Source: Streptomyces sp. NA04227 (GTDB taxonomy: Bacteria; Actinomycetota; Actinomycetes; Streptomycetales; Streptomycetaceae). Taken from it: 64,000 nucleotides of DNA. The stretch spans positions 5,693,001 to 5,757,000 of the forward strand of contig NZ_CP054918.1 in the NCBI RefSeq assembly GCF_013364195.1. Reading direction: 5' to 3'. This document shows, piece after piece, positions 1 through 64,000 of this stretch (positions are counted from its first letter, which is position 1; each line of letters opens with the position of its first letter). A program made the translations under genes and the position numbers. The notes under the pieces are model-generated. The model saw only the letters and a list, made by a program, of their open reading frames with translations. It was not told the origin of the DNA and made no database searches.

Positions 1-3000
1 GACACCGGTTAGCTCGCCTCCACCATTCGCCGGGCCCGCTCTCCCGACAGGGGTTCCGAAATCCCACTCGTAGATTTGACCAGGCCGCGCCTCGCCTGTA
101 ACAGGGTCCGGCGTATTGGGCTTCGGCGTTCCCCGGTTGATAGTGTCGGCTATTCGCTGGCGAACGTGCTTTGCCTTACCGGTGAAGATCCCAGCGGCAT
201 CGTCTACCAGTGCACCTCCAGGCCGGTGACGGTCCACGATGTGCTGCCAGTCGCCGTTTTCCAGCGCCGCGGTTCCACACAGGCCATTCGAATTGTGCAC
301 CAGGACCGGCGTCTCGCCCGCCAGCACATAGTACGTGTGCAGCCCCTCCACCGTGAGGTTGTAAGTCCTCGCATGCTTGGTGAAGGGCTTGTTGGCGGTG
401 ACGATGACCGTGTCACCCTTGTCGGTGCGGAGGGTCATTCCCGGCTTCAGGCCGCGGGCCGGGACCCAGTCCTCCTCGGACGGGGACCAGAACGGGTGCT
501 CGTGTGTCGCTGTCAGGGACTCGATCCCCTGATCGGTGGCAAGGGAAAGCTTGTTGAACTTCTTGTCCGCTTCGGTGCGGATCAGGTGCGTCACCCGGTG
601 CGGTTCCGTCTTACCCGTCTTGGGGTCGGTTGCCAGAACCTGGTCACCGACCTCGACATCCTCGATGTCTTCGGTTGATCCGTCTGCCATGAGGACATCG
701 GTGCCTGCCAGGAAACACTTGAAGCAATCCGATAGATCCATAGCGTCTTTGGCACGGTCGGCTTTCTTCTTCCCCTTGAACCACTTCGATACGAAGCTCA
801 GAGCCTTGAGCGGCTTGAACGTAGGGAGATCACCGAGAGTGCTGATACACGCCGTACTGCGGCCTTTCTTCTCATAGCACTTATCCCAGGCTTCTAGGTC
901 AGGTCCGACGATGTACCACGCAGCCTTCACAGGGCGGGGCGAGACCAGCCACTTGAGCTTGGATTCAGCCCACTTGTTCAACGCGGTGGGACCGTACTGA
1001 GGCCCATTCACGCCCCCGCCGCCCGAGGACCCGGTCTGTTGCACCGCTGCCGAGGGGACAACCGGGTTGATGACTCCCCCACCGGTCGGCGACCCGTTCT
1101 TGGAGAGGCTTCCGTCGCCGTGTGTCACCACACCCGAGCCGCATCCCAGTCCGGTGCTGCCTCCGCAGGCGAGGCCGAGGCCGGAGGGGTCGGAGAACAC
1201 GAGAGGGTTCTGTGCTCCGTAGGAGAAGCCGTTCAGTGTCTGCGGCTTGTCCACTTCCAGGAGTGGGTCCACGCTGAGGAATTGGCCGAGGCCCGGGTCG
1301 TATTCGCGGGCCCCGAGGTGGGTCAGGCCGGTGCTGGGGGTGTCGTCGGTGCCGCCGACGAAGCCTTTGGTGCCCGGCCAGGCGTTGGGCTTGGTTCCCC
1401 GGAGGCCGCCGAACGGGAGCGTGCGGCGGGCGGTGAGTTGATGGGTGGCCGCGTCGATGGAGAGCTGTGCGGTGCCGTGGTGGTCGGCCAGGGTGAAGGA
1501 GACGCTGCCGTCGTCCTTCTGTACGGCCTGGTTGCCGCCGCCCAGGTCGATGTATCGCGTGCCCTTGGGTTGGGTCGCGCCCTTGGGCAGTGTGATCTCG
1601 GTGTTGCCGAGGTAGAGGGTCGTCTCGGTGGGTGTGCGCCCGATGAGCCGGTTGCCGTCGGCGTCGTAGAGGTATTCGGTCGTCTTCGTACCGCCCGATC
1701 CGTCGGGCTCGGACGCCTTCTCCAGATGTCCCTCGGCGTCCCACGTGAGTGTCTGGTTCGCGGAACCTCGTGGACGGGATGTCGTGTTGCCAGTGTTGTC
1801 GTACGCGTAGGTGTCCGTACGCGGGCCCGAGGGACCGGTGGTGGCGAGCGAGGTCAGCGTGTGCGGCTGGGGGGCGGTGGCCGCCGGGTAGGTGTAGGTG
1901 CGGGTGGTGTCCTTGGCCGTGTCGCCTGACGGGTCGTGCAGGGTCTCCTTCGTGCGCTGGCCGGCTTTGTTGTATTCGTACTCGTGCCAGTACGGGGCCG
2001 GGCCTGCGATCGCGGTGCCGGAGGGCTGCGCCGCGCAGGTGGCCGTGGACTGGGTCCATGCCTTCTCCAGGCGGCGCAGGCCGTCGTACTGGAAGCACTG
2101 GTTGTCGGTACCCGCGCTCGAAGTGTCCTTGATCGAAAGGACGTTGCCTGCGTCGTCGTACGAGTAGGCCGCCTTGCGGTCGATGGTGCTGACATCCTCA
2201 CGGTCGACCTGTGAGGAGGCGAGCCGCTGGGTCCCCCACTCGTAGGTGTTGGTGACCCAGGTGTGCTTGCCCTCCCCGTAGGACATCTCGTACTGCTCGG
2301 GATTACCCGTCAGGGAGTAGCGGGTGTAAGCACGGACGCCGCTGCCACCGCTCAGCGAGATCGGGCGCAGGGTGGCGTCCTCGTACATGTAGGAGAAGAC
2401 CGTCGCAGGCAGCGCACCCGCAGTCGGGTAACCCCTTCCTTGAACGGTGCCCGAGGGGTTATAGGTCGTGTCGAAGGTGTAGTTGCCCTGGAGAGTGCCC
2501 TCGGAGGCGGGAACGCTGACCTCGGACCGCCGTACACGGTAAAGGCGGTCGAGCCAGGTGACCTTGTTGCTGTACGCCTGGCCTCCGGAGTAGCGGATGC
2601 TTTCCGCCAGTTGCCCCTTGGCGCCGTCGAGCGTGTCGTAGATCCACTTGGCGCGCAGGGGGCCGGTGAGGGAGTCCTTGCGCAGTTCGGTCTTGCGGCC
2701 GAGGCCGTCGTGGACGTGGGCGAGGGTGGTGCCCCGTGCGTCGGTGGTGGTGAGCAGTTGTCCGCGGATGTCGTAGGTGCTGGTCGCGGTGCCCTTGTCG
2801 GGGTCAGTGGACTTCGTCTTCAGGCCGCGCAGGTCGTAGGTGTTGGTCCACACGGCGCCGTCCGGGCCGGTGATCTGCGCGACCTCGCCGCGGGGGGTGT
2901 AGGCGTACTTGGTGGCGTCGAAGGTGACGCCTTCGCGGTCGTGGTGCTGGCGCAGTTCGGTGGTGCGCCCGCGGGCGTCGGTCAGCGCGGTGGTGGTCGT

Positions 3001-6000
3001 GCCTCCGACAGGCGGGACGACCTTGGTGCGGTCACCGCCGTAGTAGGTAGTGGTGCGGCCGAATTCGGTGCCGCTCTGGCCGTTGCCCGCGACCTGCCAG
3101 GCAGCCGTCTCGCGGCCGAGGCCGTCGTAGGAGTGGCGGGTCTGGGTCTCGACGTTCATTGCTTCGTCGAGCTTCGACAGGGGGGAGCCGACGGGGGCGC
3201 CGTTCATGTAGTAGGGCGCGAACTCCTGGTACACCAGGCCGCGTTCGTCGTAGAAGGTGTCGGTGAGCAGGCGTCCGCCGTTGGGGCCGGGCTGCTGGGT
3301 CTGCCGGGGGCGGAGGAAGCCGTCGTAGAGGACGTAGGAGATGTGCTGTGCGCCGTTGTTGCCGATCTCGCGGGTGCCGACGGAGACTGGTTTGCCCTCG
3401 GCGACGGTGTACACGAATTCGTACGTCGGGGTCTGGCCGGTGAGGCGGTCGGCGAGCCAGACTTTGGTGGAGCGTCCGAGGGCGTCGTAGGCGAAGTTGG
3501 TGATCTTGTCGTTGGTGTCCTTGACGCTCGTCTGCAGGCCGCGCAGGGCGTCGTACTTGGTGGTGGTCGTCTGGGCCGTTGTCGCGTCGCCGGTCTTGGC
3601 GGGCGGGGTGGTCACCTTCACGGTCGTCGCGAAGCCGGTGGCCGGGGTCGGTTCGGTGGTCGTGGTGCGCCCGTCGCTGCGGGGCAGGCGGGTGAGGACT
3701 CCTTCAGAGGTGACCCGGACGTCGGCGGTCAGGTCGTTGACGGTGAGGGCACGGCCGTAGGTGTCGTAGGTGGTGCCGCTCTCGCGGTAGATGGCGGTGG
3801 AGTCCTCGTACGAGTCGAGCTCCGCCGAGGCCGTGACATTGCCGTTGGTGGGCGCGGCCCCGTAGGCGCCGTTGTCGTAGGCGTGGCGGGTGTCGCTCAT
3901 GACGTCGGCGGGCCGGGCCGGCGTATCGGCACAGGACTTGGCGACGGATTCCTCGCGCGAGGGGAACGCCAGGAGGTTGTCGGTGGTGTTGGTGGCGTAC
4001 TCGGTACGGGTGCAGGTGTTGTCGTCGGCGCGTGCGTCGTCGCCGAAGTCGTCGACCTGGGTGGGGCGTCCGGCGACGGTGTCGAAGGTGTTCTTCTGCG
4101 AGGTCGTGCGCCACTGGCTGCCGGCGCCGTCGTCGAGTGAGATGAAGGTCTTCGTGTGGGCGGTGCCGGTGAAGTTGGCGGTCACCGTGCCCCAGGTGCG
4201 GGTCTTCTTGGCCGTCTCATGGTGCCAGGGGCGGCTGACGGTCTTCTCCAGAACCGCGCCACCGGGCTTGGAGTAGCTCGCCGTCTTGTAGGCGAAGCCC
4301 GCGGCTGAATCATGATCGGTGATCGGGTCGCCCTCCCCGCCGCCGAGGGTCACCGACTCACTCTTGGTGCCACCGGTGGGTGAGGCGCGGTCGCCGTCCA
4401 TGCCGCGCAGGAAGTAGCTGTCCGACTGCGTCTTCATCGCCGACGCGCCGCCCTGGCCACCGGTCTGCACCCGGACGTGCCCATAACCACGCCACTGCGA
4501 CCAGGTCTTGAACTTCTCCTTGGTCAGGCCGTCGTCATCGTCGTAGTGCCAGGCGGCGTCCCCGAGGTAGCTGTAGGAGGTCACCTGGTCGGGAGCGCCA
4601 CCGGTGCGGTCGGTGGCCGTGACGGAGTTGACGACGTACTTGTTGAACCACTGCTGTTCCGGGTCGTCGGTGGCGTCTCCCCCGATGTACTGCGGGAAAC
4701 ACCGGGTGGTGTTGCTCTGCGGAGTCGGCAGGGCGGTCCAATTGCACGCCGCGGCGGAGTAGTTGACGTCGATCTGGCCGCCGTATTCGTCCGCGACGGT
4801 GGACAGCCGGGACTTCACGAAGGGGGCGTACCCGTCGCCGGTCTTGTCGAGCCGGTTGACGAGCTGGGTGTAGGCGAAGGTGGTCTTCGGCAGGGTGACG
4901 GCGGGGGTGGCGCTGTGGCCGGTGTGCTGCACGGAGTCGAGCAGGAGCTGGTAGTCGGTGTCGGCCATGCCCCAGCGGTGGTTCAGCTTCCAGGAGTCGA
5001 CGTCCTTGTACGTGGCCGAGGCAGCGTCGAGGACCTGCGAAGTGACCTGGGTGAGCCGCTTGCGGGTGAAGAAGGACGGAGACAGGCGCCCCTGGTCGCA
5101 GTCGGTGCCCGCCGCGCAGTTGAGGTCCCACGGCGTGTCGTACCAGTAGAAGCCGTCGGTGGAGATCGAGGAGCAGTCGGTGGCGGCGTCGGGGATGCAG
5201 CGCTCGCTGTCGGTGAAGTTCACCTTCGCGAGCGCCTTGGTGCCGTACATGGTGCTGGAGCGCAGGCCGTACTCGACGCGGTCGAGGGTTCCGCCGCGGG
5301 TGTACGGGGTTTCGTCGGCGGCCTTGAGATTGCGGCCGTAGTGGTTGGTTTCCTTGTTGTAGTAGTAGGCGATGGCGTTGCCGTGCGGGTCGACGGCGTA
5401 GTCGAGGTTCCAGCGCCATGCCTGCTGGCACCAGGAGTCGGCGAAGGTGGTGCCGTGGCACTTGTCGCCCGCGTCGTCGCCGTAGACCGGAACGGTCCAG
5501 GTGGAGTCGGTGGTCTCCTTGCCCTCGGCCCAGCCGGGAAGGCGGTGGTATCCGAAGTAGTAGCGGAATCCCTTGGCGTCGGTGAGCCGCCAGTACTCGC
5601 CGTCGTCGTCGCCGTTGCCGCGGTCGCTCGAGGCGAGACGGTCGATCTTCGTCCCGTCGTCCTGCTTGAACCGATAGGAGTTGGCCCCGGCGGGGACGAG
5701 TTCTCCGCTCTTGCCGTTGAAGGAGACGAAGGCGTTGTCGTAGGCCCAGCACAGGTCGCCGGGCTTGTTGCCGTCGGCATGCTTCACACCATCGTCCGCG
5801 CAGGACTTGTAGCGGCGCTCGATGAACCCGGGCGACAGATCAAAGCCGTCACCGACCCAGGACGACTGGTTGTTCGTGCTGCCGGTGCGGCCGTCCACAG
5901 CGCCCGAGGAGTAGCTCAGGGCGAGGGACGGCTCGAGCCCGCCGGGGACGTCGGGCGCGGAAAACGGATACGACCAGGCGAAGTCACCAGTGTTGAGGTT

Positions 6001-6879
6001 CGTCTGCCACGAGGAGGAGGCCGCCAGAGGAGTGGCCTTGTAGTCGCCCTTGCCACCTTCGGTGCTCGCGACCGCGGCGAGGACGGTCGGCGCGGCGCCG
6101 GCGAGAACGACCTTGCGCGCAGTGACGGTCTGCTTCTCGGCATCGTTGGTGGAAGGCAGAGGCGTTGCCGCGCGGCAGACCTTCTTCTCCGGTGAGGTGA
6201 GGGCGCAGGCGGGCAGCTCCACGAGCTGGAGCCGGGAGGCCCAGCCTCCGCCGTATGCGTCGGCGAAGTCGGCGTAGTCCACGGTGACTTCGACACGTTG
6301 GCTGTTGTTGCTCGTGGCTGCCCTTGGCGTGGCCGCTCGGGAGGACTTGGCGGAGGGCTTCTCGGCCGTCTTCAGCCTGCCGCTCCCGGACGCCTGCTCG
6401 GCGGTCTTCGGTTCCAGGCTTATCAGCAGACCGTTCACCCCAGCCTTACGGGCCGCCTTCCGGTCGAGGGTACGGGCGCTCACCTCGAAACCGGCAGGCT
6501 TCGCGGATCCCGACTCCCTGTCGACGGCAGCAGCTTTCAGCCGGAGCGGGAGATTTCCGGGGCGTACCTGTTTGGCCGCTTGTCCCGCCGTGGCGGGTGG
6601 TGCGAGGCGCACACTGCCGGTGGCAGCCGCCGGCCAGTCGACGTCCGGCTTCCCCTGCGGAGTGCGCGGCCCCTTCTGTACCTTGCGCGGTTCGACCTTG
6701 GCCGCATGGCCCTCAAGAGGTTTGTCGGAGCTGGGAGTTGCGGGCCGCCCCTTGCCCGAGTCGGCCACCTGGGCGGGCTGGGCAACGCCCTGCAGCAAGG
6801 TGCCGATCATGATCACGGCTGAGCCCAGCGCGACACTGCTGCGCAGGGCTCGGAGCTTGTTGGTCGGTCTGCCGTTCAT
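1..6879 (-). CDS. Rhs/YD-repeat polymorphic toxin with Hint domain, 3' end cut by window edge
   Basis: The frame is open from an ATG at 6879 to the left edge (2293 codons seen). The N-terminus (MNGRPTNKLRALRSSVAL...) is a signal peptide. It is followed by an SpvB-like region and a long YD/Rhs-repeat shell. The Rhs core motif HLGAREYDPGLGQFLSVDPL and FSDPSGL lie near residues 1855-1885. A Hint autoprocessing domain starts at Cys CFLAGTDVLMADGS (about residue 2055, base 717), contains THEHPFW, and ends at VLVHNSN (about base 286). The remaining 95 residues are the toxin tail, with HIVDRH and YEWDFG. They resemble ribonuclease-type toxin tails, but I cannot name the family. As known for Rhs proteins, the shell encloses the tail and Hint cleavage releases it for contact-dependent competition. 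The immunity gene should lie just left of the window. The LamG gene 106 bp upstream is the usual partner. Confidence 0.9.
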   Translation of the reverse strand, partial: MNGRPTNKLRALRSSVALGSAVIMIGTLLQGVAQPAQVADSGKGRPATPSSDKPLEGHAAKVEPRKVQKGPRTPQGKPDVDWPAAATGSVRLAPPATAGQAAKQVRPGNLPLRLKAAAVDRESGSAKPAGFEVSARTLDRKAARKAGVNGLLISLEPKTAEQASGSGRLKTAEKPSAKSSRAATPRAATSNNSQRVEVTVDYADFADAYGGGWASRLQLVELPACALTSPEKKVCRAATPLPSTNDAEKQTVTARKVVLAGAAPTVLAAVASTEGGKGDYKATPLAASSSWQTNLNTGDFAWSYPFSAPDVPGGLEPSLALSYSSGAVDGRTGSTNNQSSWVGDGFDLSPGFIERRYKSCADDGVKHADGNKPGDLCWAYDNAFVSFNGKSGELVPAGANSYRFKQDDGTKIDRLASSDRGNGDDDGEYWRLTDAKGFRYYFGYHRLPGWAEGKETTDSTWTVPVYGDDAGDKCHGTTFADSWCQQAWRWNLDYAVDPHGNAIAYYYNKETNHYGRNLKAADETPYTRGGTLDRVEYGLRSSTMYGTKALAKVNFTDSERCIPDAATDCSSISTDGFYWYDTPWDLNCAAGTDCDQGRLSPSFFTRKRLTQVTSQVLDAASATYKDVDSWKLNHRWGMADTDYQLLLDSVQHTGHSATPAVTLPKTTFAYTQLVNRLDKTGDGYAPFVKSRLSTVADEYGGQIDVNYSAAACNWTALPTPQSNTTRCFPQYIGGDATDDPEQQWFNKYVVNSVTATDRTGGAPDQVTSYSYLGDAAWHYDDDDGLTKEKFKTWSQWRGYGHVRVQTGGQGGASAMKTQSDSYFLRGMDGDRASPTGGTKSESVTLGGGEGDPITDHDSAAGFAYKTASYSKPGGAVLEKTVSRPWHHETAKKTRTWGTVTANFTGTAHTKTFISLDDGAGSQWRTTSQKNTFDTVAGRPTQVDDFGDDARADDNTCTRTEYATNTTDNLLAFPSREESVAKSCADTPARPADVMSDTRHAYDNGAYGAAPTNGNVTASAELDSYEDSTAIYRESGTTYDTYGRALTVNDLTADVRVTSEGVLTRLPRSDGRTTTTEPTPATGFATTVKVTTPPAKTGDATTAQTTTTKYDALRGLQTSVKDTNDKITNFAYDALGRSTKVWLADRLTGQTPTYEFVYTVAEGKPVSVGTREIGNNGAQHISYVLYDGFLRPRQTQQPGPNGGRLLTDTFYDERGLVYQEFAPYYMNGAPVGSPLSKLDEAMNVETQTRHSYDGLGRETAAWQVAGNGQSGTEFGRTTTYYGGDRTKVVPPVGGTTTTALTDARGRTTELRQHHDREGVTFDATKYAYTPRGEVAQITGPDGAVWTNTYDLRGLKTKSTDPDKGTATSTYDIRGQLLTTTDARGTTLAHVHDGLGRKTELRKDSLTGPLRAKWIYDTLDGAKGQLAESIRYSGGQAYSNKVTWLDRLYRVRRSEVSVPASEGTLQGNYTFDTTYNPSGTVQGRGYPTAGALPATVFSYMYEDATLRPISLSGGSGVRAYTRYSLTGNPEQYEMSYGEGKHTWVTNTYEWGTQRLASSQVDREDVSTIDRKAAYSYDDAGNVLSIKDTSSAGTDNQCFQYDGLRRLEKAWTQSTATCAAQPSGTAIAGPAPYWHEYEYNKAGQRTKETLHDPSGDTAKDTTRTYTYPAATAPQPHTLTSLATTGPSGPRTDTYAYDNTGNTTSRPRGSANQTLTWDAEGHLEKASEPDGSGGTKTTEYLYDADGNRLIGRTPTETTLYLGNTEITLPKGATQPKGTRYIDLGGGNQAVQKDDGSVSFTLADHHGTAQLSIDAATHQLTARRTLPFGGLRGTKPNAWPGTKGFVGGTDDTPSTGLTHLGAREYDPGLGQFLSVDPLLEVDKPQTLNGFSYGAQNPLVFSDPSGLGLACGGSTGLGCGSGVVTHGDGSLSKNGSPTGGGVINPVVPSAAVQQTGSSGGGGVNGPQYGPTALNKWAESKLKWLVSPRPVKAAWYIVGPDLEAWDKCYEKKGRSTACISTLGDLPTFKPLKALSFVSKWFKGKKKADRAKDAMDLSDCFKCFLAGTDVLMADGSTEDIEDVEVGDQVLATDPKTGKTEPHRVTHLIRTEADKKFNKLSLATDQGIESLTATHEHPFWSPSEEDWVPARGLKPGMTLRTDKGDTVIVTANKPFTKHARTYNLTVEGLHTYYVLAGETPVLVHNSNGLCGTAALENGDWQHIVDRHRPGGALVDDAAGIFTGKAKHVRQRIADTINRGTPKPNTPDPVTGEARPGQIYEWDFGTPVGRAGPANGGGELTGV

Positions 6880-6985
6880 CCTGTGCTTCGTCCTTCACTG
6901 AGGGCGTTGGGGCGCGCCTGTGTACGGCGGGCCCAGTGATGGGATTGCGCTGAGCGGCGACGACAAAGTGGCGCCGGGGGATCGG

Positions 6986-9900
6986 TCAAGAACCGGTGGG
7001 AACTTCGGATGGCCTGTCCTGGCGCGGAGTTGCCAGATCTTGGATCTGCGAGGCAGTCAACGTGCCCTGGAACGTCCACAGATCAGAGACCAGCCCCGGC
7101 CACGTCCGTGCCCCCGCGACCCCGTTGCCGCCCACGGTCAGCGGCCGACTGGAGTTGTGGGACAGCGAGTTGAAGCTCCACGACACCCGGTCCTCGCAGT
7201 TCGGATCGTCCGCGGTGCCATCGCCGTCGGAGTCGGCGCAAGTGAACTGCTCCAGACCGCCGTTGACGTAGAGCAGGAGTTGGCGGCGGGTCCCGTCCTG
7301 GACGAGGGCGACGTGGTTCCATTCCGTCGGTGTGAAGAACTGGCTGTTCTCCGCGCGGGCCACGACCGCGGTGCTTCCGTCCGCGGAGGCCGTGGTGACC
7401 ACCCAGGAACCCGGATCGGTCTCGGGGTTGGCTCCCGGTTCGTATCGCAATTCGAAGGGATGCTTGCTCGCTCCGGGCACCGTGAGGACCGCTGCCGTCT
7501 GCGACGGGACCGCGGCGGCCTGCACCCAGGCGGACGCGGTATAGCTCTGGCCAGTGTCGAAGGGGACACGCGCCGACACGGCGTGATCGTCGACGCCGTC
7601 CAGGACCAGTGCTCCGTCGATCCCCTGCGCGCTGTCGACCACGGCACCGCCGCGCAGGCTCAGGTCGTTGCTCCCGGCGAGGTCGTCCGGCGTGATGGAG
7701 GCCGTGGCGGAGTCGAACTTCCAGCGGCCGGTCAGCACCGGCCGGTTCTCGTACAGCGTCCGCACCTCGTCGTCCGATACGGCCCTGTCGTACATCCGTA
7801 CGTCGTCGACCTGCCCACGCAGGTGGCTCAGCGGTCCCGAGGACGCGAGGGCGCTGCCCAGGGTCACCGGGCCCGTGGCCAACCAGGGTGTGATGAACGG
7901 CTGTTCGTCCACGAGTTCGCCGTTGACGTACAGACGGATCTGCGAAGAGTCGAGGTCGTACACGCCCGCCACGTGCGACCAGGAACCGAGCCCGCCCGCC
8001 GGGCAGCCGGGATTGTCGGGCGGACAGGCGTTCTGCCGGGCCCTCACGAACGAGGCGTCCGTGCTGTCCGCGGTCGGACGCAGGAACACCCACCCGCCGA
8101 GCGAACTGGAGTGGTACAACTCGAAACCGCGCTGCGGGCCACTGCTCTGCGCGACGGCGGTCATGGCCGCATCACCCTTGTCCTTGGGCAGCTTGACCCA
8201 CGCGGCCACCGCGAAGCTCTGGAAGGTATCCATGACGGGCCGACCGCTGGTGGCGTAGTCGTCGACCCCGTCCAGGTTCAGCGCCTTGTCGGCCAAGCCC
8301 TGTACGCCGGTCTGCGCGCCGCCCCGCAGGGCCGCGGTGACCTTCTGGGCGCGCCCGACGACCCGGCTGGCGCTGTCGTTCTCGTCCAGCGGCCAGACCA
8401 GCTTTGCGGGACGGTTGGTGTCCACGGGGGACTTGCCGTGCAGCTTGGTGACCTGCTCTGCGGTGAGCTGGTAGTCGAAGAGCTGGACCTCGTCCAGGTG
8501 TCCCGGGAAGAAGTTCTCCACGGTGCCGTAGTGGGAGGCCGCACCCAGCATCGTCCCGCCTCGGGCGTCCCACGGGGTCGAGAACGGCGCGCTCCCGACA
8601 AGCTTGCCGCCGATGTAGAGCAGCAGCTTCTGGTTGGGGTTGTCGAAGACTCCGACCAGGTGCGTCCAGGTGTCGAGGCGTCCTGCCCGGCATGCTTCGT
8701 CGCCTGCCGTACAGCTGGGCTGGCTCGCGCGTGCGACCGTGCTGCCCGAGGCGTCGGCCCCGTGCCGCAGGAACGACCAGGAGCCCGTGGAGGGCGAGTA
8801 GTAGATCTCGAAGCCGCTGGTGTTCTGGCCGGGCTGGGCAAGCGCCGCGACCGCTCCCTGCGGTGCGGTCGTCGGCAGCTTGGCCCACAGCGACACCGAG
8901 AAACTCTTGCCGGTGTTCAGCACAGGTGAGGGGCTCGCGGCGTAGTCGTCGATACCGTCCAGCCCGAGAGCACCGCCCGCGGTGCCCGCGGCACCGGCCT
9001 TGGCTCCCCCGTGCAGTTCGGCCTCCCACGTACCGCCCTCACCGGTGACGGAGGACGCCCCCGCCGGTTCGTCCAACTGCCAGGAAAGCCGGTCGGGTTG
9101 ACCAGAGCGCACCCGGAACACATAGGTCGCCCGAGTGCTTCCGCGGCTCGCGGCATCGAATGCCTGCACATGCAGGATGTTCACGCCCGGCTTCGACGGC
9201 ATCGTCTTGATCGATTTCGCCGCGCCCCCCGTTGTCGAAATGGTGTGCTGCGCCTGGTCGTTGATGCGATAGGTGTACTTGGTGACGTCTGTGGCCGGGG
9301 AGTCGAACGTGAAGGTGCCGTAGCGGCCCACCCCATCGGTCCATGGTGTGGCGGTGTCCGTGGACGCCGGGTAGTGCGGGGAGGAGACGGACGGTGGCGC
9401 AGGTTCCGAAGAGTCGTAGATCACGCCACAGGTCGTCGCGGAGCCTTCCCAGGACCATGGGGACCACTGGGCCCCGTCCCAGGATCGGGCGTACCAGCTC
9501 ACCTTGCGGTCCGGCGGCAGGTTCGTTGGCGTGACCTTGAAGTCCGAACCGGATGACTTGGTGGTGGTCTTGGACTTCCACCGGTTGACGAAGCCCTTGC
9601 CGTCGCCGCTGTCCCAGTCCGCGCGGAATTCCACCGCGACGTTGTCCCCGTCCGGGTCCTTCACGTCGTAGGCGTGAAGGGACGGCACGTACCTTGTCCG
9701 GGCCGGATTGTCCGGGTGCACGCAGGCTCCGCCCGGCTCCTGAACGAGCTGCGACATGCGGATCTGCGAGGGCGGACGGTTGTAGGTGACGCGCAGGTAG
9801 GCGTCGTCGGAGAAGCGTTTCCAGCCCAGGGCGTCGGACTCGTTGACGGAACGCAGTCCGAAGGTGAGCGTCGACCAGCGGTTGTCTGCGGCCTGCTGCA

Positions 9901-11359
9901 CGGCGGACTTGACGTTGAACTCGGCGTCCTTGGCGGCGCAGCCCTCATACCCATAGGCGAATGTCTGCGTGCTCAGGTGGTCCGCCCAAAAGCCGGAAGC
10001 GGTCTGCGAGTTCCACGTCGTGGAGGACGAGATCCCCTTGGTACGCCACAGCTCCACGCTGCGCTCGTCGCACGACGCCGACCAGGTGTTACGGACGGCG
10101 AACTCGGCGGACAGGATCGACTTGCCCGCGAACGCACTGACGGGGACCTGGTAGAAGAGCCGCTTGGTGTCGTGCGGGTTGCAGTAGTACCAGTTGCAGT
10201 AGCCCAAGCCTTCGTCGGAGTCACCGTTGAACTTCCACTGCGGGGAGTTCGCCCAGTACTTCGACGCCATGGTCCAGGAGCTCGCCTTGGGCGAGTACCA
10301 CTGCGGATCGATATAGACCGGGTAGACGGTGCCGGGCCCGGCGAGGACATCCTGATCGGGGGTCAGCGTCAACTCGCCGCCGTCACCGCTGACTTCCACC
10401 TCGACCGGCGCGAGACGCGCCGAGTCCCCCGCACCCGGCTCCTCGTCCACGGCAGGCGCGTCACTGCGCGGGGCAGACCCCTCGTCGGCCGAGGGGGCGC
10501 TCGCGCCCTTCGCCGATGACGGCGCGGCGCCAGCCGTCTCGCGGCCGCCCGCGGTCCCCACTTCGCTGGAGTCCCACATGAGGGGCTTCGACGCCTCGAA
10601 CACGATGCCCTGCGCGCCCTTGTCCCGCGCCTCCAGGCCACCCTGTTCCGTCTCTCCGACGGTGAGCCCTTCCGTCTCCAACTTCATTCTCAGCGTGGCG
10701 AGTTCGGGACTCTTCGCCGCTTGTTCGGACTTGACGACCAGAAGCTGGGTGAAACCGTCCGCCTGCGCACCGAGCCGTAGATCGACGTCCGGCAGGAGGT
10801 TGGTGTACGTGGCGGTGTCACCGTCGAGCCTCGGCACCGGGACGGGGCCGGGCCAGGCGATCTCCAGTGTCCGGCCCGCACGTTGCAGCCGGACCAGGGC
10901 GTCCTCGCCGCCGCCGGAGAACTCAAGCCCCACCGTGGCGTTGCGCGGAGTTACCGCCCCGGACGCTGAGTTGACGAGCGTCGTGTCGACCGACTTCCAG
11001 ACACCGCCGGTCCGTGTGCGCACCGGACGCAGGTACTCACGCGCCTCCAAGCGGCCCTCGGGAGTGGCGAAGACATCGCGGCTCTCCCCTCGCAGCGACG
11101 TCACCTCGACCTTCTGCCCCGACCGGCGCGCCTCTGCGATGGCCTCGTCCTCGGACGAACGGCCCGACTCCGCTGCTTCCTGACCGGCAGCCGCGTCCCG
11201 CGCCGTCTCCGCAGAGGCGGTCACGGCCGAAGCCGTGCCCACACCCGCAGTTGAGGCCGCTGCACCCACAAGTGCACTGACCAGTAGGAACGTCAGCGCA
11301 CCGCGTGCACGGCGACCAGCACCCGCCGCCCACACAAGAGCATGACGAGTCACCCTCAT
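6986..11359 (-). CDS. Secreted LamG-like jellyroll (concanavalin A fold) domain protein
   Basis: A protein of 1457 residues with an N-terminal signal peptide (hydrophobic LTFLLVSALVGAAASTAG). An N-terminal region typical of Rhs-partner proteins follows, then a fibronectin-like central part (about residues 520-700). Three LamG repeats come next, each opening with a LDG(I/V)DDYA/H motif and a SLWAK/AAWVK/ASAWV strand. LamG domains usually bind carbohydrate or protein ligands. The gene lies directly upstream of the Rhs toxin gene on the same strand, an arrangement common in Streptomyces, so a role in surface display or target binding of the toxin is inferred. GGGGAGAGG abuts the ATG. The GTG two codons later has the better ribosome-binding spacing and may be the true start. 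Confidence 0.85.
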   Translation of the reverse strand: MRVTRHALVWAAGAGRRARGALTFLLVSALVGAAASTAGVGTASAVTASAETARDAAAGQEAAESGRSSEDEAIAEARRSGQKVEVTSLRGESRDVFATPEGRLEAREYLRPVRTRTGGVWKSVDTTLVNSASGAVTPRNATVGLEFSGGGEDALVRLQRAGRTLEIAWPGPVPVPRLDGDTATYTNLLPDVDLRLGAQADGFTQLLVVKSEQAAKSPELATLRMKLETEGLTVGETEQGGLEARDKGAQGIVFEASKPLMWDSSEVGTAGGRETAGAAPSSAKGASAPSADEGSAPRSDAPAVDEEPGAGDSARLAPVEVEVSGDGGELTLTPDQDVLAGPGTVYPVYIDPQWYSPKASSWTMASKYWANSPQWKFNGDSDEGLGYCNWYYCNPHDTKRLFYQVPVSAFAGKSILSAEFAVRNTWSASCDERSVELWRTKGISSSTTWNSQTASGFWADHLSTQTFAYGYEGCAAKDAEFNVKSAVQQAADNRWSTLTFGLRSVNESDALGWKRFSDDAYLRVTYNRPPSQIRMSQLVQEPGGACVHPDNPARTRYVPSLHAYDVKDPDGDNVAVEFRADWDSGDGKGFVNRWKSKTTTKSSGSDFKVTPTNLPPDRKVSWYARSWDGAQWSPWSWEGSATTCGVIYDSSEPAPPSVSSPHYPASTDTATPWTDGVGRYGTFTFDSPATDVTKYTYRINDQAQHTISTTGGAAKSIKTMPSKPGVNILHVQAFDAASRGSTRATYVFRVRSGQPDRLSWQLDEPAGASSVTGEGGTWEAELHGGAKAGAAGTAGGALGLDGIDDYAASPSPVLNTGKSFSVSLWAKLPTTAPQGAVAALAQPGQNTSGFEIYYSPSTGSWSFLRHGADASGSTVARASQPSCTAGDEACRAGRLDTWTHLVGVFDNPNQKLLLYIGGKLVGSAPFSTPWDARGGTMLGAASHYGTVENFFPGHLDEVQLFDYQLTAEQVTKLHGKSPVDTNRPAKLVWPLDENDSASRVVGRAQKVTAALRGGAQTGVQGLADKALNLDGVDDYATSGRPVMDTFQSFAVAAWVKLPKDKGDAAMTAVAQSSGPQRGFELYHSSSLGGWVFLRPTADSTDASFVRARQNACPPDNPGCPAGGLGSWSHVAGVYDLDSSQIRLYVNGELVDEQPFITPWLATGPVTLGSALASSGPLSHLRGQVDDVRMYDRAVSDDEVRTLYENRPVLTGRWKFDSATASITPDDLAGSNDLSLRGGAVVDSAQGIDGALVLDGVDDHAVSARVPFDTGQSYTASAWVQAAAVPSQTAAVLTVPGASKHPFELRYEPGANPETDPGSWVVTTASADGSTAVVARAENSQFFTPTEWNHVALVQDGTRRQLLLYVNGGLEQFTCADSDGDGTADDPNCEDRVSWSFNSLSHNSSRPLTVGGNGVAGARTWPGLVSDLWTFQGTLTASQIQDLATPRQDRPSEVPTGS

Positions 11360-11817
11360 CCTCTCCCCGAATTCCCCACATCTGCGTACGGAGAGTGGGC
11401 GTTGAGAACCTAATGTGAGTCAGATGGATCAGTCCATGCTCATTTATGGAGCGAAACACCTGGGATCGGGCATTTTTTGTCTGGAGATTGAAACCGAGCC
11501 CTCACATAAGGGGCCGCCATGTGGCTCGTCGAAGCCGACGACCGCGCGCGATGCCCCAGACCGACCGCCCTGCCCCACCCGACCGTCCCCCGCCGCACTC
11601 AGTCCCGCGGCAGAAGCGACCCCAGTGGGCCGAGGCCGATGCTCAGGTCCTCGACCTGGAGTTCTGGGCGAGCCGTATGGGTCCTGCATCGACCTCTGAA
11701 CGTGCCATTCTGGATACGGGGGACAATAGGGCCCATTCCGATATCACGGGACATATGCGGGATCACACATCTGACCAGGCATCAGGTAATGCGCTGACCT
11801 GGGAAAACACCGGAAAG
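11360..11817. other. Gene-free stretch left of the tRNA remnant
   Basis: I see no convincing coding sequence here. Short open frames lack codon bias and ribosome-binding sites. The first part holds the promoter region of the LamG gene. The rest is lower in GC than the neighbourhood and abuts the orphan tRNA 3' half, so it may be the edge of an integrated element. Confidence 0.4.
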
Positions 11818-11868
11818 GCCGACGGCCTCCGGAGCCGTGTGCGCAGGTTCGAATCCTGCCGGGGGCAC
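11818..11868 (+). pseudogene. Orphan 3' half of tRNA-Arg(CCG), candidate att site
   Basis: An intact anticodon arm (ACGGC, loop CTCCGGA with anticodon CCG, GCCGT), a four-base variable loop, a perfect T arm (GCAGG TTCGAAT CCTGC) and the 3' acceptor strand CGGGGGC plus discriminator A are present. The matching 5' acceptor (GCCCCCG) and D arm are absent upstream, so this is not a functional tRNA. Integrative elements commonly recombine at tRNA 3' halves and leave such a copy at one end. Because the native-looking terminator lies to the right, the chromosome is probably on the right and the element on the left. Confidence 0.8.
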
Positions 11869-11876
11869 TCCGGAAC

Positions 11877-11913
11877 AAGGCTCTGACCAGCAGAAATGCG
11901 GGTCAGGGCCTTT
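11877..11913 (+). terminator. Rho-independent terminator of the former tRNA gene
   Basis: Inverted repeat AAGGCTCTGACC / GGTCAGGGCCTTT with a 12-base loop, followed by a T-containing tract. It lies 9 bases after the tRNA remnant, as expected for a tRNA terminator. Confidence 0.75.
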
Positions 11914-11938
11914 CTCGTATGTGCCGCAACCGCAACGG

Positions 11939-13054
11939 TCAAGCGATGAGCAGGCGAAGGCCGAGATCCGCCGCGTCGAGGTCGGCCAGGTCGCTGTTGC
12001 GCTCGGCCCACCGGCCGGAGTCGAGGTCGTCGCCGAGGCTTCGCACCGCACGCTGCTCGGCCTGGGGCCCCACCCTCGTCCACACCGACATCGCACGGCG
12101 CACGTGCTCCTCTAGATACGCCCCGGGCCTGCGCCAGTACGCCTCGAACAGGCCGTCGGTGCAGTCCCACGGGATGGGCACCGGCTCGGCGCGGGCGCCG
12201 ATCGCGTCGGCCATCCCCGTCAGCGAGGGGAACTCCGCGAGGATGTCGGCGAATTCGGGCAGGTAGTCGCGGGTGAGCCAGAACCGGTCCTGCCATCCGC
12301 GCTCGTCGGTGTCGAATGTGAGCACCACTACGCGCCGGGCCACGCGCCGCATCTCGCGCAGCCCCGCTATCGGGTCTCCCCAGTGGTGAACGGTGGAGAC
12401 GGCCATCGCCACGTCGAAGGACCGGTCCTCGAACGGCAGGCTCTCCGCGGCGGCCGCCACGCACGGCGCCGAGCCGGCAGGCCGCTGCCCCCGCATGACC
12501 GTCGACGGCTCCACCGCGGTCACCTCGCGGTCGGTGGGCTCGTAGGAGCCGGTGCCGGCCCCGACGTTCAGCACTGTCCGCGCGTCGCCGAGCGCGTCCC
12601 AGATCTGCGCGGCGATCCGTGGCTCGGTACACCGCGTCGCGGTATAAGCACCGCCGATCGCGTCGTACAACCGTGCACCGAGCACCTCCAGTTGCTCCTC
12701 CGGTGTCACCTTCAGTCCCTTCGCCCGTGCCTCGAGTTCTCTGTCGATGGCCGCCACCATGGCGTCGGCGCGCTCACGCCGCTCCACCAGCAGGCCGCGC
12801 AGTCGGCGCAGGTGCGCGACCGCGTCGGTGGACGGGTCGCCGACCAGTTGCGCGACCTCCCGCAGCCCGAAGCCCAACCGCCGATAGGCCAGCACTTCCC
12901 GCAGCCGCTCCACGTCGTCCGCCGAATAGGCCCGGTACCCGGCCGCGGTCCGCGCCAACGGCCGAACGAGCCCGATCTCGTCGTAGTGATGCAGCGTGCG
13001 GACGCTCACGCCGGCCAGCTCGGCGACGCGTCCCACAGTCCAGTGATCGTCCAC
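11939..13054 (-). CDS. MerR-family regulator fused to class I SAM methyltransferase
   Basis: The N-terminal 70 residues form a MerR winged helix (WTVGRVAELAGVSVRTLHHY, then GYRAYSADDVERL). A coiled linker (about 75-130) follows. A class I methyltransferase domain takes the place of the usual effector domain: motif I VLNVGAGTGSYE, an acidic motif EPS, and SFDVAMAVSTVHHW. Homologues of the methyltransferase half occur as free enzymes. The fusion suggests either SAM or methylation substrate as the sensed signal, or a bifunctional protein; this is inference. A GTG at 13060 is in frame, but the promoter geometry places transcription start at the GTG at 13054, so a leaderless mRNA starting there is preferred. 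The gene is monocistronic and convergent with the tRNA remnant. Confidence 0.85.
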   Translation of the reverse strand: MDDHWTVGRVAELAGVSVRTLHHYDEIGLVRPLARTAAGYRAYSADDVERLREVLAYRRLGFGLREVAQLVGDPSTDAVAHLRRLRGLLVERRERADAMVAAIDRELEARAKGLKVTPEEQLEVLGARLYDAIGGAYTATRCTEPRIAAQIWDALGDARTVLNVGAGTGSYEPTDREVTAVEPSTVMRGQRPAGSAPCVAAAAESLPFEDRSFDVAMAVSTVHHWGDPIAGLREMRRVARRVVVLTFDTDERGWQDRFWLTRDYLPEFADILAEFPSLTGMADAIGARAEPVPIPWDCTDGLFEAYWRRPGAYLEEHVRRAMSVWTRVGPQAEQRAVRSLGDDLDSGRWAERNSDLADLDAADLGLRLLIA

Positions 13055-13061
13055 GGCCACG

Positions 13062-13092
13062 ACTATGCGGCCTCACGCCACGTGAGGGTCAA
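13062..13092 (-). promoter_or_regulatory. MerR-type promoter with 19-bp spacer and dyad
   Basis: On the minus strand, -35 TTGACC (13092-13087) and -10 CATAGT (13067-13062) are separated by exactly 19 bp holding the palindrome CTCACGTGGCGTGAG. An overlong spacer with a central dyad is the hallmark of MerR-controlled promoters. It lies immediately before the MerR gene, so autoregulation is expected. Confidence 0.75.
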
Positions 13093-13461
13093 GAGCCCCA
13101 CTCACGGCAGCAACAGCCGTACGCGAAGCGGCGGTTCGTGCCGTTGTTCGGGGTCGGTGGCCTCGTCGGAGCGGATGCTTCGTTTGGGCGGGACGCACTC
13201 GGGACAAAGTTCTCGATGAGTGGTCAAGCAGAACGTCGGGCTCGGGATTCGCGGGACATCCACAACCTGCGAAACATGTGCGCAGGTTTGAATTCCTCGG
13301 GATCAGCTTCGGACCAAAGCCCCGATTCCGGAAGGGCAAGTCGGAATTTTTGCGCGTATCTGCTGTCAGTGAGCTGTGACGTCGCTGTGCGAACAGATTT
13401 CCGGCTCCCCGTACGCATGCCCCATGATGGGTTCCTCCAACCGATCGTCCCAGGGGGATTC
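13093..13461. other. Intergenic region between MerR gene and lipoprotein gene
   Basis: No gene is seen. It contains a 7-bp-stem hairpin (AACCTGC 13264-13270 with GCAGGTT 13282-13288) whose right arm resembles a tRNA T arm (see rejected items). The promoter of the downstream lipoprotein gene must lie in its last 100 bases. Confidence 0.4.
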
Positions 13462-13704
13462 GTGCGCGCCCGTTACATCGTTCCGGCGGCCTTCGCTGTC
13501 ATGACCTTCGCTCTCACCGGCTGCTCCGACGAGGGCGGCAACGAGGCGGACTGCAAGGCCGAGATCACCAAGCAGCTCAAGAGCGGTAAGACTTCGGAGG
13601 ACAAGCCCGAGGTCTGCGAGGGCATCTCCGACAAGGACCTTGAGCGTCTGGCCAAGGAAGCCATCAGCGAGCAGATGAAGGACGCGAAGCCCAAGGCTCC
13701 GTGA
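13462..13704 (+). CDS. Small secreted lipoprotein
   Basis: 80 residues starting at GTG 13462, with an AGGGGG ribosome-binding site 7 bases upstream; the open frame extends further upstream but without signals. A lipoprotein signal peptide (VRARYIVPAAFAVMTFALTG) ends at the lipobox LTGC, so the mature protein begins at Cys20 and is anchored to the membrane surface. The remaining 60 residues are charged and helical (KAEITKQLKSGKTSEDKPEVC) with two further cysteines. Function is unknown. Small lipoproteins of this type are common in Streptomyces. A strong hairpin follows the stop. Confidence 0.8.
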   Translation: MRARYIVPAAFAVMTFALTGCSDEGGNEADCKAEITKQLKSGKTSEDKPEVCEGISDKDLERLAKEAISEQMKDAKPKAP

Positions 13705-13729
13705 CGCCGGGACAGCCTCAAGCGCTCAT

Positions 13730-13761
13730 GCAGCCCCTGGCCGGGTTCGGCCGGGGGCTGC
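13730..13761 (+). terminator. Hairpin terminator after lipoprotein gene
   Basis: Stem GCAGCCCCTGGCC / GGCCGGGGGCTGC around GGGTTC. It lies 26 bases after the lipoprotein stop and before the next gene, with no T tract, as is usual in Streptomyces. Confidence 0.65.
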
Positions 13762-13807
13762 CGCGTTATTCGCAGCGCCGCGCGAGGGAGAGTCCTACCC
13801 TGCCCCC

Positions 13808-14830
13808 ATGCGCGCCGTAGTCCTCAGTGAACCCGGTCCCGTCGAGAACCTCACCGTGCGGGAGTTGCCGCTGCCGCCGGAGCGGGACGGGTGGGTTCGT
13901 ATCCGTGTCGAGGCCTTTGGGATCAACCGGTCGGAGTTGCACACGAGGACCGGCTTCGCCGAAGGTGTCACCTTTCCGCGGGTGCCGGGTATCGAGTGCG
14001 CCGGGACCGTGGACTCGGCCCCGCAAGGCAGCGGGCTGGTGCCGGGGCAGCAAGTCGTCGCGATGATGGGCGACATGGGGCGTACGTACGACGGTGGGTA
14101 TGCCGAGTACACGTCCGTGCCGGTGTCCAATGTGGTGCCGTTCCGCAGTGAGTTGCCGTGGGAGACCGTGGGTGCGGTGCCCGAGATGGTGCAGACCGCG
14201 TACGGCTCGTTGAGTACCGGGCTCGATCTGCGGGCCGGGCAGACGCTGTTGATCCGTGGCGGTACGTCCTCCGTCGGGCTCGCGGCCGCCGCGTTGGCCA
14301 AGGCCCTCGGGGCCACTGTCCTCGCGACCACGCGCCGGGCCGAACGTGCCGCCGAGCTGAAGCGCCACGGGGTTGATCATCCGCTTGTCGACGAGGGTGA
14401 AGTCGCCCACAGAGTAAGGGAGTTGTTTCCCGACGGGGTGGACGCCGCGCTCGAACTCGTCGGCACTCCCACGCTGCCGGACACCCTGCGCGCGACCCGC
14501 GTCCACGGCACCGTCTGCTTCACCGGCATGCTGTCCAACGAGTGGCTGGTCAAGGACTTCTATCCGATCGGCTATCTGCCCAACGGTGTCCGGCTGACCG
14601 CCTACGGCGGCGAGGCCGCCGATCTGCCCCGCGAGGTGCTGCAGCACCACCTCGACGCGATCGCCTCCGGCCGTCTGACCGTGCCCGTGCATCGGGTGTA
14701 CGACGGTCTGGAGGAGGTACGCCGGGCCCATCGCGACATGGAGGAGAACTCCGCGGTCGGCAAGCTCGTCGTACGGGTACGGCACCCCCTGCGCCAGGGA
14801 CAGCAAGAAAGTAAGAAGGCAAGAAGGTAA
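13808..14830 (+). CDS. Zinc-type alcohol dehydrogenase / quinone oxidoreductase (MDR family)
   Basis: 340 residues with the medium-chain dehydrogenase fold. The N-terminal GroES-like domain contains FGINRSELHTRTG, VPGIECAGTV and GYAEYTSVP. The Rossmann domain has the NADPH-binding motif LLIRGGTSSVGLAAAALAK (about residues 150-170). The catalytic-zinc cysteine/histidine set is absent, which fits the NADPH:quinone reductase subgroup rather than zinc alcohol dehydrogenases. Substrate is unknown. The C-terminus ends in a repetitive basic tail (QESKKARR) from a short AAGAAGG-type microrepeat that continues past the stop. It lies upstream of the LuxR-type regulator on the same strand with a gap of about 175 bp; membership of the biosynthetic locus is doubtful. 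Confidence 0.85.
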   Translation: MRAVVLSEPGPVENLTVRELPLPPERDGWVRIRVEAFGINRSELHTRTGFAEGVTFPRVPGIECAGTVDSAPQGSGLVPGQQVVAMMGDMGRTYDGGYAEYTSVPVSNVVPFRSELPWETVGAVPEMVQTAYGSLSTGLDLRAGQTLLIRGGTSSVGLAAAALAKALGATVLATTRRAERAAELKRHGVDHPLVDEGEVAHRVRELFPDGVDAALELVGTPTLPDTLRATRVHGTVCFTGMLSNEWLVKDFYPIGYLPNGVRLTAYGGEAADLPREVLQHHLDAIASGRLTVPVHRVYDGLEEVRRAHRDMEENSAVGKLVVRVRHPLRQGQQESKKARR

Positions 14831-15006
14831 GAAGGACGGAAAGCGAGAAGCGGTAGCCGACCCTCCGGACTGCGAACCCCGAACCCCGCATTCCGGATGA
14901 GAATGCCGTCACTGAGCGTGCGCGGTGCCACCCTCACCAGCCTGGAACTCGCCCCACTCTTTGGTTACGATCCCACCTCGTTCGAGTAAGGGCAGCGGGG
15001 GCGGCA

Positions 15007-15984
15007 ATGCTTGAAGTGCTGGGGATCGATGCGCAATCACGGGATGTGTACGGGCTGCTGTTGGACAGTTCGCCTGGCCGAGTCACGGATATCGCGCAGG
15101 AGTTGGGGCGTTCGCGTGAGGACGTCTCGCTCGCGTTGAAGCGGCTCGCCGAACTGCATCTGGTGAGTGTCGCGGACGACGGCGAGAGCTGTGAGGCCCA
15201 TGATCCCGGGGTTGTCCTGCCGGTACTTCTCTCTCGGTGCGAGGCCCAACACGCACGCAGACAGCGGGAGTTGAACACCGCCCGGAGCGCGGTCGCGGCG
15301 CTCACCACCGAGTACGGCCATACGCGCGCGCAGGGGCACAACTGGATCCGCCGGCTGCACGATCCCGCCGATATCCGCTGGAGTCTGCGGGAGTTGGCCG
15401 AGAGCGCCGAGAGCGAATGTCTCGCCATGGTGCCCAACTGGGCAGAGGTGAAAAGCGCGTTGGACGCCGGTGCGGCGGCCGAGCGGCTGGCCCTGGAGAG
15501 CGGCGCCGTGCTGCGCAACGTATACGACGCCGGTCTGTGCGAGGACCCGGCCGTGGTGCGCCACATCCGGCGGCGGGTGGATCTCGGCGGGGAGATACGG
15601 ACCGTACCGGCGCTGACGATGCCGCTGGTGATCGTCGACCGGCGGGTCGCGCTGGTCGCCGCCGACCCGCAGAACCTCGGCGCCGGCGCCCTGGAAGTGC
15701 GTGCGCCCGGGCTGATCTCCGCGCTGGTGCTGCTCTTCGAGCGATGTTGGGCCACGGCCACGCCCTTCACCGAGAACCCTCGGGAGGGCGCCTCGCCGCT
15801 CGGTGAACGTGAGCGGGAGCTCGTACGGCTGCTCTCCTCCGGTTCCACCGACGAGGCGGCCGCCCGCAAGCTCGGTGTCTCCAAGCGGACCATCCGCCGG
15901 ATGAACTCACAGCTCATGGAACGGCTCGGCGCCCGCAGCCGGTTCGAGGCCGCGGTGCTGATGGCCCAGCAGGGCTGGATCTGA
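15007..15984 (+). CDS. LuxR C-terminal HTH transcriptional regulator with TrmB-like N-terminus
   Basis: 325 residues. The N-terminus (about 1-75) reads as a winged helix of the TrmB/MarR sort (VTDIAQELGRSREDVSLALK). The middle part (about 110-250) resembles a TrmB-type sensor region. The C-terminus is a LuxR/GerE helix-turn-helix (LGERERELVRLLSSGSTDEA, then AARKLGVSKRTIRRMNSQLM). Such two-ended regulators are common in Streptomyces and are often found at the edges of biosynthetic loci. It is convergent with the flavin reductase and the minus-strand biosynthetic operon, and is the best in-window candidate for a pathway regulator; this is inferred from position only. Confidence 0.85.
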   Translation: MLEVLGIDAQSRDVYGLLLDSSPGRVTDIAQELGRSREDVSLALKRLAELHLVSVADDGESCEAHDPGVVLPVLLSRCEAQHARRQRELNTARSAVAALTTEYGHTRAQGHNWIRRLHDPADIRWSLRELAESAESECLAMVPNWAEVKSALDAGAAAERLALESGAVLRNVYDAGLCEDPAVVRHIRRRVDLGGEIRTVPALTMPLVIVDRRVALVAADPQNLGAGALEVRAPGLISALVLLFERCWATATPFTENPREGASPLGERERELVRLLSSGSTDEAAARKLGVSKRTIRRMNSQLMERLGARSRFEAAVLMAQQGWI

Positions 15985-16033
15985 GGCCGGAGGGAGAGGA
16001 GCGGAGCGGGAGAGGGAGAGGCCCGGTGGTGAG

Positions 16034-16061
16034 GTCGGTGGTCGGTGGTCGGTGGTCGGTG
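16034..16061. repeat. Short tandem repeat (GTCGGTG x4)
   Basis: Four contiguous copies of the 7-mer GTCGGTG in the convergent gap between the LuxR regulator and the flavin reductase gene. The same 181-bp gap also holds loosely repeated ACAGACAGCTCCCCT-like units (16101-16150). No gene is seen here. Confidence 0.7.
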
Positions 16062-16165
16062 GCACCGTCCTCGGCGCTCTCCTCTCCCCCAACTCCCCAA
16101 CAGACAGCTCCCCTGACTCCCCTCACAGACAACTCCCCTACAGACAGCCCCTACGGCCAACGTCC

Positions 16166-16687
16166 CTACAGAGCCACCTGATCCTTGACCGCCCGCTCCC
16201 AGCTCGTGAACTGGCGCAGGCCGTAGAGCAGCGGCGGGTGGGAGTGGGTGTCGCCGACGGCCACGTTCTCCACCTCGCCGAAGATGACGAGGTGGTCGCC
16301 CATCTTGACGGTGTCCGTGACCCGGCATTCGCCGAAGGCGAGTATGTCGTCCAGGAGGACCGGCAGGCCGTGCGGTGTGGTGGTCCAGCGGACCTTGTCG
16401 AAGCGGTCGTCGTGCTTGGAGGCGAACAGTTCGGCGGTGCCGCGGGCGTCGTGGTGCAGCAGGTTCACGGCGAACCGGCCGCGCTCGACTATGTGGTCCG
16501 CGGTCTTGCCCGAGGTGTTCGCGCAGACCAGAAGCATCGGTGGGGACAGTGAGACGCTGCACAGCGAGGTGCAGGTGAAGCCGCTCGGCAGGCCGTCGGT
16601 CATGGTGGTGACCACGGAGACGCCGCTGGGGAAGGACCCCATCAGCCGACGGAAGGATTCTGTGGTTACTTCGCTTGCCTCGATCAT
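16166..16687 (-). CDS. Flavin reductase (FMN reductase-like domain)
   Basis: 173 residues forming one flavin-reductase-like split barrel: FRRLMGSFPSGVSVVTTMTD at the start, FTCTSLCSVSLSPPMLLVCA for the flavin site, and FAVNLLHHDARGTAELFASK. The family reduces FMN or FAD with NAD(P)H and hands it to two-component monooxygenases. Three luciferase-like monooxygenase domains in the neighbourhood need FMNH2, and this is the only flavin reductase seen in the window, so it is the likely electron supplier. It is the last gene of the minus-strand biosynthetic group, 111 bp after the MMPL exporter gene and separated from it by a strong hairpin. Confidence 0.88.
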   Translation of the reverse strand: MIEASEVTTESFRRLMGSFPSGVSVVTTMTDGLPSGFTCTSLCSVSLSPPMLLVCANTSGKTADHIVERGRFAVNLLHHDARGTAELFASKHDDRFDKVRWTTTPHGLPVLLDDILAFGECRVTDTVKMGDHLVIFGEVENVAVGDTHSHPPLLYGLRQFTSWERAVKDQVAL

Positions 16688-16753
16688 TTCCCCCGTGCCT
16701 TCGGTGAGTTGGTTCTGTGATTCTTCGTCCGGTCGCGGCCGCGGGGCCGCGGT

Positions 16754-16794
16754 CGGGTGGCGGCCGGGCGCCGTAGCCCTCCGGCCGCCACCCG
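16754..16794 (-). terminator. Strong hairpin between MMPL and flavin reductase genes
   Basis: Perfect 14-bp stem CGGGTGGCGGCCGG / CCGGCCGCCACCCG with a 13-base loop, just after the MMPL stop. It could terminate or attenuate transcription into the flavin reductase gene. Confidence 0.65.
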
Positions 16795-16798
16795 CCGA

Positions 16799-19075
16799 CT
16801 AGGCCCCGGCCGTTTCCTTGCCCGCGCTGCCCGGGCCACCCCTGCCGCCCGTACCACCGCCGACGCGGTCCTCGTCACCGGCACCGCCGGGCCGCGGCAC
16901 ACCCGCCGCCGTCGCGGGGCCCTCCTCGCTGATGCCGAACCGCTCCTGGAAGCGCTTCAGCGCGGCCGGTGCCCACCAGGTGGCCTTGCCGGTGACCGCC
17001 ATCAGGGCCGGTACCAGGAGGCAGCGCACCAGGGTCGCGTCGACCAGTACGGCGAGGGCGACGCCAAGGCCGAGCATCTTGGTGAGGGTGATCTGCGAGG
17101 TGCCGATGGCGATCATCACGATGGCCAGGATCAGCGCCGCCGCCGTGATCACCCCGCCGGTGCGGGAGACCGCGAAGACGACGGCCTCGCGGTGGTCCCC
17201 GCTCTGGTCGTACTTCTCCTTCATCCGGGACAGGAGGAAGAGGCTGTAGTCCATGGACAGGCCGAAGGCCAGGCAGAACATCAGGACCGGCAGGGAGGTC
17301 TCGATGAATCCGGTGGCGGTGAAGCCGAGCGGTCCGCTGAGGTTGCCCTCCTGGAACACCCAGACCGCGGCGCCGAACATGGCCGTGAGACTCAGGGCGT
17401 TGAGGATCACGGCGAGCAGCGGCAGCACGACGGAGCCGCTCATCAGGAACACCATCAGCATGGTGACGACCACGATGAACGCGAGGCCGTACGGCAGTCG
17501 GTCGCCGATCGAACGCTGGCTGTCCACCAGCATGGCCGCCTGTCCGCCGACCTTGGCCTCGAACGGGGCGTCGACCGTGCGGACGTCCCGTACCAGGTCC
17601 TGGCTCTCCAGGGAGATGTCCTCGACGTCCGGGGCGGGCCAGACGGTGAGGTGGCTGGTGCCCAAGACGTGGCGGGCGGCGTGTGCCTGGGTGGGCGGGG
17701 CGAGCAGCCTGCCCTCCCGGTAGGTGCCGGTGGGGCTGTCCACGCGGGCGACGTTTGCGACCGTGGAGAGCTTCGCCGCGTAGCCGTCGACGGGCTTGCC
17801 GGGCTCGGTGCGGGCGAGGACGTCGATGCCGCCGGTCGGCGATCCGGTGAAGGTCTCGCGGATGGTGTCGTGGACGGCCCTCGGCTCCGCGGAGGCGGAG
17901 AGCTGGCGGTCGTCGACGGTGCCGAACTCGACCTTGAGGAAAGGCAGTCCGAGCACCACGAGGAGGGCGGTGACGCCGATGGTGACCACCGGGCCGCGCC
18001 GCATGACGCCGCTGGTGAACGACCGCCAGCGCCGTTCCGCCTGCTCCTCGCGGCCACCCCGGATCACCCGCAGGGCGTTCACCCGGTGGCCCAGGAGCAG
18101 CAGCAGCGCGGGCAGTACGGTCAGCGCGGCCAGTGCGGCGAGCAGCACCACGGAGATGCCCGCGTAGGCGAACGACCGCAGGAAGTACAGCGGGAAGATG
18201 AGCATCGCCGAGAGCGAGACGGCGACCACGAAGGCGGAGAAGAGCACGGTACGGCCCGCGGTGCGCAGGACCAGGGGCAGTGCCTCGGCGGGTTCCCGGC
18301 CCTTGTCGAGTTCTTCCCGGTAGCGGCGGACGATCAGCAGGGCGTAGTCGATGGCCAGGCCGAAGCCGAGGGCCGTCGTCAGGTTCATCGCGAAGATGGA
18401 GACGTCGGTGAACTCGGTGATGCCGCGCAGGACCGCGTTGGTGCCGAGGATCGCGACGATGCCGATCGCCAGCGGCAGCAGGGCCGCGACGACGCTCCCG
18501 AAGGCCAGGAGCAGGATGATCAGCACGATGGGCAGGGCGATCATCTCGGACCTGACCAGGTCCTCGGCGGTCTGCTGCTGCGACTCGTTGCGGACCGCGA
18601 CGGTGCCGCCGATGCTCAGGTCGAGGTCGCCGATGTGGCCGCGGTAGTCGTCCTCGATGCGCTCGAAGACGTCGCCCGCCTTGGTCTCGTCGCCCTTGAT
18701 GTGGCCGACGATCAGCGCCTGTTCGCCGTTCTTGGAGCGCAGGGCGGGGTCCTTGGTGAGCCAGTAGGACACCACGCCGGTGACGCCGTCCTCGGCGGCC
18801 AGCTTCTTGGTGAGGGCGCCGGCCTGTGCGGCGGTCCTCGGGTCGTCGGCGCCGCCTTCGCCCTCGACGAGCAGGACGAGGTTGGGGCGGCTCTGGGGGA
18901 ACTTGGCGTCCATGACCTCGGCGGCGAGGCTGGACTCGGCCGCCGGGTCCTCGGTGCCGCCGAGTTTGAGTCTGTCGGCCAGGCCGCCGCCGAGGAGCAC
19001 CGCCGCGACCAGCATCAGCACGGTGCAGGAGAGCAGCAGCCGCGGACGCGCGGCCAGCCGCAGGAACACTGACAT
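16799..19075 (-). CDS. MMPL/RND-family transporter
   Basis: 758 residues, the usual size of actinobacterial MMPL exporters. The first transmembrane helix is at the N-terminus (LLLSCTVLMLVAAVLLGGG), followed by an extracellular porter domain (about 40-170) and a block of helices (PIVLIILLLAFGSVVAALLP). The duplicated pattern shows a second porter domain and a second helix block (LPVLMFCLAFGLSMDYSLFL). The signature Asp-Tyr pairs of the proton relay are present in both halves (GLAIDYALL, GLSMDYSLF). The family exports lipids and lipopeptides using the proton gradient. Its place downstream of the assembly-line genes and methyltransferase suggests export of, or resistance to, the locus product. 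Confidence 0.9.
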   Translation of the reverse strand: MSVFLRLAARPRLLLSCTVLMLVAAVLLGGGLADRLKLGGTEDPAAESSLAAEVMDAKFPQSRPNLVLLVEGEGGADDPRTAAQAGALTKKLAAEDGVTGVVSYWLTKDPALRSKNGEQALIVGHIKGDETKAGDVFERIEDDYRGHIGDLDLSIGGTVAVRNESQQQTAEDLVRSEMIALPIVLIILLLAFGSVVAALLPLAIGIVAILGTNAVLRGITEFTDVSIFAMNLTTALGFGLAIDYALLIVRRYREELDKGREPAEALPLVLRTAGRTVLFSAFVVAVSLSAMLIFPLYFLRSFAYAGISVVLLAALAALTVLPALLLLLGHRVNALRVIRGGREEQAERRWRSFTSGVMRRGPVVTIGVTALLVVLGLPFLKVEFGTVDDRQLSASAEPRAVHDTIRETFTGSPTGGIDVLARTEPGKPVDGYAAKLSTVANVARVDSPTGTYREGRLLAPPTQAHAARHVLGTSHLTVWPAPDVEDISLESQDLVRDVRTVDAPFEAKVGGQAAMLVDSQRSIGDRLPYGLAFIVVVTMLMVFLMSGSVVLPLLAVILNALSLTAMFGAAVWVFQEGNLSGPLGFTATGFIETSLPVLMFCLAFGLSMDYSLFLLSRMKEKYDQSGDHREAVVFAVSRTGGVITAAALILAIVMIAIGTSQITLTKMLGLGVALAVLVDATLVRCLLVPALMAVTGKATWWAPAALKRFQERFGISEEGPATAAGVPRPGGAGDEDRVGGGTGGRGGPGSAGKETAGA

Positions 19076-19131
19076 GACGTATCACCAACGGGGAGGAGGG
19101 GAGCGGGGGGCGCCCGCGCGGCGGCGGACGT

Positions 19132-19176
19132 CACCTCACCGGCGGCCGGGGCCGGGCCGCGGCCGCCGGTGAGGTG
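19132..19176 (-). terminator. 17-bp perfect hairpin between methyltransferase and MMPL genes
   Basis: CACCTCACCGGCGGCCG (19132-19148) pairs perfectly with CGGCCGCCGGTGAGGTG (19160-19176). It lies 20 bases after the methyltransferase stop, so it probably ends or attenuates the biosynthetic transcript before the exporter gene. Confidence 0.7.
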
Positions 19177-19196
19177 TACGGGGACAACGGCTGAGG

Positions 19197-20003
19197 TCAG
19201 GGCTTGGTCACCGCGAAAGCGAAGATCGAACCGAACTTGACGAGCCGGTAGTTCACGAACCCGGTCTTCTCCAGCTCCCCGGGCAGCGCCGACAGATCGG
19301 TCCGGCGGATGCCGGTGGCCTTGACGCCGAGGCGGCTGCTGGTCCGCTCGTTGATGGCGAAGGTGCTCGCGGTGTAGACGCCGCCCGGCTTGAGGAGGCG
19401 GAAGACCTCGCGGTACGCGGCGGCCGGGTCCGCGTACAGGTGCAGCGAGCCGGGGTTGTTGACGCCGTCGAAGGTCTCGTCGGCGAACGGCAGACCGCGT
19501 ACGTCGCCGCGTACCAGCGAGACATTGGTACGGCCCACGGTCTCCTTGCGTGCGCTGCGCAGCATCTCCTCGGAGATGTCCAGGCCGACCACCGTCGCCT
19601 CGGGCACCGCACCGGCCATCTTGTCGGTGAAGTAGCCGCCGCCGCAGGACAGGTCGAGCCAGGCGCCGCCGCGCGACTCGTCCAGCTTCAGCCAGTCGCT
19701 GTAGATCCGGAACTCCTCGGCGTAGCTCGGGATGGCGTTGCCGAAGCCCGCGAACAGGCGCGCGAAGAAGGGGCGGCCGACCGCTTCGTAGAGGCTGACG
19801 TAGAGCTTGCTCTCCATCATCTTCTGGGCGGTGGTGGGCGCCGCCGGGTCGGGCTTGCCCGGCTCCCGGATCATGTCGACGAAGCCGTCCACGACCGGGG
19901 AGAGGCGAGAGCACTCGGTGCACACGTACGCCTGGTCGGACTGGCGTCGGATCGCTCCCTTGCACTGCGGGCAGGCGAGCAGTTCGGACACATTGACAGC
20001 CAT
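19197..20003 (-). CDS. SAM-dependent methyltransferase with N-terminal zinc ribbon
   Basis: 268 residues. The N-terminus carries a CxxC...CxxC zinc ribbon (LLACPQCKGAIRR, then YVCTECSRL), as in Trm112-like and RlmA-like proteins. The class I methyltransferase fold follows: motif I AWLDLSCGGGYFTDKMAG (about 105-122), VVGLDISEEML, GDVRGLPFADETFDGV, and the post-motif helix LKPGGVYTAST. The methyl acceptor cannot be read from sequence. It follows the terminal NRPS gene by 36 bp on the same strand, so O-, N- or C-methylation of the pathway product is the natural proposal. Confidence 0.88.
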   Translation of the reverse strand: MAVNVSELLACPQCKGAIRRQSDQAYVCTECSRLSPVVDGFVDMIREPGKPDPAAPTTAQKMMESKLYVSLYEAVGRPFFARLFAGFGNAIPSYAEEFRIYSDWLKLDESRGGAWLDLSCGGGYFTDKMAGAVPEATVVGLDISEEMLRSARKETVGRTNVSLVRGDVRGLPFADETFDGVNNPGSLHLYADPAAAYREVFRLLKPGGVYTASTFAINERTSSRLGVKATGIRRTDLSALPGELEKTGFVNYRLVKFGSIFAFAVTKP

Positions 20004-20039
20004 GTGTTCTCTCTCTATCTCTCGTAGATCCGTCGGCGT

Positions 20040-23000
20040 TCAGGGAAGGACGAGGTCGCCGAGCTGCTTCGCCAGCTGCTCCACATGCGGCATGGTGAGC
20101 ATCGTGAGGTGATCGCCCGGGGCCTCGTGTACGTCGATCGGACGGGCGGAGAACCGCCCCCAGCCCCGCGCCGGATCCTCCAGGGTCCAGGCGAGGTCCT
20201 CCGGCGGCACGTTGTCCTGGTGGAGGTCGGCCGCGCGGAAGAAGGTCAGGACACCCTCGTAGGGTTCGGCGGGCGAGTAGAGGCTGCGCTGGTCGGCGAT
20301 GTACGCCCGGATGAAGCCGCGCAGCTGTGTGTCGTCGTCGAATTCCGGCGGCAGCACGCCGTGCCGGGCCAACTCGGCCCGCAGATAGCCGAGTTGCTCG
20401 CTCTCCGGCAGGGCGCGCAGGGCCTCGCCCGTGATGTCCAGGTCTCGTTTGAAGATCCGCTCGAAGACGCGGACCAGGGTCTCCAGCCAGGTCGCCTGGT
20501 CCCAGTCGTCGGTGTGCTGGGTGCGCTCGGGCAGCGGGGTGGAGGTGTCGAGCAGGCAGACCAGGCCGATCTCCTTGCCGAGTGCGCGCAGCCGATTGGC
20601 GAGTTCGATGGCGACGTGTCCGCCGAAGGAGTGCCCGATCAGGTGGTACGGGCCCTCCTGCTGCGCTTGAAGGACCAACGGCAGGTACTGGTCGGCGAGT
20701 TCGCCGACCACGGTCTCGGCGTCGATCTCCTCACCGAACAGCGGTTGCAGGCCGTGGAGGGCCAGGCGCTCGGGCAGTCGGCTGGCCAGTTCGTGGAAGT
20801 ACACCAGGTTGCCGCCCGCGCCGGGCAGCAGGAACACGGGGGTCTCGCCGCCGGGGCGCAGCCGGATCAGCGATTCGCGTGCGTCGCCCGTGCCCTCGTC
20901 CAGGGTGCGCGCCATCTCGGCGACGGTCGGGCCGCGGAACAGGGTGGCCAGCGGCAGCCGGTTGCCGAACTGCCGCTCCACTTCGGCCAGGAGCATCACG
21001 GCGAGTACGGAGTTGCCGCCCAGTTCGAAGAAGCTGTCGTGGACGCCGATCGAGTGCCGCCCGAGGGTCTCCTCCCAGAGCACCGCGAGCCGCAGTTCGG
21101 TCAGGCCGCGCGGGGCGATCCACTCGGTGCCCGTGCGGACGGCGGCCGCGGGCTGTGGCAGCGCGCGCCGGTCGACCTTGCCGTTGGGGGTGTAGGGCAG
21201 CTCGGGCAGTTCCTGGAGGAAGGCCGGGACCATGTACGCCGGGAGGCGTTCGGCCAGGTGGGCGCGGAGGGCGGCGGCCGGGACGGTGGCGCCGGGTTCG
21301 GCGACGACGTATCCGGCGAGGGCGCGGTCCACGCCGGTGCCGTGCACGGTGGCCGCGGCCTGGGCGACGTCCGGGTGGGAGCGCAACGCCGCCTCGATCT
21401 CGCCGAGTTCGATGCGGTGGCCGCGCACCTTGACCTGGTGGTCGGTGCGGCCGATGAACTCCAGGGTGCCGTCGGGCCGGTAGCGGACCAGGTCGCCGGT
21501 GTTGTACATCCGCGCGTCCGGTCCGGTGGCGAACGGGTCGGCGGTGAAGCGTTCGGCGGTGAGTTCGGGGCGGCCGAGGTAGCCGCGGGTGACGCCTCGT
21601 CCGCCGATGTACAGCTCGCCGGGCACACCGACCGGGACCGGGTTGCGGGCCGAATCGAGCACGTACAGCGAGGTGTTGGCGATCGGGCGGCCGATCAGGG
21701 GGCGGCCGTCCGGGTCGACGCGGTGGGTGGTGGACCAGATGGTGGTCTCGGTCGGCCCGTACATGTTCTGGATACGGGCGTCGGTGAGCGAGGTGAGCCG
21801 CTCGGCCAGGGCGGCGGGCAGTTCCTCGCCGCCGAGCAGGAGCAGCCGCAGCTCGGCCAGCGCCTCCGGGCCGCCCTCCTCGGCCAGGATCATCGCCGCC
21901 TGCGAGGGGGTGCACTGGAGCCGGGTGACCTGGTGCCGCTCGATCAACTCCGAGATGGAATGGGCCTGTTCGGCTCCTCGCGCCCGGTGCAGCTCGCCCG
22001 CCTCGGCGAGCAGCGGCAGCGAGGCGAGCACGGTCGCGTCGTCGACGCCGAAGTCGATCAGGCAGCCGACCTCGTCGACGTCCGTGTCCGCGACGGCGTC
22101 CAGCATGCCGACGGCCTGCTCGGGGGTGCCGAACAGGGCGGCCCGGTCGTAGTAGCGCTCGAAGGCGTGGTCGAGCAGGGTGTTCAGGTCGTCCTCGGAC
22201 AGGGCGTTCAGGTCGTCGCCGAGGCCGAGGGTGCGGGCCAGGTTGCCGATCAGGCTGAGCGAGGAGGCGAGGTATTCGCGGAAGGGGCCGCGGACCAGTT
22301 CGCGCACGGTCTCCGGGTCGCGGCCGAGGAAGGTGTGCACCATCAGGGTCACATGGCCGCGGCCCTCGTGCCCGGCGGCGGCCCTGGCCTCGCGGTACAC
22401 CGCGATCTTCTCGGCGAGCTGCTCCAGGTCCTGGCCGAGCAGGTGGGTGAGCAGGTTGCAGCCCGCCGCGCCGGCGGCGCGGAAGGTGTCGGGGCTGCCC
22501 GCCGCGGTGACCCACACCGGCAGTTCGGGCTGCACCGGGCGGGGCAGCGGCCGGACCTCGACCGGCTTGCCCACGCCGTTGACGCGCTCCACCGAACCGC
22601 CGCGCCACAGCGAGCGGATGGTCTCGATGCCGTCGAGCATGACCTGTTTGCGGTCGGTGTAGTTGCCGGGCTGGAGGACGAAGTCGTCGGCCTGCCAGCC
22701 GGAAGCAACGGACAGGCCGACCCGGCCGCCGGAGAGGTTGTCGACGACCGACCACTCCTCCACCACGCGCACCGGGTCGTGCAGCGGCAGGACGACGCTG
22801 CCCGCGCGGACGGCGACGCGCTCGGTGACCGCGGCGACGGCGGCGCCGACCACGGACGGGTTCGGGTAGATCCCGCCGAAGGCGTGGAAGTGCCGCTCGG
22901 GTGTCCACACCGCCTGGAAGCCGTGGGCGTCGGCGAACTTGGCGCCCTCCATGAGGAGTTGGTAGGTGCCGGGCGTCGCGAGTCCCGTGGTGTCGGTGGC

Positions 23001-25319
23001 GCTGGAGAAGTAGAACAGGCTCAGCTCGGTGGTGCGGCCCGCCGTGCGGCCGGGGATGCGCGGGGCGTCCGGCTGGAGCACGACGGTGCTGCCGCCGATG
23101 AGCGTCCACAGCAGTTCGAGGACGGCGATGTCGAAGGAGACGGTGGTGACGCCGAGCCAGGTGCCGGTGCCGTCCTCGCCGAAGACCTCGGTCATCGCCG
23201 CGCAGAAGTTGACCACGTTGCGGTGCTCGACGAGGACACCCTTGGGGCGGCCGGTGGAACCCGAGGTGTAGATGACGTACGCGAGGTCGTCGGGACGTAC
23301 GGCTGCGGGCGGCTGCCCGTCGCCGAACTCGGCCTGGTCGTCCGCCGGTTGGTCCAGGTCCAGGAGCTGCGTGACCGGCGGGCAGGCGGCGCGCGCGGTG
23401 GCGGTCGCGCTGCCGCCGGTAAGCAGCAGCGCGGCCCCGGCGTCGCGCAGGATGAACTCGTTGCGCTCGGCGGGTGCGGACGGGTCGAGCGGGAGGTAGG
23501 CGGCGCCCGTCTTCAGTACGGCGAGCAGGGCGACAAGCAATCGCGGGGTGCGGGGCAGGCAGAGCCCGACCAGGCTGCCGGGGCGTGCGCCGCGCGCCCG
23601 CAGGCCGGACGCCAACTGCTCGGCGGCCGCGTCGAGTTGGGCATACGTCAGGGTCTCGTCGCCCTGGACCACCGCGGCCCGTTCGCCGTCGGCGCGCACC
23701 TGGCGCTCCACCAGCTCGTGCACGGTGGTGTCGGTGACCTCGCGTGCGGTGTCGTTCCAGCCGGTGAGCAGCCGGTCGAGGTCGTCGGCGCCGAGCAGCG
23801 GGAGCTGTGAGACGGGGGTCTCGGGTGCGGCGAGGGCGGCGTCCAGGACGGTGCGCCAGTGGCCGAGCCAGCGGCGGGCGGTGGCCGCGTCGAAGAGGTC
23901 GGTGGCGTATTCGAGGCTGCCGCGCAGTCCGTCCGGGCCCTCCTCGGCGATGAGGGTGGTGTCGAACTTGGCGGTGCCGGTGTGCACTTCCTCAAGTCCG
24001 CTGGAAAGGCCCGGCAGTTCGAGCCGCTCCGCGGAGGCGTTCTGCAGGATGAACATGTGCTGGAACAGCGGGCTGTGGCTGAGCGCGCGCTCCGGCTCCA
24101 GGATGTCCACGAGCTGCTCGAAGGGCAGGTCCTGGTGGTCGAAGGCGGCCACACCGGTGGTACGTACCCGCCGCAGCAGCTCGGCGAAGCTGGGCTCGCC
24201 CTCCGTCTTCACGCGCAGCACAAGGGTGTTGACGAAGAAGCCGATGAGCGGCTCGACCTCGGGCCTGGCCCGGCCCGCGACCGGTGTGCCGACCGCGAAG
24301 TCGTCGGCGCCGCTGAGCCGGGAGAGCACCACGGACCAGGCGGCGAGCAGCACCATGTACGGAGTCGCACCATGCTGGGCCGCCAACTCCCGTACGGCAT
24401 CCATGACTTCGGTGGGCAGGTGGTAGGTCTCGACGCCGCCCGCGTAGGACTGCTGGGCGGGCCGCGGGCGGTCGCCGGGCAGTTCGAGCAGGCCGGGCAG
24501 CCCGTCGAGCTGCTGCCGCCAGAACTCCACGTCCTCGGGCATCTCGCGGGCCGTGAGGTGGGTGCGCTGCCAGGCGGCGTAATCGGCGTACTGGACCGGG
24601 AGTTGGGGCAGTTCGGGGGCGGACGCGCCGGAGTCCCCCGCGTACGCGGCGTAGAGCGCGCACAGTTCGCGGTACAGGACGCCGAGCGACCAGCCGTCGG
24701 CGCAGATGTGGTGCACCGAGAGCAGCAGGTGGCCGTGGTCGGGGCCGTCGTGGACCAGCGAGGCGCGAAGGAGCGGGCCGCTCGCGAGATCGAAGGGGCG
24801 GCGGGCCTCGGCGGAGGCCAGCGCTTCGACGGACTCGCCCTCGGCGAGGGTGAGTTCGGGCAGCGGCACCTCGACGGGGTCGAGGATCTCGGCGACCGGT
24901 TCGCCGTCGCCCATCCGGATCACGGTGCGCAGGGCCTCGTGGCGGCGCACGAGTTCGGTCAGGGCGCGGCGCAGCGCGCCGACGGCCCTCTCGTCCAGGG
25001 TGCCTTCGAGGGTCACCCGGCCGGACAGTACGTACGCGGCGGCGCCGCTCTCGGGCAGCATCTCGGCCATGACCCACATGCGCTGCTGGCCGTAGGACAG
25101 CGGCAGTTCGCGGTCGCGGTCGACGGGCTCGATCGCGGGGCGTTCCTTGGTGCCGCCGCCGAGCAGGGTGATCAGCTCGGCGCGCAGGGCCTTGACGCGG
25201 GTGCGCAGGTCGTCGTCGAGGGCGCCGGGCGGGGCGCTGAAGCGGAGCTTTCCGTCCTCGGTCCAGAGCCTGATGTCGCGGGCCCGCAGCTCGGTGAGGA
25301 GTTCGACCGGCGTGCTCAC
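20040..25319 (-). CDS. NRPS: TubC dock-C-A(LLM)-PCP-TE, glycine-type termination module
   Basis: 1759 residues. Order: TubC-type docking domain (1-55); condensation domain with HHICADG near 204; adenylation domain with A3 YTSGSTGRPKG near 686 and A4 VSFDIAVLELLW near 730; an inserted MupA/Atu3671-type luciferase-like monooxygenase (about 760-1120: LSLFYFSS, VWTPERHFHAFGG, SVVDNLSGGRVGLSVASGW); then adenylation resumes (VTRLQCTPSQ, QNMYGPTETT, A10 NGKVDR); PCP with GGNS near 1433; thioesterase with GHSFGG near 1563 and GDH near 1735. Specificity residues read D-I-L-S-L-G-M-I-W-K, 8 of 10 identical to the glycine code DILQLGLIWK. The layout equals MtaG/MelG of myxothiazol and melithiazol, where alpha-oxidation of glycine leaves a terminal amide. 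The start overlaps the upstream NRPS gene by 4 bp. Confidence 0.92.
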   Translation of the reverse strand: MSTPVELLTELRARDIRLWTEDGKLRFSAPPGALDDDLRTRVKALRAELITLLGGGTKERPAIEPVDRDRELPLSYGQQRMWVMAEMLPESGAAAYVLSGRVTLEGTLDERAVGALRRALTELVRRHEALRTVIRMGDGEPVAEILDPVEVPLPELTLAEGESVEALASAEARRPFDLASGPLLRASLVHDGPDHGHLLLSVHHICADGWSLGVLYRELCALYAAYAGDSGASAPELPQLPVQYADYAAWQRTHLTAREMPEDVEFWRQQLDGLPGLLELPGDRPRPAQQSYAGGVETYHLPTEVMDAVRELAAQHGATPYMVLLAAWSVVLSRLSGADDFAVGTPVAGRARPEVEPLIGFFVNTLVLRVKTEGEPSFAELLRRVRTTGVAAFDHQDLPFEQLVDILEPERALSHSPLFQHMFILQNASAERLELPGLSSGLEEVHTGTAKFDTTLIAEEGPDGLRGSLEYATDLFDAATARRWLGHWRTVLDAALAAPETPVSQLPLLGADDLDRLLTGWNDTAREVTDTTVHELVERQVRADGERAAVVQGDETLTYAQLDAAAEQLASGLRARGARPGSLVGLCLPRTPRLLVALLAVLKTGAAYLPLDPSAPAERNEFILRDAGAALLLTGGSATATARAACPPVTQLLDLDQPADDQAEFGDGQPPAAVRPDDLAYVIYTSGSTGRPKGVLVEHRNVVNFCAAMTEVFGEDGTGTWLGVTTVSFDIAVLELLWTLIGGSTVVLQPDAPRIPGRTAGRTTELSLFYFSSATDTTGLATPGTYQLLMEGAKFADAHGFQAVWTPERHFHAFGGIYPNPSVVGAAVAAVTERVAVRAGSVVLPLHDPVRVVEEWSVVDNLSGGRVGLSVASGWQADDFVLQPGNYTDRKQVMLDGIETIRSLWRGGSVERVNGVGKPVEVRPLPRPVQPELPVWVTAAGSPDTFRAAGAAGCNLLTHLLGQDLEQLAEKIAVYREARAAAGHEGRGHVTLMVHTFLGRDPETVRELVRGPFREYLASSLSLIGNLARTLGLGDDLNALSEDDLNTLLDHAFERYYDRAALFGTPEQAVGMLDAVADTDVDEVGCLIDFGVDDATVLASLPLLAEAGELHRARGAEQAHSISELIERHQVTRLQCTPSQAAMILAEEGGPEALAELRLLLLGGEELPAALAERLTSLTDARIQNMYGPTETTIWSTTHRVDPDGRPLIGRPIANTSLYVLDSARNPVPVGVPGELYIGGRGVTRGYLGRPELTAERFTADPFATGPDARMYNTGDLVRYRPDGTLEFIGRTDHQVKVRGHRIELGEIEAALRSHPDVAQAAATVHGTGVDRALAGYVVAEPGATVPAAALRAHLAERLPAYMVPAFLQELPELPYTPNGKVDRRALPQPAAAVRTGTEWIAPRGLTELRLAVLWEETLGRHSIGVHDSFFELGGNSVLAVMLLAEVERQFGNRLPLATLFRGPTVAEMARTLDEGTGDARESLIRLRPGGETPVFLLPGAGGNLVYFHELASRLPERLALHGLQPLFGEEIDAETVVGELADQYLPLVLQAQQEGPYHLIGHSFGGHVAIELANRLRALGKEIGLVCLLDTSTPLPERTQHTDDWDQATWLETLVRVFERIFKRDLDITGEALRALPESEQLGYLRAELARHGVLPPEFDDDTQLRGFIRAYIADQRSLYSPAEPYEGVLTFFRAADLHQDNVPPEDLAWTLEDPARGWGRFSARPIDVHEAPGDHLTMLTMPHVEQLAKQLGDLVLP

Positions 25320-28300
25320 AGCTCTCCCTCTTCTCGTGCGTCGTCGTCGGTGGCAGCGGCTCGCGGTGCGGAGACCGCCCAGCCGAGCGTGTCCAGGCTG
25401 CGGGCGACGCCCGCCACGGTGGGGTTCTCGAAGATGATCTGGGCGGTGATCTCCACGCCGTGCTCCTCGCTGAGCCGCAGCGCCGCACGGGTGACGCCCA
25501 GCGAATGCCCGCCCAGGTCGAAGAAGTTGGCGTCCGCGGCCACCTGTCCGACGCCGAGGATGTCGGCGAAGACCTGGGCCACGGACTTCTCGGTGGGGGT
25601 GCTCGGTTCGGCGCCGGAGGCCGCGCCGTCCTCGGGTTCGGGGGTGGGCAGTTGGAGGCGGGCGACCTTGCCCGCGAGGGTGGTGGGCATCGCGTCCAGC
25701 CGTACGATCCGGCTCGGCAGCATGTAGTCGGGCAGCGCGCGGGCGCAGTGCTCCCGCAGTGCGGCGGCGTCCGGCAGCCCGGACTCCGCGGCGACCAGCC
25801 AGGCCACGAGCTCGCGCCCGGCGCCGATCCGCCGTGGCTCGACGACGGCCTCCGCCACCCCCGGGTGACGCAGCAACACGGCCTCGATCTCGCCGAGTTC
25901 GACCCGGAAGCCGCGGATCTTGACCTGGTTGTCCATCCGTCCGACGAAGTCGATCTCGCCGTCGGCCCGGTACCTGGCCAGGTCGCCGGTGCGGTACATC
26001 CGCTCCCCCGGCCGGAACGGGTCCGCCACGAAGCGCTCGGCGGTCAGGTCGTCCCGGTGCAGGTATCCGGCGGCCAGACAGTCGCCCGCGACGCAGAGTT
26101 CACCGGCGACGCCCTGCGGTACGGGCTCGTCGTGGCGGTCCAGGAGGTAGATCCGGGTGTTGCCGACCGCCCGGCCGATGGGCGGCAGGCTCTCCCACCC
26201 GTCCGGGGTGCCGGGCAGGGTGTGCGAGGTGATGACGTGCGACTCGGAGGGCCCGTACTGGTTGTGCAGGGCGGCGCCGGTGCGGGTGAAGAAGGTCCGC
26301 AGTTCCTCGGTGACGTGGAGCTGCTCGCCCGCCGTGAACACCTCGCGCAGGCTCTCGGGCCAGCTCTGCTTGGCGTCGGCCACCTCGGCCAGCTGCTGGA
26401 GGGCGACGAACGGCAGGAACAGCCGGGTGACGCCGTGCTCTTGGAGGTAGGGCAGCAGGCGCAGCGCGTCGCGCCGAGTGTCCTGGTCGACGAGGACCAG
26501 GCTCGCGCCCGCCGCCCAGGTCGCGAAGATCTCCTGCACGCTCACGTCGAAGTTGAGGGCGCTGAACTGGAGCACCCGGTCGTCCTCGGTGAACGGGAAG
26601 GTCTCGGCCTGCCAGTCGAGCAGATTGGCGAGCGCGCCGTGCCGCATGGCCACGCCTTTGGGGCGCCCGGTCGAGCCGGAGGTGTAGAGCACGTAGATGA
26701 GGTTGTCTCGGCCGGTGACCACCTCGGGCGGCGTCAACTCCTCGCCCGAGGAGTCGAGTTCGTCTAGGAGCAGCACCCGGACACCCTCGGGGGTGTCCAG
26801 GGCGCTGTCGCTCAGGACCAGTGGGCAGGACGACTCCTGAAGCATCAGCGTCGTCCGCTCGGCCGGGTGGGTGGGGTCCAGCGGCAGCAGCGCCGCGCCC
26901 GCCTTGAGGATCGCGAGCATGGCGACGAGCTGACGGACCGAGCGCGCGGTGTGCAGTCCGACCGGTACGTCCGGTCCGGCGCCCTTCGAACGCAGCGTGT
27001 GCGCGAGGCGGTTGGCCCGCTCCTCCAGCTCGGCGTACGTCAGCTCCCGCGTACCGAAGCGGACGGCGACGGCCTCGGGGCGGCGGGCGGCCTGCTCGGT
27101 GACGTAGGTGTGCACCGGGCGGTCGAGGTCGACGGGGCGGTCGGTGGCGTTGCGGCCCGCGAGGAGCTCGGTGCGCTGTTCGGCGGTGATCAGCGGGAGG
27201 CGGGAGACCGGGGTGCCGGGTTCGCGCAGGGCGGCCGCGGTCAACTCCCGGAAGGAGTCGGCCAGTCGGCGGACGGTGTCCTCGTCGAAGAGGTCGCTCG
27301 CGTACTCCAGGGTGCAGACCAGGCTGTCGCCCCGGTCCTCGGCGAACAGGGTCAGGTCGAACTTGGCGGTGCCGTTGTGCACGTCCTCGGCCTCGGCCCG
27401 CAGCTCGCCCGGGCTCAGGTCGCTGTGCGGCGACTCGTAGTAGGTGAGCATGTTCTGGAAGACGGGCGCGTGGCTGGCCGAGCGGCGCGGGGCCAGTTCG
27501 GCGACGACTTGCTGGAAGGGCACCGCGCGGTACTCGAAGCCCTCCAGGAAGGTGCGCTGGGTGCGGCCGAGCAGCTCGTGGAAGCTGGGCTCGCCCGAGA
27601 GGTCGACGCGCAGCGGCAGGGTGCCGACGAAGAAGCCGACCACGGAGGCCGCCTCCGGCCGTTCCCGGTTGCTGACGGGGGTGCCGACCACCACCTCCTC
27701 GGCGTGCGCGTGCCGGGCGAGCGCGGCGGCCCAGCAGGAAAGCACCACGGTGTACGCGGTGACGTGCGCGCGCCCGGCGGCCTCCTGGATCAGGGCTGTG
27801 GTCGCGGTGTCGAACGTGAAGCGCACGGCGCCGCCCCGGAAGGACTGACGGGCCGGACGCGTCCGGTCGGCGGGCATCTCCAGAAGGACCGGAGCACCCT
27901 CCAACTGTTCCTTCCAGTACGAGAGTTGGCGTTCCTCGGTGGCCGGGGACAGGCTCCGGCGCTGCCAGTCGGCGACGTCCGCGTGCTGGACGGACAGCGG
28001 CGGCAGCGTGGTCGGCTCGGCCCCGCCCTCGTAGAGCCGGAACAGCTCACGCAGAAGGACGGCGAGGGAGGGCGCGTCGGCGGCGATGTGGTGCACGGAG
28101 AGCAACAGGTAGTGGCTCTGCTCGCCGGTCCTGATCAGGGTGGCGCGCAGCAGGCGCCCCTCGGTGAGGTCGAAGGCCTCCCGCGAGGACGCGTGCACCA
28201 GCCGTTCCAGTGCCTCTTCCCGCTCGCCCGCGGGAAGTTGGGACAGGTCGCTGCGGCGCACCTCCAGCTCGGCCGGAGGCAGCACGAACGCCCTGACCTC

Positions 28301-28720
28301 GCCCCCTGGACCGGGCCGGAACGCGGTCCGCAGCGCCTCGTGCCGGCCCGCGAGCAGGCCGAGACAGTCGATGAGCAGGTCGGTGCGCAGCTCTCCGGTG
28401 AGGCGGACGCCGCCGCTGAGGACGTACGTCGGCTCGCCGCCTTCGAGCCGGTCGAGCAGCCACAGCGCCTGCTGCCCGTCGGACAGCGGGAAGCCCTCGG
28501 TGTCGCGGCCCTCCCTCGGCAGCGGCTTGACCGGCTCGTTCAGGGCGGCCTCGGCCCGCAGATGGGCCAGGAGCCGGGCCTTGCCCGCGCGCAGCCTCTC
28601 GCGCAGGTCCGGGGTGAGCGCGCCCTTGGCGGCGGAGACCTTCAACTCCTCGCCCTCGGCGCGGAGCCGGACCCGGGCCTCGGCCAAGTCGTCCAGCAGA
28701 GTGGTCAGTTGCTCGGTCAC
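25316..28720 (-). CDS. NRPS elongation module: TubC dock-C-A-PCP
   Basis: 1134 residues. A TubC-type docking domain (1-58) precedes a condensation domain whose active site reads HHIAADA near 212, with Ala in place of the usual Gly of HHxxxDG. Adenylation: A3 YTSGSTGRPKG near 683, A4 LNFDVSVQEIF near 725, A5 HNQYGPSES near 820, A8 RTGDLARY, A10 AGKVAR. The PCP serine is in FDLGGHSLG near 1072. Specificity residues read D-V-Q-V-F-A-Q-V-I-K, which share six of ten positions with the proline code DVQLIAHVVK; the substrate is therefore uncertain. ATGA overlaps join it to both neighbours. It accepts the acyl chain from the KR-ACP protein upstream and passes it to the glycine-type module. Confidence 0.92.
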   Translation of the reverse strand: MTEQLTTLLDDLAEARVRLRAEGEELKVSAAKGALTPDLRERLRAGKARLLAHLRAEAALNEPVKPLPREGRDTEGFPLSDGQQALWLLDRLEGGEPTYVLSGGVRLTGELRTDLLIDCLGLLAGRHEALRTAFRPGPGGEVRAFVLPPAELEVRRSDLSQLPAGEREEALERLVHASSREAFDLTEGRLLRATLIRTGEQSHYLLLSVHHIAADAPSLAVLLRELFRLYEGGAEPTTLPPLSVQHADVADWQRRSLSPATEERQLSYWKEQLEGAPVLLEMPADRTRPARQSFRGGAVRFTFDTATTALIQEAAGRAHVTAYTVVLSCWAAALARHAHAEEVVVGTPVSNRERPEAASVVGFFVGTLPLRVDLSGEPSFHELLGRTQRTFLEGFEYRAVPFQQVVAELAPRRSASHAPVFQNMLTYYESPHSDLSPGELRAEAEDVHNGTAKFDLTLFAEDRGDSLVCTLEYASDLFDEDTVRRLADSFRELTAAALREPGTPVSRLPLITAEQRTELLAGRNATDRPVDLDRPVHTYVTEQAARRPEAVAVRFGTRELTYAELEERANRLAHTLRSKGAGPDVPVGLHTARSVRQLVAMLAILKAGAALLPLDPTHPAERTTLMLQESSCPLVLSDSALDTPEGVRVLLLDELDSSGEELTPPEVVTGRDNLIYVLYTSGSTGRPKGVAMRHGALANLLDWQAETFPFTEDDRVLQFSALNFDVSVQEIFATWAAGASLVLVDQDTRRDALRLLPYLQEHGVTRLFLPFVALQQLAEVADAKQSWPESLREVFTAGEQLHVTEELRTFFTRTGAALHNQYGPSESHVITSHTLPGTPDGWESLPPIGRAVGNTRIYLLDRHDEPVPQGVAGELCVAGDCLAAGYLHRDDLTAERFVADPFRPGERMYRTGDLARYRADGEIDFVGRMDNQVKIRGFRVELGEIEAVLLRHPGVAEAVVEPRRIGAGRELVAWLVAAESGLPDAAALREHCARALPDYMLPSRIVRLDAMPTTLAGKVARLQLPTPEPEDGAASGAEPSTPTEKSVAQVFADILGVGQVAADANFFDLGGHSLGVTRAALRLSEEHGVEITAQIIFENPTVAGVARSLDTLGWAVSAPRAAATDDDAREEGEL

Positions 28721-31700
28721 AGCGTGAACTCCTCGACGTGTTCGTCCTCTTCGAGTGCGAGTACCGCGACGAGAAGCTCCAGGACGTGTTCCGTGAGTTC
28801 CTCGATGCTCGGCCCCTCCAGGAGGCGGACCATGGGCACCACCACGCCGAGTTCGTTCTTGATGCGGTTGCGCAGGTCCAGCGACATCAGTGAGTCCAGG
28901 CCCATCTCGACGATGGGCTGCTGCCGGTCGACCTGCGCGGGCTCGGCGCCGAGAACGCCCGCCAGCCGCTCGGTGAGGTACTCCGCGACGATCGCGGTGC
29001 GCTCGTCGGCGTCGGCCTCGGCGCAGCGCTGGAGCAGTTCCGCCGCGCCCTCGTCCCCGGCCTCGGCGAGGAAGGCGCCGAACTGGCCGGTGTGCCGGGC
29101 GGTCGGGAAGGCGGCGAACATCTCGGCCCAGTTCAGCCGGGCGACGGTGAGCTGGCTCGGGTCCTGGTCCAGGAACCGGTCGAAGATCTCGGTGGCCTCG
29201 GCGGGCGCCATACTGCCGACGCCGACCCGGGCGAGCTGGTCGAGCCCGTCCTCGCGGACGGCCATGCCGACCCGGTTCCAGGGGCCGTAGCCGAGCGCTC
29301 CCGCGGCGCTGCCCTCGGCGCGCCGGTGGTGGGCGAGCGAGTCCAGGAAGGCGTTGGCCGCCGCGTAGTTGGCGGCACCGACGCCCACCGGACCGAAGAC
29401 CGCGGGCAGTGCGGACACAAGGAGGAACAGGCGGGCGTCAGCGAAGACGCGGTGCAGGTTCCAGCCACCGGCGATCTTGGGTGCGGTCACCTCGCGCAGC
29501 CGCTCGGTGTCCAGGTCGCCGAGCATGGCGCCCTTGACCACACCGGCCAGGTGGACCAGGCCGACCACGGGCGGCAGGCCCTGTTCGGCGAGCGAGTCGC
29601 GCAGGGCGACCAGCTCCTCGTGGCGGGAGACGTCGGCGGTGGCGACGTGCACCCGGGCGCCGAGCGCGGTGAGTTCGTCGATGGCCGCGCGCTGCTCGTC
29701 CGTGGTGAGGCCACGGCGTGCGGTCAACACCAGGCTGCGCGCGCCGAGTTCGGTCATCCGGCGGGCGAGCACCAGTCCGAGGTCGCCGAGACCGCCGGTC
29801 AGCAGATAGGTGCCGGCCGGGTCGAGACGCGGCAACGGGCTCGCGGGCCGGGCGAGTTCGGGTGCGCGCACCAGACGCGGGGCGAGCAGTGCGGAACCGC
29901 GTACGGCGAGCTGGTCCTCGGCGCGCTCGCCGGTGAGGACCTGGACGAGCCGCGCCGGATCGGCCTCGGCAGACGGGTCCAGGTCGAGCAACCCGCCCCA
30001 CAGATCGGGCTGTTCGGCGGCGGCGACCCGGCCGAGGCCCCACAGCGGCGACTGGAGCACACCGCTGACGCCGACCGGGCTGCCCCCGGCGGGCTGGGCG
30101 CCCCGGGTGACCAGCCAGACGCGGCCGCAGCGGGTGGGGTCGTCGAGTTCGAGTGCGCTGCGCAGCAGGGCGAGCGCCGACTCGACGCCCGGGCCCTGGG
30201 CGGCCTCGACCTGTGCGGTGTCCAGGTCGGCGGCGCCCGGGGCGTCCAGCGGCCAGAGCAGGGCGATACCGGTCAGCGGCTCGCTGCGGACGGCCGTGAA
30301 CAGCGCGCGGCGCACCTGGCCGGGCTCGTCGCCCTCGGCCCGCCGGACGATCTCGACCCGGTGGCCGCCCGCGGTCAGCTCGGCGGCGAGGGCCTCCCCG
30401 GTGCCGCCCTCGTCCGCGAGGACCAGCCAGCGGCCGGGTTCGGCGTCCTCGGCGGGGGCGGGCGCCGCCACCTCGGTCCAGTCGGTGCGGTAGCACAGAG
30501 CGGCACCCGGGTCGACGGAATCCTCCGCCGACTCCACGGTCCGCATCCGCAGGCCCGCCGCCTCGGCGACCGTGCCGTGCTCGTCGAACAGCCTTACATC
30601 GGCGCGCAGTTCGCCCTGTGGCTCGCGCTCGGGAGTCCGTACGACATGGGAGTGGACCAGGCCCTCAGGGCGCCGGTGCAGCCGGAGCGTGCCGACCCCG
30701 GCGGGCAGCGCGAGGACGCCGCCGCCGGTCAGCGCGCCCGGGGCGAGCGCGCCGAGCAGCAGGAAGGCGTTGTCCAGGAGCGCCGGGTGGTACTCGTAGG
30801 CGTCCGCCTCACCGCCGCTGGGCATCCGCAGGGTGCCGAGCACCTCCGACTCCCCCACCCACAGGGACTCCAGGCAGCGCATCCGCGGGCCGTAACCGGC
30901 ACCGGCGGCGCCGAGCACCTCGAAGAACTCGTCGGCCGGGATCTCGGTGGTGCACCGCTGCCGGATCTCGTCGGGGTCGTCGGTCCAGGCGGGGGCGGGA
31001 GCGGCGGGTTCGGCGGCGGGCTCGTGCGTACCGGCGGCCGTACCGTCCGGGGACTGCGCGTACAGCGCCACGGCCTCACGGCGGTCCCGTATCCCGCGCA
31101 GCACCTCCGGGTCGTCGGCGGTCAGTTCGCGCAGCTTGTCCAGGGACGGCAGTCCGGCCATGACCTGGTCGACGGGCGGGCCGAAGTCGAGCAGACAGGC
31201 CAGTTCGTCCACGCCGATCGCGGCCAGGCGGCGGGCCAGCGGCAGGCTGGACTCCGGCGATCCGATGAGGGAGCGCTCGGCGGCGAACCGCTCGTAGAGG
31301 AAGTGGACGAACTGGTTCATCTCCTCTTCGGGCAGCGCCTGGATGTCGACGTCGCCCCGTCCCCGGGAGCTGGCAAGTCCCTTGAGCAGCCCGAGGTTTC
31401 CCTTGAGGTACTCGCAGTACGGGTCCCGTGCCGCCTCGATGGCCTGCCCGGCGTCAGCACCGAGGAAGGTGTGCAGCATGACGGTGACCTGACCGGCCTC
31501 CGGGTCGAACCCGGCCTGGGCGCGGGCCTTGCGGTAGGTGGTGATGCGTTCGGCGAGGCCCTCGACGCCCTGGTCGAGCAGGTGGGTGAGCAGGTTGACG
31601 CCCATCCGTCCGGCCCGGGCGAAGCTCTCCGGCGAACTGGCCGCGGTCATCCACATCGGCAGCTCGGGCTGCACCGGGCGCGGATAGCTACGGACCCGTA

Positions 31701-32163
31701 TCTGCTTGCCGGTGCCGCTGGTGGCGGGGATCTGCTCGCCACGCCACAGGGCGCGCAACTGAGGTACGGCGCGGGCCAGTTCGTCGTTGCGGCCGCTGTA
31801 GCGGTCGGGGAAGAAGGCGAAGTCGTCCGGGTTCCAGCCGGAGGCGACCGAGATGCCGACCCGGCCGCCGGACAGGTTGTCGACGACCGACCACTCCTCG
31901 GCCACCCGCAGCGGGTTGTGCAGGGGCAGCACCACACTGCCCGCCCGCAGCCCGATCCGGGAGGTCTCCCGGGCCAGGGCGGCCTGGAGCACGGCCGGGT
32001 TCGGGTACAGCGACCCGAGCGGGGTGAAGTGCCGCTCGGGCACCCACACACTGTGGAAACCGTGCGCGTCGGCGTACTTGGCGCTGTCGATCAGAAGCCC
32101 GTAACGGTCCTCCCCCTCAAGGGAGTTCTCGTAACTGGCGAAGAACATCAGGCTGAGTTTCAC
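28717..32163 (-). CDS. PKS half-module: LLM-DH(C-terminal hotdog)-KR-ACP
   Basis: 1148 residues. Residues 1-345 are a MupA/Atu3671-type luciferase-like FMN monooxygenase (LSLMFFASYENS, VWVPERHF, SVVDNLSGGRVGISVASGWN). Residues about 390-520 are the second hotdog of a PKS dehydratase: EIPADEFFEVL, YGPRM, the catalytic Asp in HPALLDNAF near 462, and LPAGVGTLRLHRRP. A ketoreductase follows (TGGLGDLGLVLARR near 786; NYAAANAFLD); no LDD motif is seen. The ACP serine is in EMGLDSLMSLD near 1090. The first hotdog, with the catalytic His, is at the end of the upstream protein, so one dehydratase is divided between two polypeptides with the LLM at the break. It overlaps both neighbours by 4 bp. Confidence 0.9.
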   Translation of the reverse strand: MKLSLMFFASYENSLEGEDRYGLLIDSAKYADAHGFHSVWVPERHFTPLGSLYPNPAVLQAALARETSRIGLRAGSVVLPLHNPLRVAEEWSVVDNLSGGRVGISVASGWNPDDFAFFPDRYSGRNDELARAVPQLRALWRGEQIPATSGTGKQIRVRSYPRPVQPELPMWMTAASSPESFARAGRMGVNLLTHLLDQGVEGLAERITTYRKARAQAGFDPEAGQVTVMLHTFLGADAGQAIEAARDPYCEYLKGNLGLLKGLASSRGRGDVDIQALPEEEMNQFVHFLYERFAAERSLIGSPESSLPLARRLAAIGVDELACLLDFGPPVDQVMAGLPSLDKLRELTADDPEVLRGIRDRREAVALYAQSPDGTAAGTHEPAAEPAAPAPAWTDDPDEIRQRCTTEIPADEFFEVLGAAGAGYGPRMRCLESLWVGESEVLGTLRMPSGGEADAYEYHPALLDNAFLLLGALAPGALTGGGVLALPAGVGTLRLHRRPEGLVHSHVVRTPEREPQGELRADVRLFDEHGTVAEAAGLRMRTVESAEDSVDPGAALCYRTDWTEVAAPAPAEDAEPGRWLVLADEGGTGEALAAELTAGGHRVEIVRRAEGDEPGQVRRALFTAVRSEPLTGIALLWPLDAPGAADLDTAQVEAAQGPGVESALALLRSALELDDPTRCGRVWLVTRGAQPAGGSPVGVSGVLQSPLWGLGRVAAAEQPDLWGGLLDLDPSAEADPARLVQVLTGERAEDQLAVRGSALLAPRLVRAPELARPASPLPRLDPAGTYLLTGGLGDLGLVLARRMTELGARSLVLTARRGLTTDEQRAAIDELTALGARVHVATADVSRHEELVALRDSLAEQGLPPVVGLVHLAGVVKGAMLGDLDTERLREVTAPKIAGGWNLHRVFADARLFLLVSALPAVFGPVGVGAANYAAANAFLDSLAHHRRAEGSAAGALGYGPWNRVGMAVREDGLDQLARVGVGSMAPAEATEIFDRFLDQDPSQLTVARLNWAEMFAAFPTARHTGQFGAFLAEAGDEGAAELLQRCAEADADERTAIVAEYLTERLAGVLGAEPAQVDRQQPIVEMGLDSLMSLDLRNRIKNELGVVVPMVRLLEGPSIEELTEHVLELLVAVLALEEDEHVEEFTL

Positions 32164-35100
32164 GGCGTCTTCTCCCCCTTCTCCCCGTGCTGCCCGTTGC
32201 GGTTTCCGGCGCCTTCGGCCCCGCCGGAGCGCACCAGTCGTGCGGCGGCGTGCTGCAGCCAGCCGGAGCCCTCGCTCTCGGCCCGGCTGTGGACGCTGAA
32301 CGCGAGGGTTCCGCCGGGCTTTCCGTACAGCCCGACCTGGACGATGCGGGCACCGTCCGCGGGCACGCCGAGCACGCTCAGGTACTCGATGTCCTCAAGT
32401 ACGTACGGCTGTTCGGGCGCGAGCTGCCTGACCGCGGCGAGCGCCATCTCGATGTAGCTGGTGCCGGGCGCGACGACCTGGCCCTGGATGCGGTGGTCGT
32501 CGAGCACCTCGGACTGCTGCCGGGCCAGCACCCGCTGCCAGACGTGCCGTTCGGCGTCCTCGGCGAGCTGCGGCAACTTCCGCCCGAGCAACGGGTGTCC
32601 GCTGTCTCGGCCACCGAAGTCGGCTGCGGCGCGCGGCAGTTCGTCGGGCAGCCACAGACGGCGGCGGTTGAAGGGATACGTGGGCAGCAAGTGCCCCTTG
32701 GCGCGCGGCAGTTCACCGCCGCCGCTCACCGCGCTCCAGTCGACCGGCAGGCCCAGTGCCCACGCGGCTCCCAGCGCCTGGGCGAAGACCAGGCCGCAGG
32801 GCCTGCCGCCGCGCAGCGAGGAGACCCAGTCGCCCGGCTCCTCGGTGCCCGCGGCGATCTTCCTGGCCAGCGGGGCGAGCATCGCGTCCGGGCCGAGTTC
32901 CAGGCCGGTACGGCAGCCCTCGTCCAGCAGCGTCCGAACGCCGTCGGCGTAGCGCACGGTGCCGCGCAGTTGCTCCACCCAGTACTCGGCGGTGGCCATC
33001 CGGGGACCGGCCAGGCGGCCGGTGAGCGAGGACACCAGCGGGACCTGCGGCGCCTTCATGGTGACCTTCTCGGCGGCCCTGCGGAACTCGTCGAGCACCG
33101 GGTCCATGAGCGGCGAGTGGAAGGCGTGCGAGGTGCGCATCTCCTTGGACAGATGGCCCTTGGCGGCGAGTTCCTCGGCGGCCTCGGTGACGGCCTCGGC
33201 CGTGCCGGACAGGACGATCTCCTGTGCGCCGTTGACCGCGGCCACCGCGAGTTCGCCCGGCCGCCGCTCGACCAGCGGCCGCACCTCCGCCTCGGGGGCG
33301 CGCACGGCGCGCATCAGCCCGCCCGGCGGCAGCTCCTGCATCAGCTTCGCGCGGGTGCCGAGCAGGGTGAGCGCGTCGGCCAGGTCGAAGACCCCGGCCA
33401 GACAGGCGGCCACGTACTCGCCGACGCTGTGCCCGAACAGATACGTCGGCTCCACGCCGAGCGAGCGCCACAGCGCGGCCAGCGCGTACTCCACGGCGAA
33501 GATCGCGGGCTGCGCGAACTCGGTCCGCGCCAGCCTCTCCTCGTCCGCCACGACCTCCAACAGGTCGAAGCCCAGGCGCTGTTGGGCGACCTGCGCGCAT
33601 GCGTCGAAGGCCTCGCGGTAGGCGGGCCAGGACCGGTAGAGATCCATGCCCATGCCCGCGTGGTGCGAGCCCTGCCCGGTGAACAGGAAGGCCGTGGCCG
33701 GTGCGCGGCGCGGTGCGCGCGCGGCGGTACCGCCGTGGGTGCGCCCGGCCGAGGCCTTGCCCTCCGCCGCGAACTTCTCCAGGACACCGCGGGCGTCCTC
33801 GGCGGTGGCGGCGGCCACCGCGAGCCGGTGCGGGAAGACGGTGCGGGTGCTGCCGGCCGCGTAGCCGACCTCGGGCAGTGGCAGCTCGCCGCGCGCGAGG
33901 AGTTCGGCGTACCGCGCGGCCAACTCCCGTAGCGATGCGGGGCTGTTGGCGGAGAGCGGCAGGACCACGGGAACGTCCGCGTCCGCCGTGCCGTCCGCCC
34001 GCGCGGGCTCGGGCGCCGCCTCCAGTACGACATGCGCGTTCGTCCCGCCGAAGCCGAAGGCGCTGACCCCGGCGATCCGCCGCTCGCGCGGCCAGGGCCG
34101 TGCCTCGGTGGGGATCTCAAGCGGGGAGTCCAGGTCGGCGATGTGCGGGTTGAGCGCGGTCAGGTGCAGGTTCGGCGGGATGGTGCCGTGCCCGAGCGCG
34201 AGGACGGTCTTGATGAACCCGGCGATGCCCGCGGCCGATTCGAGGTGCCCGATGTTGGTCTTGACCGAGCCGAGGCAGACCGGGCCCGCCTCGCCGGTGC
34301 GGCCCTCGGTGAGTACGGAGGTCAGCGACTCGTACTCGATGGGGTCGCCGAGGCTGGTGCCGGTGCCGTGCGCCTCCACGTAGCCGATCTCGTCCTGGGC
34401 GACCCCCGCCGCCGACCAGGCCGACCTGATGACCTCCTGCTGCGCCTGACCGTGCGGCGCCGTGAGCCCGTTGGACCGGCCGTCCTGATTGACCGCCGAG
34501 CCACGGATGACCGCGAGGATCCGGTCGCCGTCGGCCTGCGCGAGCGACAGCGGCTTGAGGACGACGGCGCCGCAGCCCTCACTGCGTACGTAGCCGTCGG
34601 CGCGCGCGTCGAAGGCCTTGCAGCGGCCGTCCGCGGCCATCATCTGCGCCTGCGAGAACACCGAGGTCAGCTCGGATCCGAGGATCAGGTTGACGCCCGC
34701 GGCCAGCGCCACCTTCGACTCACCGCTGCGCAGCGCCGCGCACGCCTGGTGCAGCGCGACCAGCGAGGACGAACAGGCGGTGTCCACGGCGAGGCTCGGG
34801 CCGCGCAGGTCGAGCAGGTACGAGAGGCGGTTGGCGGCGATGCTCAGGGCGTTGCCGGTGCCGTAGTACGCGTCCAGCGCCTGGGGGGCACCGGCGGTCA
34901 GCCTGCTGTAGTCGTTGTTGCTGATACCGACGAAGACGCCGGTGTCGCTGCCCGCGAGCGAGGACGGCAGGATCGACGCGTGCTCCAGCGCCTCCCAGGC
35001 GACTTCGAGCAGCAGCCGCTGCTGCGGGTCGATGGCGCGGGCCTCCGCCGGGGAGATCCCGAAGAACTCCGGGTCGAATCCGGCCACTTCGCGGAGATAG

Positions 35101-37361
35101 CCGCCCCAGCGGGTGCTGACGCTGCCGGGGCGCCCCAGCGCGGGGTCGTAGCGCAGCTCGGTGCCCCAGCGCTCGACCGGGATCTCCGCGATCGCGTCCG
35201 TGCCGCCGAGCAGCAACTCCCAGAACTGCTCCGGGTTGTCGGCACCCGGGAAGCGGCAGGCGAGGCCGACGACGGCAACCGGCTCGTCGGCGGTGCGTGC
35301 GTTGTCGCGGGTGGCCGCCGGTTCCTGGATCCCGGCGAGGTGGCGGGCGACGCCTTCGGCGGTGGGGTGCTGGTAGAGCAGCGGGGCGGGCAGACGGCGG
35401 CCGAGGGCACGCTGGAGGACCCCGGAGACGGACACGGCACCGGCCGAATCCAAGCCGTAGGCCGCGAAGTTGGTGCCCGGGTCGATGCTGTCGGCGGGCA
35501 GCGAAAGGTGGTCGGCCACGGCCGCCAGGACCTGCCGCAGGAGTTCCTCGTACTGGCCCGGCGGCCCGGCGGCGGTGTCCCGGTCGGCGGCCACCGCAGC
35601 CGTACGGTCCCAGGTCGCGACCGCGTTCAACGTGCCGTCCAGGTAACCCTTCTTGGCGGCCCGGCGGGCGATCTTGCCGCTGGAGGTCTTGGGCACGGCG
35701 CGGGTGCGCAGCAGCACCAGGGCGTGCAACGGTACGTCGAACTCCTTGGTGAGCGTGCTCGCCACGGCCAGGCCGAGTCGCTGGACCTCGGCGGGGTCCA
35801 TCGACTCCGCCTCCGCGCGCACCTCCTGCGCGACGACCACACGCTCCTCGCCGTCCAGCTCCACGGAGAACGCGGCGGTGCAGCCCGGCCGGAAGAGACG
35901 GTCGACGCCCTCGACGGTCTTCTCGATGTCCTGCGGGTACAGGTTGCGCCCGCGGACGATGATCAGGTCCTTGATACGGCCGGTGATGCCGAGCCCGCCG
36001 TCGGCGGTGAGGAAGCCCAGGTCACCGGTGCGCACCCAGGGCAGTTCCGTACCGTCCTCGGCGTCCTGCCCGGCGAGCCGGTTGTGGAAGGTGGCGACGG
36101 TCTCCTCGTCGCGCTGCCAGTAGCCCCGGCCCGCGCTGTGCCCGCTCATCCAGACCTCGCCGATGGTGCCCTCGGACACCGGGAGCGCCGTCTGCGGGTC
36201 GACGATCAGCAGCTTCTGGTCGTAGTGGACGCGCCCGCAGTCGACCACGGAACGCGCGCCCGGGGTGCCGGGCTCGACCGGCACGACCCGGTCCCGCTCC
36301 AGCTCCGCGCCGTCGAGGTGATGCACCCGCGCGCCCTCGCCGGGGGTGCCGCCGGTGACGTAGACGGAGTTCTCGGCCAGCCCGTACGCGGGGTACCAGG
36401 AGCCCTCGGCGAAGCCGTGCTCGGCGTAGACGGAGGCGAACCGGTCCAGGGTCTCCGCGCGGATCGGCTCGGCGGCGTTGAGCGCGACCTTCCAACTGCT
36501 GAGGTCCAGGCCCGCGCGGTCCTCGGGCCGGGTGCGGCGGACGCAGAGTTCGTACGCGAAGTTCGGCGCGGTGCTGAACGTGCCGCCGTAGTCGCTGATC
36601 GCCTTCAGCCAGCGGATGGGCTCCTGGAGGAAGGCCTCCGGGGGCATGTAGACGAGTTCGGTGCCCCAGTACAGCGCCTGCAACAGATTGCCGATCAGGC
36701 CCATGTCATGGAACAGCGGCAGCCAGGAGACGTACACCGGACGCTCGGTGTGCCCCATGCCGTGCGCCATCATCGTGCAGTTGTGCAGCAGGTTGGCGTG
36801 GGAGAGCATCACGCCCTTGGGGATCCCGGTGGACCCGGAGGTGTACTGCAGGAACGCCAGCTCGCTCCCGGCCGCGTCGACCGGCTGCCAGTCCTCGGCC
36901 TCGGCCGCCTCGACGAGGTCGGTGGCCACCCAGTGCGCCTCGGTGTAGTGCTTGCCGGAGAGCATGTCGCACAGCCAGCCGGGGGCGGCGACGACGGTGG
37001 CGCCGGAGTCCTTGGCGACCGCGTTGAGCCGGGCGGCGTGCTTGTCCGAACGCGGTGGATAAGCCGGGACGGCGATCATTCCCGCGTAAAGACACCCGTA
37101 GAAGGCCGCGGCGAATTCCGGGCCCGACGGGTAGAGCATGAGCACGCGATCGCCGGGAGAACCGACGGTGCGCAGCCGGGCGGCAATGGCCCGCGCCCGC
37201 TGATCGAGGTCGGCGTAGGACAGCCTTTCCGTGACGTTCTCGCCGTCGGAAAGAAAGGTGAATGCCGTCTGCCGACCCTGCTCTTCACTCCGCTTCCGAA
37301 GCAGATCGACCAGGGTTTCCACGCGCGGATCCGGCAGTACTGCAGGAGAAAGCCTGCTCAC
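32160..37361 (-). CDS. FAAL-ACP-KS-AT-DH(N-terminal hotdog) loading and extension protein
   Basis: 1733 residues from GTG 37361, chosen for the AGAGGGAG ribosome-binding site and because FAAL homology begins there; open frame further upstream only crosses the repeat and the GYD gene in a wrong frame. Order: fatty acyl-AMP ligase (1-570; YTSGSTGIPKGVMLSH, RTGDLGFL, GRIKDLIIVRGRN); ACP with GLDSAG near 638; KS with DTACSSS near 861, EAHGTGTSLGDP and KTNIGHLESAAG; AT with GHSVGEY near 1311 and HAFH near 1411, the malonyl-CoA signature; first hotdog of a dehydratase with HRIQGQVVAPG near 1626. The FAAL activates a free fatty acid as acyl-AMP for the ACP; KS and AT then add one malonate unit. The protein stops inside the dehydratase, and the rest is in the overlapping downstream gene. 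Confidence 0.93.
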   Translation of the reverse strand: MSRLSPAVLPDPRVETLVDLLRKRSEEQGRQTAFTFLSDGENVTERLSYADLDQRARAIAARLRTVGSPGDRVLMLYPSGPEFAAAFYGCLYAGMIAVPAYPPRSDKHAARLNAVAKDSGATVVAAPGWLCDMLSGKHYTEAHWVATDLVEAAEAEDWQPVDAAGSELAFLQYTSGSTGIPKGVMLSHANLLHNCTMMAHGMGHTERPVYVSWLPLFHDMGLIGNLLQALYWGTELVYMPPEAFLQEPIRWLKAISDYGGTFSTAPNFAYELCVRRTRPEDRAGLDLSSWKVALNAAEPIRAETLDRFASVYAEHGFAEGSWYPAYGLAENSVYVTGGTPGEGARVHHLDGAELERDRVVPVEPGTPGARSVVDCGRVHYDQKLLIVDPQTALPVSEGTIGEVWMSGHSAGRGYWQRDEETVATFHNRLAGQDAEDGTELPWVRTGDLGFLTADGGLGITGRIKDLIIVRGRNLYPQDIEKTVEGVDRLFRPGCTAAFSVELDGEERVVVAQEVRAEAESMDPAEVQRLGLAVASTLTKEFDVPLHALVLLRTRAVPKTSSGKIARRAAKKGYLDGTLNAVATWDRTAAVAADRDTAAGPPGQYEELLRQVLAAVADHLSLPADSIDPGTNFAAYGLDSAGAVSVSGVLQRALGRRLPAPLLYQHPTAEGVARHLAGIQEPAATRDNARTADEPVAVVGLACRFPGADNPEQFWELLLGGTDAIAEIPVERWGTELRYDPALGRPGSVSTRWGGYLREVAGFDPEFFGISPAEARAIDPQQRLLLEVAWEALEHASILPSSLAGSDTGVFVGISNNDYSRLTAGAPQALDAYYGTGNALSIAANRLSYLLDLRGPSLAVDTACSSSLVALHQACAALRSGESKVALAAGVNLILGSELTSVFSQAQMMAADGRCKAFDARADGYVRSEGCGAVVLKPLSLAQADGDRILAVIRGSAVNQDGRSNGLTAPHGQAQQEVIRSAWSAAGVAQDEIGYVEAHGTGTSLGDPIEYESLTSVLTEGRTGEAGPVCLGSVKTNIGHLESAAGIAGFIKTVLALGHGTIPPNLHLTALNPHIADLDSPLEIPTEARPWPRERRIAGVSAFGFGGTNAHVVLEAAPEPARADGTADADVPVVLPLSANSPASLRELAARYAELLARGELPLPEVGYAAGSTRTVFPHRLAVAAATAEDARGVLEKFAAEGKASAGRTHGGTAARAPRRAPATAFLFTGQGSHHAGMGMDLYRSWPAYREAFDACAQVAQQRLGFDLLEVVADEERLARTEFAQPAIFAVEYALAALWRSLGVEPTYLFGHSVGEYVAACLAGVFDLADALTLLGTRAKLMQELPPGGLMRAVRAPEAEVRPLVERRPGELAVAAVNGAQEIVLSGTAEAVTEAAEELAAKGHLSKEMRTSHAFHSPLMDPVLDEFRRAAEKVTMKAPQVPLVSSLTGRLAGPRMATAEYWVEQLRGTVRYADGVRTLLDEGCRTGLELGPDAMLAPLARKIAAGTEEPGDWVSSLRGGRPCGLVFAQALGAAWALGLPVDWSAVSGGGELPRAKGHLLPTYPFNRRRLWLPDELPRAAADFGGRDSGHPLLGRKLPQLAEDAERHVWQRVLARQQSEVLDDHRIQGQVVAPGTSYIEMALAAVRQLAPEQPYVLEDIEYLSVLGVPADGARIVQVGLYGKPGGTLAFSVHSRAESEGSGWLQHAAARLVRSGGAEGAGNRNGQHGEKGEKTP

Positions 37362-37399
37362 GTCTCCCTCTTTCAGAAGAGCCTGCTGCTGCGTTGTCG

Positions 37400-37490
37400 G
37401 TTCTGAGTTCTGAGTTGTGCGTTCTGAGTTGTGCGTTCTGAGTTGTGCGTTCTGAGTTGTGCGTTCTGAGTTGCGAGTTGCGAGTTTTGC
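37400..37490. repeat. 14-bp tandem repeat in the leader of the FAAL-PKS gene
   Basis: Three contiguous perfect copies of GTTCTGAGTTGTGC (37421-37462), a degenerate fourth (37463-37476) and further partial units (GTTCTGAG, GCGAGTT) at both edges. It fills much of the 221-bp gap between the GYD gene and the FAAL-PKS start, ending about 40 bases before the start codon, so it would be transcribed as part of the leader. Confidence 0.85.
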
Positions 37491-37582
37491 GTTCTGGATC
37501 TGCGTTCTTGTTATGGAGGTGCATACGAAACTGCCCGGAGCCGCGGGCCAAGTGGCCCGGCGGCTCCGGGCAGCGGGGGGCC

Positions 37583-37942
37583 TCAGGCCTCGTCGCCGCC
37601 GGTCTCGGTCGGCGGGTAGAAGATCGCGGCGGCTTCCTGCGCGCGGGTCAGGGTGCCGACCAGTTCCTCCGTGGTGCACAGCGGAATGAGCTTGCCCTCC
37701 AGGAAGGCACCGGTGGAGTAGCCGGTCAGGACGGCGGCGTGGGCGGCCTCGGCGTCCGGGAAGTCGACGACGATCGCGAAGTTGTACTCGATGTCCTTGG
37801 TGAACCAGTAGTTCACGATCTTGCCGCCGAGCGCGCTGTAGAACTTGAACGCGTGCTGGTCGCGGACGGCGATTCCGGCAGGGTCCAGGATGATGCCCTT
37901 GACGACTTCCTGCGAGTAACGCGCGAGAATCATGAACTGCAT
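37583..37942 (-). CDS. GYD-domain (alpha/beta barrel) protein
   Basis: 119 residues. The pattern MQFMILARYSQEVVKGI, LGGKIVNYWFTKDIEYNFAI and VVDFPDAEAAHAAVL matches the small GYD-type ferredoxin-like fold, which resembles Dabb and YCII proteins. The extended C-terminal part (LIPLCTTEELVGTL, ending FYPPTETGGDEA) is less usual. Biochemical roles for the family are poorly known; some relatives act as small oxygenases, cyclases or stress proteins. It is the promoter-proximal gene of the minus-strand operon, 221 bp before the FAAL-PKS gene, so a tailoring or accessory role in the pathway is inferred. The region upstream of the start is shared with the divergent transporter operon. Confidence 0.75.
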   Translation of the reverse strand: MQFMILARYSQEVVKGIILDPAGIAVRDQHAFKFYSALGGKIVNYWFTKDIEYNFAIVVDFPDAEAAHAAVLTGYSTGAFLEGKLIPLCTTEELVGTLTRAQEAAAIFYPPTETGGDEA

Positions 37943-38859
37943 GAGTTGGCCCCCTGGGCAATGACTCGAATTGGCATGGGAAACCGCACGGTTGCGACGG
38001 CACGAAAGTCAGGAACGTATCCGCCGAAGAGTGCCTACCGGCTGGTAGCCAGTGGGGCTCACTATTCTTCAGCGCCCTGCGGCGAGCAAGCACATGTCCG
38101 CTGGCGGTCATTGCGATTGGCCGTATGAGGACACGAAATCAAAAGTGGGTACGGACATTCCGCAATACGGATCACGCCGTACCGCTCGGCCGGATGTGAA
38201 CGCACGGACCCATGACCGGGAAAGCTCCGGTCCACAAGGCTTCGACCACGCGGTGAGCCGATGTCCGGTTGTCGATGGTCCGCCGGATTGGTACGGGCGG
38301 AAGCGGTACCGGCACGAACATCCGTGACGTCACCTTCTGCTCTGACACCTCGCGGTTGACCAGAAGTGACACGTCCCCGCGCGAGGGCGGGAGCAGGGTC
38401 CGGTCGGCAGTGCACCACTCCCCCGACCGAGAATTATGAACGCGGCACTTCACCGGTATGTCGGAAAGTTGAGAACACGCAAAGCGTACGCAGCGACATT
38501 GACCTGGCCGAAAGTCGCTGCAACTCTCTTGGCCATGAGCACGTACGAGAACCTTGCCGGGCGCCTGCACGTCGATCTGCGACGTACAGCCAGCGCCCTG
38601 TGTGCGTGAACTCTTCTGTCGCCCCGCGTGGGTGATCTCTTCCCTCTCCCGGTGCGGGTGAATTCGCCGCGATCATTCTGACGCGGACCCTTTCCCCGCG
38701 GGCCCAATCCGCTTGCGCGGAAGCCTTCTTGGCATTCCTCTCCCCCTCTCTTTACGGACTCTCTTTACGGAACCGCGCGGCACGCGCCAGGTAGTGCGCG
38801 GTGCGTATTCCAGCCGCTCCATCGAGCCGACGCTCTCCCGATCTGAACAGGACCCCGCC
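37943..38859. other. 917-bp divergent intergenic control region of the biosynthetic locus
   Basis: No convincing gene; open frames here lack homology and codon bias. It must hold the promoters of both the minus-strand biosynthetic operon and the plus-strand transporter operon. Visible structure: short dyad CTACC-GGCT-GGTAG at 38035-38048 close to the GYD promoter side, a perfect 8-bp dyad at 38490-38521, and a direct repeat of CTCTCTTTACGGA near 38746-38775 about 90 bp before the transporter start. Confidence 0.6.
38490..38521 (+). promoter_or_regulatory. Dyad operator candidate overlapping a -35-like TTGACC
   Basis: GCAGCGAC (38490-38497) and GTCGCTGC (38514-38521) are perfect inverted copies with a 16-base spacer that contains TTGACC (38499-38504). 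This looks like a regulator site over a promoter. A clear -10 is not recognisable, and the transporter gene starts 340 bp downstream. Confidence 0.4.
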
Positions 38860-39996
38860 ATGGCCACGACGGCATCGACATCGAACCGACGACAGTTCCT
38901 TTCCCTGCTCGGTGTTTCGGCGCTCGCGGTCAGTTGCGGCCCGGCGATCGGGGCCTCCTCCGGCAAGAGCAACACCAGGACGCTCCGGTACCAGGGCTGG
39001 GCGGGCCAGGTCACGCTGCCCGAACTGGCCGCGGACCTCGGCTACCTGGAGGACGTGAAGCTGGACTGGGTCGGCAACACGACCAGCGGGCCGCAGGACA
39101 TCCAGTCCGCGGCCACCGGCCAGACCGACTTCGGCGGCGCGTTCAACGGCGCGGTCGTCAAACTGGCCGCGAACGGGGCACCGGTCAAGGCGGTCATCAG
39201 CTACTACGGCGCCGACAAGTACGCCTACAACGGCTTCTACGTCCTCAAGGACAGCCCCATCCGCTCGGCCCGGGACCTGCTCGGCAAGAAGGTCGGGATG
39301 AACACGCTGGGGGCCCACTCCGAGGCCATGCTCGACATCTATCTGCGGCGCGCCGGTCTGTCCCGGTCCCAGAGCGGTGAGGCCGAGCGGCTCGTGGTAC
39401 CTCCGGTCAACACCGAGCAGACCCTGCGGCAGAAGCAGATCGACGTGGCCGTACTCGGCGGCATCCTGCGCGACAAGGCCCTGGAAACCGGCGGCATCCG
39501 GCCGCTGTTCACCGACTACCAACTCCTCGGCGCGTTCAGCGCGGGCACGTTCCTGATGACCGACCGCTTCCTGAAACAGAACCCCGAAACGGCCCGGATC
39601 TTCACCACCGGCGTCGGAAAGGCCATCGAGTGGTCCCGCGCCACCCCGCGCGAGGAGGTCGTCGCCCGGATGACGGAGATCGTCAAGAAGCGCCGCCGCA
39701 ACGAGGACGCCGCACCACTCAAGTACTGGCAGTCCTACGGCGTCGCCGAAAGGGCGGGCCGGATCACCGGAAAGGAACTGCGGCTCTGGGTCGACTGGCT
39801 GGCCGAACGCGGCGACATCAAAAAGGGCCAGGTCACCCTGTCCGACCTCTACACCAACGAATTCAACGACGCGGCCAAGGACGGCGGCACCAAGCCGTCC
39901 GAAGCGGCCTCGCCCGCCACCGAGTCCACTCCGAACTCCACCACGAACCCCACCTCTCACTCCACCTCGAACTCCACCCCGAAGAGCGGGAGTTGA
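38860..39996 (+). CDS. ABC transporter substrate-binding protein (sulfonate/nitrate/taurine type)
   Basis: 378 residues from ATG 38860, chosen because the secretion signal begins there. The N-terminus has a twin-arginine-like motif NRRQFLSLLG and a hydrophobic stretch ending AVSCG, a possible lipobox, so it is probably a Tat-exported lipoprotein. The body is a periplasmic-binding fold of the SsuA/NrtA type: LRYQGWAGQVTLPELAADLG, ATGQTDFGGAFNGAVVKLAA, GKKVGMNTLGAHSE. The ligand is probably a small organic anion such as a sulfonate, but this cannot be settled. The last 30 residues are a Ser/Thr/Asn-rich low-complexity tail (ESTPNSTTNPTSHSTSNSTP) made by a short codon repeat. First gene of a six-gene operon divergent from the PKS/NRPS operon. 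Confidence 0.85.
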   Translation: MATTASTSNRRQFLSLLGVSALAVSCGPAIGASSGKSNTRTLRYQGWAGQVTLPELAADLGYLEDVKLDWVGNTTSGPQDIQSAATGQTDFGGAFNGAVVKLAANGAPVKAVISYYGADKYAYNGFYVLKDSPIRSARDLLGKKVGMNTLGAHSEAMLDIYLRRAGLSRSQSGEAERLVVPPVNTEQTLRQKQIDVAVLGGILRDKALETGGIRPLFTDYQLLGAFSAGTFLMTDRFLKQNPETARIFTTGVGKAIEWSRATPREEVVARMTEIVKKRRRNEDAAPLKYWQSYGVAERAGRITGKELRLWVDWLAERGDIKKGQVTLSDLYTNEFNDAAKDGGTKPSEAASPATESTPNSTTNPTSHSTSNSTPKSGS

Positions 39997-40001
39997 TCCC
40001 C

Positions 40002-40838
40002 GTGCCGGAATCCACCGCACCCAAGATCGTATTCGAGAACGTACGCAAGGAGTTCTCCGTAAAGGACCGCAGAGGCGGTGAGCGGAACAAGGCCTTCACC
40101 GCGCTCGAAGGAATCGATCTGTCGATAGCTCCCGGTGAGTTCGTCGCCCTGGTCGGTCCCAGCGGCTGCGGCAAGTCCACCCTGCTCGATCTCCTCGGCG
40201 GCCTCACCCGGCCCACCGAAGGACGCATCCTGCTCGACGGCGTACCCGTCACCGGGCCCGGCCTCGACCGGGGCATCGTCTTCCAGCAGTACGCGCTGCT
40301 GCCGTGGCGCACCGCGCGCGGCAACGTCGAGTTCGGCCTGGAGGCCACCGGCGTACCGCGCCGCCAACGCGCCGCCCGCGCAAGGGAGTTCCTGAACCTT
40401 GTCGGCCTGTCCGGATTCGAGGACCGGCACCCGCACGAACTCTCCGGCGGGATGCGGCAGCGCGTCGCCATCGCCCGCAGCCTCGCCTACGACCCCGATG
40501 TACTGCTGATGGACGAGCCGTTCGCCGCGCTGGACGCCCAGACCCGGGAGTCGCTGCAGGACGAACTGGTGCGTATCTGGCAGCGCACCGGCAAGGTCGT
40601 CGTGTTCATCACCCACAGCATCGACGAGGCCGTCTACCTGGGGCAGCGCGTCGCCGTGATGACGTCCAGGCCCGGCCGGATCAAGGAGATCGTGCCGGTC
40701 TCCTTCGGCTCGCGCACCGGCACGGACGACCTCCGCTCCAGTCCCGAGTTCGCGCGCTACCGGCACCAGATCTGGTCGCTCCTGCACGACGAGGTGGCCA
40801 GGGCCCAGCAGTTGGAGAAGGAGGAGGCATCCGTATGA
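40002..40838 (+). CDS. ABC transporter ATP-binding protein (SsuB/TauB type)
   Basis: 278 residues from GTG 40002, with GGGAG about 9 bases upstream and 5 bases after the previous stop. Walker A GPSGCGKSTLLDLL, Q-loop VFQQYALLPWRT, signature LSGGMRQRVAIARSLAYDPD, Walker B VLLMDEPFAALD, and H-loop FITHSIDEAVYLG are all intact. The sequence is of the nitrate/sulfonate/taurine importer class. It powers uptake through the permease encoded by the next gene, which it overlaps by 4 bp. Confidence 0.92.
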   Translation: MPESTAPKIVFENVRKEFSVKDRRGGERNKAFTALEGIDLSIAPGEFVALVGPSGCGKSTLLDLLGGLTRPTEGRILLDGVPVTGPGLDRGIVFQQYALLPWRTARGNVEFGLEATGVPRRQRAARAREFLNLVGLSGFEDRHPHELSGGMRQRVAIARSLAYDPDVLLMDEPFAALDAQTRESLQDELVRIWQRTGKVVVFITHSIDEAVYLGQRVAVMTSRPGRIKEIVPVSFGSRTGTDDLRSSPEFARYRHQIWSLLHDEVARAQQLEKEEASV

Positions 40839-41908
40839 GTCCCGTAACCGGCACCGCGACCGAGAACGCCACGGCGGAGAGCACGGAGGCGGAGAGCACG
40901 GAGACGACTGCCGTCGCGAGCGCGGCGGAGAGCACGCAGAAAACCGCCGCCGAGGCCACGGACAGCACCGCGGTCAACGCCACGGACAGCACCGTGGACA
41001 GAGCCCCGGGCACGACCGCGGACAACGCCCCGGACAAGACCATCGCCGAGACCGGGGCCGAGGAAGCGACCGCAAAGGAACGTCAACTCCCCGCCCGCAC
41101 GCCCAAGTTCCGCCCGGTGCTCCTCCGGTTGGCCCGGCGCCTCCCGTACCTGCTGCTGACCGCCGCGCTCAAATCCGTGGCGATCGTGGCGCTGCTGCTG
41201 TTGTGGGAGACCGCGCCGCGGCTCGGCCTGGTCGACCGGACGTTCCTGCCGCCGTTCAGCGAGGTCGCCCGCGCCTGGTGGGGGCTGGCGACCGACGGCC
41301 AGCTCGCGGACAACGCCCGTGCCAGCCTGGTGCGTTCGGGCACCGGATTCGGCATCGCGGTGGCCGTCGCCGTACCGCTCGGCCTGCTGATCGGCTGGTA
41401 CGGGCCGCTCGCCCATCTGCTCGGACCTCTCCTGGAGGTCTTCCGCAACACCGCGGCACTGGCGCTGCTGCCCGTGTTCGTGCTGCTGCTCGGCATCGGC
41501 GAGACCTCGAAGATCTCCATCGTGGTGTACGCGTGCACCTGGCCGATCCTGCTGAACACCATCAGCGCGGTCCGCACGGTCGACCCGACCCTGCTGAAGC
41601 TGGCGAAGTCGATGGACCTGTCCACGCCCCGGCTGTTCCAGAAGGTCATCCTCCCGGCCTCGGTACCGGTGATGTTCACCGGCATCCGGCTGGCCGGAGC
41701 GGTGTCCATCCTGGTCCTTGTCGCCGCCGAGATGATCGGCGCGAAGGCGGGCCTCGGCTATCTGATCAACAACTCGCAGTACAACTTCGCGATTCCGCAG
41801 ATGTACGCGGGCATCATCACGATCTCCGCCATCGGCGTGGCCTTCAACCAGTTCCTGGTGGCCGTGGAACGCCGACTCAGCTCCTGGCGCGTACCCACCA
41901 ACGCGTGA
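40835..41908 (+). CDS. ABC transporter permease (SsuC/TauC type) with acidic low-complexity N-terminus
   Basis: 357 residues from ATG 40835 (ATGA overlap). Residues about 90-357 form the usual inner-membrane permease with six helices and the EAA loop (LAKSMDLSTPRLFQKVILPA) that docks on the ATPase. The first 80 residues are unusual: a Thr/Ala/Glu/Asp repeat (ENATAESTEAESTETTAVAS, then ATDSTAVNATDSTVDRAPGT) with no similarity to the family, made by repeated GCC-ACG-GAC-AGC-type codons. Family members normally begin near the first helix (about residue 95), so an in-frame repeat expansion has lengthened the cytoplasmic N-terminus. Confidence 0.9.
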   Translation: MSPVTGTATENATAESTEAESTETTAVASAAESTQKTAAEATDSTAVNATDSTVDRAPGTTADNAPDKTIAETGAEEATAKERQLPARTPKFRPVLLRLARRLPYLLLTAALKSVAIVALLLLWETAPRLGLVDRTFLPPFSEVARAWWGLATDGQLADNARASLVRSGTGFGIAVAVAVPLGLLIGWYGPLAHLLGPLLEVFRNTAALALLPVFVLLLGIGETSKISIVVYACTWPILLNTISAVRTVDPTLLKLAKSMDLSTPRLFQKVILPASVPVMFTGIRLAGAVSILVLVAAEMIGAKAGLGYLINNSQYNFAIPQMYAGIITISAIGVAFNQFLVAVERRLSSWRVPTNA

Positions 41909-41953
41909 CCACCGGGCGGGGCCGGGCCGTCACCGCACGCGCCCCGCACCACC

Positions 41954-42018
41954 CCTCTCCCCTCTCCCCTTCCCCTCCGCTTCTCCCTCCCTCCTCCCTC
42001 CTCCCCCTCCCTCCCGCA
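41954..42018 (+). other. Polypyrimidine tract before the LLM gene
   Basis: About 65 bases almost purely C and T (repeats of CCTCC, CTCCC, CTTCC) in the 140-bp gap between the permease stop and the LLM start. It may be purely mutational, or could influence transcript stability. The RNA would lack G, so it would be unstructured. Confidence 0.6.
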
Positions 42019-42048
42019 GCGTCCCGCCGCCCCGATCCAAGGACCCCG

Positions 42049-43506
42049 ATGACCGCGACCAGACCCCGGCAACTGCACCTCAACGCGTTCCTGATGAACG
42101 CCGGACACCACGACGCCGCCTGGCGGCTGCCGCGTACCCAGCCCGAACGCGTCACGGACGTCCGCTACTTCCAGGAGCTGGCACGGACCGCCGAACGCGG
42201 CCTGCTGGACTCCGTCTTCCTGGCCGACGGCCTCGCCCTGTGGGGCAAGGTCAGGCACAACGCGCTCGGCGGCTTCGAACCGCTCACCCTGCTGTCCGCC
42301 CTGGCGACGGCCACCGAGCACGTCGGCCTGATAGCCACCGTCTCCACCACCTTCAACGAGCCCTTCCACACCGCCCGCAAGTTCGCCTCTCTCGACCACA
42401 TCAGCGGCGGCCGGGCGGGCTGGAACATCGTCACCTCCGGCACCGTGAACGAGGCCCGCAACTTCGGGCAGGACGAACACCTGGAGCACGGGCTGCGCTA
42501 CGAGCGGGCGCGGGAGTTCGTCGAGGTCGCCACCAAGCTCTGGGACAGCTGGGAGGACGACGCGATCCTGCTCGACCGTGAGCGCGGCGTCTACGCCGAC
42601 ACCGACAAGGTGCGGGAGATCAACCACCGCGGGGAGTACTTCGGGGTGCAGGGTCCCCTGAACTCACCGCGCAGCCCCCAGGGACACCCGCTCCTGGTCC
42701 AGGCCGGATCGTCGGAGGACGGCAAGGAGTTCGCGGCCCAGTACGCCGAGGCGGTCTTCACCGCTCAGCAGACCCTCGCCGACGGCCAGTCCTTCTACCG
42801 GGACCTCAAGTCACGGCTGGCCAACTACGGCCGCGCGGAAGACGAGTTGCTCGTCCTGCCCGGCATCGCCCCCGTGATCGGCTCCACCGAGGCCGAGGCC
42901 CGCGCCCTGGAGCAGGAACTCACCGACCTCCAGGTCCCCGAGTACGGGCTCGCCCAGTTGTCGGGGATGCTCGGCACCGATCTGACCGGCCTGCCGCTGG
43001 ACGGGCCGCTCCCGGAACTGCCCGAGGAGCGGGACATCAACGGCAACAAGAGCCGCTTCGCACTCGTGACCCAGCTCGCCCGCGAGGAGGGCAAGGACGG
43101 CCAGGGCGGCCTCACGCTGCGCGAACTCATCGCCCGGCTCGGCGCGGGACGCGGTCACCGGGTGTTCGCCGGTACTCCCGAGCAGATCGCCGACCAGCTG
43201 GAGGAGTGGTTCACCCAGGGCGCCGCCGACGGCTTCAACATCATGCCGCCGCATCTGCCGGGCGGCCTGGAGGACTTCGTCGACCACGTCGTACCGATTC
43301 TCCAGCGACGCGGCCTCTTCCGCACCGAGTACACCGGCCGCACCCTGCGCGACCACTACGGCCTCGCCCGCCCCGCCAACCGCCTTGCCGCCACGGCCAC
43401 GGCCACGGCCACGGCCCCATCCTCAGCCACCCCGGCAATCCCTGCCGAGATCCCCGCCGGGAGCCCCGCCGGTTCGGCCGTCACCGCGACAGGGCAGCCC
43501 GTATGA
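42049..43506 (+). CDS. Luciferase-like FMN monooxygenase, NtaA/SnaA/DszA type
   Basis: 485 residues from ATG 42049, with AAGGA 6 bases upstream; open frame further upstream overlaps the permease and is not coding. The sequence begins LHLNAFLMNAGHHDAAWRLP, typical of the NtaA/SnaA/SoxA(DszA) group, and contains FLADGLALWG, TFNEPFHTARKFASLDHISG, GRAGWNIVTS and HPLLVQAGSSEDG. These enzymes use FMNH2 from a separate reductase and oxygen to hydroxylate or cleave C-S or C-N bonds. The last 45 residues (ATATATATAPSSATPAIPAE) are a low-complexity tail from a GCCACG repeat. The context of transporter, flavoprotein and ferredoxin fits use of an imported organosulfur or amine compound, or supply of a building block to the adjacent pathway. 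Confidence 0.88.
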   Translation: MTATRPRQLHLNAFLMNAGHHDAAWRLPRTQPERVTDVRYFQELARTAERGLLDSVFLADGLALWGKVRHNALGGFEPLTLLSALATATEHVGLIATVSTTFNEPFHTARKFASLDHISGGRAGWNIVTSGTVNEARNFGQDEHLEHGLRYERAREFVEVATKLWDSWEDDAILLDRERGVYADTDKVREINHRGEYFGVQGPLNSPRSPQGHPLLVQAGSSEDGKEFAAQYAEAVFTAQQTLADGQSFYRDLKSRLANYGRAEDELLVLPGIAPVIGSTEAEARALEQELTDLQVPEYGLAQLSGMLGTDLTGLPLDGPLPELPEERDINGNKSRFALVTQLAREEGKDGQGGLTLRELIARLGAGRGHRVFAGTPEQIADQLEEWFTQGAADGFNIMPPHLPGGLEDFVDHVVPILQRRGLFRTEYTGRTLRDHYGLARPANRLAATATATATAPSSATPAIPAEIPAGSPAGSAVTATGQPV

Positions 43507-45128
43507 GCACCGCCGAAATAGGCACCGACGGCCTGGAGCTCACCACCGACGTCCTGGTGATCGGCGGCGGACCCGCGGCCACCTGGGCCGCGCTCAAGGC
43601 GACCCAGGAGGGAGCGGACGTGGTCCTCGCCGACAAGGGCTACTGCGGCACCAGCGGCGCCACCGCCTCCAGCGGTACCGGCGTCTGGTACGTACCCCCG
43701 GAGCCCGAGGCGCGGGAGGCGGCCATGGCGAGCCGGGAGGCTCTGGGCGGCTATCTGGCCGACCGGCGCTGGATGGCCCGGGTGCTCGACCAGACGTACG
43801 CCGGGGTCAACGAGCTTGCCACGGACGCCCGTTACCCCTTCCCGACCGGACCGGACGGGACCCAGCTGAGGAACGGTCTGCAAGGGCCGGAGTACATGCG
43901 CCGGATGCGGATTCGCGTACGGCGGGCCGGGGTCCGCGTCCTGGACCACAGCCCGGTCACCGAGTTGCTGACCGACCCTTCGGGGGCGGTCGCCGGGGCC
44001 CGGGGGTACCGGCGCCGGGCCGGGGAGCCGTACCGGGTGCGTGCCGGGGCGGTCGTCCTGGCCACCGGTGGCTGCGCGTTCCTGAGCGGCGCGCTGGGCT
44101 GCAACGTCAACACCGGCGACGGGGCGCTGTTCGCCGCCGAAGCGGGCGCGGAGCTGTCCGGGATGGAGTTCTCCAACGCCCACGGCATCGCGCCCGAGGG
44201 CACCTCCGTCACCAAGACCGCGTTCTACTCCTTCGCGACCTTCTACCGCGAGGACGGCGCGGTCCTTCAGGGCGCGGCGAGCCAGGGCGGCCGGTCCGTC
44301 ATCGCACGCACGCTGCTGAGCGAGAAGGTCTACTGCCGTCTCGACCGGGCGAGCGCCGCGGACCGGCGGGCGATGCGGCTGGCCCAGCCCAACTTCTTCC
44401 TCACCTTCGACCGCCTCGGCATCGACCCCTTCACCGAACGCTTCGCCGTCACCCTCCTCGCCGAGGGCACCGTGCGCGGCACCGGCGGAATCCGTATCGC
44501 CGCCGACGACTGCTCCACCACCGTCCCCGGCCTGTACGCGGCCGGAGACGCGGCGACCCGCGAGCTGATCTGCGGCGGCTTCACCGGCGGCGGCAGCCAC
44601 AACGCCGCCTGGGCCCTGTCCTCCGGAACCTGGGCGGGCCGGGGCGCGGCCCGCCACGCCCGCTCACTGGGCACCGCAGCGGGCACCCGGCCTCTGGTGT
44701 CCACGGGCGGGGCGGGCCTGCGGCCCACCGGGACACCGGGTCGCGCCGACGACTTCCACGAGGTGGTTACCGCGGTCCAGGGCGAAGTACTGCCGTACGA
44801 GAAGAACTATCTGCGCCACGGTGACCGCCTCACCGCCTCGCTGAAGGTGCTCGACCGGGTCTGGCGGGAATCGCGCGCAGCGCTGCACGCGACGGGAGCG
44901 GACACGGTACGGGCCCGGCAGGCGGCCGCCATGACGGCGCACGCCCGCTGGATGTACACCTCGGCGCTGGCCCGCACCGAGACCCGCGGCATGGCCAAAC
45001 GCCTCGACTTCCCCGCGCAGGACCCCCGGCAGCACCACCGCATCGTCACCGGCGGCCTCGACCGGCTGTGGACCCGCACCGAGCCCCTCCCGGCCGCACC
45101 CGCCGCACCCCTGGAGGTGGCCTCGTGA
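43503..45128 (+). CDS. FAD-dependent oxidoreductase, fumarate reductase/AprA-like flavoprotein
   Basis: 541 residues from ATG 43503, overlapping the LLM gene by 4 bp. FAD-binding Rossmann motif VLVIGGGPAATWAALKATQE at the N-terminus; flavin-proximal SGATASSGTGVWY; second FAD region LYAAGDAATRELICGGFTGG and GSHNAAWALSSG. This is the flavoprotein fold of succinate dehydrogenase, fumarate reductase and the adenylylsulfate reductase alpha subunit. No membrane anchor is seen. Its partner is surely the adjacent two-cluster ferredoxin, as in AprAB. The pair with SsuABC-like genes and an LLM suggests redox chemistry on sulfur or on the imported compound. Exact substrate unknown. Confidence 0.87.
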   Translation: MSTAEIGTDGLELTTDVLVIGGGPAATWAALKATQEGADVVLADKGYCGTSGATASSGTGVWYVPPEPEAREAAMASREALGGYLADRRWMARVLDQTYAGVNELATDARYPFPTGPDGTQLRNGLQGPEYMRRMRIRVRRAGVRVLDHSPVTELLTDPSGAVAGARGYRRRAGEPYRVRAGAVVLATGGCAFLSGALGCNVNTGDGALFAAEAGAELSGMEFSNAHGIAPEGTSVTKTAFYSFATFYREDGAVLQGAASQGGRSVIARTLLSEKVYCRLDRASAADRRAMRLAQPNFFLTFDRLGIDPFTERFAVTLLAEGTVRGTGGIRIAADDCSTTVPGLYAAGDAATRELICGGFTGGGSHNAAWALSSGTWAGRGAARHARSLGTAAGTRPLVSTGGAGLRPTGTPGRADDFHEVVTAVQGEVLPYEKNYLRHGDRLTASLKVLDRVWRESRAALHATGADTVRARQAAAMTAHARWMYTSALARTETRGMAKRLDFPAQDPRQHHRIVTGGLDRLWTRTEPLPAAPAAPLEVAS

Positions 45129-45493
45129 TCGAACTGGTCTCGGCGGACCGCTGCATCGCCTGCGACAAGTGCATCGAGGTGTGCCCGACCAACGTCTTCG
45201 ACCGCGGCGAGGACGGCATCCCCGTACTCACCCGCCACGACGACTGCCAGACCTGCTTCCAGTGCGAGGCCAACTGCCCGGCCGACGCCCTGTACGTCGC
45301 ACCGCTGACCCACCCGCTCCCCAGCGACTCCACCGCCCGCGACGAGGAGCACCTGACCCTCACCAACCTGCTCGGCAGCTACCGCCGCCACATCGGCTGG
45401 GGGCACGGCCGTACGCCGGGGGCACTGAAGGCGATCGGACCTCGGCTGGGGCCGCCGGGGGCGGGGAACTCTTCGCCGCCGCTTACTTCCTGA
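45125..45493 (+). CDS. Ferredoxin with two 4Fe-4S clusters (AprB-like)
   Basis: 122 residues starting at GTG 45125 (GTGA overlap with the flavoprotein gene; GGAGG 8 bases upstream). Two classical cluster motifs: CIACDKCIEVCP and CQTCFQCEANCP, separated by about 30 residues, as in the beta subunit of adenylylsulfate reductase. The C-terminal 50 residues (LTLTNLLGSYRRHIGWGHGR, then GPPGAGNSSPPLTS) are outside the cluster domain. It presumably shuttles electrons to or from the flavoprotein. Last gene of the divergent operon; a hairpin follows. Confidence 0.9.
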   Translation: MIELVSADRCIACDKCIEVCPTNVFDRGEDGIPVLTRHDDCQTCFQCEANCPADALYVAPLTHPLPSDSTARDEEHLTLTNLLGSYRRHIGWGHGRTPGALKAIGPRLGPPGAGNSSPPLTS

Positions 45494-45515
45494 GCGGTGC
45501 CCGGTCGCTCTCAAC

Positions 45516-45546
45516 CGCCGGGCGGGGGCCCTCCCCCTGCCCGGCG
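45516..45546 (+). terminator. Hairpin terminator after ferredoxin gene
   Basis: GC-rich inverted repeat CGCCGGGCGGGGG / CCCCCTGCCCGGCG with one bulge, 23 bases after the ferredoxin stop, at the convergent border with the PIN pseudogene. Confidence 0.55.
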
Positions 45547-45582
45547 CGTTCAGCGCGGACAACGGACAGACACTTCACGCAC

Positions 45583-46046
45583 TTACGCGTACGACGCCAG
45601 CAGTTCGTCCAGCGTCCAGACCGTCGCCGCGACCCCGGAGGTCCGGGCGAGATACCGGTCCCGCTCGATCAGAATGTTCAGGTCACCGCATCCGAGGCGG
45701 TTGCACGCGTGCGTCACCAAGTCGCTGCCGGTACTTCCCCCGGCTATGAGTGCGCTGAGGTGGGCGGCATCCCACTCGACCTCGTTGAGCGCCCAGGGCG
45801 CCGTACCCTCCACCACCGTACGAAGAACACCGACGAACCGCTCCGCGCAAGTCCGCCGATGGCGCCCGTCGGCCAACTGCGCGATGTGGTTTCCGGTTTC
45901 GATGACCGCTGTCACACCGGCAGCAGCAGATCGCAATCACGCGTCTCACGCTTACGACGCAGTTCAGCGATTACCTTTTCGCGGTCCTGACTCTTTCCGG
46001 GAATCTCCAGCAGATTGCAGAGGATCGATGTGTCGACGAATTCCAC
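45583..46046 (-). pseudogene. PIN-domain nuclease gene broken by a 2-bp frameshift
   Basis: Starting at GTG 46046, one base after the ATPase stop, the frame reads VEFVDTSILCNLLEIPGKSQ and ends at a TGA at 45914-45912 after CDLLLPV. The adjacent frame then continues TAVIETGNHIAQLADGRHRR to GCGDLNILIERDRYLARTSG and stops at 45583. Joined, they give one PIN domain of normal length (about 150 residues) with the acidic residues in FVDTS, AVIETG and GCGDLN. Removing one TG from GTGTGACA restores the frame, so a dinucleotide slip is the likely lesion. An ATG at 45936 could express only the C-terminal part. The pair with an ATPase suggests a toxin or defence module. A sequencing error cannot be excluded. 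Confidence 0.75.
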
Positions 46047-46047
46047 C

Positions 46048-47391
46048 CTACGAGCCACGTCCGCCGCACTCGATACCAAGGAGCCGGTCGAACTCCGTGT
46101 AATCCGGGACCTGTTGCCTGCCTGCCGAGCTCAGCCGCCCCTGGGTGATCACCTCACCGAGGCGTCCGGCCGCCATCGCGGCCGGATAGCCCTCCAGATC
46201 GGTGAGCTTCGTGAGACGGCTGGTGCCCGACTGTCTGTCACGCCAGCACACCACGACGCCCTCATGGTCCTTGCTTTCCAGCGCGGAGAGTAAAGCGGGG
46301 CTGTGCGTCGTGATCAGCACGCTGGTGCCGTTCTCCGCGCTCGCCTGCCGCACGAGTCGGAGCACCTCGGACGCCTGCGAGGGATGCAGTCCGTTCTCGA
46401 GTTCTTCGACAACCAGCATGAGGGAACGTTCGTTTGCGGTACGCGCGCCCGCCACCGTCGTCGAACCGAGGTCAAGTCCGCCGCCGCCGGTAAGCAGGGA
46501 CGTGGTGACGGCGAGGAAACGCAGCATGCCGTCGCTCATCTCCCGGGCAGGTGTCAGCCCCAACTGGCCTTCGCGCAAGGCCAGCATGACGTCGCCGAGC
46601 TCGGACTTGGTGACGGTCAGGGCCTCGACGTCGTGATCGGCGAGCCCTCGCAACAGCTGCTCGAGCCGGCGGAAGAGTTCGGGATCGGTCCGTTGGACCT
46701 GACCGATCGCGGCGGACAGGTTCTCCCCGGTGCGTCTCAGATGGACGTCCCGCGAAGGCACGTACTGCCGCATGAGGTGCGGCACCGGATCGAGGTGGAA
46801 GGCGCGCGACAGGGCCGACAGTGCGACCGTCGCGTTCCAGATGCAGTCACGTTCGCCCTCTGTGTCGCCCGCCAGGCGGAGCGGCAACTGGGAGGTGAGC
46901 AGGCGCGAGCTGCGGAACGGACCACTCGGGTTGCGCCCGGGCTTGCCGTTGTGCCAAGAGGCCTGAATATCACCGAGGTGCGGACTCGGGGCGCCGCTGA
47001 CCAGCACATCCCTGCGGCCGGTGGCAGTAGGGCCGCTCAGCCGCTCCTCGACAATCTGGACTTCGGGCTCCACCTGAATCGTCACATCGAGATCAACCGG
47101 CCCGTACTCGGTGCTCACACTGCAACCGAGCTCGAAGCGATCGGAACCGTGCGGTACGCACCCCGCGAGCCCGCCGCGCACCGGCCCGGCGGGACTGCGT
47201 CGGCTCTCCAGTGCCTCGGCGATGTCTTCCCCACGGGCGAGGCGGGAGAGCACTTCGAGTCCGTCGAGAGCATTCGACTTGCCGCTGCTGTTGCGTCCGA
47301 TCAGCACGGTCAGCGGCGCGAGCCGGAACGCCTCACGCCGGAAGCTCTTGAACGCGGTCAGGCGGACCTCTTCGATGGCCTGGGCAGTCAC
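46048..47391 (-). CDS. AAA family ATPase (RecF/OLD-like, AAA_21)
   Basis: 447 residues from GTG 47391. Walker A IGRNSSGKSNALDGLEVL near residue 32 and N-terminal strands LTAFKSFRREAFRLAPL mark the SMC/RecF-type ATPase head. A central insertion of about 220 residues is followed by the signature-like LTPAREMSDGMLRFLAVTTS, Walker B MLVVEELENGLHPSQASEVL, and an H-loop LITTHSPALLSAL. There is no TOPRIM nuclease domain. The following gene is a PIN nuclease (now frameshifted) one base away, so the two were cotranslated. Such ATPase-nuclease pairs are often phage-defence or toxin modules; this is inferred from organisation, not demonstrated. Confidence 0.85.
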   Translation of the reverse strand: MTAQAIEEVRLTAFKSFRREAFRLAPLTVLIGRNSSGKSNALDGLEVLSRLARGEDIAEALESRRSPAGPVRGGLAGCVPHGSDRFELGCSVSTEYGPVDLDVTIQVEPEVQIVEERLSGPTATGRRDVLVSGAPSPHLGDIQASWHNGKPGRNPSGPFRSSRLLTSQLPLRLAGDTEGERDCIWNATVALSALSRAFHLDPVPHLMRQYVPSRDVHLRRTGENLSAAIGQVQRTDPELFRRLEQLLRGLADHDVEALTVTKSELGDVMLALREGQLGLTPAREMSDGMLRFLAVTTSLLTGGGGLDLGSTTVAGARTANERSLMLVVEELENGLHPSQASEVLRLVRQASAENGTSVLITTHSPALLSALESKDHEGVVVCWRDRQSGTSRLTKLTDLEGYPAAMAAGRLGEVITQGRLSSAGRQQVPDYTEFDRLLGIECGGRGS

Positions 47392-47651
47392 TCGGCGAAG
47401 CTACCGCAGGTCTCTCGGGTGGCGGGACCGCTGCGCCGATGCCGAGCGCTACCGGATGCACCTCAGGACCACCGGGTTCGCCAGGTGTCCCTGCCCGTGA
47501 TCGCCACCACCAGACAGCGACTCCAAGTGATTGTTCAATCGCATTGCGTAGGCGGCCATTTGCCCGCAAACATAAACATTCACATAAGGAAGCCATAAGG
47601 ATACGATGACCATGTCAAAGGCACGCGGATCCACCACAAGGAGTGATTGGC

Positions 47652-48089
47652 GTGGCTGCATCAACCTCACCAGACATCCATGAGCACCCGGACATCGTCG
47701 CCCTCCGGGCCCGCTCCGAAGCAGCGGCGGCTGCTCCGGCGTCCCAGGCCGCCGAGGCACTGAGCCTGCTGGCCGGACTGTTCCTCGCCGCCTCACCCTG
47801 GATCGTCGGCTTCAACGATCTGAACGCCCTGGCCATCAACAACCTCATCGCCGGTCTGGCCTTCGCCTTCGTGTCGATGGGGATGGGCAACGCCTATGAG
47901 CGCACGCACAGCATGAGCTGGGCGGCGCTGGGCATCGGCGCGTGGACCATCATCGCGCCCTGGGTCGTGACCGGAGACGTCTCCACGACGCGTACGGTCG
48001 TCTGCAATGTGATCGTCGGCGGGTGCATGTGCCTGTTCGCCATGATCACGGCCGGACTCGCACTGGGCGGTGGTGGCCGCAGGCGGTAA
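47652..48089 (+). CDS. SPW-repeat integral membrane protein
   Basis: 145 residues from GTG 47652, chosen because AAGGAG lies 9 bases upstream; a GTG at 47643 would leave no room for it. Four hydrophobic helices in two repeats, each with the SPW signature (LFLAASPWIVGF and WTIIAPWVVTG). The N-terminal 40 residues are soluble and Ala/Ser-rich. The family is widespread in actinobacteria with unknown function. The 260-bp upstream gap is AT-rich for this genome and should contain its promoter. Confidence 0.85.
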   Translation: MAASTSPDIHEHPDIVALRARSEAAAAAPASQAAEALSLLAGLFLAASPWIVGFNDLNALAINNLIAGLAFAFVSMGMGNAYERTHSMSWAALGIGAWTIIAPWVVTGDVSTTRTVVCNVIVGGCMCLFAMITAGLALGGGGRRR

Positions 48090-48160
48090 CCAGGAGCGGA
48101 GTGCGTGCGCTCCGCCCCACCACGAAACCTCACTGGAATCCGGGAGCTGAAACCGAACAC

Positions 48161-48197
48161 GGCGCGTCCGCACGGCAGTGGACCGTGCGGACGCGCC
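48161..48197. terminator. Bidirectional terminator, 15-bp perfect stem
   Basis: GGCGCGTCCGCACGG (48161-48175) and CCGTGCGGACGCGCC (48183-48197) pair perfectly around CAGTGGA. It sits between the convergent SPW and htpG genes and could serve both. Confidence 0.8.
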
Positions 48198-48233
48198 GCG
48201 CTGGGTACTGAGAGGCCAAGCCGGAACGAGGTT

Positions 48234-50201
48234 CTACAGCCCCGCGGCCAGCCGCCCCGCGAGAACCCGGGTGAACCGCGCCGGGTCCTTCAGCTCGCCA
48301 CCCTCCGCGAGCAGCGCCATACCGTGCAGCAGTTCGGCGGTCTCGGTCAGCGCGGCATCACCGGAGTCCTTCTCGTACGAGGCGCGCAGCGCGGTGACCA
48401 GCGGGTGGTCCGGGTTGATCTCCAGGATCCGCTTGATACGCGGGAGTTCCTGGCCCATCGCGCGGTACATCTTCTCCAGGGTGGGCGTGACGTCGTCGGC
48501 GTCGCCCACGATGCAGGCGGGAGAGGTGGTCAGCCGCGAGGAGAGCCGCACTTCCTTCACGTCCTCGGCCAGGGCGGTGCCGAGCCAGCCGAGCAGCGGC
48601 CCGAAGTCCTTCTCCCGCTGGGCGCGTTCGGCGTTCTTGGCGTCCTTGGCGCTGTCGTCCTCGTCGTCCTTCTCGCCGTCGAGGTCGACCTGGCCCTTGG
48701 CGATGGACTGGAGCGGCTTGCCGTCGAACTCGCGGACCTGCTCCACCCAGACCTCGTCCACGGGGTCGGTGAGCAACAGGACTTCGAGACCCTTCTCGCG
48801 GAAGGCCTCCATGTGCGGGGAGTTCTCCAGGCGGGTGCGGGACTCACCGGTGAGGTAGTAGATCGCGTCCTGGCCCTCCTTCATCCGCGAGACGTAGTCG
48901 CGCAGACCGGTCTGCTCCTCGGCATCGTGCGTGGAGGGGAAGGACGAGACCTCCAGGATGGCCTCGCGGTTCTCGTAGTCGCTGAGCAGGCCCTCCTTCA
49001 CGGCACGGCCGAACTCGCCCCAGAACGTGCGGTACTTGTCCGCGTCCTTGGTCCGCATCGACTTGACCGACGACAGCACCTTCTTGACCAGTCGCCGGTG
49101 CATGAGCTGGATCTGCCGGTCCTGCTGGAGCGTCTCGCGCGAGACGTTCAGGGACAGGTCCTGCGCGTCCACCACGCCCTTGACGAACCGCAGGTAGTCC
49201 GGCAGCAGCGACTCGCAGTCGTCCATGATGAACACACGCTTGACGTACAGGTTCACCCCGCGCCGCGCCCCCTGCTGGAACAGGTCCAGCGGCGCCCGCG
49301 AGGGGATGAACAGCAACGCCTGGTACTCGAAGGTGCCCTCGGCCCTGGTGTGGATGGTCTCCAGGGGGTCGGTCCAGTCGTGGCTGACGTGCTTGTAGAA
49401 CTCCTTGTACTCGTCCTCGGTGATCTCATCCGCGGAGCGCGACCAGAGGGCCTTCATCGAGTTGATCGTCTCGACGACCCGCTCGGTACCACCCGCCTCG
49501 TCGCCCTCGCCGCCCTCGCCACCCTCCTTGGGCTTCTCGGTCTCCATCCGGACCGGCCACGGAATGAAGTCGGAGTGCTGGCGGACGACGGCACGCAGCT
49601 TGTGCTCCGCCGTGTAGTCGTACAGGTGGTCCTCGGTGTCCTCCGGCTTGAGGTGCAGCGTCACCTCGGTGCCCTGCGGCGCGTCGGCCACCGCCGCAAG
49701 GGTGTACGTCCCCTCGCCGCTCGACTCCCACCGCGTACCCTCGGCCTCGCCCGCCCGGCGGGTCACCAGGCTCACCTTGTCCGCCACCATGAAGCTGGAG
49801 TAGAAGCCGACACCGAAGTTGCCGATCAACTCGGCGGAGGCGGCGGCATCCTGGGCCTCCCGCGCCTCCTTCAGCTTGCGCGCGAACTCCGCCGTACCCG
49901 ACTTGGCGATGGTGCCGATGAGCTGCACCACCTCGTCCCGCGACATCCCGATCCCGTTGTCCCGCACGGTCAGCGTGCGCTGCTCGGAGTCGGTCTCCAG
50001 AGCGATGTGCAGATCGGAGGTGTCCGCGTCGAGCGCGCTGTCGAGAAGGGACTCAAGGCGCAGCTTGTCCAGGGCGTCGGAGGCGTTGGAGATCAACTCC
50101 CGCAGGAAAATATCCTTGTTGGAGTAGATCGAGTGCACCACCAGATTCAACAGCTGGCGCGACTCGGCCTGGAACTCGTACGTCTCGGGCTGGCTACTCA
50201 C
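48234..50201 (-). CDS. htpG: Molecular chaperone HtpG (Hsp90)
   Basis: 655 residues from GTG 50201, which has GAGAGGAG 6 bases upstream; the longer open frame to 50276 lacks a site. GHKL ATPase domain: FLRELISNASDALDKLR, DNGIGMSRDEVVQLIGTIAK and NFGVGFYSSFMVADK form the nucleotide pocket. The middle domain includes LYVKRVFIMDDCESLLPDYL and GVVDAQDLSLNVSRETLQQD. The C-terminal dimerisation domain is present. An acidic-glycine insert (GGEGGEGDEAGG) replaces the linker between N and middle domains. HtpG is a cytosolic ATP-dependent chaperone acting on partly folded clients. It is a normal-length housekeeping gene unrelated to its neighbours. Confidence 0.96.
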   Translation of the reverse strand: MSSQPETYEFQAESRQLLNLVVHSIYSNKDIFLRELISNASDALDKLRLESLLDSALDADTSDLHIALETDSEQRTLTVRDNGIGMSRDEVVQLIGTIAKSGTAEFARKLKEAREAQDAAASAELIGNFGVGFYSSFMVADKVSLVTRRAGEAEGTRWESSGEGTYTLAAVADAPQGTEVTLHLKPEDTEDHLYDYTAEHKLRAVVRQHSDFIPWPVRMETEKPKEGGEGGEGDEAGGTERVVETINSMKALWSRSADEITEDEYKEFYKHVSHDWTDPLETIHTRAEGTFEYQALLFIPSRAPLDLFQQGARRGVNLYVKRVFIMDDCESLLPDYLRFVKGVVDAQDLSLNVSRETLQQDRQIQLMHRRLVKKVLSSVKSMRTKDADKYRTFWGEFGRAVKEGLLSDYENREAILEVSSFPSTHDAEEQTGLRDYVSRMKEGQDAIYYLTGESRTRLENSPHMEAFREKGLEVLLLTDPVDEVWVEQVREFDGKPLQSIAKGQVDLDGEKDDEDDSAKDAKNAERAQREKDFGPLLGWLGTALAEDVKEVRLSSRLTTSPACIVGDADDVTPTLEKMYRAMGQELPRIKRILEINPDHPLVTALRASYEKDSGDAALTETAELLHGMALLAEGGELKDPARFTRVLAGRLAAGL

Positions 50202-50343
50202 AGCACTCCTCTCGGAGAGAAACTCAACGAACCTACGTATCCATGTATTACAGCGGCCCGGGGTGGTCGGACGCACATGTGGCCCACCCTCTTGCCCCTG
50301 AAGTCGCAGGGCTCCGAGCGGGGCAGAGAGTCAGCGCTGATCT

Positions 50344-50799
50344 CTACCGGACCGGCATCACGCGCTGACCGTCATGGCTTCGTACGTGAGGACCGGTACC
50401 GTCCAGTGCGTCCAGGAGCCGGATCGCGTAGGCCTCGGACATCCGTTCCTCCACCTGTTCCGGGGTGAGCCATTCGACTGCGGTCGACTCACTGGAGGTG
50501 CGCTCCGCCCCGCCGACCCGCTTGCACCGGAACACCAGGGCCAGGATGCCGCGCGGGACATTCTTGTAGACGCCGGTGAGCTCACCCACCTCGACGTCGA
50601 GGCCTGTCTCCTCCCTGACTTCCCTCCGCACCCCGTCCTCGGGCCACTCATCGAGTTCGAGCACTCCGCCGGGCAGCTCCCAACTCCCGTTGTCCGCACG
50701 CCGGATAGCCAGCAGCCGGCCGTCGTCGCGCACTACGGCTCCGGCCACTGAGACGGAGTGAAGGGGCGTTGACCGGGGGTGCTGTGCGGCGCTACTCAT
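50344..50799 (-). CDS. NUDIX hydrolase
   Basis: 151 residues from ATG 50799; the ribosome-binding site is weak, so the start is provisional. The Nudix box is complete: GGVLELDEWPEDGVRREVRE followed by ETGLD, giving the GX5EX7REUXEEXGU metal-binding pattern. It hydrolyses a nucleoside diphosphate linked to some moiety; the substrate is not readable from sequence. It sits 26 bp downstream of the HATPase gene on the same strand, so the two may be cotranscribed, and 142 bp upstream of htpG. Confidence 0.9.
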   Translation of the reverse strand: MSSAAQHPRSTPLHSVSVAGAVVRDDGRLLAIRRADNGSWELPGGVLELDEWPEDGVRREVREETGLDVEVGELTGVYKNVPRGILALVFRCKRVGGAERTSSESTAVEWLTPEQVEERMSEAYAIRLLDALDGTGPHVRSHDGQRVMPVR

Positions 50800-50825
50800 G
50801 GTGAGCAGGGTACGGAGCCATGTCG

Positions 50826-51284
50826 TCAGAAAGACCGCCCGTCCGCCGAACGCGGAAGCGGCACCTGACCTTTCAACGCCTTCAACTCGGCCCACACCGT
50901 CTTGCCGATGCCGCCGGGGCGTTCGTCCACACCCCAACGCTGCGCAAGGGCATCGACCAGCAGCAGGCCGCGGCCACACGCATCGTCGTCCTCGGGTTCG
51001 CGCAACGCGGGCCTTCCCTCGCCTACGTCGCTCACCTCGATACGGACAACTTCTGCTTCGGTCTCGTGGGCGATCCGTACGCCCACCAGACGATCGCGGG
51101 GCGCCCGGGCCCGAATGCCGTTGGTCACCAGCTCGGAGAGCACCAACTCGGCTGTCTCGATGGCTTCTTGGTCCAGCTTCCAGCCGTCCAGGACGGCCAG
51201 TAAAAGGGCTCGGGCTCGGGGGACGCTGCTGCGGCGCCGGGGAAGTTTGAAGTCGATCTCTCGCGTGGTTGCGTCGCCTGTCAT
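50826..51284 (-). CDS. ATP-binding regulatory protein (HATPase, RsbW-like)
   Basis: 152 residues from ATG 51284, with GGAGG 6 bases upstream; the longer open frame has no site. The N box ETAELVLSELVTNGIRAR, G1 box VSDVGEGRPAL and G2 box ACGRGLLLVDALAQRWG mark the GHKL ATPase fold of anti-sigma factors and AbaA-type regulators. Streptomyces has dozens of these, often beside XRE/DUF397 genes as here. It is divergent from the XRE gene and probably belongs to the same WhiJ/AbaA-type regulatory set. Partner unknown. Confidence 0.88.
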   Translation of the reverse strand: MTGDATTREIDFKLPRRRSSVPRARALLLAVLDGWKLDQEAIETAELVLSELVTNGIRARAPRDRLVGVRIAHETEAEVVRIEVSDVGEGRPALREPEDDDACGRGLLLVDALAQRWGVDERPGGIGKTVWAELKALKGQVPLPRSADGRSF

Positions 51285-51388
51285 GGGCGGCCTCCAGAGC
51301 ATGCGTGGTTCAAATCGCAGCCGTACGGTGCAGGTTCGGCTACGCAGTGCAACCAGAGTGCAGCGTGACCACATACTTGCGCAACGTT

Positions 51389-51421
51389 GAATGGATGCTC
51401 TGACTCTTCATTCATCCATTC
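51389..51421. promoter_or_regulatory. Dyad operator candidate between HATPase and XRE genes
   Basis: Perfect 9-bp inverted copies GAATGGATG (51389-51397) and CATCCATTC (51413-51421) with a 15-base spacer lie in the shared divergent promoter region, 47 bp before the XRE start. It is a plausible site for autoregulation by the XRE protein. Confidence 0.5.
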
Positions 51422-51467
51422 GGGAGTTCGACGTACACGGACCGGGGACCGGTGATAGGGAGAGCTC

Positions 51468-52340
51468 ATGCCGAACGTGAAACCGTCCACGGTGCTCGGT
51501 CGCCAACTCGGCGATGAGCTACGCAAGTTCCGCGACGCCGCACAGATGTCGACTGCGGACGCCGCCGAGATTCTGGACTGCACCAAGGGCAAGATCAGTC
51601 GCATAGAGAACGGTCATGTCCCGGTGCGTACGCCGGACTTGAACGCGCTGCTGGCCGCCTACAACGTCAGCGATCCGGAGACCCGCGAACGCCTCACCGC
51701 CCTGGCTCGCAAGGCCAACCGCCGCAGGCGGGACGGTTGGTGGCATCAGTACGGGTCTGTGCTGGGCGAGACCTACCGGGATCAGATCGAGATGGAGGCC
51801 ATCTGCGACGGCATCCGGGGGTATCAAGTTCAGCTCATCCCAGGCCTGTTGCAGACGGCCGCATACAGCCGCGCGATCACAGTCGCCTCCCGGGCCTGGC
51901 AAACCCCGGAAGAAATTGAGCAGTTCGTGCAAGTGCGGCTGGCTCGGCAGGCGAGGCTTACGGGAGATTCGCCACTGGACCTCTGGGTCGTCCTCGCCGA
52001 AGGGGCACTGCACCAACAGGTCGGTGGACCCCAGTTGATGCACGATCAGTTGGAACACGTGGCGACGATGGCGGAACAACCGAACATCACTGTCCAGGTC
52101 CTGCCGTTCTCGCGCGGCGCCCACTCCGGTATGTTCGGGCCGTACTTGCTGCTGAGCTTTCCGCGGGTTTCGGCTTTGGACCTCGTACTCGCGGAGACGC
52201 CGACCGGCAACATGTGGGTGGAGCAGGAACCCGAAGTCAACCTCTACCGCGCGCTCTTCGACGACGCTCGCACCACCGCGCTGCCGCCCACGGAATCGCT
52301 CAGGATGATCCGCCGCATCGCCAAGGAGCACAGATCGTGA
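51468..52340 (+). CDS. XRE-family HTH regulator with DUF5753 (WhiJ-like)
   Basis: 290 residues. An XRE helix-turn-helix at about 10-65 (LGDELRKFRDAAQMSTADAA, then KGKISRIENGHVPVRTPDLN). It is followed by the DUF5753 effector domain (YQVQLIPGLLQTAAYSRAIT, FGPYLLLSFP, RMIRRIAKEH at the end). This is the WhiJ-like family, numerous in Streptomyces and linked to developmental control. In WhiJ systems the regulator works with a small DUF397 protein; two such genes follow directly, the first overlapping by 4 bp. Confidence 0.93.
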   Translation: MPNVKPSTVLGRQLGDELRKFRDAAQMSTADAAEILDCTKGKISRIENGHVPVRTPDLNALLAAYNVSDPETRERLTALARKANRRRRDGWWHQYGSVLGETYRDQIEMEAICDGIRGYQVQLIPGLLQTAAYSRAITVASRAWQTPEEIEQFVQVRLARQARLTGDSPLDLWVVLAEGALHQQVGGPQLMHDQLEHVATMAEQPNITVQVLPFSRGAHSGMFGPYLLLSFPRVSALDLVLAETPTGNMWVEQEPEVNLYRALFDDARTTALPPTESLRMIRRIAKEHRS

Positions 52341-52540
52341 CCCACAGCAGTAGCCCTGCCCCTGACCTCAACTCGGCCGCCTGGCGCACCAGCAGCTACA
52401 GCGGTGGGCAGGGCGACTGCGTGGAAGTGGCCACGAATCTCGGCCATCAGGTGCCCGTCCGCGACACCAAGCATCCTCAAGGCCCGGTCATCACCGTCAC
52501 TCACGATGCCTGGGTGACGTTCCTCGCGCACCTCGGCTGA
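52337..52540 (+). CDS. DUF397 protein (first of two)
   Basis: 67 residues from GTG 52337 (GTGA overlap with the XRE gene). The sequence AAWRTSSYSGGQGDCVEVAT and VPVRDTKHPQGPVITVTHDA is the full DUF397 pattern. These small proteins are thought to modulate the cognate WhiJ-like repressor. Translational coupling supports a 1:1 functional pair. Confidence 0.9.
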   Translation: MTHSSSPAPDLNSAAWRTSSYSGGQGDCVEVATNLGHQVPVRDTKHPQGPVITVTHDAWVTFLAHLG

Positions 52541-52562
52541 TCAGGCCCGGAGGGGGCACAAC

Positions 52563-52766
52563 GTGAGCATCGGACGCCGGACCAAGTCTCGCCTCTCAGG
52601 GGCGCAGTGGCATGTCAGCAGCTACAGCGGCGGCAACAACGAGTGCGTGGAGATCGCCTGCAACCTCCCCCGCCACGTCCCTGTCCGTGACACCAAAAAC
52701 CCCAGCGGTCCCGTGATTACCTTCACTCACGAGGCGTGGAAAGCGTTCCTCACGCACCTGGCCTGA
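52563..52766 (+). CDS. DUF397 protein (second of two)
   Basis: 67 residues from GTG 52563, with GGAGGGG upstream and 22 bp after the first DUF397 gene. WHVSSYSGGNNECVEIACNL and VPVRDTKNPSGPVITFTHEA match the family. The two paralogues are clearly related to one another and probably arose by tandem duplication. Confidence 0.9.
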   Translation: MSIGRRTKSRLSGAQWHVSSYSGGNNECVEIACNLPRHVPVRDTKNPSGPVITFTHEAWKAFLTHLA

Positions 52767-52930
52767 GCGGCCACGCGATTACGCAGCAAGAACGGTGCCG
52801 GGGCCAGGATCAGCGAGCCAAGGCGAAAGATCGGCGCACGAGGAATCGCGCGGCGCCCCGAATCCGCCAGGCGACGGCAGACGGCGCACCCACAACGGCA
52901 CGCCACCCGCCCTCGTGGTCTCGGTGCCGC

Positions 52931-55900
52931 CTACTCCCCGTCCCCCTCCAACTCCCCTTCCGTCTCAAGGAGTACGCCCCGCAGCTCCTCGAGTACCGCC
53001 GGATCCGGCTTCTCCCACATCCCCCGCGACTCCGCCTCCAGCAAGCGTTCCGCGATCCCGTGCAGCGCCCACGGGTTGGCCTCCTGGAGGAAGGCGCGGT
53101 TGACCGGGTCGAGGACGTAGGTCTCCGTCAGCTTGTCGTACATCCAGTCGGCGACCACGCCCGTGGTGGCGTCGTAGCCGAACAAGTAGTCCACGGTGGC
53201 GGCGAGTTCGAAGGCGCCCTTGTAGCCGTGGCGGCGCATGGCCTCGATCCACTTGGGGTTGACGACGCGGGCGCGGAAGACGCGGCTGGTCTCCTCGACC
53301 AGGGTGCGGGTGCGGATGGTCTCGGGGCGGGTGGAGTCGCCGATGTAGGCCTCGGGGGCAGTGCCGCGCAGGGCGCGGACGGTGGCGACCATGCCGCCGT
53401 GGTACTGGAAGTAGTCGTCCGAGTCGGCGATGTCGTGTTCGCGGGTGTCGGTGTTCTTGGCGGCCACCGCGATGCGCTTGTACGCGGTCTCCATCTCCTC
53501 GCGGGCGGGGCGGCCGTCGAGTCCGCGGCCGTAGGCGTAGCCGCCCCAGACCGTGTAGACCTCGGCGAGGTCGGCGTCGGTGCGCCAGTCGCGGGAGTCG
53601 ATGAGCTGGAGCAGGCCCGCGCCGTAGGTGCCGGGGCGGGAGCCGAAGATGCGGGTGGTGGCGCGGCGTTCGTCGCCGTGGTCGGCGAGTTCGGCCTGGG
53701 CGTGGGCGCGGACGAAGTTGGCCTCGGCGGGCTCGTCGAGCGAGGCGGCAAGGCGTACCGCGTCGTCGAGGAGGCCGATGGTGTGCGGGAAGGCGTCGCG
53801 GAAGAAGCCGGAGATGCGCAGGGTGACGTCGATGCGCGGGCGGCCCAACTCCTCGGCGGGGATGGGCTCCAGGCCGGTGACGCGGCGCGAGGCGTCGTCC
53901 CAGACGGGGCGGATGCCGAGCAGGGCAAGGGCCTCGGCGACGTCGTCGCCCGCCGTACGCATCGCGCTGGTGCCCCACAGGGACAGGCCGACCGAGGTGG
54001 GCCATTCACCGTTGTCGGTGCGGTAGCGCTCCAGGAGGGAGTCGGCGAGGGCCTGGCCGGTCTCCCAGGCGAGGCGGGAGGGGACGGCCTTGGGGTCGAC
54101 GGAGTAGAAGTTGCGGCCGGTCGGCAGGACGTTGACCAGGCCGCGCAGCGGGGAGCCCGAGGGGCCCGCGGGGACGAAGCCGCCGCCGAGCGCGTGGACT
54201 GCGTGGTCGAGTTCGTCGGTGGTCGCGGCCAGGCGCGGGACGACCTCGCGAGCGGCGAACTCCAGAATGGCGGCGACCTGTTCGCCCTGTCCGGAGGAGA
54301 CCCGCGTGACGGCGGCGGGGTCCCAGTCGGCGTCGTCCATGGCCTGGACCAGGGCGCGCGCCTTGGCCTCGGCCTCGTCGGCGGTGGTGCGGGTGGCGGC
54401 GGATTCGTCCAGGCCGAGCGCCTCGCGCAGTCCGGGCAGGGCGGTGGTGCCGCCCCAGATCTGGCGGGCGCGCAGTACGGCGAGGACCAGGTTGACGCGG
54501 TCGGCGCCCGCGGGCGGGGCGCCGAGGACGTGGAGTCCGTCGCGGATCTGGGCGTCCTTGACCTCGCACAGCCAGCCGTCGACGTGCAGCAGGAAGTCGT
54601 CGAAGCCGTCGTCGTCGGGACGGTCCGCGAGGCCCAGGTCGTGGTCGAGCTTCGCGGCCTGGATGAGGGTCCAGATCTGGGCGCGGATGGCGGGCAGCTT
54701 GGCCGGGTCCATCGAGCTGATCTGGGCGTACTCGTCGAGGAGTTGCTCCAGGCGTGCGATGTCTCCGTAGGAGTCGGCGCGGGCCATCGGCGGGACCAGG
54801 TGGTCGATGAGGGTGGCGTGCACGCGGCGCTTGGCCTGGGTGCCCTCGCCCGGGTCGTTGACCAGGAACGGGTAGATCAGGGGCAGGTCGCCGAGTGCGG
54901 CGTCGGGGGCGCAGGCCGAGGACAGGCCCGCGTTCTTGCCGGGCAGCCACTCCAGGTTGCCGTGCTTGCCGAGGTGGATCATCGCGTGCGCGCCGAAGCC
55001 GCCCGCCTCGGGGTCGCTGGCCATCCAGCGGTAGGCGGCCAAGTAGTGGTGGCTGGGCGGCAGATCGGGGTCGTGGTAGATCGCGATCGGGTTCTCGCCG
55101 AAGCCGCGCGGGGGCTGGATGACGATCAGCAGATTGCCGCGGCGCAGCGCGGCGAGCACGATGTCGCCCTCCGGGTTGCGGCTGCGGTCGACGAACATCT
55201 CGCCGGGCGGCGGGCCCCAGTGCTGCTCGACCGCGGTACGCAGTTCCTCGGGCAGCGTCGCGTACCAGCGCTTGTAGTCGGCCGCCGGGATCCGGACGGG
55301 GTTACGGGCCAGCTGCTCCTCGGTGAGCCAGTCCTGGTCGTGGCCGCCCGCCTCGATGAGCGCGCGGATCAGCTCGTCGCCGTCGCCGGAGACCAGGCCG
55401 GGGATCTCCTCCTCGGGACCGAAGTCGTAGCCCTCGGCGCGCAGGCGGCGCAGCAGGGCCACGGCACTGGCGGGGGTGTCCAGACCGACCGCGTTGCCGA
55501 TACGGGAGTGCTTGGTCGGGTACGCCGAGAGCACCAGGGCGAGACGCTTCTCGGCGGCGGGGACGTACCGAAGTCGCGCGTGGCGTACGGCGATTCCGGC
55601 GACGCGGGCCGCGCGCTCGGCGTCGGGTACGTACGCCGGGAGGCCGTCCTCGTCGATCTCCTTGAAGGAGAACGGGACGGTGATCAGGCGGCCGTCGAAC
55701 TCGGGCACCGCGATCTGGCTGGCCGCGTCCAGCGGCGAGACGCCCTCGTCGTTCTCCTCCCAGTCGCCGCGCGAGCCGGTCAGGCACAGGGCCTGGAGGA
55801 TCGGGACGTCCAGGGCGGTGAGCGCGCCCGCGTCCCAGGACTCGTCGTCGCCGCCCGCGGAGGCGGCCGCCGGCTTGGTGCCGCCCGCGGCGAGGACGGT

Positions 55901-56578
55901 GGTGACGATGGCGTCGGCCGCGCCGAGGGCCTCGATCAGCTCGGCCTCGGGGGCGCGCAGCGAGGCCACGTACAGCGGCAGCGCCCGGGCGCCCGCGTCC
56001 TCGACGGCGGCGCACAGCGCCTCCACGAAGGCGGTGTTGCCGCTCATGTGGTGGGCGCGGTAGTAGAGCACCGCGACGGTGGGCACGTCGTGGTCGGTGG
56101 GGGCGGTGATGCGGGCCGTGCGCTCCAGCGGCCCCCAGGTGGGCGCGGGCGCGGGCGCGTCGAAGCCGTGGCCGGTGAGCAGCACGGTGTCGGAGAGGAA
56201 GCGGGCGAGCTGCTCCAGGTTGGCCGGGCCGCCGTGCGCGAGGTAGGCGTGCGCCTCGGCGGCGATGCCGACCGGCACCGTGGAGGCGGCCATCAGCTGG
56301 GCGTCGGGGGCCTGTTCACCGGTGAGGACGATCACCGGGCGGCCGTCGGCGAGCAGCAGGTCGAGGCCTTCCTGCCAGGCGCGGATGCCTCCGAGGAGGC
56401 GTACGACGACGAGGTCCGCGCCGTCCAGGAGCGCGGGCAGTTCGTCGAGGGCGAGCCGGGAAGGGTTGGCGAAGCGGTAGGCCACCGGGCCGTTCGCCGC
56501 GCGGGCACTGAGCAGATCGGTGTCGGAGGTCGACAGGAGCAGGATCTCGCGGGGCTGAGCCTCGGGCGCGTGCGGCAT
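52931..56578 (-). CDS. cobN: Cobaltochelatase subunit CobN
   Basis: 1215 residues from ATG 56578, with AGGAAGG about 11 bases upstream; a GTG at 56608 is in frame but has no ribosome-binding site. The sequence shows the CobN/magnesium-chelatase H-subunit family: EILLLSTSDTDLLSA, AVLYYRAHHMSGNTAFVEAL, LVLSAYPTKHSRIGNAVGLD, MIHLGKHGNLEWLPGKNAGL, and WGGYAYGRGLDGRPAREEME. It is the large subunit of the ATP-dependent enzyme that inserts cobalt into hydrogenobyrinate a,c-diamide in the aerobic B12 pathway, working with ChlI/ChlD-type subunits encoded elsewhere. A cobalamin riboswitch lies directly upstream on the same strand, so it is expected to be shut off by B12. It is divergent from the other cob genes. 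Confidence 0.95.
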   Translation of the reverse strand: MPHAPEAQPREILLLSTSDTDLLSARAANGPVAYRFANPSRLALDELPALLDGADLVVVRLLGGIRAWQEGLDLLLADGRPVIVLTGEQAPDAQLMAASTVPVGIAAEAHAYLAHGGPANLEQLARFLSDTVLLTGHGFDAPAPAPTWGPLERTARITAPTDHDVPTVAVLYYRAHHMSGNTAFVEALCAAVEDAGARALPLYVASLRAPEAELIEALGAADAIVTTVLAAGGTKPAAASAGGDDESWDAGALTALDVPILQALCLTGSRGDWEENDEGVSPLDAASQIAVPEFDGRLITVPFSFKEIDEDGLPAYVPDAERAARVAGIAVRHARLRYVPAAEKRLALVLSAYPTKHSRIGNAVGLDTPASAVALLRRLRAEGYDFGPEEEIPGLVSGDGDELIRALIEAGGHDQDWLTEEQLARNPVRIPAADYKRWYATLPEELRTAVEQHWGPPPGEMFVDRSRNPEGDIVLAALRRGNLLIVIQPPRGFGENPIAIYHDPDLPPSHHYLAAYRWMASDPEAGGFGAHAMIHLGKHGNLEWLPGKNAGLSSACAPDAALGDLPLIYPFLVNDPGEGTQAKRRVHATLIDHLVPPMARADSYGDIARLEQLLDEYAQISSMDPAKLPAIRAQIWTLIQAAKLDHDLGLADRPDDDGFDDFLLHVDGWLCEVKDAQIRDGLHVLGAPPAGADRVNLVLAVLRARQIWGGTTALPGLREALGLDESAATRTTADEAEAKARALVQAMDDADWDPAAVTRVSSGQGEQVAAILEFAAREVVPRLAATTDELDHAVHALGGGFVPAGPSGSPLRGLVNVLPTGRNFYSVDPKAVPSRLAWETGQALADSLLERYRTDNGEWPTSVGLSLWGTSAMRTAGDDVAEALALLGIRPVWDDASRRVTGLEPIPAEELGRPRIDVTLRISGFFRDAFPHTIGLLDDAVRLAASLDEPAEANFVRAHAQAELADHGDERRATTRIFGSRPGTYGAGLLQLIDSRDWRTDADLAEVYTVWGGYAYGRGLDGRPAREEMETAYKRIAVAAKNTDTREHDIADSDDYFQYHGGMVATVRALRGTAPEAYIGDSTRPETIRTRTLVEETSRVFRARVVNPKWIEAMRRHGYKGAFELAATVDYLFGYDATTGVVADWMYDKLTETYVLDPVNRAFLQEANPWALHGIAERLLEAESRGMWEKPDPAVLEELRGVLLETEGELEGDGE

Positions 56579-56631
56579 GGGGGCGTTGGCCTTCCTCGGG
56601 GTGTCCACGCCCCGGGCAGTTGTCGGACGGC

Positions 56632-56760
56632 TGAGAGTTCCTGACTCACCCGGGGACCGGGCTCACAGTGGCGGGACCGTGCCGGATTCGCACCGGCTTC
56701 CTCACAGGACGGGGCCTGGCCGTCGACGGACCAGTTGGCCCGCCGCAGGAATAGTAAGTG
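56632..56760 (-). ncRNA. Cobalamin riboswitch in the cobN leader
   Basis: On the minus strand the leader contains AAGCCGGTGCGAATCCGGC, then ACGGTCCCGCCACTGTGAGC with the B12 box GCCACTG, then a GTGAGTCAGGAACTCTC element. These are the conserved core of the cobalamin riboswitch. The 5' limit is approximate. It ends about 55 bases before the cobN start and presumably blocks ribosome access when B12 is bound. Confidence 0.85.
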
Positions 56761-56898
56761 CAGGAGGGGGTGCTTGTCGGCGGGGCGTTCGTCACCTTTG
56801 GTGCTGACGGAGGTGCTTGCGGAGGGGCTTTCGGGCGGGCTTGCGCGCAGGCTTGTGGAACGGGCGGGTCCGCCGGGGTCGTGCGCCGTTGGCGCCGG

Positions 56899-56985
56899 TG
56901 CGTGCGCGGGCATGGGGGCGGGGGCGTGCGCGGGCAGGGGATGGGGTGCGTGCGCGGGCACGGGATGGGGTGCGTGCGCGGCGCG
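56899..56985. repeat. 24-bp tandem repeat upstream of cobG
   Basis: Three full and one partial copy with a period of exactly 24 bp (units start at 56899, 56923, 56947, 56971); each begins with a GCGTGCGCGGGCA-type core and ends in a G-run. It lies between the cobN riboswitch and the cobG start. The G-runs on the plus strand could form quadruplex structures. The rest of the 507-bp gap (56579-57085) shows only the riboswitch. Confidence 0.8.
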
Positions 56986-57085
56986 GGCGCGGCGGCCGTG
57001 ACGGTGCCGGAGACAGTGACAGCCGGTGGCGGGAACGGGGCGCAGATCACTGTTCGCGCCGGTGGCGGGGCCGCAGGCCGTGGGT

Positions 57086-59341
57086 ATGCTCGCCGCCATG
57101 CCGCCCCACTCGACTCCCTCCGAGGTCGCGGGCCGGGCTCCCTCCCGCGAACGGGGCGACGCCTGCCCCGGCGCACTTCGACTGCACCGCGCCGACGACG
57201 GCTTTCTGGCCCGACTCCGGCTGCCCGGGGGCCTGTTGACGTCCCGTCAGGCCGAGACCCTCGCCGACGCGGCGGAGCGGCTCGCCGACGGGCGGCTGAG
57301 CATCACCTCGCGCGGCAACGTCGAACTGCGCGGCCTCGGCGAGACCTGCGGCGGCGAACTCGCCGCACTGCTGCACGAGGCGGACCTGCTCCCCTCCGAG
57401 CGGCACGAACGCGTACGCAACATCGTGGCCTCACCGGCCGCCGGACTCGACCAAACCGGCTTCGCCCACGTCCAGTTGTGGGCCCGTGAGCTGGACGGCC
57501 TGCTGTGCGCCGAGCAGTGGACGACCGCCCTCTCGGGCCGCTTCCTGTTCGCCCTGGACGACGGCCGGGGCGATGTCGCGACCCTCGGCGGCGATGTGAC
57601 CTTGCTCGCAGCTCCGGCGGGCGAGGCGGTCGTACGTCTCGGCCGCTCGGTGCGCCGGATCGCCGCGGCACACGCACCACGCGCCGCCCTCGCCGCCGCC
57701 CGCGCCTTCCTCACCACCGCCGAGAAGGCGGGCAACGGCGCTTGGCGGGTACGGGACTTGCCGGAGGGCCCCGAGGCCGACCGGGAACTCGACCGCCAAC
57801 TCACTAGATTCCTTGGCGAATCGGGCATTACGGAGAGCGTGGGGAGCACGGAAGGTACGGATAGCACGGAGAGTGCGGAGAATGCTGCGGGGCGCCTTTC
57901 GGGGAGGATGGATCGGGCCTCGGGCGCTCCGGCGCAGGCTGCTCGACATCCGGATCTGGAAGTCCGACCCGGCCACGACCCGCGCCCCTCCCCCGGCCTT
58001 CTCCGCGCCCCCGACGGCACCCGGACCGTGGTGGTCACGGCGAAGCTCGGCCGCCTCGACGTCGCGCAGTGGCGTGCGCTGCTGCCCGCCCCGGCCGACG
58101 AGATCCGGCTCACCCCGTGGCGCGGCCTGCTGCTACCCGGCTTCACCAGCCGCGCCGCCGCCGAGGAACGCCTCGACGCCCTGGACCGCGCGGGACTGGT
58201 CACCTCGGCCGCCTCCCCCTGGCTGCCGGTCGGCGCCTGCACCGGCCGCCCGGGCTGCGCGAAGTCCCGCGCCGACGTACGCGCCGAGGCCCTGCCCGCC
58301 CCCGGCCCGGGCCTGCCGGTGTACTGGTCCGGCTGCGAACGCCGCTGCGGCCACCCACAGGGCGACTGGGTCGACGTACTCGCGGAGGGCGACGGCCGGT
58401 ACACGGTGACCGTACGGCGTGCCGGAGCCTCAACTGCCCTGGAGACACAGGGGAGTTCGCAGCAGGCGTCAGCGAGCACGCCCGCGCGGTTCGGGGCTCC
58501 GGCGTACGAGGCTCCCGGGGCGGTCGGTGGGACCGCGAACGGCACGAAACCGGAGGACCGTCCACGAGACGACGGCGCACGTGACAACGGCGTACTAGAT
58601 GTCGACGTACGAGACGACGACCTACGGAAAGCAGTGGCCGCCGCCCGTCATGGCGGTGGAGCAGGGATCACGCCCCGTACGGGGCATCGGGATGAGCGAA
58701 TGAGCGAGAGCACAGTGTTCGACTACGAGAAGGACGGCGCGGAGATCTACCGCCAGTCCTTTGCCACCATCCGGGCCGAGGCCGACCTCGCCGCACTGCC
58801 TGCCGATGTGAGCCAGGTCGCCGTACGGATGATCCACGCCTGCGGCATGACCGACCTCGTGGCCGATCTCGGCTTCTCCCCGCAGGTGGTGGCCCGCGCC
58901 CGTGAGGCGCTGCGCGCGGGCGCGCCCATCCTGTGCGACGCACAGATGGTCGCCTCCGGCGTGACCCGCAAGCGCCTGCCCGCGGACAACGAGGTCCTGT
59001 GCACCCTGTCCGCCCCCGAAGTACCGGCCCTCGCCGCCGAGTTGGGCACCACGCGCAGCGCCGCCGCGCTGGAGCTGTGGCGTGACCGCCTCGAAGGCTC
59101 GGTGGTCGCGGTCGGCAACGCGCCCACCGCGCTGTTCCGGCTCCTGGAGATGATCGCCGAGGGCGCGCCCCGCCCGGCGGCCGTGATCGGCGTCCCGGTC
59201 GGCTTCATCGGCGCGGCCGAGTCCAAGGACGCCCTCGCCGCTTCCCGGCTGGGCCTGGAGTACCTGGTGGTACGCGGCCGTCGCGGCGGCAGCGCGATGG
59301 CGGCGGCGGCCCTCAACGCGATTGCGAGTGAGACCGAATGA
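57086..59341 (+). CDS. CobG-CobH fusion: precorrin-3B synthase plus precorrin-8X methylmutase
   Basis: 751 residues from ATG 57086; an ATG at 57098 is equally possible. Residues about 20-490 are CobG: nitrite/sulfite-reductase-like halves ([33 protein letters not shown]) and the Fe-S/siroheme cysteines [10 protein letters not shown] and [11 protein letters not shown]. CobG uses oxygen to make precorrin-3B. Residues about 539-751 are CobH, beginning exactly at a typical CobH start ([23 protein letters not shown] 58700) and containing [31 protein letters not shown] and [13 protein letters not shown]; CobH moves the C-11 methyl to C-12. No stop separates them. A Ser/Gly low-complexity stretch near 250-310 and a linker near 460-535 ([20 protein letters not shown]) are unusual. 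Internal initiation at 58700 could also yield free CobH. Confidence 0.9.
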
Positions 59342-60930
59342 GCGCGTCGGCGGAGCGGGAATCCCGGACCGGCACCGGGACGGGTGCGGGTCCGGGTACG
59401 GGTACGGGACGTCTCTACGGTGTGGGTCTCGGGCCCGGCGACCCCTCGCTGATCACCGTGCGCGCCGTGGAAGTCATCGGCGAGGCGGATGTGGTGGCGT
59501 ACCACTCCGCGCGGCACGGGCGTTCCATCGCGCGCCGGATCGCGGACCGGTACATCCGGCCCGACCACATCGAAGAGCGCCTGATGTACCCGATCACGGT
59601 GGAGACCACCGACCACCCCGGCGGCTACCGGGGCGCGCTCGACGACTTCTACGAGGAGGCCTCGGCCCGGCTCGCCGAACATCTCGACGCGGGCCGTACG
59701 GTCGCCGTCCTCGCCGAGGGCGACCCGCTCTTCTACGGCTCCTACCAGCACATGCACAAGCGCCTGGCACACCGTTACCCGACCGAGGTGATTCCGGGAG
59801 TGACCTCGATCAGCGCCGCAGCGGCACGACTGGGCGAGCCGCTGGTCGAGGCCGAGGAGGTGCTCACCGTGATCCCCGGCACGCTGCCGGAGGAGGAGTT
59901 GACGGCGCGCCTGGCGTCGACCGATTCGGCGGTGGTGATGAAGCTGGGGCGCACGTTCCCCACGGTGCGCCGTGCCCTGGAGCGCACGGGCCGTCTGGAG
60001 GACGCGCGCTATGTCGAGCGCGCCACCATGGACGGCGAACGCACCGGTGCGCTCACGGACATCGACCCGGACTCGGTCCCGTACTTCTCCGTGGCGGTGC
60101 TGCCCAGCAAGGTCGCCGTACTCCCGGGGCAGGCGCCGGCGCGTACGCCCCGCGTGCGCGGTGAGGTCGTGGTGGTGGGCACCGGTCCGGCCGGACCACT
60201 GTGGCTGACCCCGGAGACCCGCGGCGCGCTGGCCGCCGCCGACGACCTGGTCGGCTACACCACCTACCTGGACCGGGTGCCGCAACGGCCCGGCCAGCGT
60301 CGGCACGGCTCGGACAACAAGGTCGAGTCGGAACGGGCCGAGTTCGCGCTCGACCTGGCACGGCGCGGCCACCGCGTCGCGGTGATCTCCGGCGGCGACC
60401 CCGGGGTGTTCGCGATGGCCACGGCGGTACTCGAAGTCGCCGCCCAGGACGCCTACGCCGACGTCCCCGTCCGGGTCCTGCCCGGCGTGACCGCCGCCAA
60501 CGCGGTGGCCGCCCGCGCGGGCGCCCCGCTCGGACACGACTACGCCACGCTCTCCCTCTCGGACCGGCTCAAGCCGTGGGAGGTGATCGCGGAACGCCTG
60601 GCCGCCGCCGCAGCCGCGGACCTGGTCCTGGCGCTCTACAACCCCGGCTCGCGCAGCCGCACTTGGCAGGTCGGCAAGGCCAAGGAACTCCTGCTCGAAC
60701 ACCGTGCCCCCGACACCCCCGTGGTCGTCGGCCGTGACATCGGCGGCCCCGGCGAGAGCGTCCGCGTGGTGCGCCTGGCCGACCTCGTACCCGAAGAGGT
60801 CGACATGCGCACCCTGTTGATCGTCGGCTCCTCACAGACCCGGGCGGTCGGCCGCGACGGCGGTACGCACGCGGGCGAGAGCGAGGGCGAACAGGTGGTG
60901 TGGACGCCTCGGCGGTATCCGGAGGCGTGA
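59338..60930 (+). CDS. cobIJ: Bifunctional CobI-CobJ methyltransferase
   Basis: 530 residues, overlapping the preceding gene by 4 bp (ATGA). Two tetrapyrrole methylase domains in tandem. The CobI half (about 25-260) makes precorrin-3A by C-20 methylation: [48 protein letters not shown]. The CobJ half (about 275-510) methylates C-17 with ring contraction: [71 protein letters not shown]. The fusion is normal in actinobacteria. The N-terminus has a Gly-Thr repeat ([13 protein letters not shown]) before the first domain. The 3' end is the first unit of a 24-bp tandem repeat that includes the stop codon. Confidence 0.94.
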
Positions 60931-61005
60931 GTTCGGTGGTCTCCGGGGGTGTGAGCTCAGCTGTCTCCGGAGGCGTGTGCTCGACGGTCTCCGGGGGCGT
61001 GAGCG
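60916..61005. repeat. 24-bp tandem repeat including the cobIJ stop codon
   Basis: Units start at 60916, 60940, 60964 and 60988 (last partial), each with a (T)CTCCGGxGGyGTGwG core. The first unit holds the last cobIJ codons and TGA stop; the TGA is kept in units 2 and 4 and is TGT in unit 3. It fills most of the gap between the convergent cobIJ and cobK genes. Confidence 0.8.
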
Positions 61006-61043
61006 GGTGAGGGCGCGCGGGTGTGTACGCGGGGGCTCCCGCG

Positions 61044-61823
61044 CTACGTCGCCCGCCCCCGCATCCCCCGTACCCACTCGGCCGCCTCCTGCGCTCCGGG
61101 GACGACGGGAACGCCCTCGGGGACCGGAGGGCGGCGTACGACGACGACCGGGATCCCGGCCTCGCGGGCGGCCGTGAGCTTGGGTGCGGTGGCGGCCGCG
61201 CCGCTGTCCTTGGTGACGAGGACGTCGATGCGGTGGCGGCGCAGCAGTTCGCGTTCGCCGTCGAGGGTGAACGGGCCGCGGTCCAGGAGCACCTCCATCC
61301 GGGGCGGGAACGGCGGCTCGGGTGCGTCGACGGAACGTACGAGGAACCAGCAAGCGGTGAGCGGGGCGAAGGTGGCGAGTCCCATCCGGCCGGTGGTCAG
61401 GAAGACCCGGCGGCCGAGCGCGGGCAGGGCCGCGGCGGCTTCGTCGAGCGAGGCCACCGGGTGCCAGTCGTCGCCCGGCTCCGGCACCCAGCCGGGACGC
61501 CGGAGCGCCAGCAGGGGAACATGGGCGGTGGCGGCGGCCTCGGCCGCGTGAAAACTGATGGCCTGGGCGAAAGGATGGGTGGCGTCGATGAGCAGGTCGA
61601 CCCGGTGCTCGCCGAGCCAGCGCACCATCCCCTCCACCCCGCCGAACCCGCCGACGCGCACCTCCCCGGACGGCAGCCGCGGCGCCGCGACCCGCCCCGC
61701 GAGCGAACTCGTCACCCGTACCCCGGGAGCCTCGCGGTGCAGGCTTTCGGCCAGCTGCCGCGCCTCGGAGGTCCCGCCGAGGATCAGTACGTGTACGTCG
61801 TGTGCGGGGTGCTGGGCTTCCAT
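61044..61823 (-). CDS. cobK: Precorrin-6A reductase CobK
   Basis: 259 residues, normal length. The Rossmann-like N-terminus VHVLILGGTSEARQLAESLH, then LLIDATHPFAQAISFHAAEA, RRVFLTTGRMGLATFAPL and IDVLVTKDSGAAATAPKL are diagnostic for the CobK/CbiJ family, which reduces precorrin-6A to precorrin-6B with NADPH. It is on the minus strand between cobIJ (convergent) and cbiD (divergent), so it is transcribed separately from both. No cobalamin riboswitch is visible before it. Confidence 0.93.
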   Translation of the reverse strand: MEAQHPAHDVHVLILGGTSEARQLAESLHREAPGVRVTSSLAGRVAAPRLPSGEVRVGGFGGVEGMVRWLGEHRVDLLIDATHPFAQAISFHAAEAAATAHVPLLALRRPGWVPEPGDDWHPVASLDEAAAALPALGRRVFLTTGRMGLATFAPLTACWFLVRSVDAPEPPFPPRMEVLLDRGPFTLDGERELLRRHRIDVLVTKDSGAAATAPKLTAAREAGIPVVVVRRPPVPEGVPVVPGAQEAAEWVRGMRGRAT

Positions 61824-62015
61824 CGGTTTCCTTCAGGGGGCGCCTGAGCAGGCGCTGGCACGGGTGCACGTACCGGCGCAGGATCGGGCGCGCACACGGG
61901 CGCAGGCGCGGGCGCTCACGCCGGTACGGGCGCGAGGCAGCCGCACGCACGGCGGACGGGGACAATACGGACAGGGGCAACGGCGTCGCGCACGGACCAC
62001 GGCGACAGGCACCAC

Positions 62016-63299
62016 ATGAGCACCGAACCGAAGGGCGGACGCAACGCCCAACTCAAGCACACCGGCCTACGCCCGGGCTGGACGACCGGCGCCTGCGCGA
62101 CGGCGGCCACCACTGCCGCGTACACCGCCCTGCTCACCGGCGAGTTCCCCGACCCGGTGACGATCACCCTCCCCAAGGGCCAGACTCCCGCTTTCGCGCT
62201 CGCTGTGGAGGAGATCGGGGCGCCGGGCGGGCCCGGTGAGCCCCGTGAACCCGGTGAACCCGGTGCGCCCGAGAAAACCACCGCGAAGACCGCCGATGGG
62301 GCCGCCGATAAGGCCGCCGTTGGGGTCCCCGATAAGGCCGCCGAAGCGACCGGGGACGGCTTCGCCGAACCCGAGGGACCCGCAGGCAGCTTCGCCATGG
62401 CCGGTGTGGTGAAGGACGCGGGGGACGATCCGGATGTGACGCACGGGGCGCTGGTACGGGCCACGGTGCGCCCCGGACCGGCCGGTTCGGGCGTTCACTT
62501 CCGCGCGGGCCCCGGCGTGGGTACGGTCACCCGCCCCGGCCTCCCGCTCACCGTCGGCGAACCGGCGATCAACCCGGTGCCCCGGCAGATGATCCGTGAC
62601 CACGTGGCCGAGGTGGCCCGGCGCCACGGCGGCACCGGCGACGTGATCGTGGAGATCTCCGTCGACCACGGCGAGGAGATCGCCCGCTCCACCTGGAACC
62701 CCCGGCTCGGCATTCTCGGCGGCCTGTCGATCCTCGGCACGACGGGCATCGTGGTCCCGTACTCGTGCTCGGCGTGGATCGACTCCATCCGGCGCGGGGT
62801 GGACGTGGCGCGCGCGGCGGGCCGTACCCATGTGGCCGGGTGCACGGGCTCGACCTCGGAGCGGACGGTGGTCGCGGTCCACGCGCTGCCCGAGGACGCA
62901 CTCCTGGACATGGGCGACTTCGCGGGCGCCGTCCTGAAGTACATCCGCCGCCACCCGGTAGACCGTCTCACCCTCTGCGGCGGCTTCGCCAAACTCTCCA
63001 AACTGGCCGCGGGCCACCTCGACCTGCACTCCGCCCGCAGCCAGGTCGACAAGTCCTTCCTGGCCGACCTCGCTCGCAGCGGCGGCGCCGACGAGGCCCT
63101 TGCCTCCGAGGTGGCGACCGCCAACACAGGCCTTGCGGCACTGCAGTTGTGCACGGCGGCGGGGGTCCCGCTCGGTGACCTGGTGGCGGTGGCGGCACGC
63201 GATGAGGCGTTGGCGGTGCTGCGGGGGGCGCCGGTGGCGGTGGACGTGATCTGTATTGACCGGGCGGGGAACGTGGTGGGGAGGAGTGAGGTGGGGTGA
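62016..63299 (+). CDS. cbiD: Cobalt-precorrin-5B (C1)-methyltransferase CbiD
   Basis: 427 residues; the family is usually about 360-380. N-terminal LRPGWTTGACATAATTAAYT and FPDPVTITLPKGQ are followed by VGTVTRPGLPLTVGEPAINP, RLGILGGLSILGTTGIVVPY, GCTGSTSERTVVAVH and LCGGFAKLSKLAAGHLDLHS, all diagnostic. Between residues about 72 and 125 there is a low-complexity insert (APGGPGEPREPGEPGAPEKT, then ADKAAVGVPDKAAEATGDG) made of short repeats, which accounts for the extra length and should form a surface loop. CbiD methylates C-1 with loss of the C-2 side-chain unit in the anaerobic route. Actinobacteria often pair it with aerobic enzymes, as here with CobG and CobN. Confidence 0.94.
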   Translation: MSTEPKGGRNAQLKHTGLRPGWTTGACATAATTAAYTALLTGEFPDPVTITLPKGQTPAFALAVEEIGAPGGPGEPREPGEPGAPEKTTAKTADGAADKAAVGVPDKAAEATGDGFAEPEGPAGSFAMAGVVKDAGDDPDVTHGALVRATVRPGPAGSGVHFRAGPGVGTVTRPGLPLTVGEPAINPVPRQMIRDHVAEVARRHGGTGDVIVEISVDHGEEIARSTWNPRLGILGGLSILGTTGIVVPYSCSAWIDSIRRGVDVARAAGRTHVAGCTGSTSERTVVAVHALPEDALLDMGDFAGAVLKYIRRHPVDRLTLCGGFAKLSKLAAGHLDLHSARSQVDKSFLADLARSGGADEALASEVATANTGLAALQLCTAAGVPLGDLVAVAARDEALAVLRGAPVAVDVICIDRAGNVVGRSEVG

Positions 63300-63352
63300 G
63301 CCAGAGTGCTGCGAGGGGCCGAGCCCGAGCAGACCGAACCGTTGACCGCCCT

Positions 63353-63670
63353 TCACACACCGGTTCTCCAACGCACCGCCGACACGAGCGCCAATACCAG
63401 TGGCAGCACCAGCCATCCCCACCCCATGACCTGCCGCACTGAGCGAAGCGACCACAGTGCCACCGCCAGGCCCGAAGCGCCGATGGAGAATACGCACCCC
63501 AATTCGATCGCCGCGTATGCCTCGTCGTCCCACGAGCCTGACGGACGGATCATCACGGCGAACCAACAGAAGAACGCGGAGATGAGCGTAAGCAGGACGA
63601 GAGGAACGGCGAGGACCATCTGAAGGCACCCGCGATCATCGTCCGGGTTGTAGTACGGACCGTGCGTCAA
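63353..63670 (-). CDS. Small integral membrane protein, unknown function
   Basis: 105 residues from TTG 63670, with a GAGGTAGG-like site 7 bases upstream. Three predicted helices: LQMVLAVPLVLLTLISAFFC, AIELGCVFSIGASGLAVAL and VMGWGWLVLPLVLALVSAV. The family is not recognised. It lies 21 bp after the next hypothetical gene on the same strand, so the two may form an operon. It is convergent with cbiD. Confidence 0.65.
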   Translation of the reverse strand: MTHGPYYNPDDDRGCLQMVLAVPLVLLTLISAFFCWFAVMIRPSGSWDDEAYAAIELGCVFSIGASGLAVALWSLRSVRQVMGWGWLVLPLVLALVSAVRWRTGV

Positions 63671-63691
63671 CGCAACGCCTACCTCGCCTCG

Positions 63692-63970
63692 TCAGAGTTG
63701 TTCATGAAGCCCCGCCCGTGCATCAAGCGGGGCGCCGTGCGCCTGCAGCCCGATCCGGCGAATCGCCTCAAGTGGATAGGGAGTTGCCTGGCTCTCCTGC
63801 CGAAATCGGCGAGAGAACTCTCCCATCACCGCGGCGAGGGGCCCGTATCGGACGAAGAGTTCCGTGATCTCCGCGGGAATGTCCTTGGGTGATCTCCCCT
63901 GGGCACAGTCCCGCAAAAACGCCTCACGCTCCTGCGGCTCGTACCCGTACAGGACGACACGGCCAGCCAT
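63692..63970 (-). CDS. Hypothetical protein, possibly starting outside the window
   Basis: 92 residues from ATG 63970. The frame stays open to the right edge, and no good ribosome-binding site is seen before this ATG, so the true start may lie beyond the window. The protein is soluble and charged (VVLYGYEPQEREAFLRDCAQ, FVRYGPLAAVMGEFSRRFRQ). No family recognised. It is followed closely by the small membrane protein gene. Confidence 0.55.
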   Translation of the reverse strand: MAGRVVLYGYEPQEREAFLRDCAQGRSPKDIPAEITELFVRYGPLAAVMGEFSRRFRQESQATPYPLEAIRRIGLQAHGAPLDARAGLHEQL

Positions 63971-64000
63971 TTCACCAGATGCGTGACGGTGTAGTGCCGG

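Follow-up and report, generated by a model that had tools for sequence, protein, structure and literature searches.

Luciferase-like monooxygenases (LLMs) of the MupA/Atu3671 type are known from several assembly lines. MupA hydroxylates the alpha carbon of a beta-ketoacyl-ACP before the ketoreductase (KR) acts (PMC10953402); it requires the beta-ketone and does not act on a beta-hydroxy substrate. In puwainaphycin biosynthesis the oxygenase domain of PuwE (6ket) forms part of a PKS/NRPS protein, following a FAAL start and lying behind an aminotransferase, and alpha-hydroxylation is proposed for it in the accessible portion of PMC4219810. Occidiofungin is an antifungal candidate whose lipid, as described in the available part of PMC9792986, carries a 5,6,7-triol with its hydroxyls kept on an unbroken C18 chain, the diol being reported there as important for activity. 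OcfJ and OcfI, encoded in the occidiofungin (burkholdine) cluster of Burkholderia, have been published under the labels 'NRP synthetase' and 'flavin-dependent monooxygenase'. Hassallidin contains a 2,3-dihydroxy fatty acid (from the accessible text of PMC10300848), and we claim no link between it and the module described below. Among the open-access papers listed in our literature searches, none describes an LLM inside a dehydratase in its title or the opening of its abstract; the papers that first reported the ocf and hassallidin clusters may contain such a description.

The window, a stretch of 64,000 nucleotides from Streptomyces sp. NA04227, encodes on its minus strand two adjacent proteins, P1 and P2, between which a PKS dehydratase is divided, and two further proteins, P3 and P4, that continue the line:

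32160..37361, minus strand: P1, 1733 aa, FAAL-ACP-KS-AT with a C-terminal first dehydratase hotdog (Pfam; start by eye)
36117..37298, minus strand: P1 FAAL / AMP-binding domain (PF00501, 227.2 bits)
35337..35534, minus strand: P1 ACP (PF00550, 50.6 bits)
34161..35285, minus strand: P1 KS (PF00109, PF02801)
32874..33689, minus strand: P1 AT (PF00698, 203.8 bits)
32283..32597, minus strand: P1 first hotdog, DHn (PF21089, 85.8 bits; first halves of curacin dehydratases)
32160..32163, minus strand: overlap of the P1 stop and the P2 start, GTGA (from the sequence)
28717..32163, minus strand: P2, 1148 aa, LLM-second hotdog-KR-ACP, GTG start (ORF, Pfam, TIGR04020)
31129..32157, minus strand: P2 LLM domain, residues 3-345 (TIGR04020)
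30520..30984, minus strand: P2 second hotdog, DHc, residues 394-548 (PF14765, 89.5 bits; second halves of curacin dehydratases)
29275..29814, minus strand: P2 KR, residues 784-963 (PF08659, 166.9 bits)
28783..28983, minus strand: P2 ACP, residues 1061-1127 (PF00550, 56.8 bits)
25316..28720, minus strand: P3, TubC docking-C-A-PCP, the next step of the line (Pfam)
20040..25319, minus strand: P4, TubC docking-C-A(LLM inside)-PCP-TE, the last step (Pfam, TIGR04020)

The first-pass annotation had read P1 as ending in a first hotdog with the catalytic His, and P2 as a complete LLM followed by a second hotdog with the catalytic Asp, a KR and an ACP, and the profile matches bear out both readings. It had also given the overlap as four base pairs with the letters ATGA; the length is right and the letters are GTGA. 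The start of P1 is most likely the GTG at 37361, which by eye has a GAGGGA-like site ahead of it, and a 1983-aa ORF was rejected as an over-extension of the 1733-aa protein. The catalytic residue of P1 is His1623 (codon 32495-32493), within HRIQGQVVAPG, so that the HxxxGxxxxP dehydratase motif is present as HRIQGQVVAP, and this first hotdog is matched by fold as well. In P2, the LLM matches TIGR04020 over the whole model (1-341 of 341) with 465.5 bits against a cut-off of 244.45, it has the luciferase-type TIM barrel, and its closest solved structure is the PuwE oxygenase (6ket). The catalytic Asp464 (codon 30774-30772) lies within HPALLDNAF and GYGP is intact, but the Gln or His usual four residues after the Asp is absent, Leu468 standing there instead. 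With P2 as the query, the rows given by Foldseek and VIA were taken up by LLM folds, and the fold of the second hotdog is therefore taken from profile matches.

The P2 LLM belongs to the same family as the trans-acting alpha-hydroxylases MupA and OocM, and a beta-ketoacyl-ACP before ketoreduction is its expected substrate; however, MupA is a free protein that works with a KS0 bimodule, whereas the P2 LLM is an integral part of its module and lies between the dehydratase halves. The trans oxygenase and downstream non-elongating KS0 that define such a bimodule are not the arrangement here, the LLM being in cis and P3 opening with TubC docking-C. PuwE resembles P2 in having its LLM embedded after a FAAL start, but a Pfam search of P1 and P2 found no aminotransferase, and the cyanobacterial aminotransferase-type LLMs occupy another part of our tree than the P2 LLM, PuwE itself being outside the tree.

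The two hotdogs were compared with the intact double-hotdog dehydratases CurF, CurJ and CurK of curacin biosynthesis, each half of which is matched by the corresponding half in P1 or P2. The hotdog-1 profile spans residues 2-136 of CurF, 6-140 of CurK and 7-147 of CurJ, and the P2 profile, in its later part, spans residues 134-291 of CurK and 142-296 of CurJ. The two fragments are thus complementary, and differ from the curacin domains in lying on two chains, in having the LLM at their junction and in the Asp without its Gln/His partner. A complete dehydratase within P2 would have spoken against the split, and the Pfam search of P2 found no PF21089 of its own. PF21089 and PF14765 each occur at 21 places in this genome. 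In 20 of the 21 pairs, as judged by coordinates, the hotdogs lie 69-195 bp from each other and their open frames have the same length; the P1/P2 pair is the sole separated one, with 1,298 bp between the hotdogs and two frames. Twenty of the 21 PKS dehydratases in the genome are therefore intact and P1/P2 alone is split.

A single indel could account for the 4-bp overlap and the change of frame, and fused versions of the arrangement do exist, but there is practically no chance that the split reflects a frameshift, an error of sequencing or assembly, or a gene that broke recently and at random. Of the 22 loci mapped in which an LLM stands next to half a dehydratase, 21 carry the first hotdog at the end of the protein encoded just upstream. 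These 21 split loci span eight phyla, and their gaps run from -35 to +192 bp when the nearest start codon is used; the split is also present in five named Streptomyces and one congener. This recurrence with variable gaps rules out a sequencing artefact. Hotdog 1, LLM and hotdog 2 are also found joined in natural single-chain proteins. The first-pass annotation's proposal that the two proteins assemble a dehydratase in trans thus gains indirect support, as regards the fold, from the complementary halves, from the 21 of 22 loci and from the single-chain fusions. When the genome contigs were scanned with the N-terminal 560 aa of P2 no relative was recovered, and alignment A1 as the query succeeded; A1 was made from members with an N-terminal LLM, and its 80 loci are biased to split forms. 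Likewise, the homolog lists hold the best 120 each after length filtering, which biases any split-to-fused ratio taken from them. Locus L058 has an LLM-hotdog 2 protein with no hotdog 1 found upstream, and at L056 a plus-strand gene directly upstream is absent. The source labels covered by the analysis name proteins of the split layout only generically.

One of the relatives is a locus of Burkholderia ubonensis (L045) whose gene order and domains agree with those published for the ocf cluster, as does the 3324-bp length of its ocfI counterpart; this is a match of layout and size rather than a comparison of sequences with the deposited ocf records. Its OcfJ/OcfI-like pair has the layout of P1/P2, with FAAL-ACP-KS-DHn in one protein and LLM-DHc-KR-ACP in the next, a 4-bp overlap, and His and Asp both kept. 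Unlike P1, the OcfJ-like protein has no recognised AT, and unlike in the window, two further PKS modules and an aminotransferase lie downstream. The earlier remark that no characterised module is known to have such an arrangement is not supported, given this match, and OcfJ and OcfI gain a new reading as a split LLM-dehydratase module.

We consider it reasonably probable that P1 and P2 form one PKS extension module that equips a fatty acyl chain with a vicinal diol, the hotdogs pairing with no net dehydration. What we observe is the set of domains and their order, the split and how it recurs, the fused versions, and a likeness to the occidiofungin genes in gene order, size and domains; what we infer is which reaction this organism carries out, that the hotdogs serve in docking, and that no dehydration takes place, and the chemical argument for a diol comes mostly from one known product. 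The FAAL of P1 would activate and load a fatty acid, and KS-AT would add one malonyl unit to give a beta-ketoacyl chain carried on the P2 ACP. The LLM would then hydroxylate the alpha carbon with O2 and FMNH2 supplied by a separate reductase, the KR would reduce the beta-ketone, and the resulting 2,3-dihydroxyacyl chain would be handed from the ACP to the NRPS modules. The hotdogs of P1 and P2 would pair into one dehydratase fold that docks KS-AT to LLM-KR-ACP. Oxidation would here replace dehydration, as had been suggested at the outset, and this fits both the occidiofungin lipid and those fused relatives that lack the dehydratase His or the whole dehydratase. This suggests a readable rule, by which hotdog 1 ending one protein and LLM-hotdog 2-KR-ACP in the next indicate a 2,3-dihydroxyacyl unit, in a layout known from at least eight phyla.

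It is a puzzle that a diol-retaining module conserves a dehydratase active site spread across two proteins. The His is retained in 19 of 21 split loci and the Asp in 165 of 171 split proteins, and both columns are among the most conserved in the split forms, which a pure scaffold would not lead one to expect. An active reconstituted dehydratase, removing water after alpha-hydroxylation and ketoreduction to give an enol and then an alpha-keto acyl chain, would agree with this conservation and with the intact HxxxGxxxxP and GYGP motifs of the window. We regard it as unlikely, however, because the occidiofungin lipid retains both hydroxyls, according to the part of the source available, despite the same His and Asp in L045, and because the Gln/His partner of the Asp, a Leu in the window, is retained in 93 of the 171 split proteins. 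The earlier suggestion that oxidation is coupled to dehydration is likewise compatible with the conserved residues and found no positive support. A tentative and rather doubtful possibility is that the split hotdog is a docking joint in which the conserved His and Asp do a non-dehydrating job on the alpha-hydroxy-beta-ketoacyl chain, such as fixing or swapping the configuration of the alpha-hydroxyl stereocentre through enolisation. If so, the LLM and the two half-dehydratases would make up a composite alpha-hydroxylase/epimerase domain over two proteins. A PDB title hints at an isomerase role for DH1 of GphF.

Other orders or kinds of oxidation were also considered. Were the dehydratase to act first and the LLM then to oxidise the alkene to an epoxide and on to a diol, both active sites would be used and the same end could be reached. 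This seems very improbable, though, given the inactivity of MupA on the beta-hydroxy substrate, the failure to recognise an epoxide hydrolase among the window ORFs scanned, and the missing dehydratase in some related modules. That the LLM cleaves the chain or inserts oxygen in a Baeyer-Villiger type reaction, instead of hydroxylating, has parallels in roles reported for CalD and MndB (accessible portion of PMC8739492), but the hydroxyl and unbroken chain of occidiofungin, as far as the available part of its source describes them, leave it little likelihood. The vicinal diol remains the product that we favour for P1/P2.

The second LLM of the window lies inside the adenylation domain of P4, as do those of MtaG and MelG. 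It is of the same family as the P2 LLM, but has a different host domain and falls in a separate part of the tree. The tree, made by a quick method with a midpoint root and SH-aLRT as its only support measure, holds 103 rows left after thinning of the mapped LLMs. In it a branch with 100% SH-aLRT support separates the P2 LLM from the P4 LLM; a recent LLM duplication within the cluster was accordingly rejected. L079_12991, one of the rows labelled noDH (a label assigned manually using Pfam lists and a motif search), groups with the aminotransferase-type LLMs.

Two adjacent genes in the window encode one dehydratase half each:
32160-37361, minus strand: P1, 1733 aa from GTG 37361, FAAL-ACP-KS-AT-hotdog 1
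28717-32163, minus strand: P2, 1148 aa, LLM-hotdog 2-KR-ACP

The first-pass annotation had described a dehydratase divided between these proteins with a luciferase-like monooxygenase (LLM) at the break, and the domain searches bear this out. The first hotdog (DHn, PF21089) closes P1 with its motif HRIQGQVVAP intact, a complete LLM (TIGR04020, 465.5 bits) opens P2, and the second hotdog (DHc, PF14765) with HPALLDNAF follows, then KR and ACP. The ATGA overlap reported with it was wrong, as in the sequence the P1 stop and the P2 start have GTGA in common. The mechanical ORF of P1 is too long because a 14-bp tandem repeat (37407-37508; 7.4 copies, 86% matches), which immediately precedes the likely start, inflates it; a small GYD-domain protein (37583-37942, minus strand; 32.3 bits versus a cut-off of 31.4) also lies upstream of P1. 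Downstream of P2 are a C-A-PCP protein and then a C-A-PCP-TE protein (P4) with a second LLM inside its A domain.

The same genome provided a control. A profile search gave 21 matches each to PF14765 and PF21089. Judged by coordinates, the two hotdogs of 20 pairs are 69-195 bp from each other and sit in open frames of the same length. The window's pair is the sole exception among the 21: 1,298 bp separate its halves, which are in two frames.

The split arrangement is real, recurrent and widespread. The LLM begins at most 33 residues from the protein start in 117 of the 120 best P2 homologs and three are fused, in a list that includes the window's own protein and whose length filter disfavours fused forms. 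Using a fused relative as query, which admits about 1100-3500 aa, many single-chain proteins were found. Both lists together, with the window left out, hold 195 proteins: 150 split, 38 fused and seven with no recognised hotdog beside the LLM. By Pfam, fused P0125 and P0144 read FAAL-ACP-KS-AT-DHn-LLM-DHc-KR-ACP, and P0137 reads KS-AT-DHn-LLM-DHc-KR-ACP. We also mapped 81 loci (the best 80 from an alignment-based scan of named genomes, plus L039 from a congener) with HMMs built for this analysis. In 22 of them an LLM is preceded by hotdog 1, followed by hotdog 2, or both, and in 21 of these 22 the protein directly upstream has hotdog 1 close to its end; one of the 21, L061, ends before hotdog 2 would be reached. 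These 21 belong to Actinomycetota (6), Chloroflexota (4), Cyanobacteriota (3), Pseudomonadota (2), Bacteroidota (2), Myxococcota, Acidobacteriota and Planctomycetota (1 each) and one further bacterium. The exception is L058, a Chloroflexi MAG contig with LLM-hotdog 2 at 9001-10401, where hotdog 1 was looked for upstream and not found, reflecting either a contig error or a partner elsewhere. Measured to the nearest start codon, the gene gaps in the split loci run from -35 to +192 bp, with eight 4-bp overlaps. The remaining loci of the 81 carry an LLM with no adjoining hotdog, mostly within adenylation domains or alone. Searches of the open-access literature turned up no account of an LLM set into the junction of the two hotdogs.

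A tree of 103 LLMs, made by a quick method with SH-aLRT support, places 83 rows on one side of a 100% branch (40 split, 26 fused, 10 with no recognised dehydratase and 7 others, namely five free-standing Bacteroidota LLMs, the truncated protein P0165 and L066_6944). On the opposite side are 20 rows: LLMs inserted in A domains, LLMs of the aminotransferase type and a small number left unclassified. The split forms do not group apart from the fused ones: the tree has seven label changes for the split state, at least four of them forced by starred branches, and the two forms have therefore interchanged more than once. The free-standing Bacteroidota LLMs (L062, L063, L064, L065 and L070, about 360 aa) nest within the dehydratase-associated group. 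One Cylindrospermum cluster (L079, 5727 and 12991) holds both the split-dehydratase kind and an LLM grouping with the aminotransferase type.

The chemistry is predictable by analogy with a relative whose product is known. MupA, a dimer that relies on a separate flavin reductase, places a hydroxyl on the alpha carbon of beta-ketoacyl-ACP but does not act on the beta-hydroxy form (PMC10953402). If the window module follows this order, LLM and then KR, it would give a 2,3-dihydroxyacyl chain.

The relative is Burkholderia ubonensis locus L045, likened to the occidiofungin (ocf) cluster. It encodes, in order, an ORF with no Pfam match at E 1e-5, an epimerase, a class-III aminotransferase, a TauD-type protein, FAAL-ACP-KS-DHn (4449 bp), LLM-DHc-KR-ACP (3324 bp from ATG 9001, with 8950 as the first start given by the ORF tool) and a KS-KR-ACP-KS-AT-ACP-aminotransferase protein. 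The occidiofungin review (PMC9494966; also PMC10100970) gives the ocf genes in the opposite order: ocfH (hybrid NRPS-PKS), ocfI (3324 bp, 'flavin-dependent monooxygenase'), ocfJ (4428 bp, 'NRP synthetase'), ocfK (halogenase), ocfL (transaminase), ocfM (epimerase) and ocfN (thioesterase). The lipid is 3-amino-5,6,7-trihydroxystearic acid (PMC9792986). From a C12 starter, module 1 would add C5-C6, its reduced beta-keto group becoming the 7-OH and its alpha-hydroxyl the 6-OH; module 2 would supply the 5-OH and module 3 the 3-amino group. By colinearity, the assigned modules would thus explain every group with no need for dehydration. Unlike P1, the OcfJ-like protein (L045, 4556-9004) shows no recognised AT domain, and the L045 module may therefore be loaded in trans.

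The main unexplained point is that the split form retains both catalytic residues, yet its sole known product shows no dehydration; this retention argues against a role as scaffold alone. Of 21 split loci, 19 keep the His. Among 171 split rows, which take in the window and near-copies, 165 have the Asp, 93 have Gln/His at +4 and 88 have the two together. For representatives below 60% identity, Asp ties for 5th-8th of 167 columns (92 rows) and His for 5th-8th of 116 (14 rows). The 38 fused relatives have H (22), Y (15) or S (1) in the His column and an intact DxxxQ/H in 22; 17 of them retain the His as well as DxxxQ/H, and 11 have lost the two. The 16 fused rows lacking His, 15 with Tyr, include the group P0106 and P0124-P0136, where Tyr replaces it. 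Two KS-AT-LLM-KR-ACP modules examined, P0160 and P0189, have no DH at the Pfam level, and L059 and L060, of the same order, have none recognised by HMM and motif; all four nest among DH-carrying modules in the LLM tree.

Three features bear on the window's product and cluster surroundings:
22002-23024, minus strand: the genome's other TIGR04020 LLM, lying within the A domain of P4, code resembling Gly
19197-20003, minus strand: methyltransferase, downstream of P4
16799-19075, minus strand: MMPL-family transporter, downstream of P4

Aligned to a reference sequence, A-domain code DVQFFAQITK resembles Pro codes and DILCLGMIWK is close to Gly. The combination of an LLM within a Gly-type A domain and a TE behind it resembles the amide-forming end of the myxothiazol/melithiazol lines (MtaG/MelG), and on this analogy the P4 LLM may form a terminal amide. 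We therefore guess that the product is a 2,3-dihydroxyacyl-aminoacyl amide. The downstream A-domain LLM is present in five of six Streptomyces-type loci (L039, L048, L049, L051, L052, L055), the sixth, L049, ending short of where it would sit. The methyltransferase and transporter (16799-20003) likely belong to the cluster. A further luciferase-family protein (41203-43506, plus strand), with an ABC-transporter-type gene as its neighbour, seems to have no connection with the cluster.
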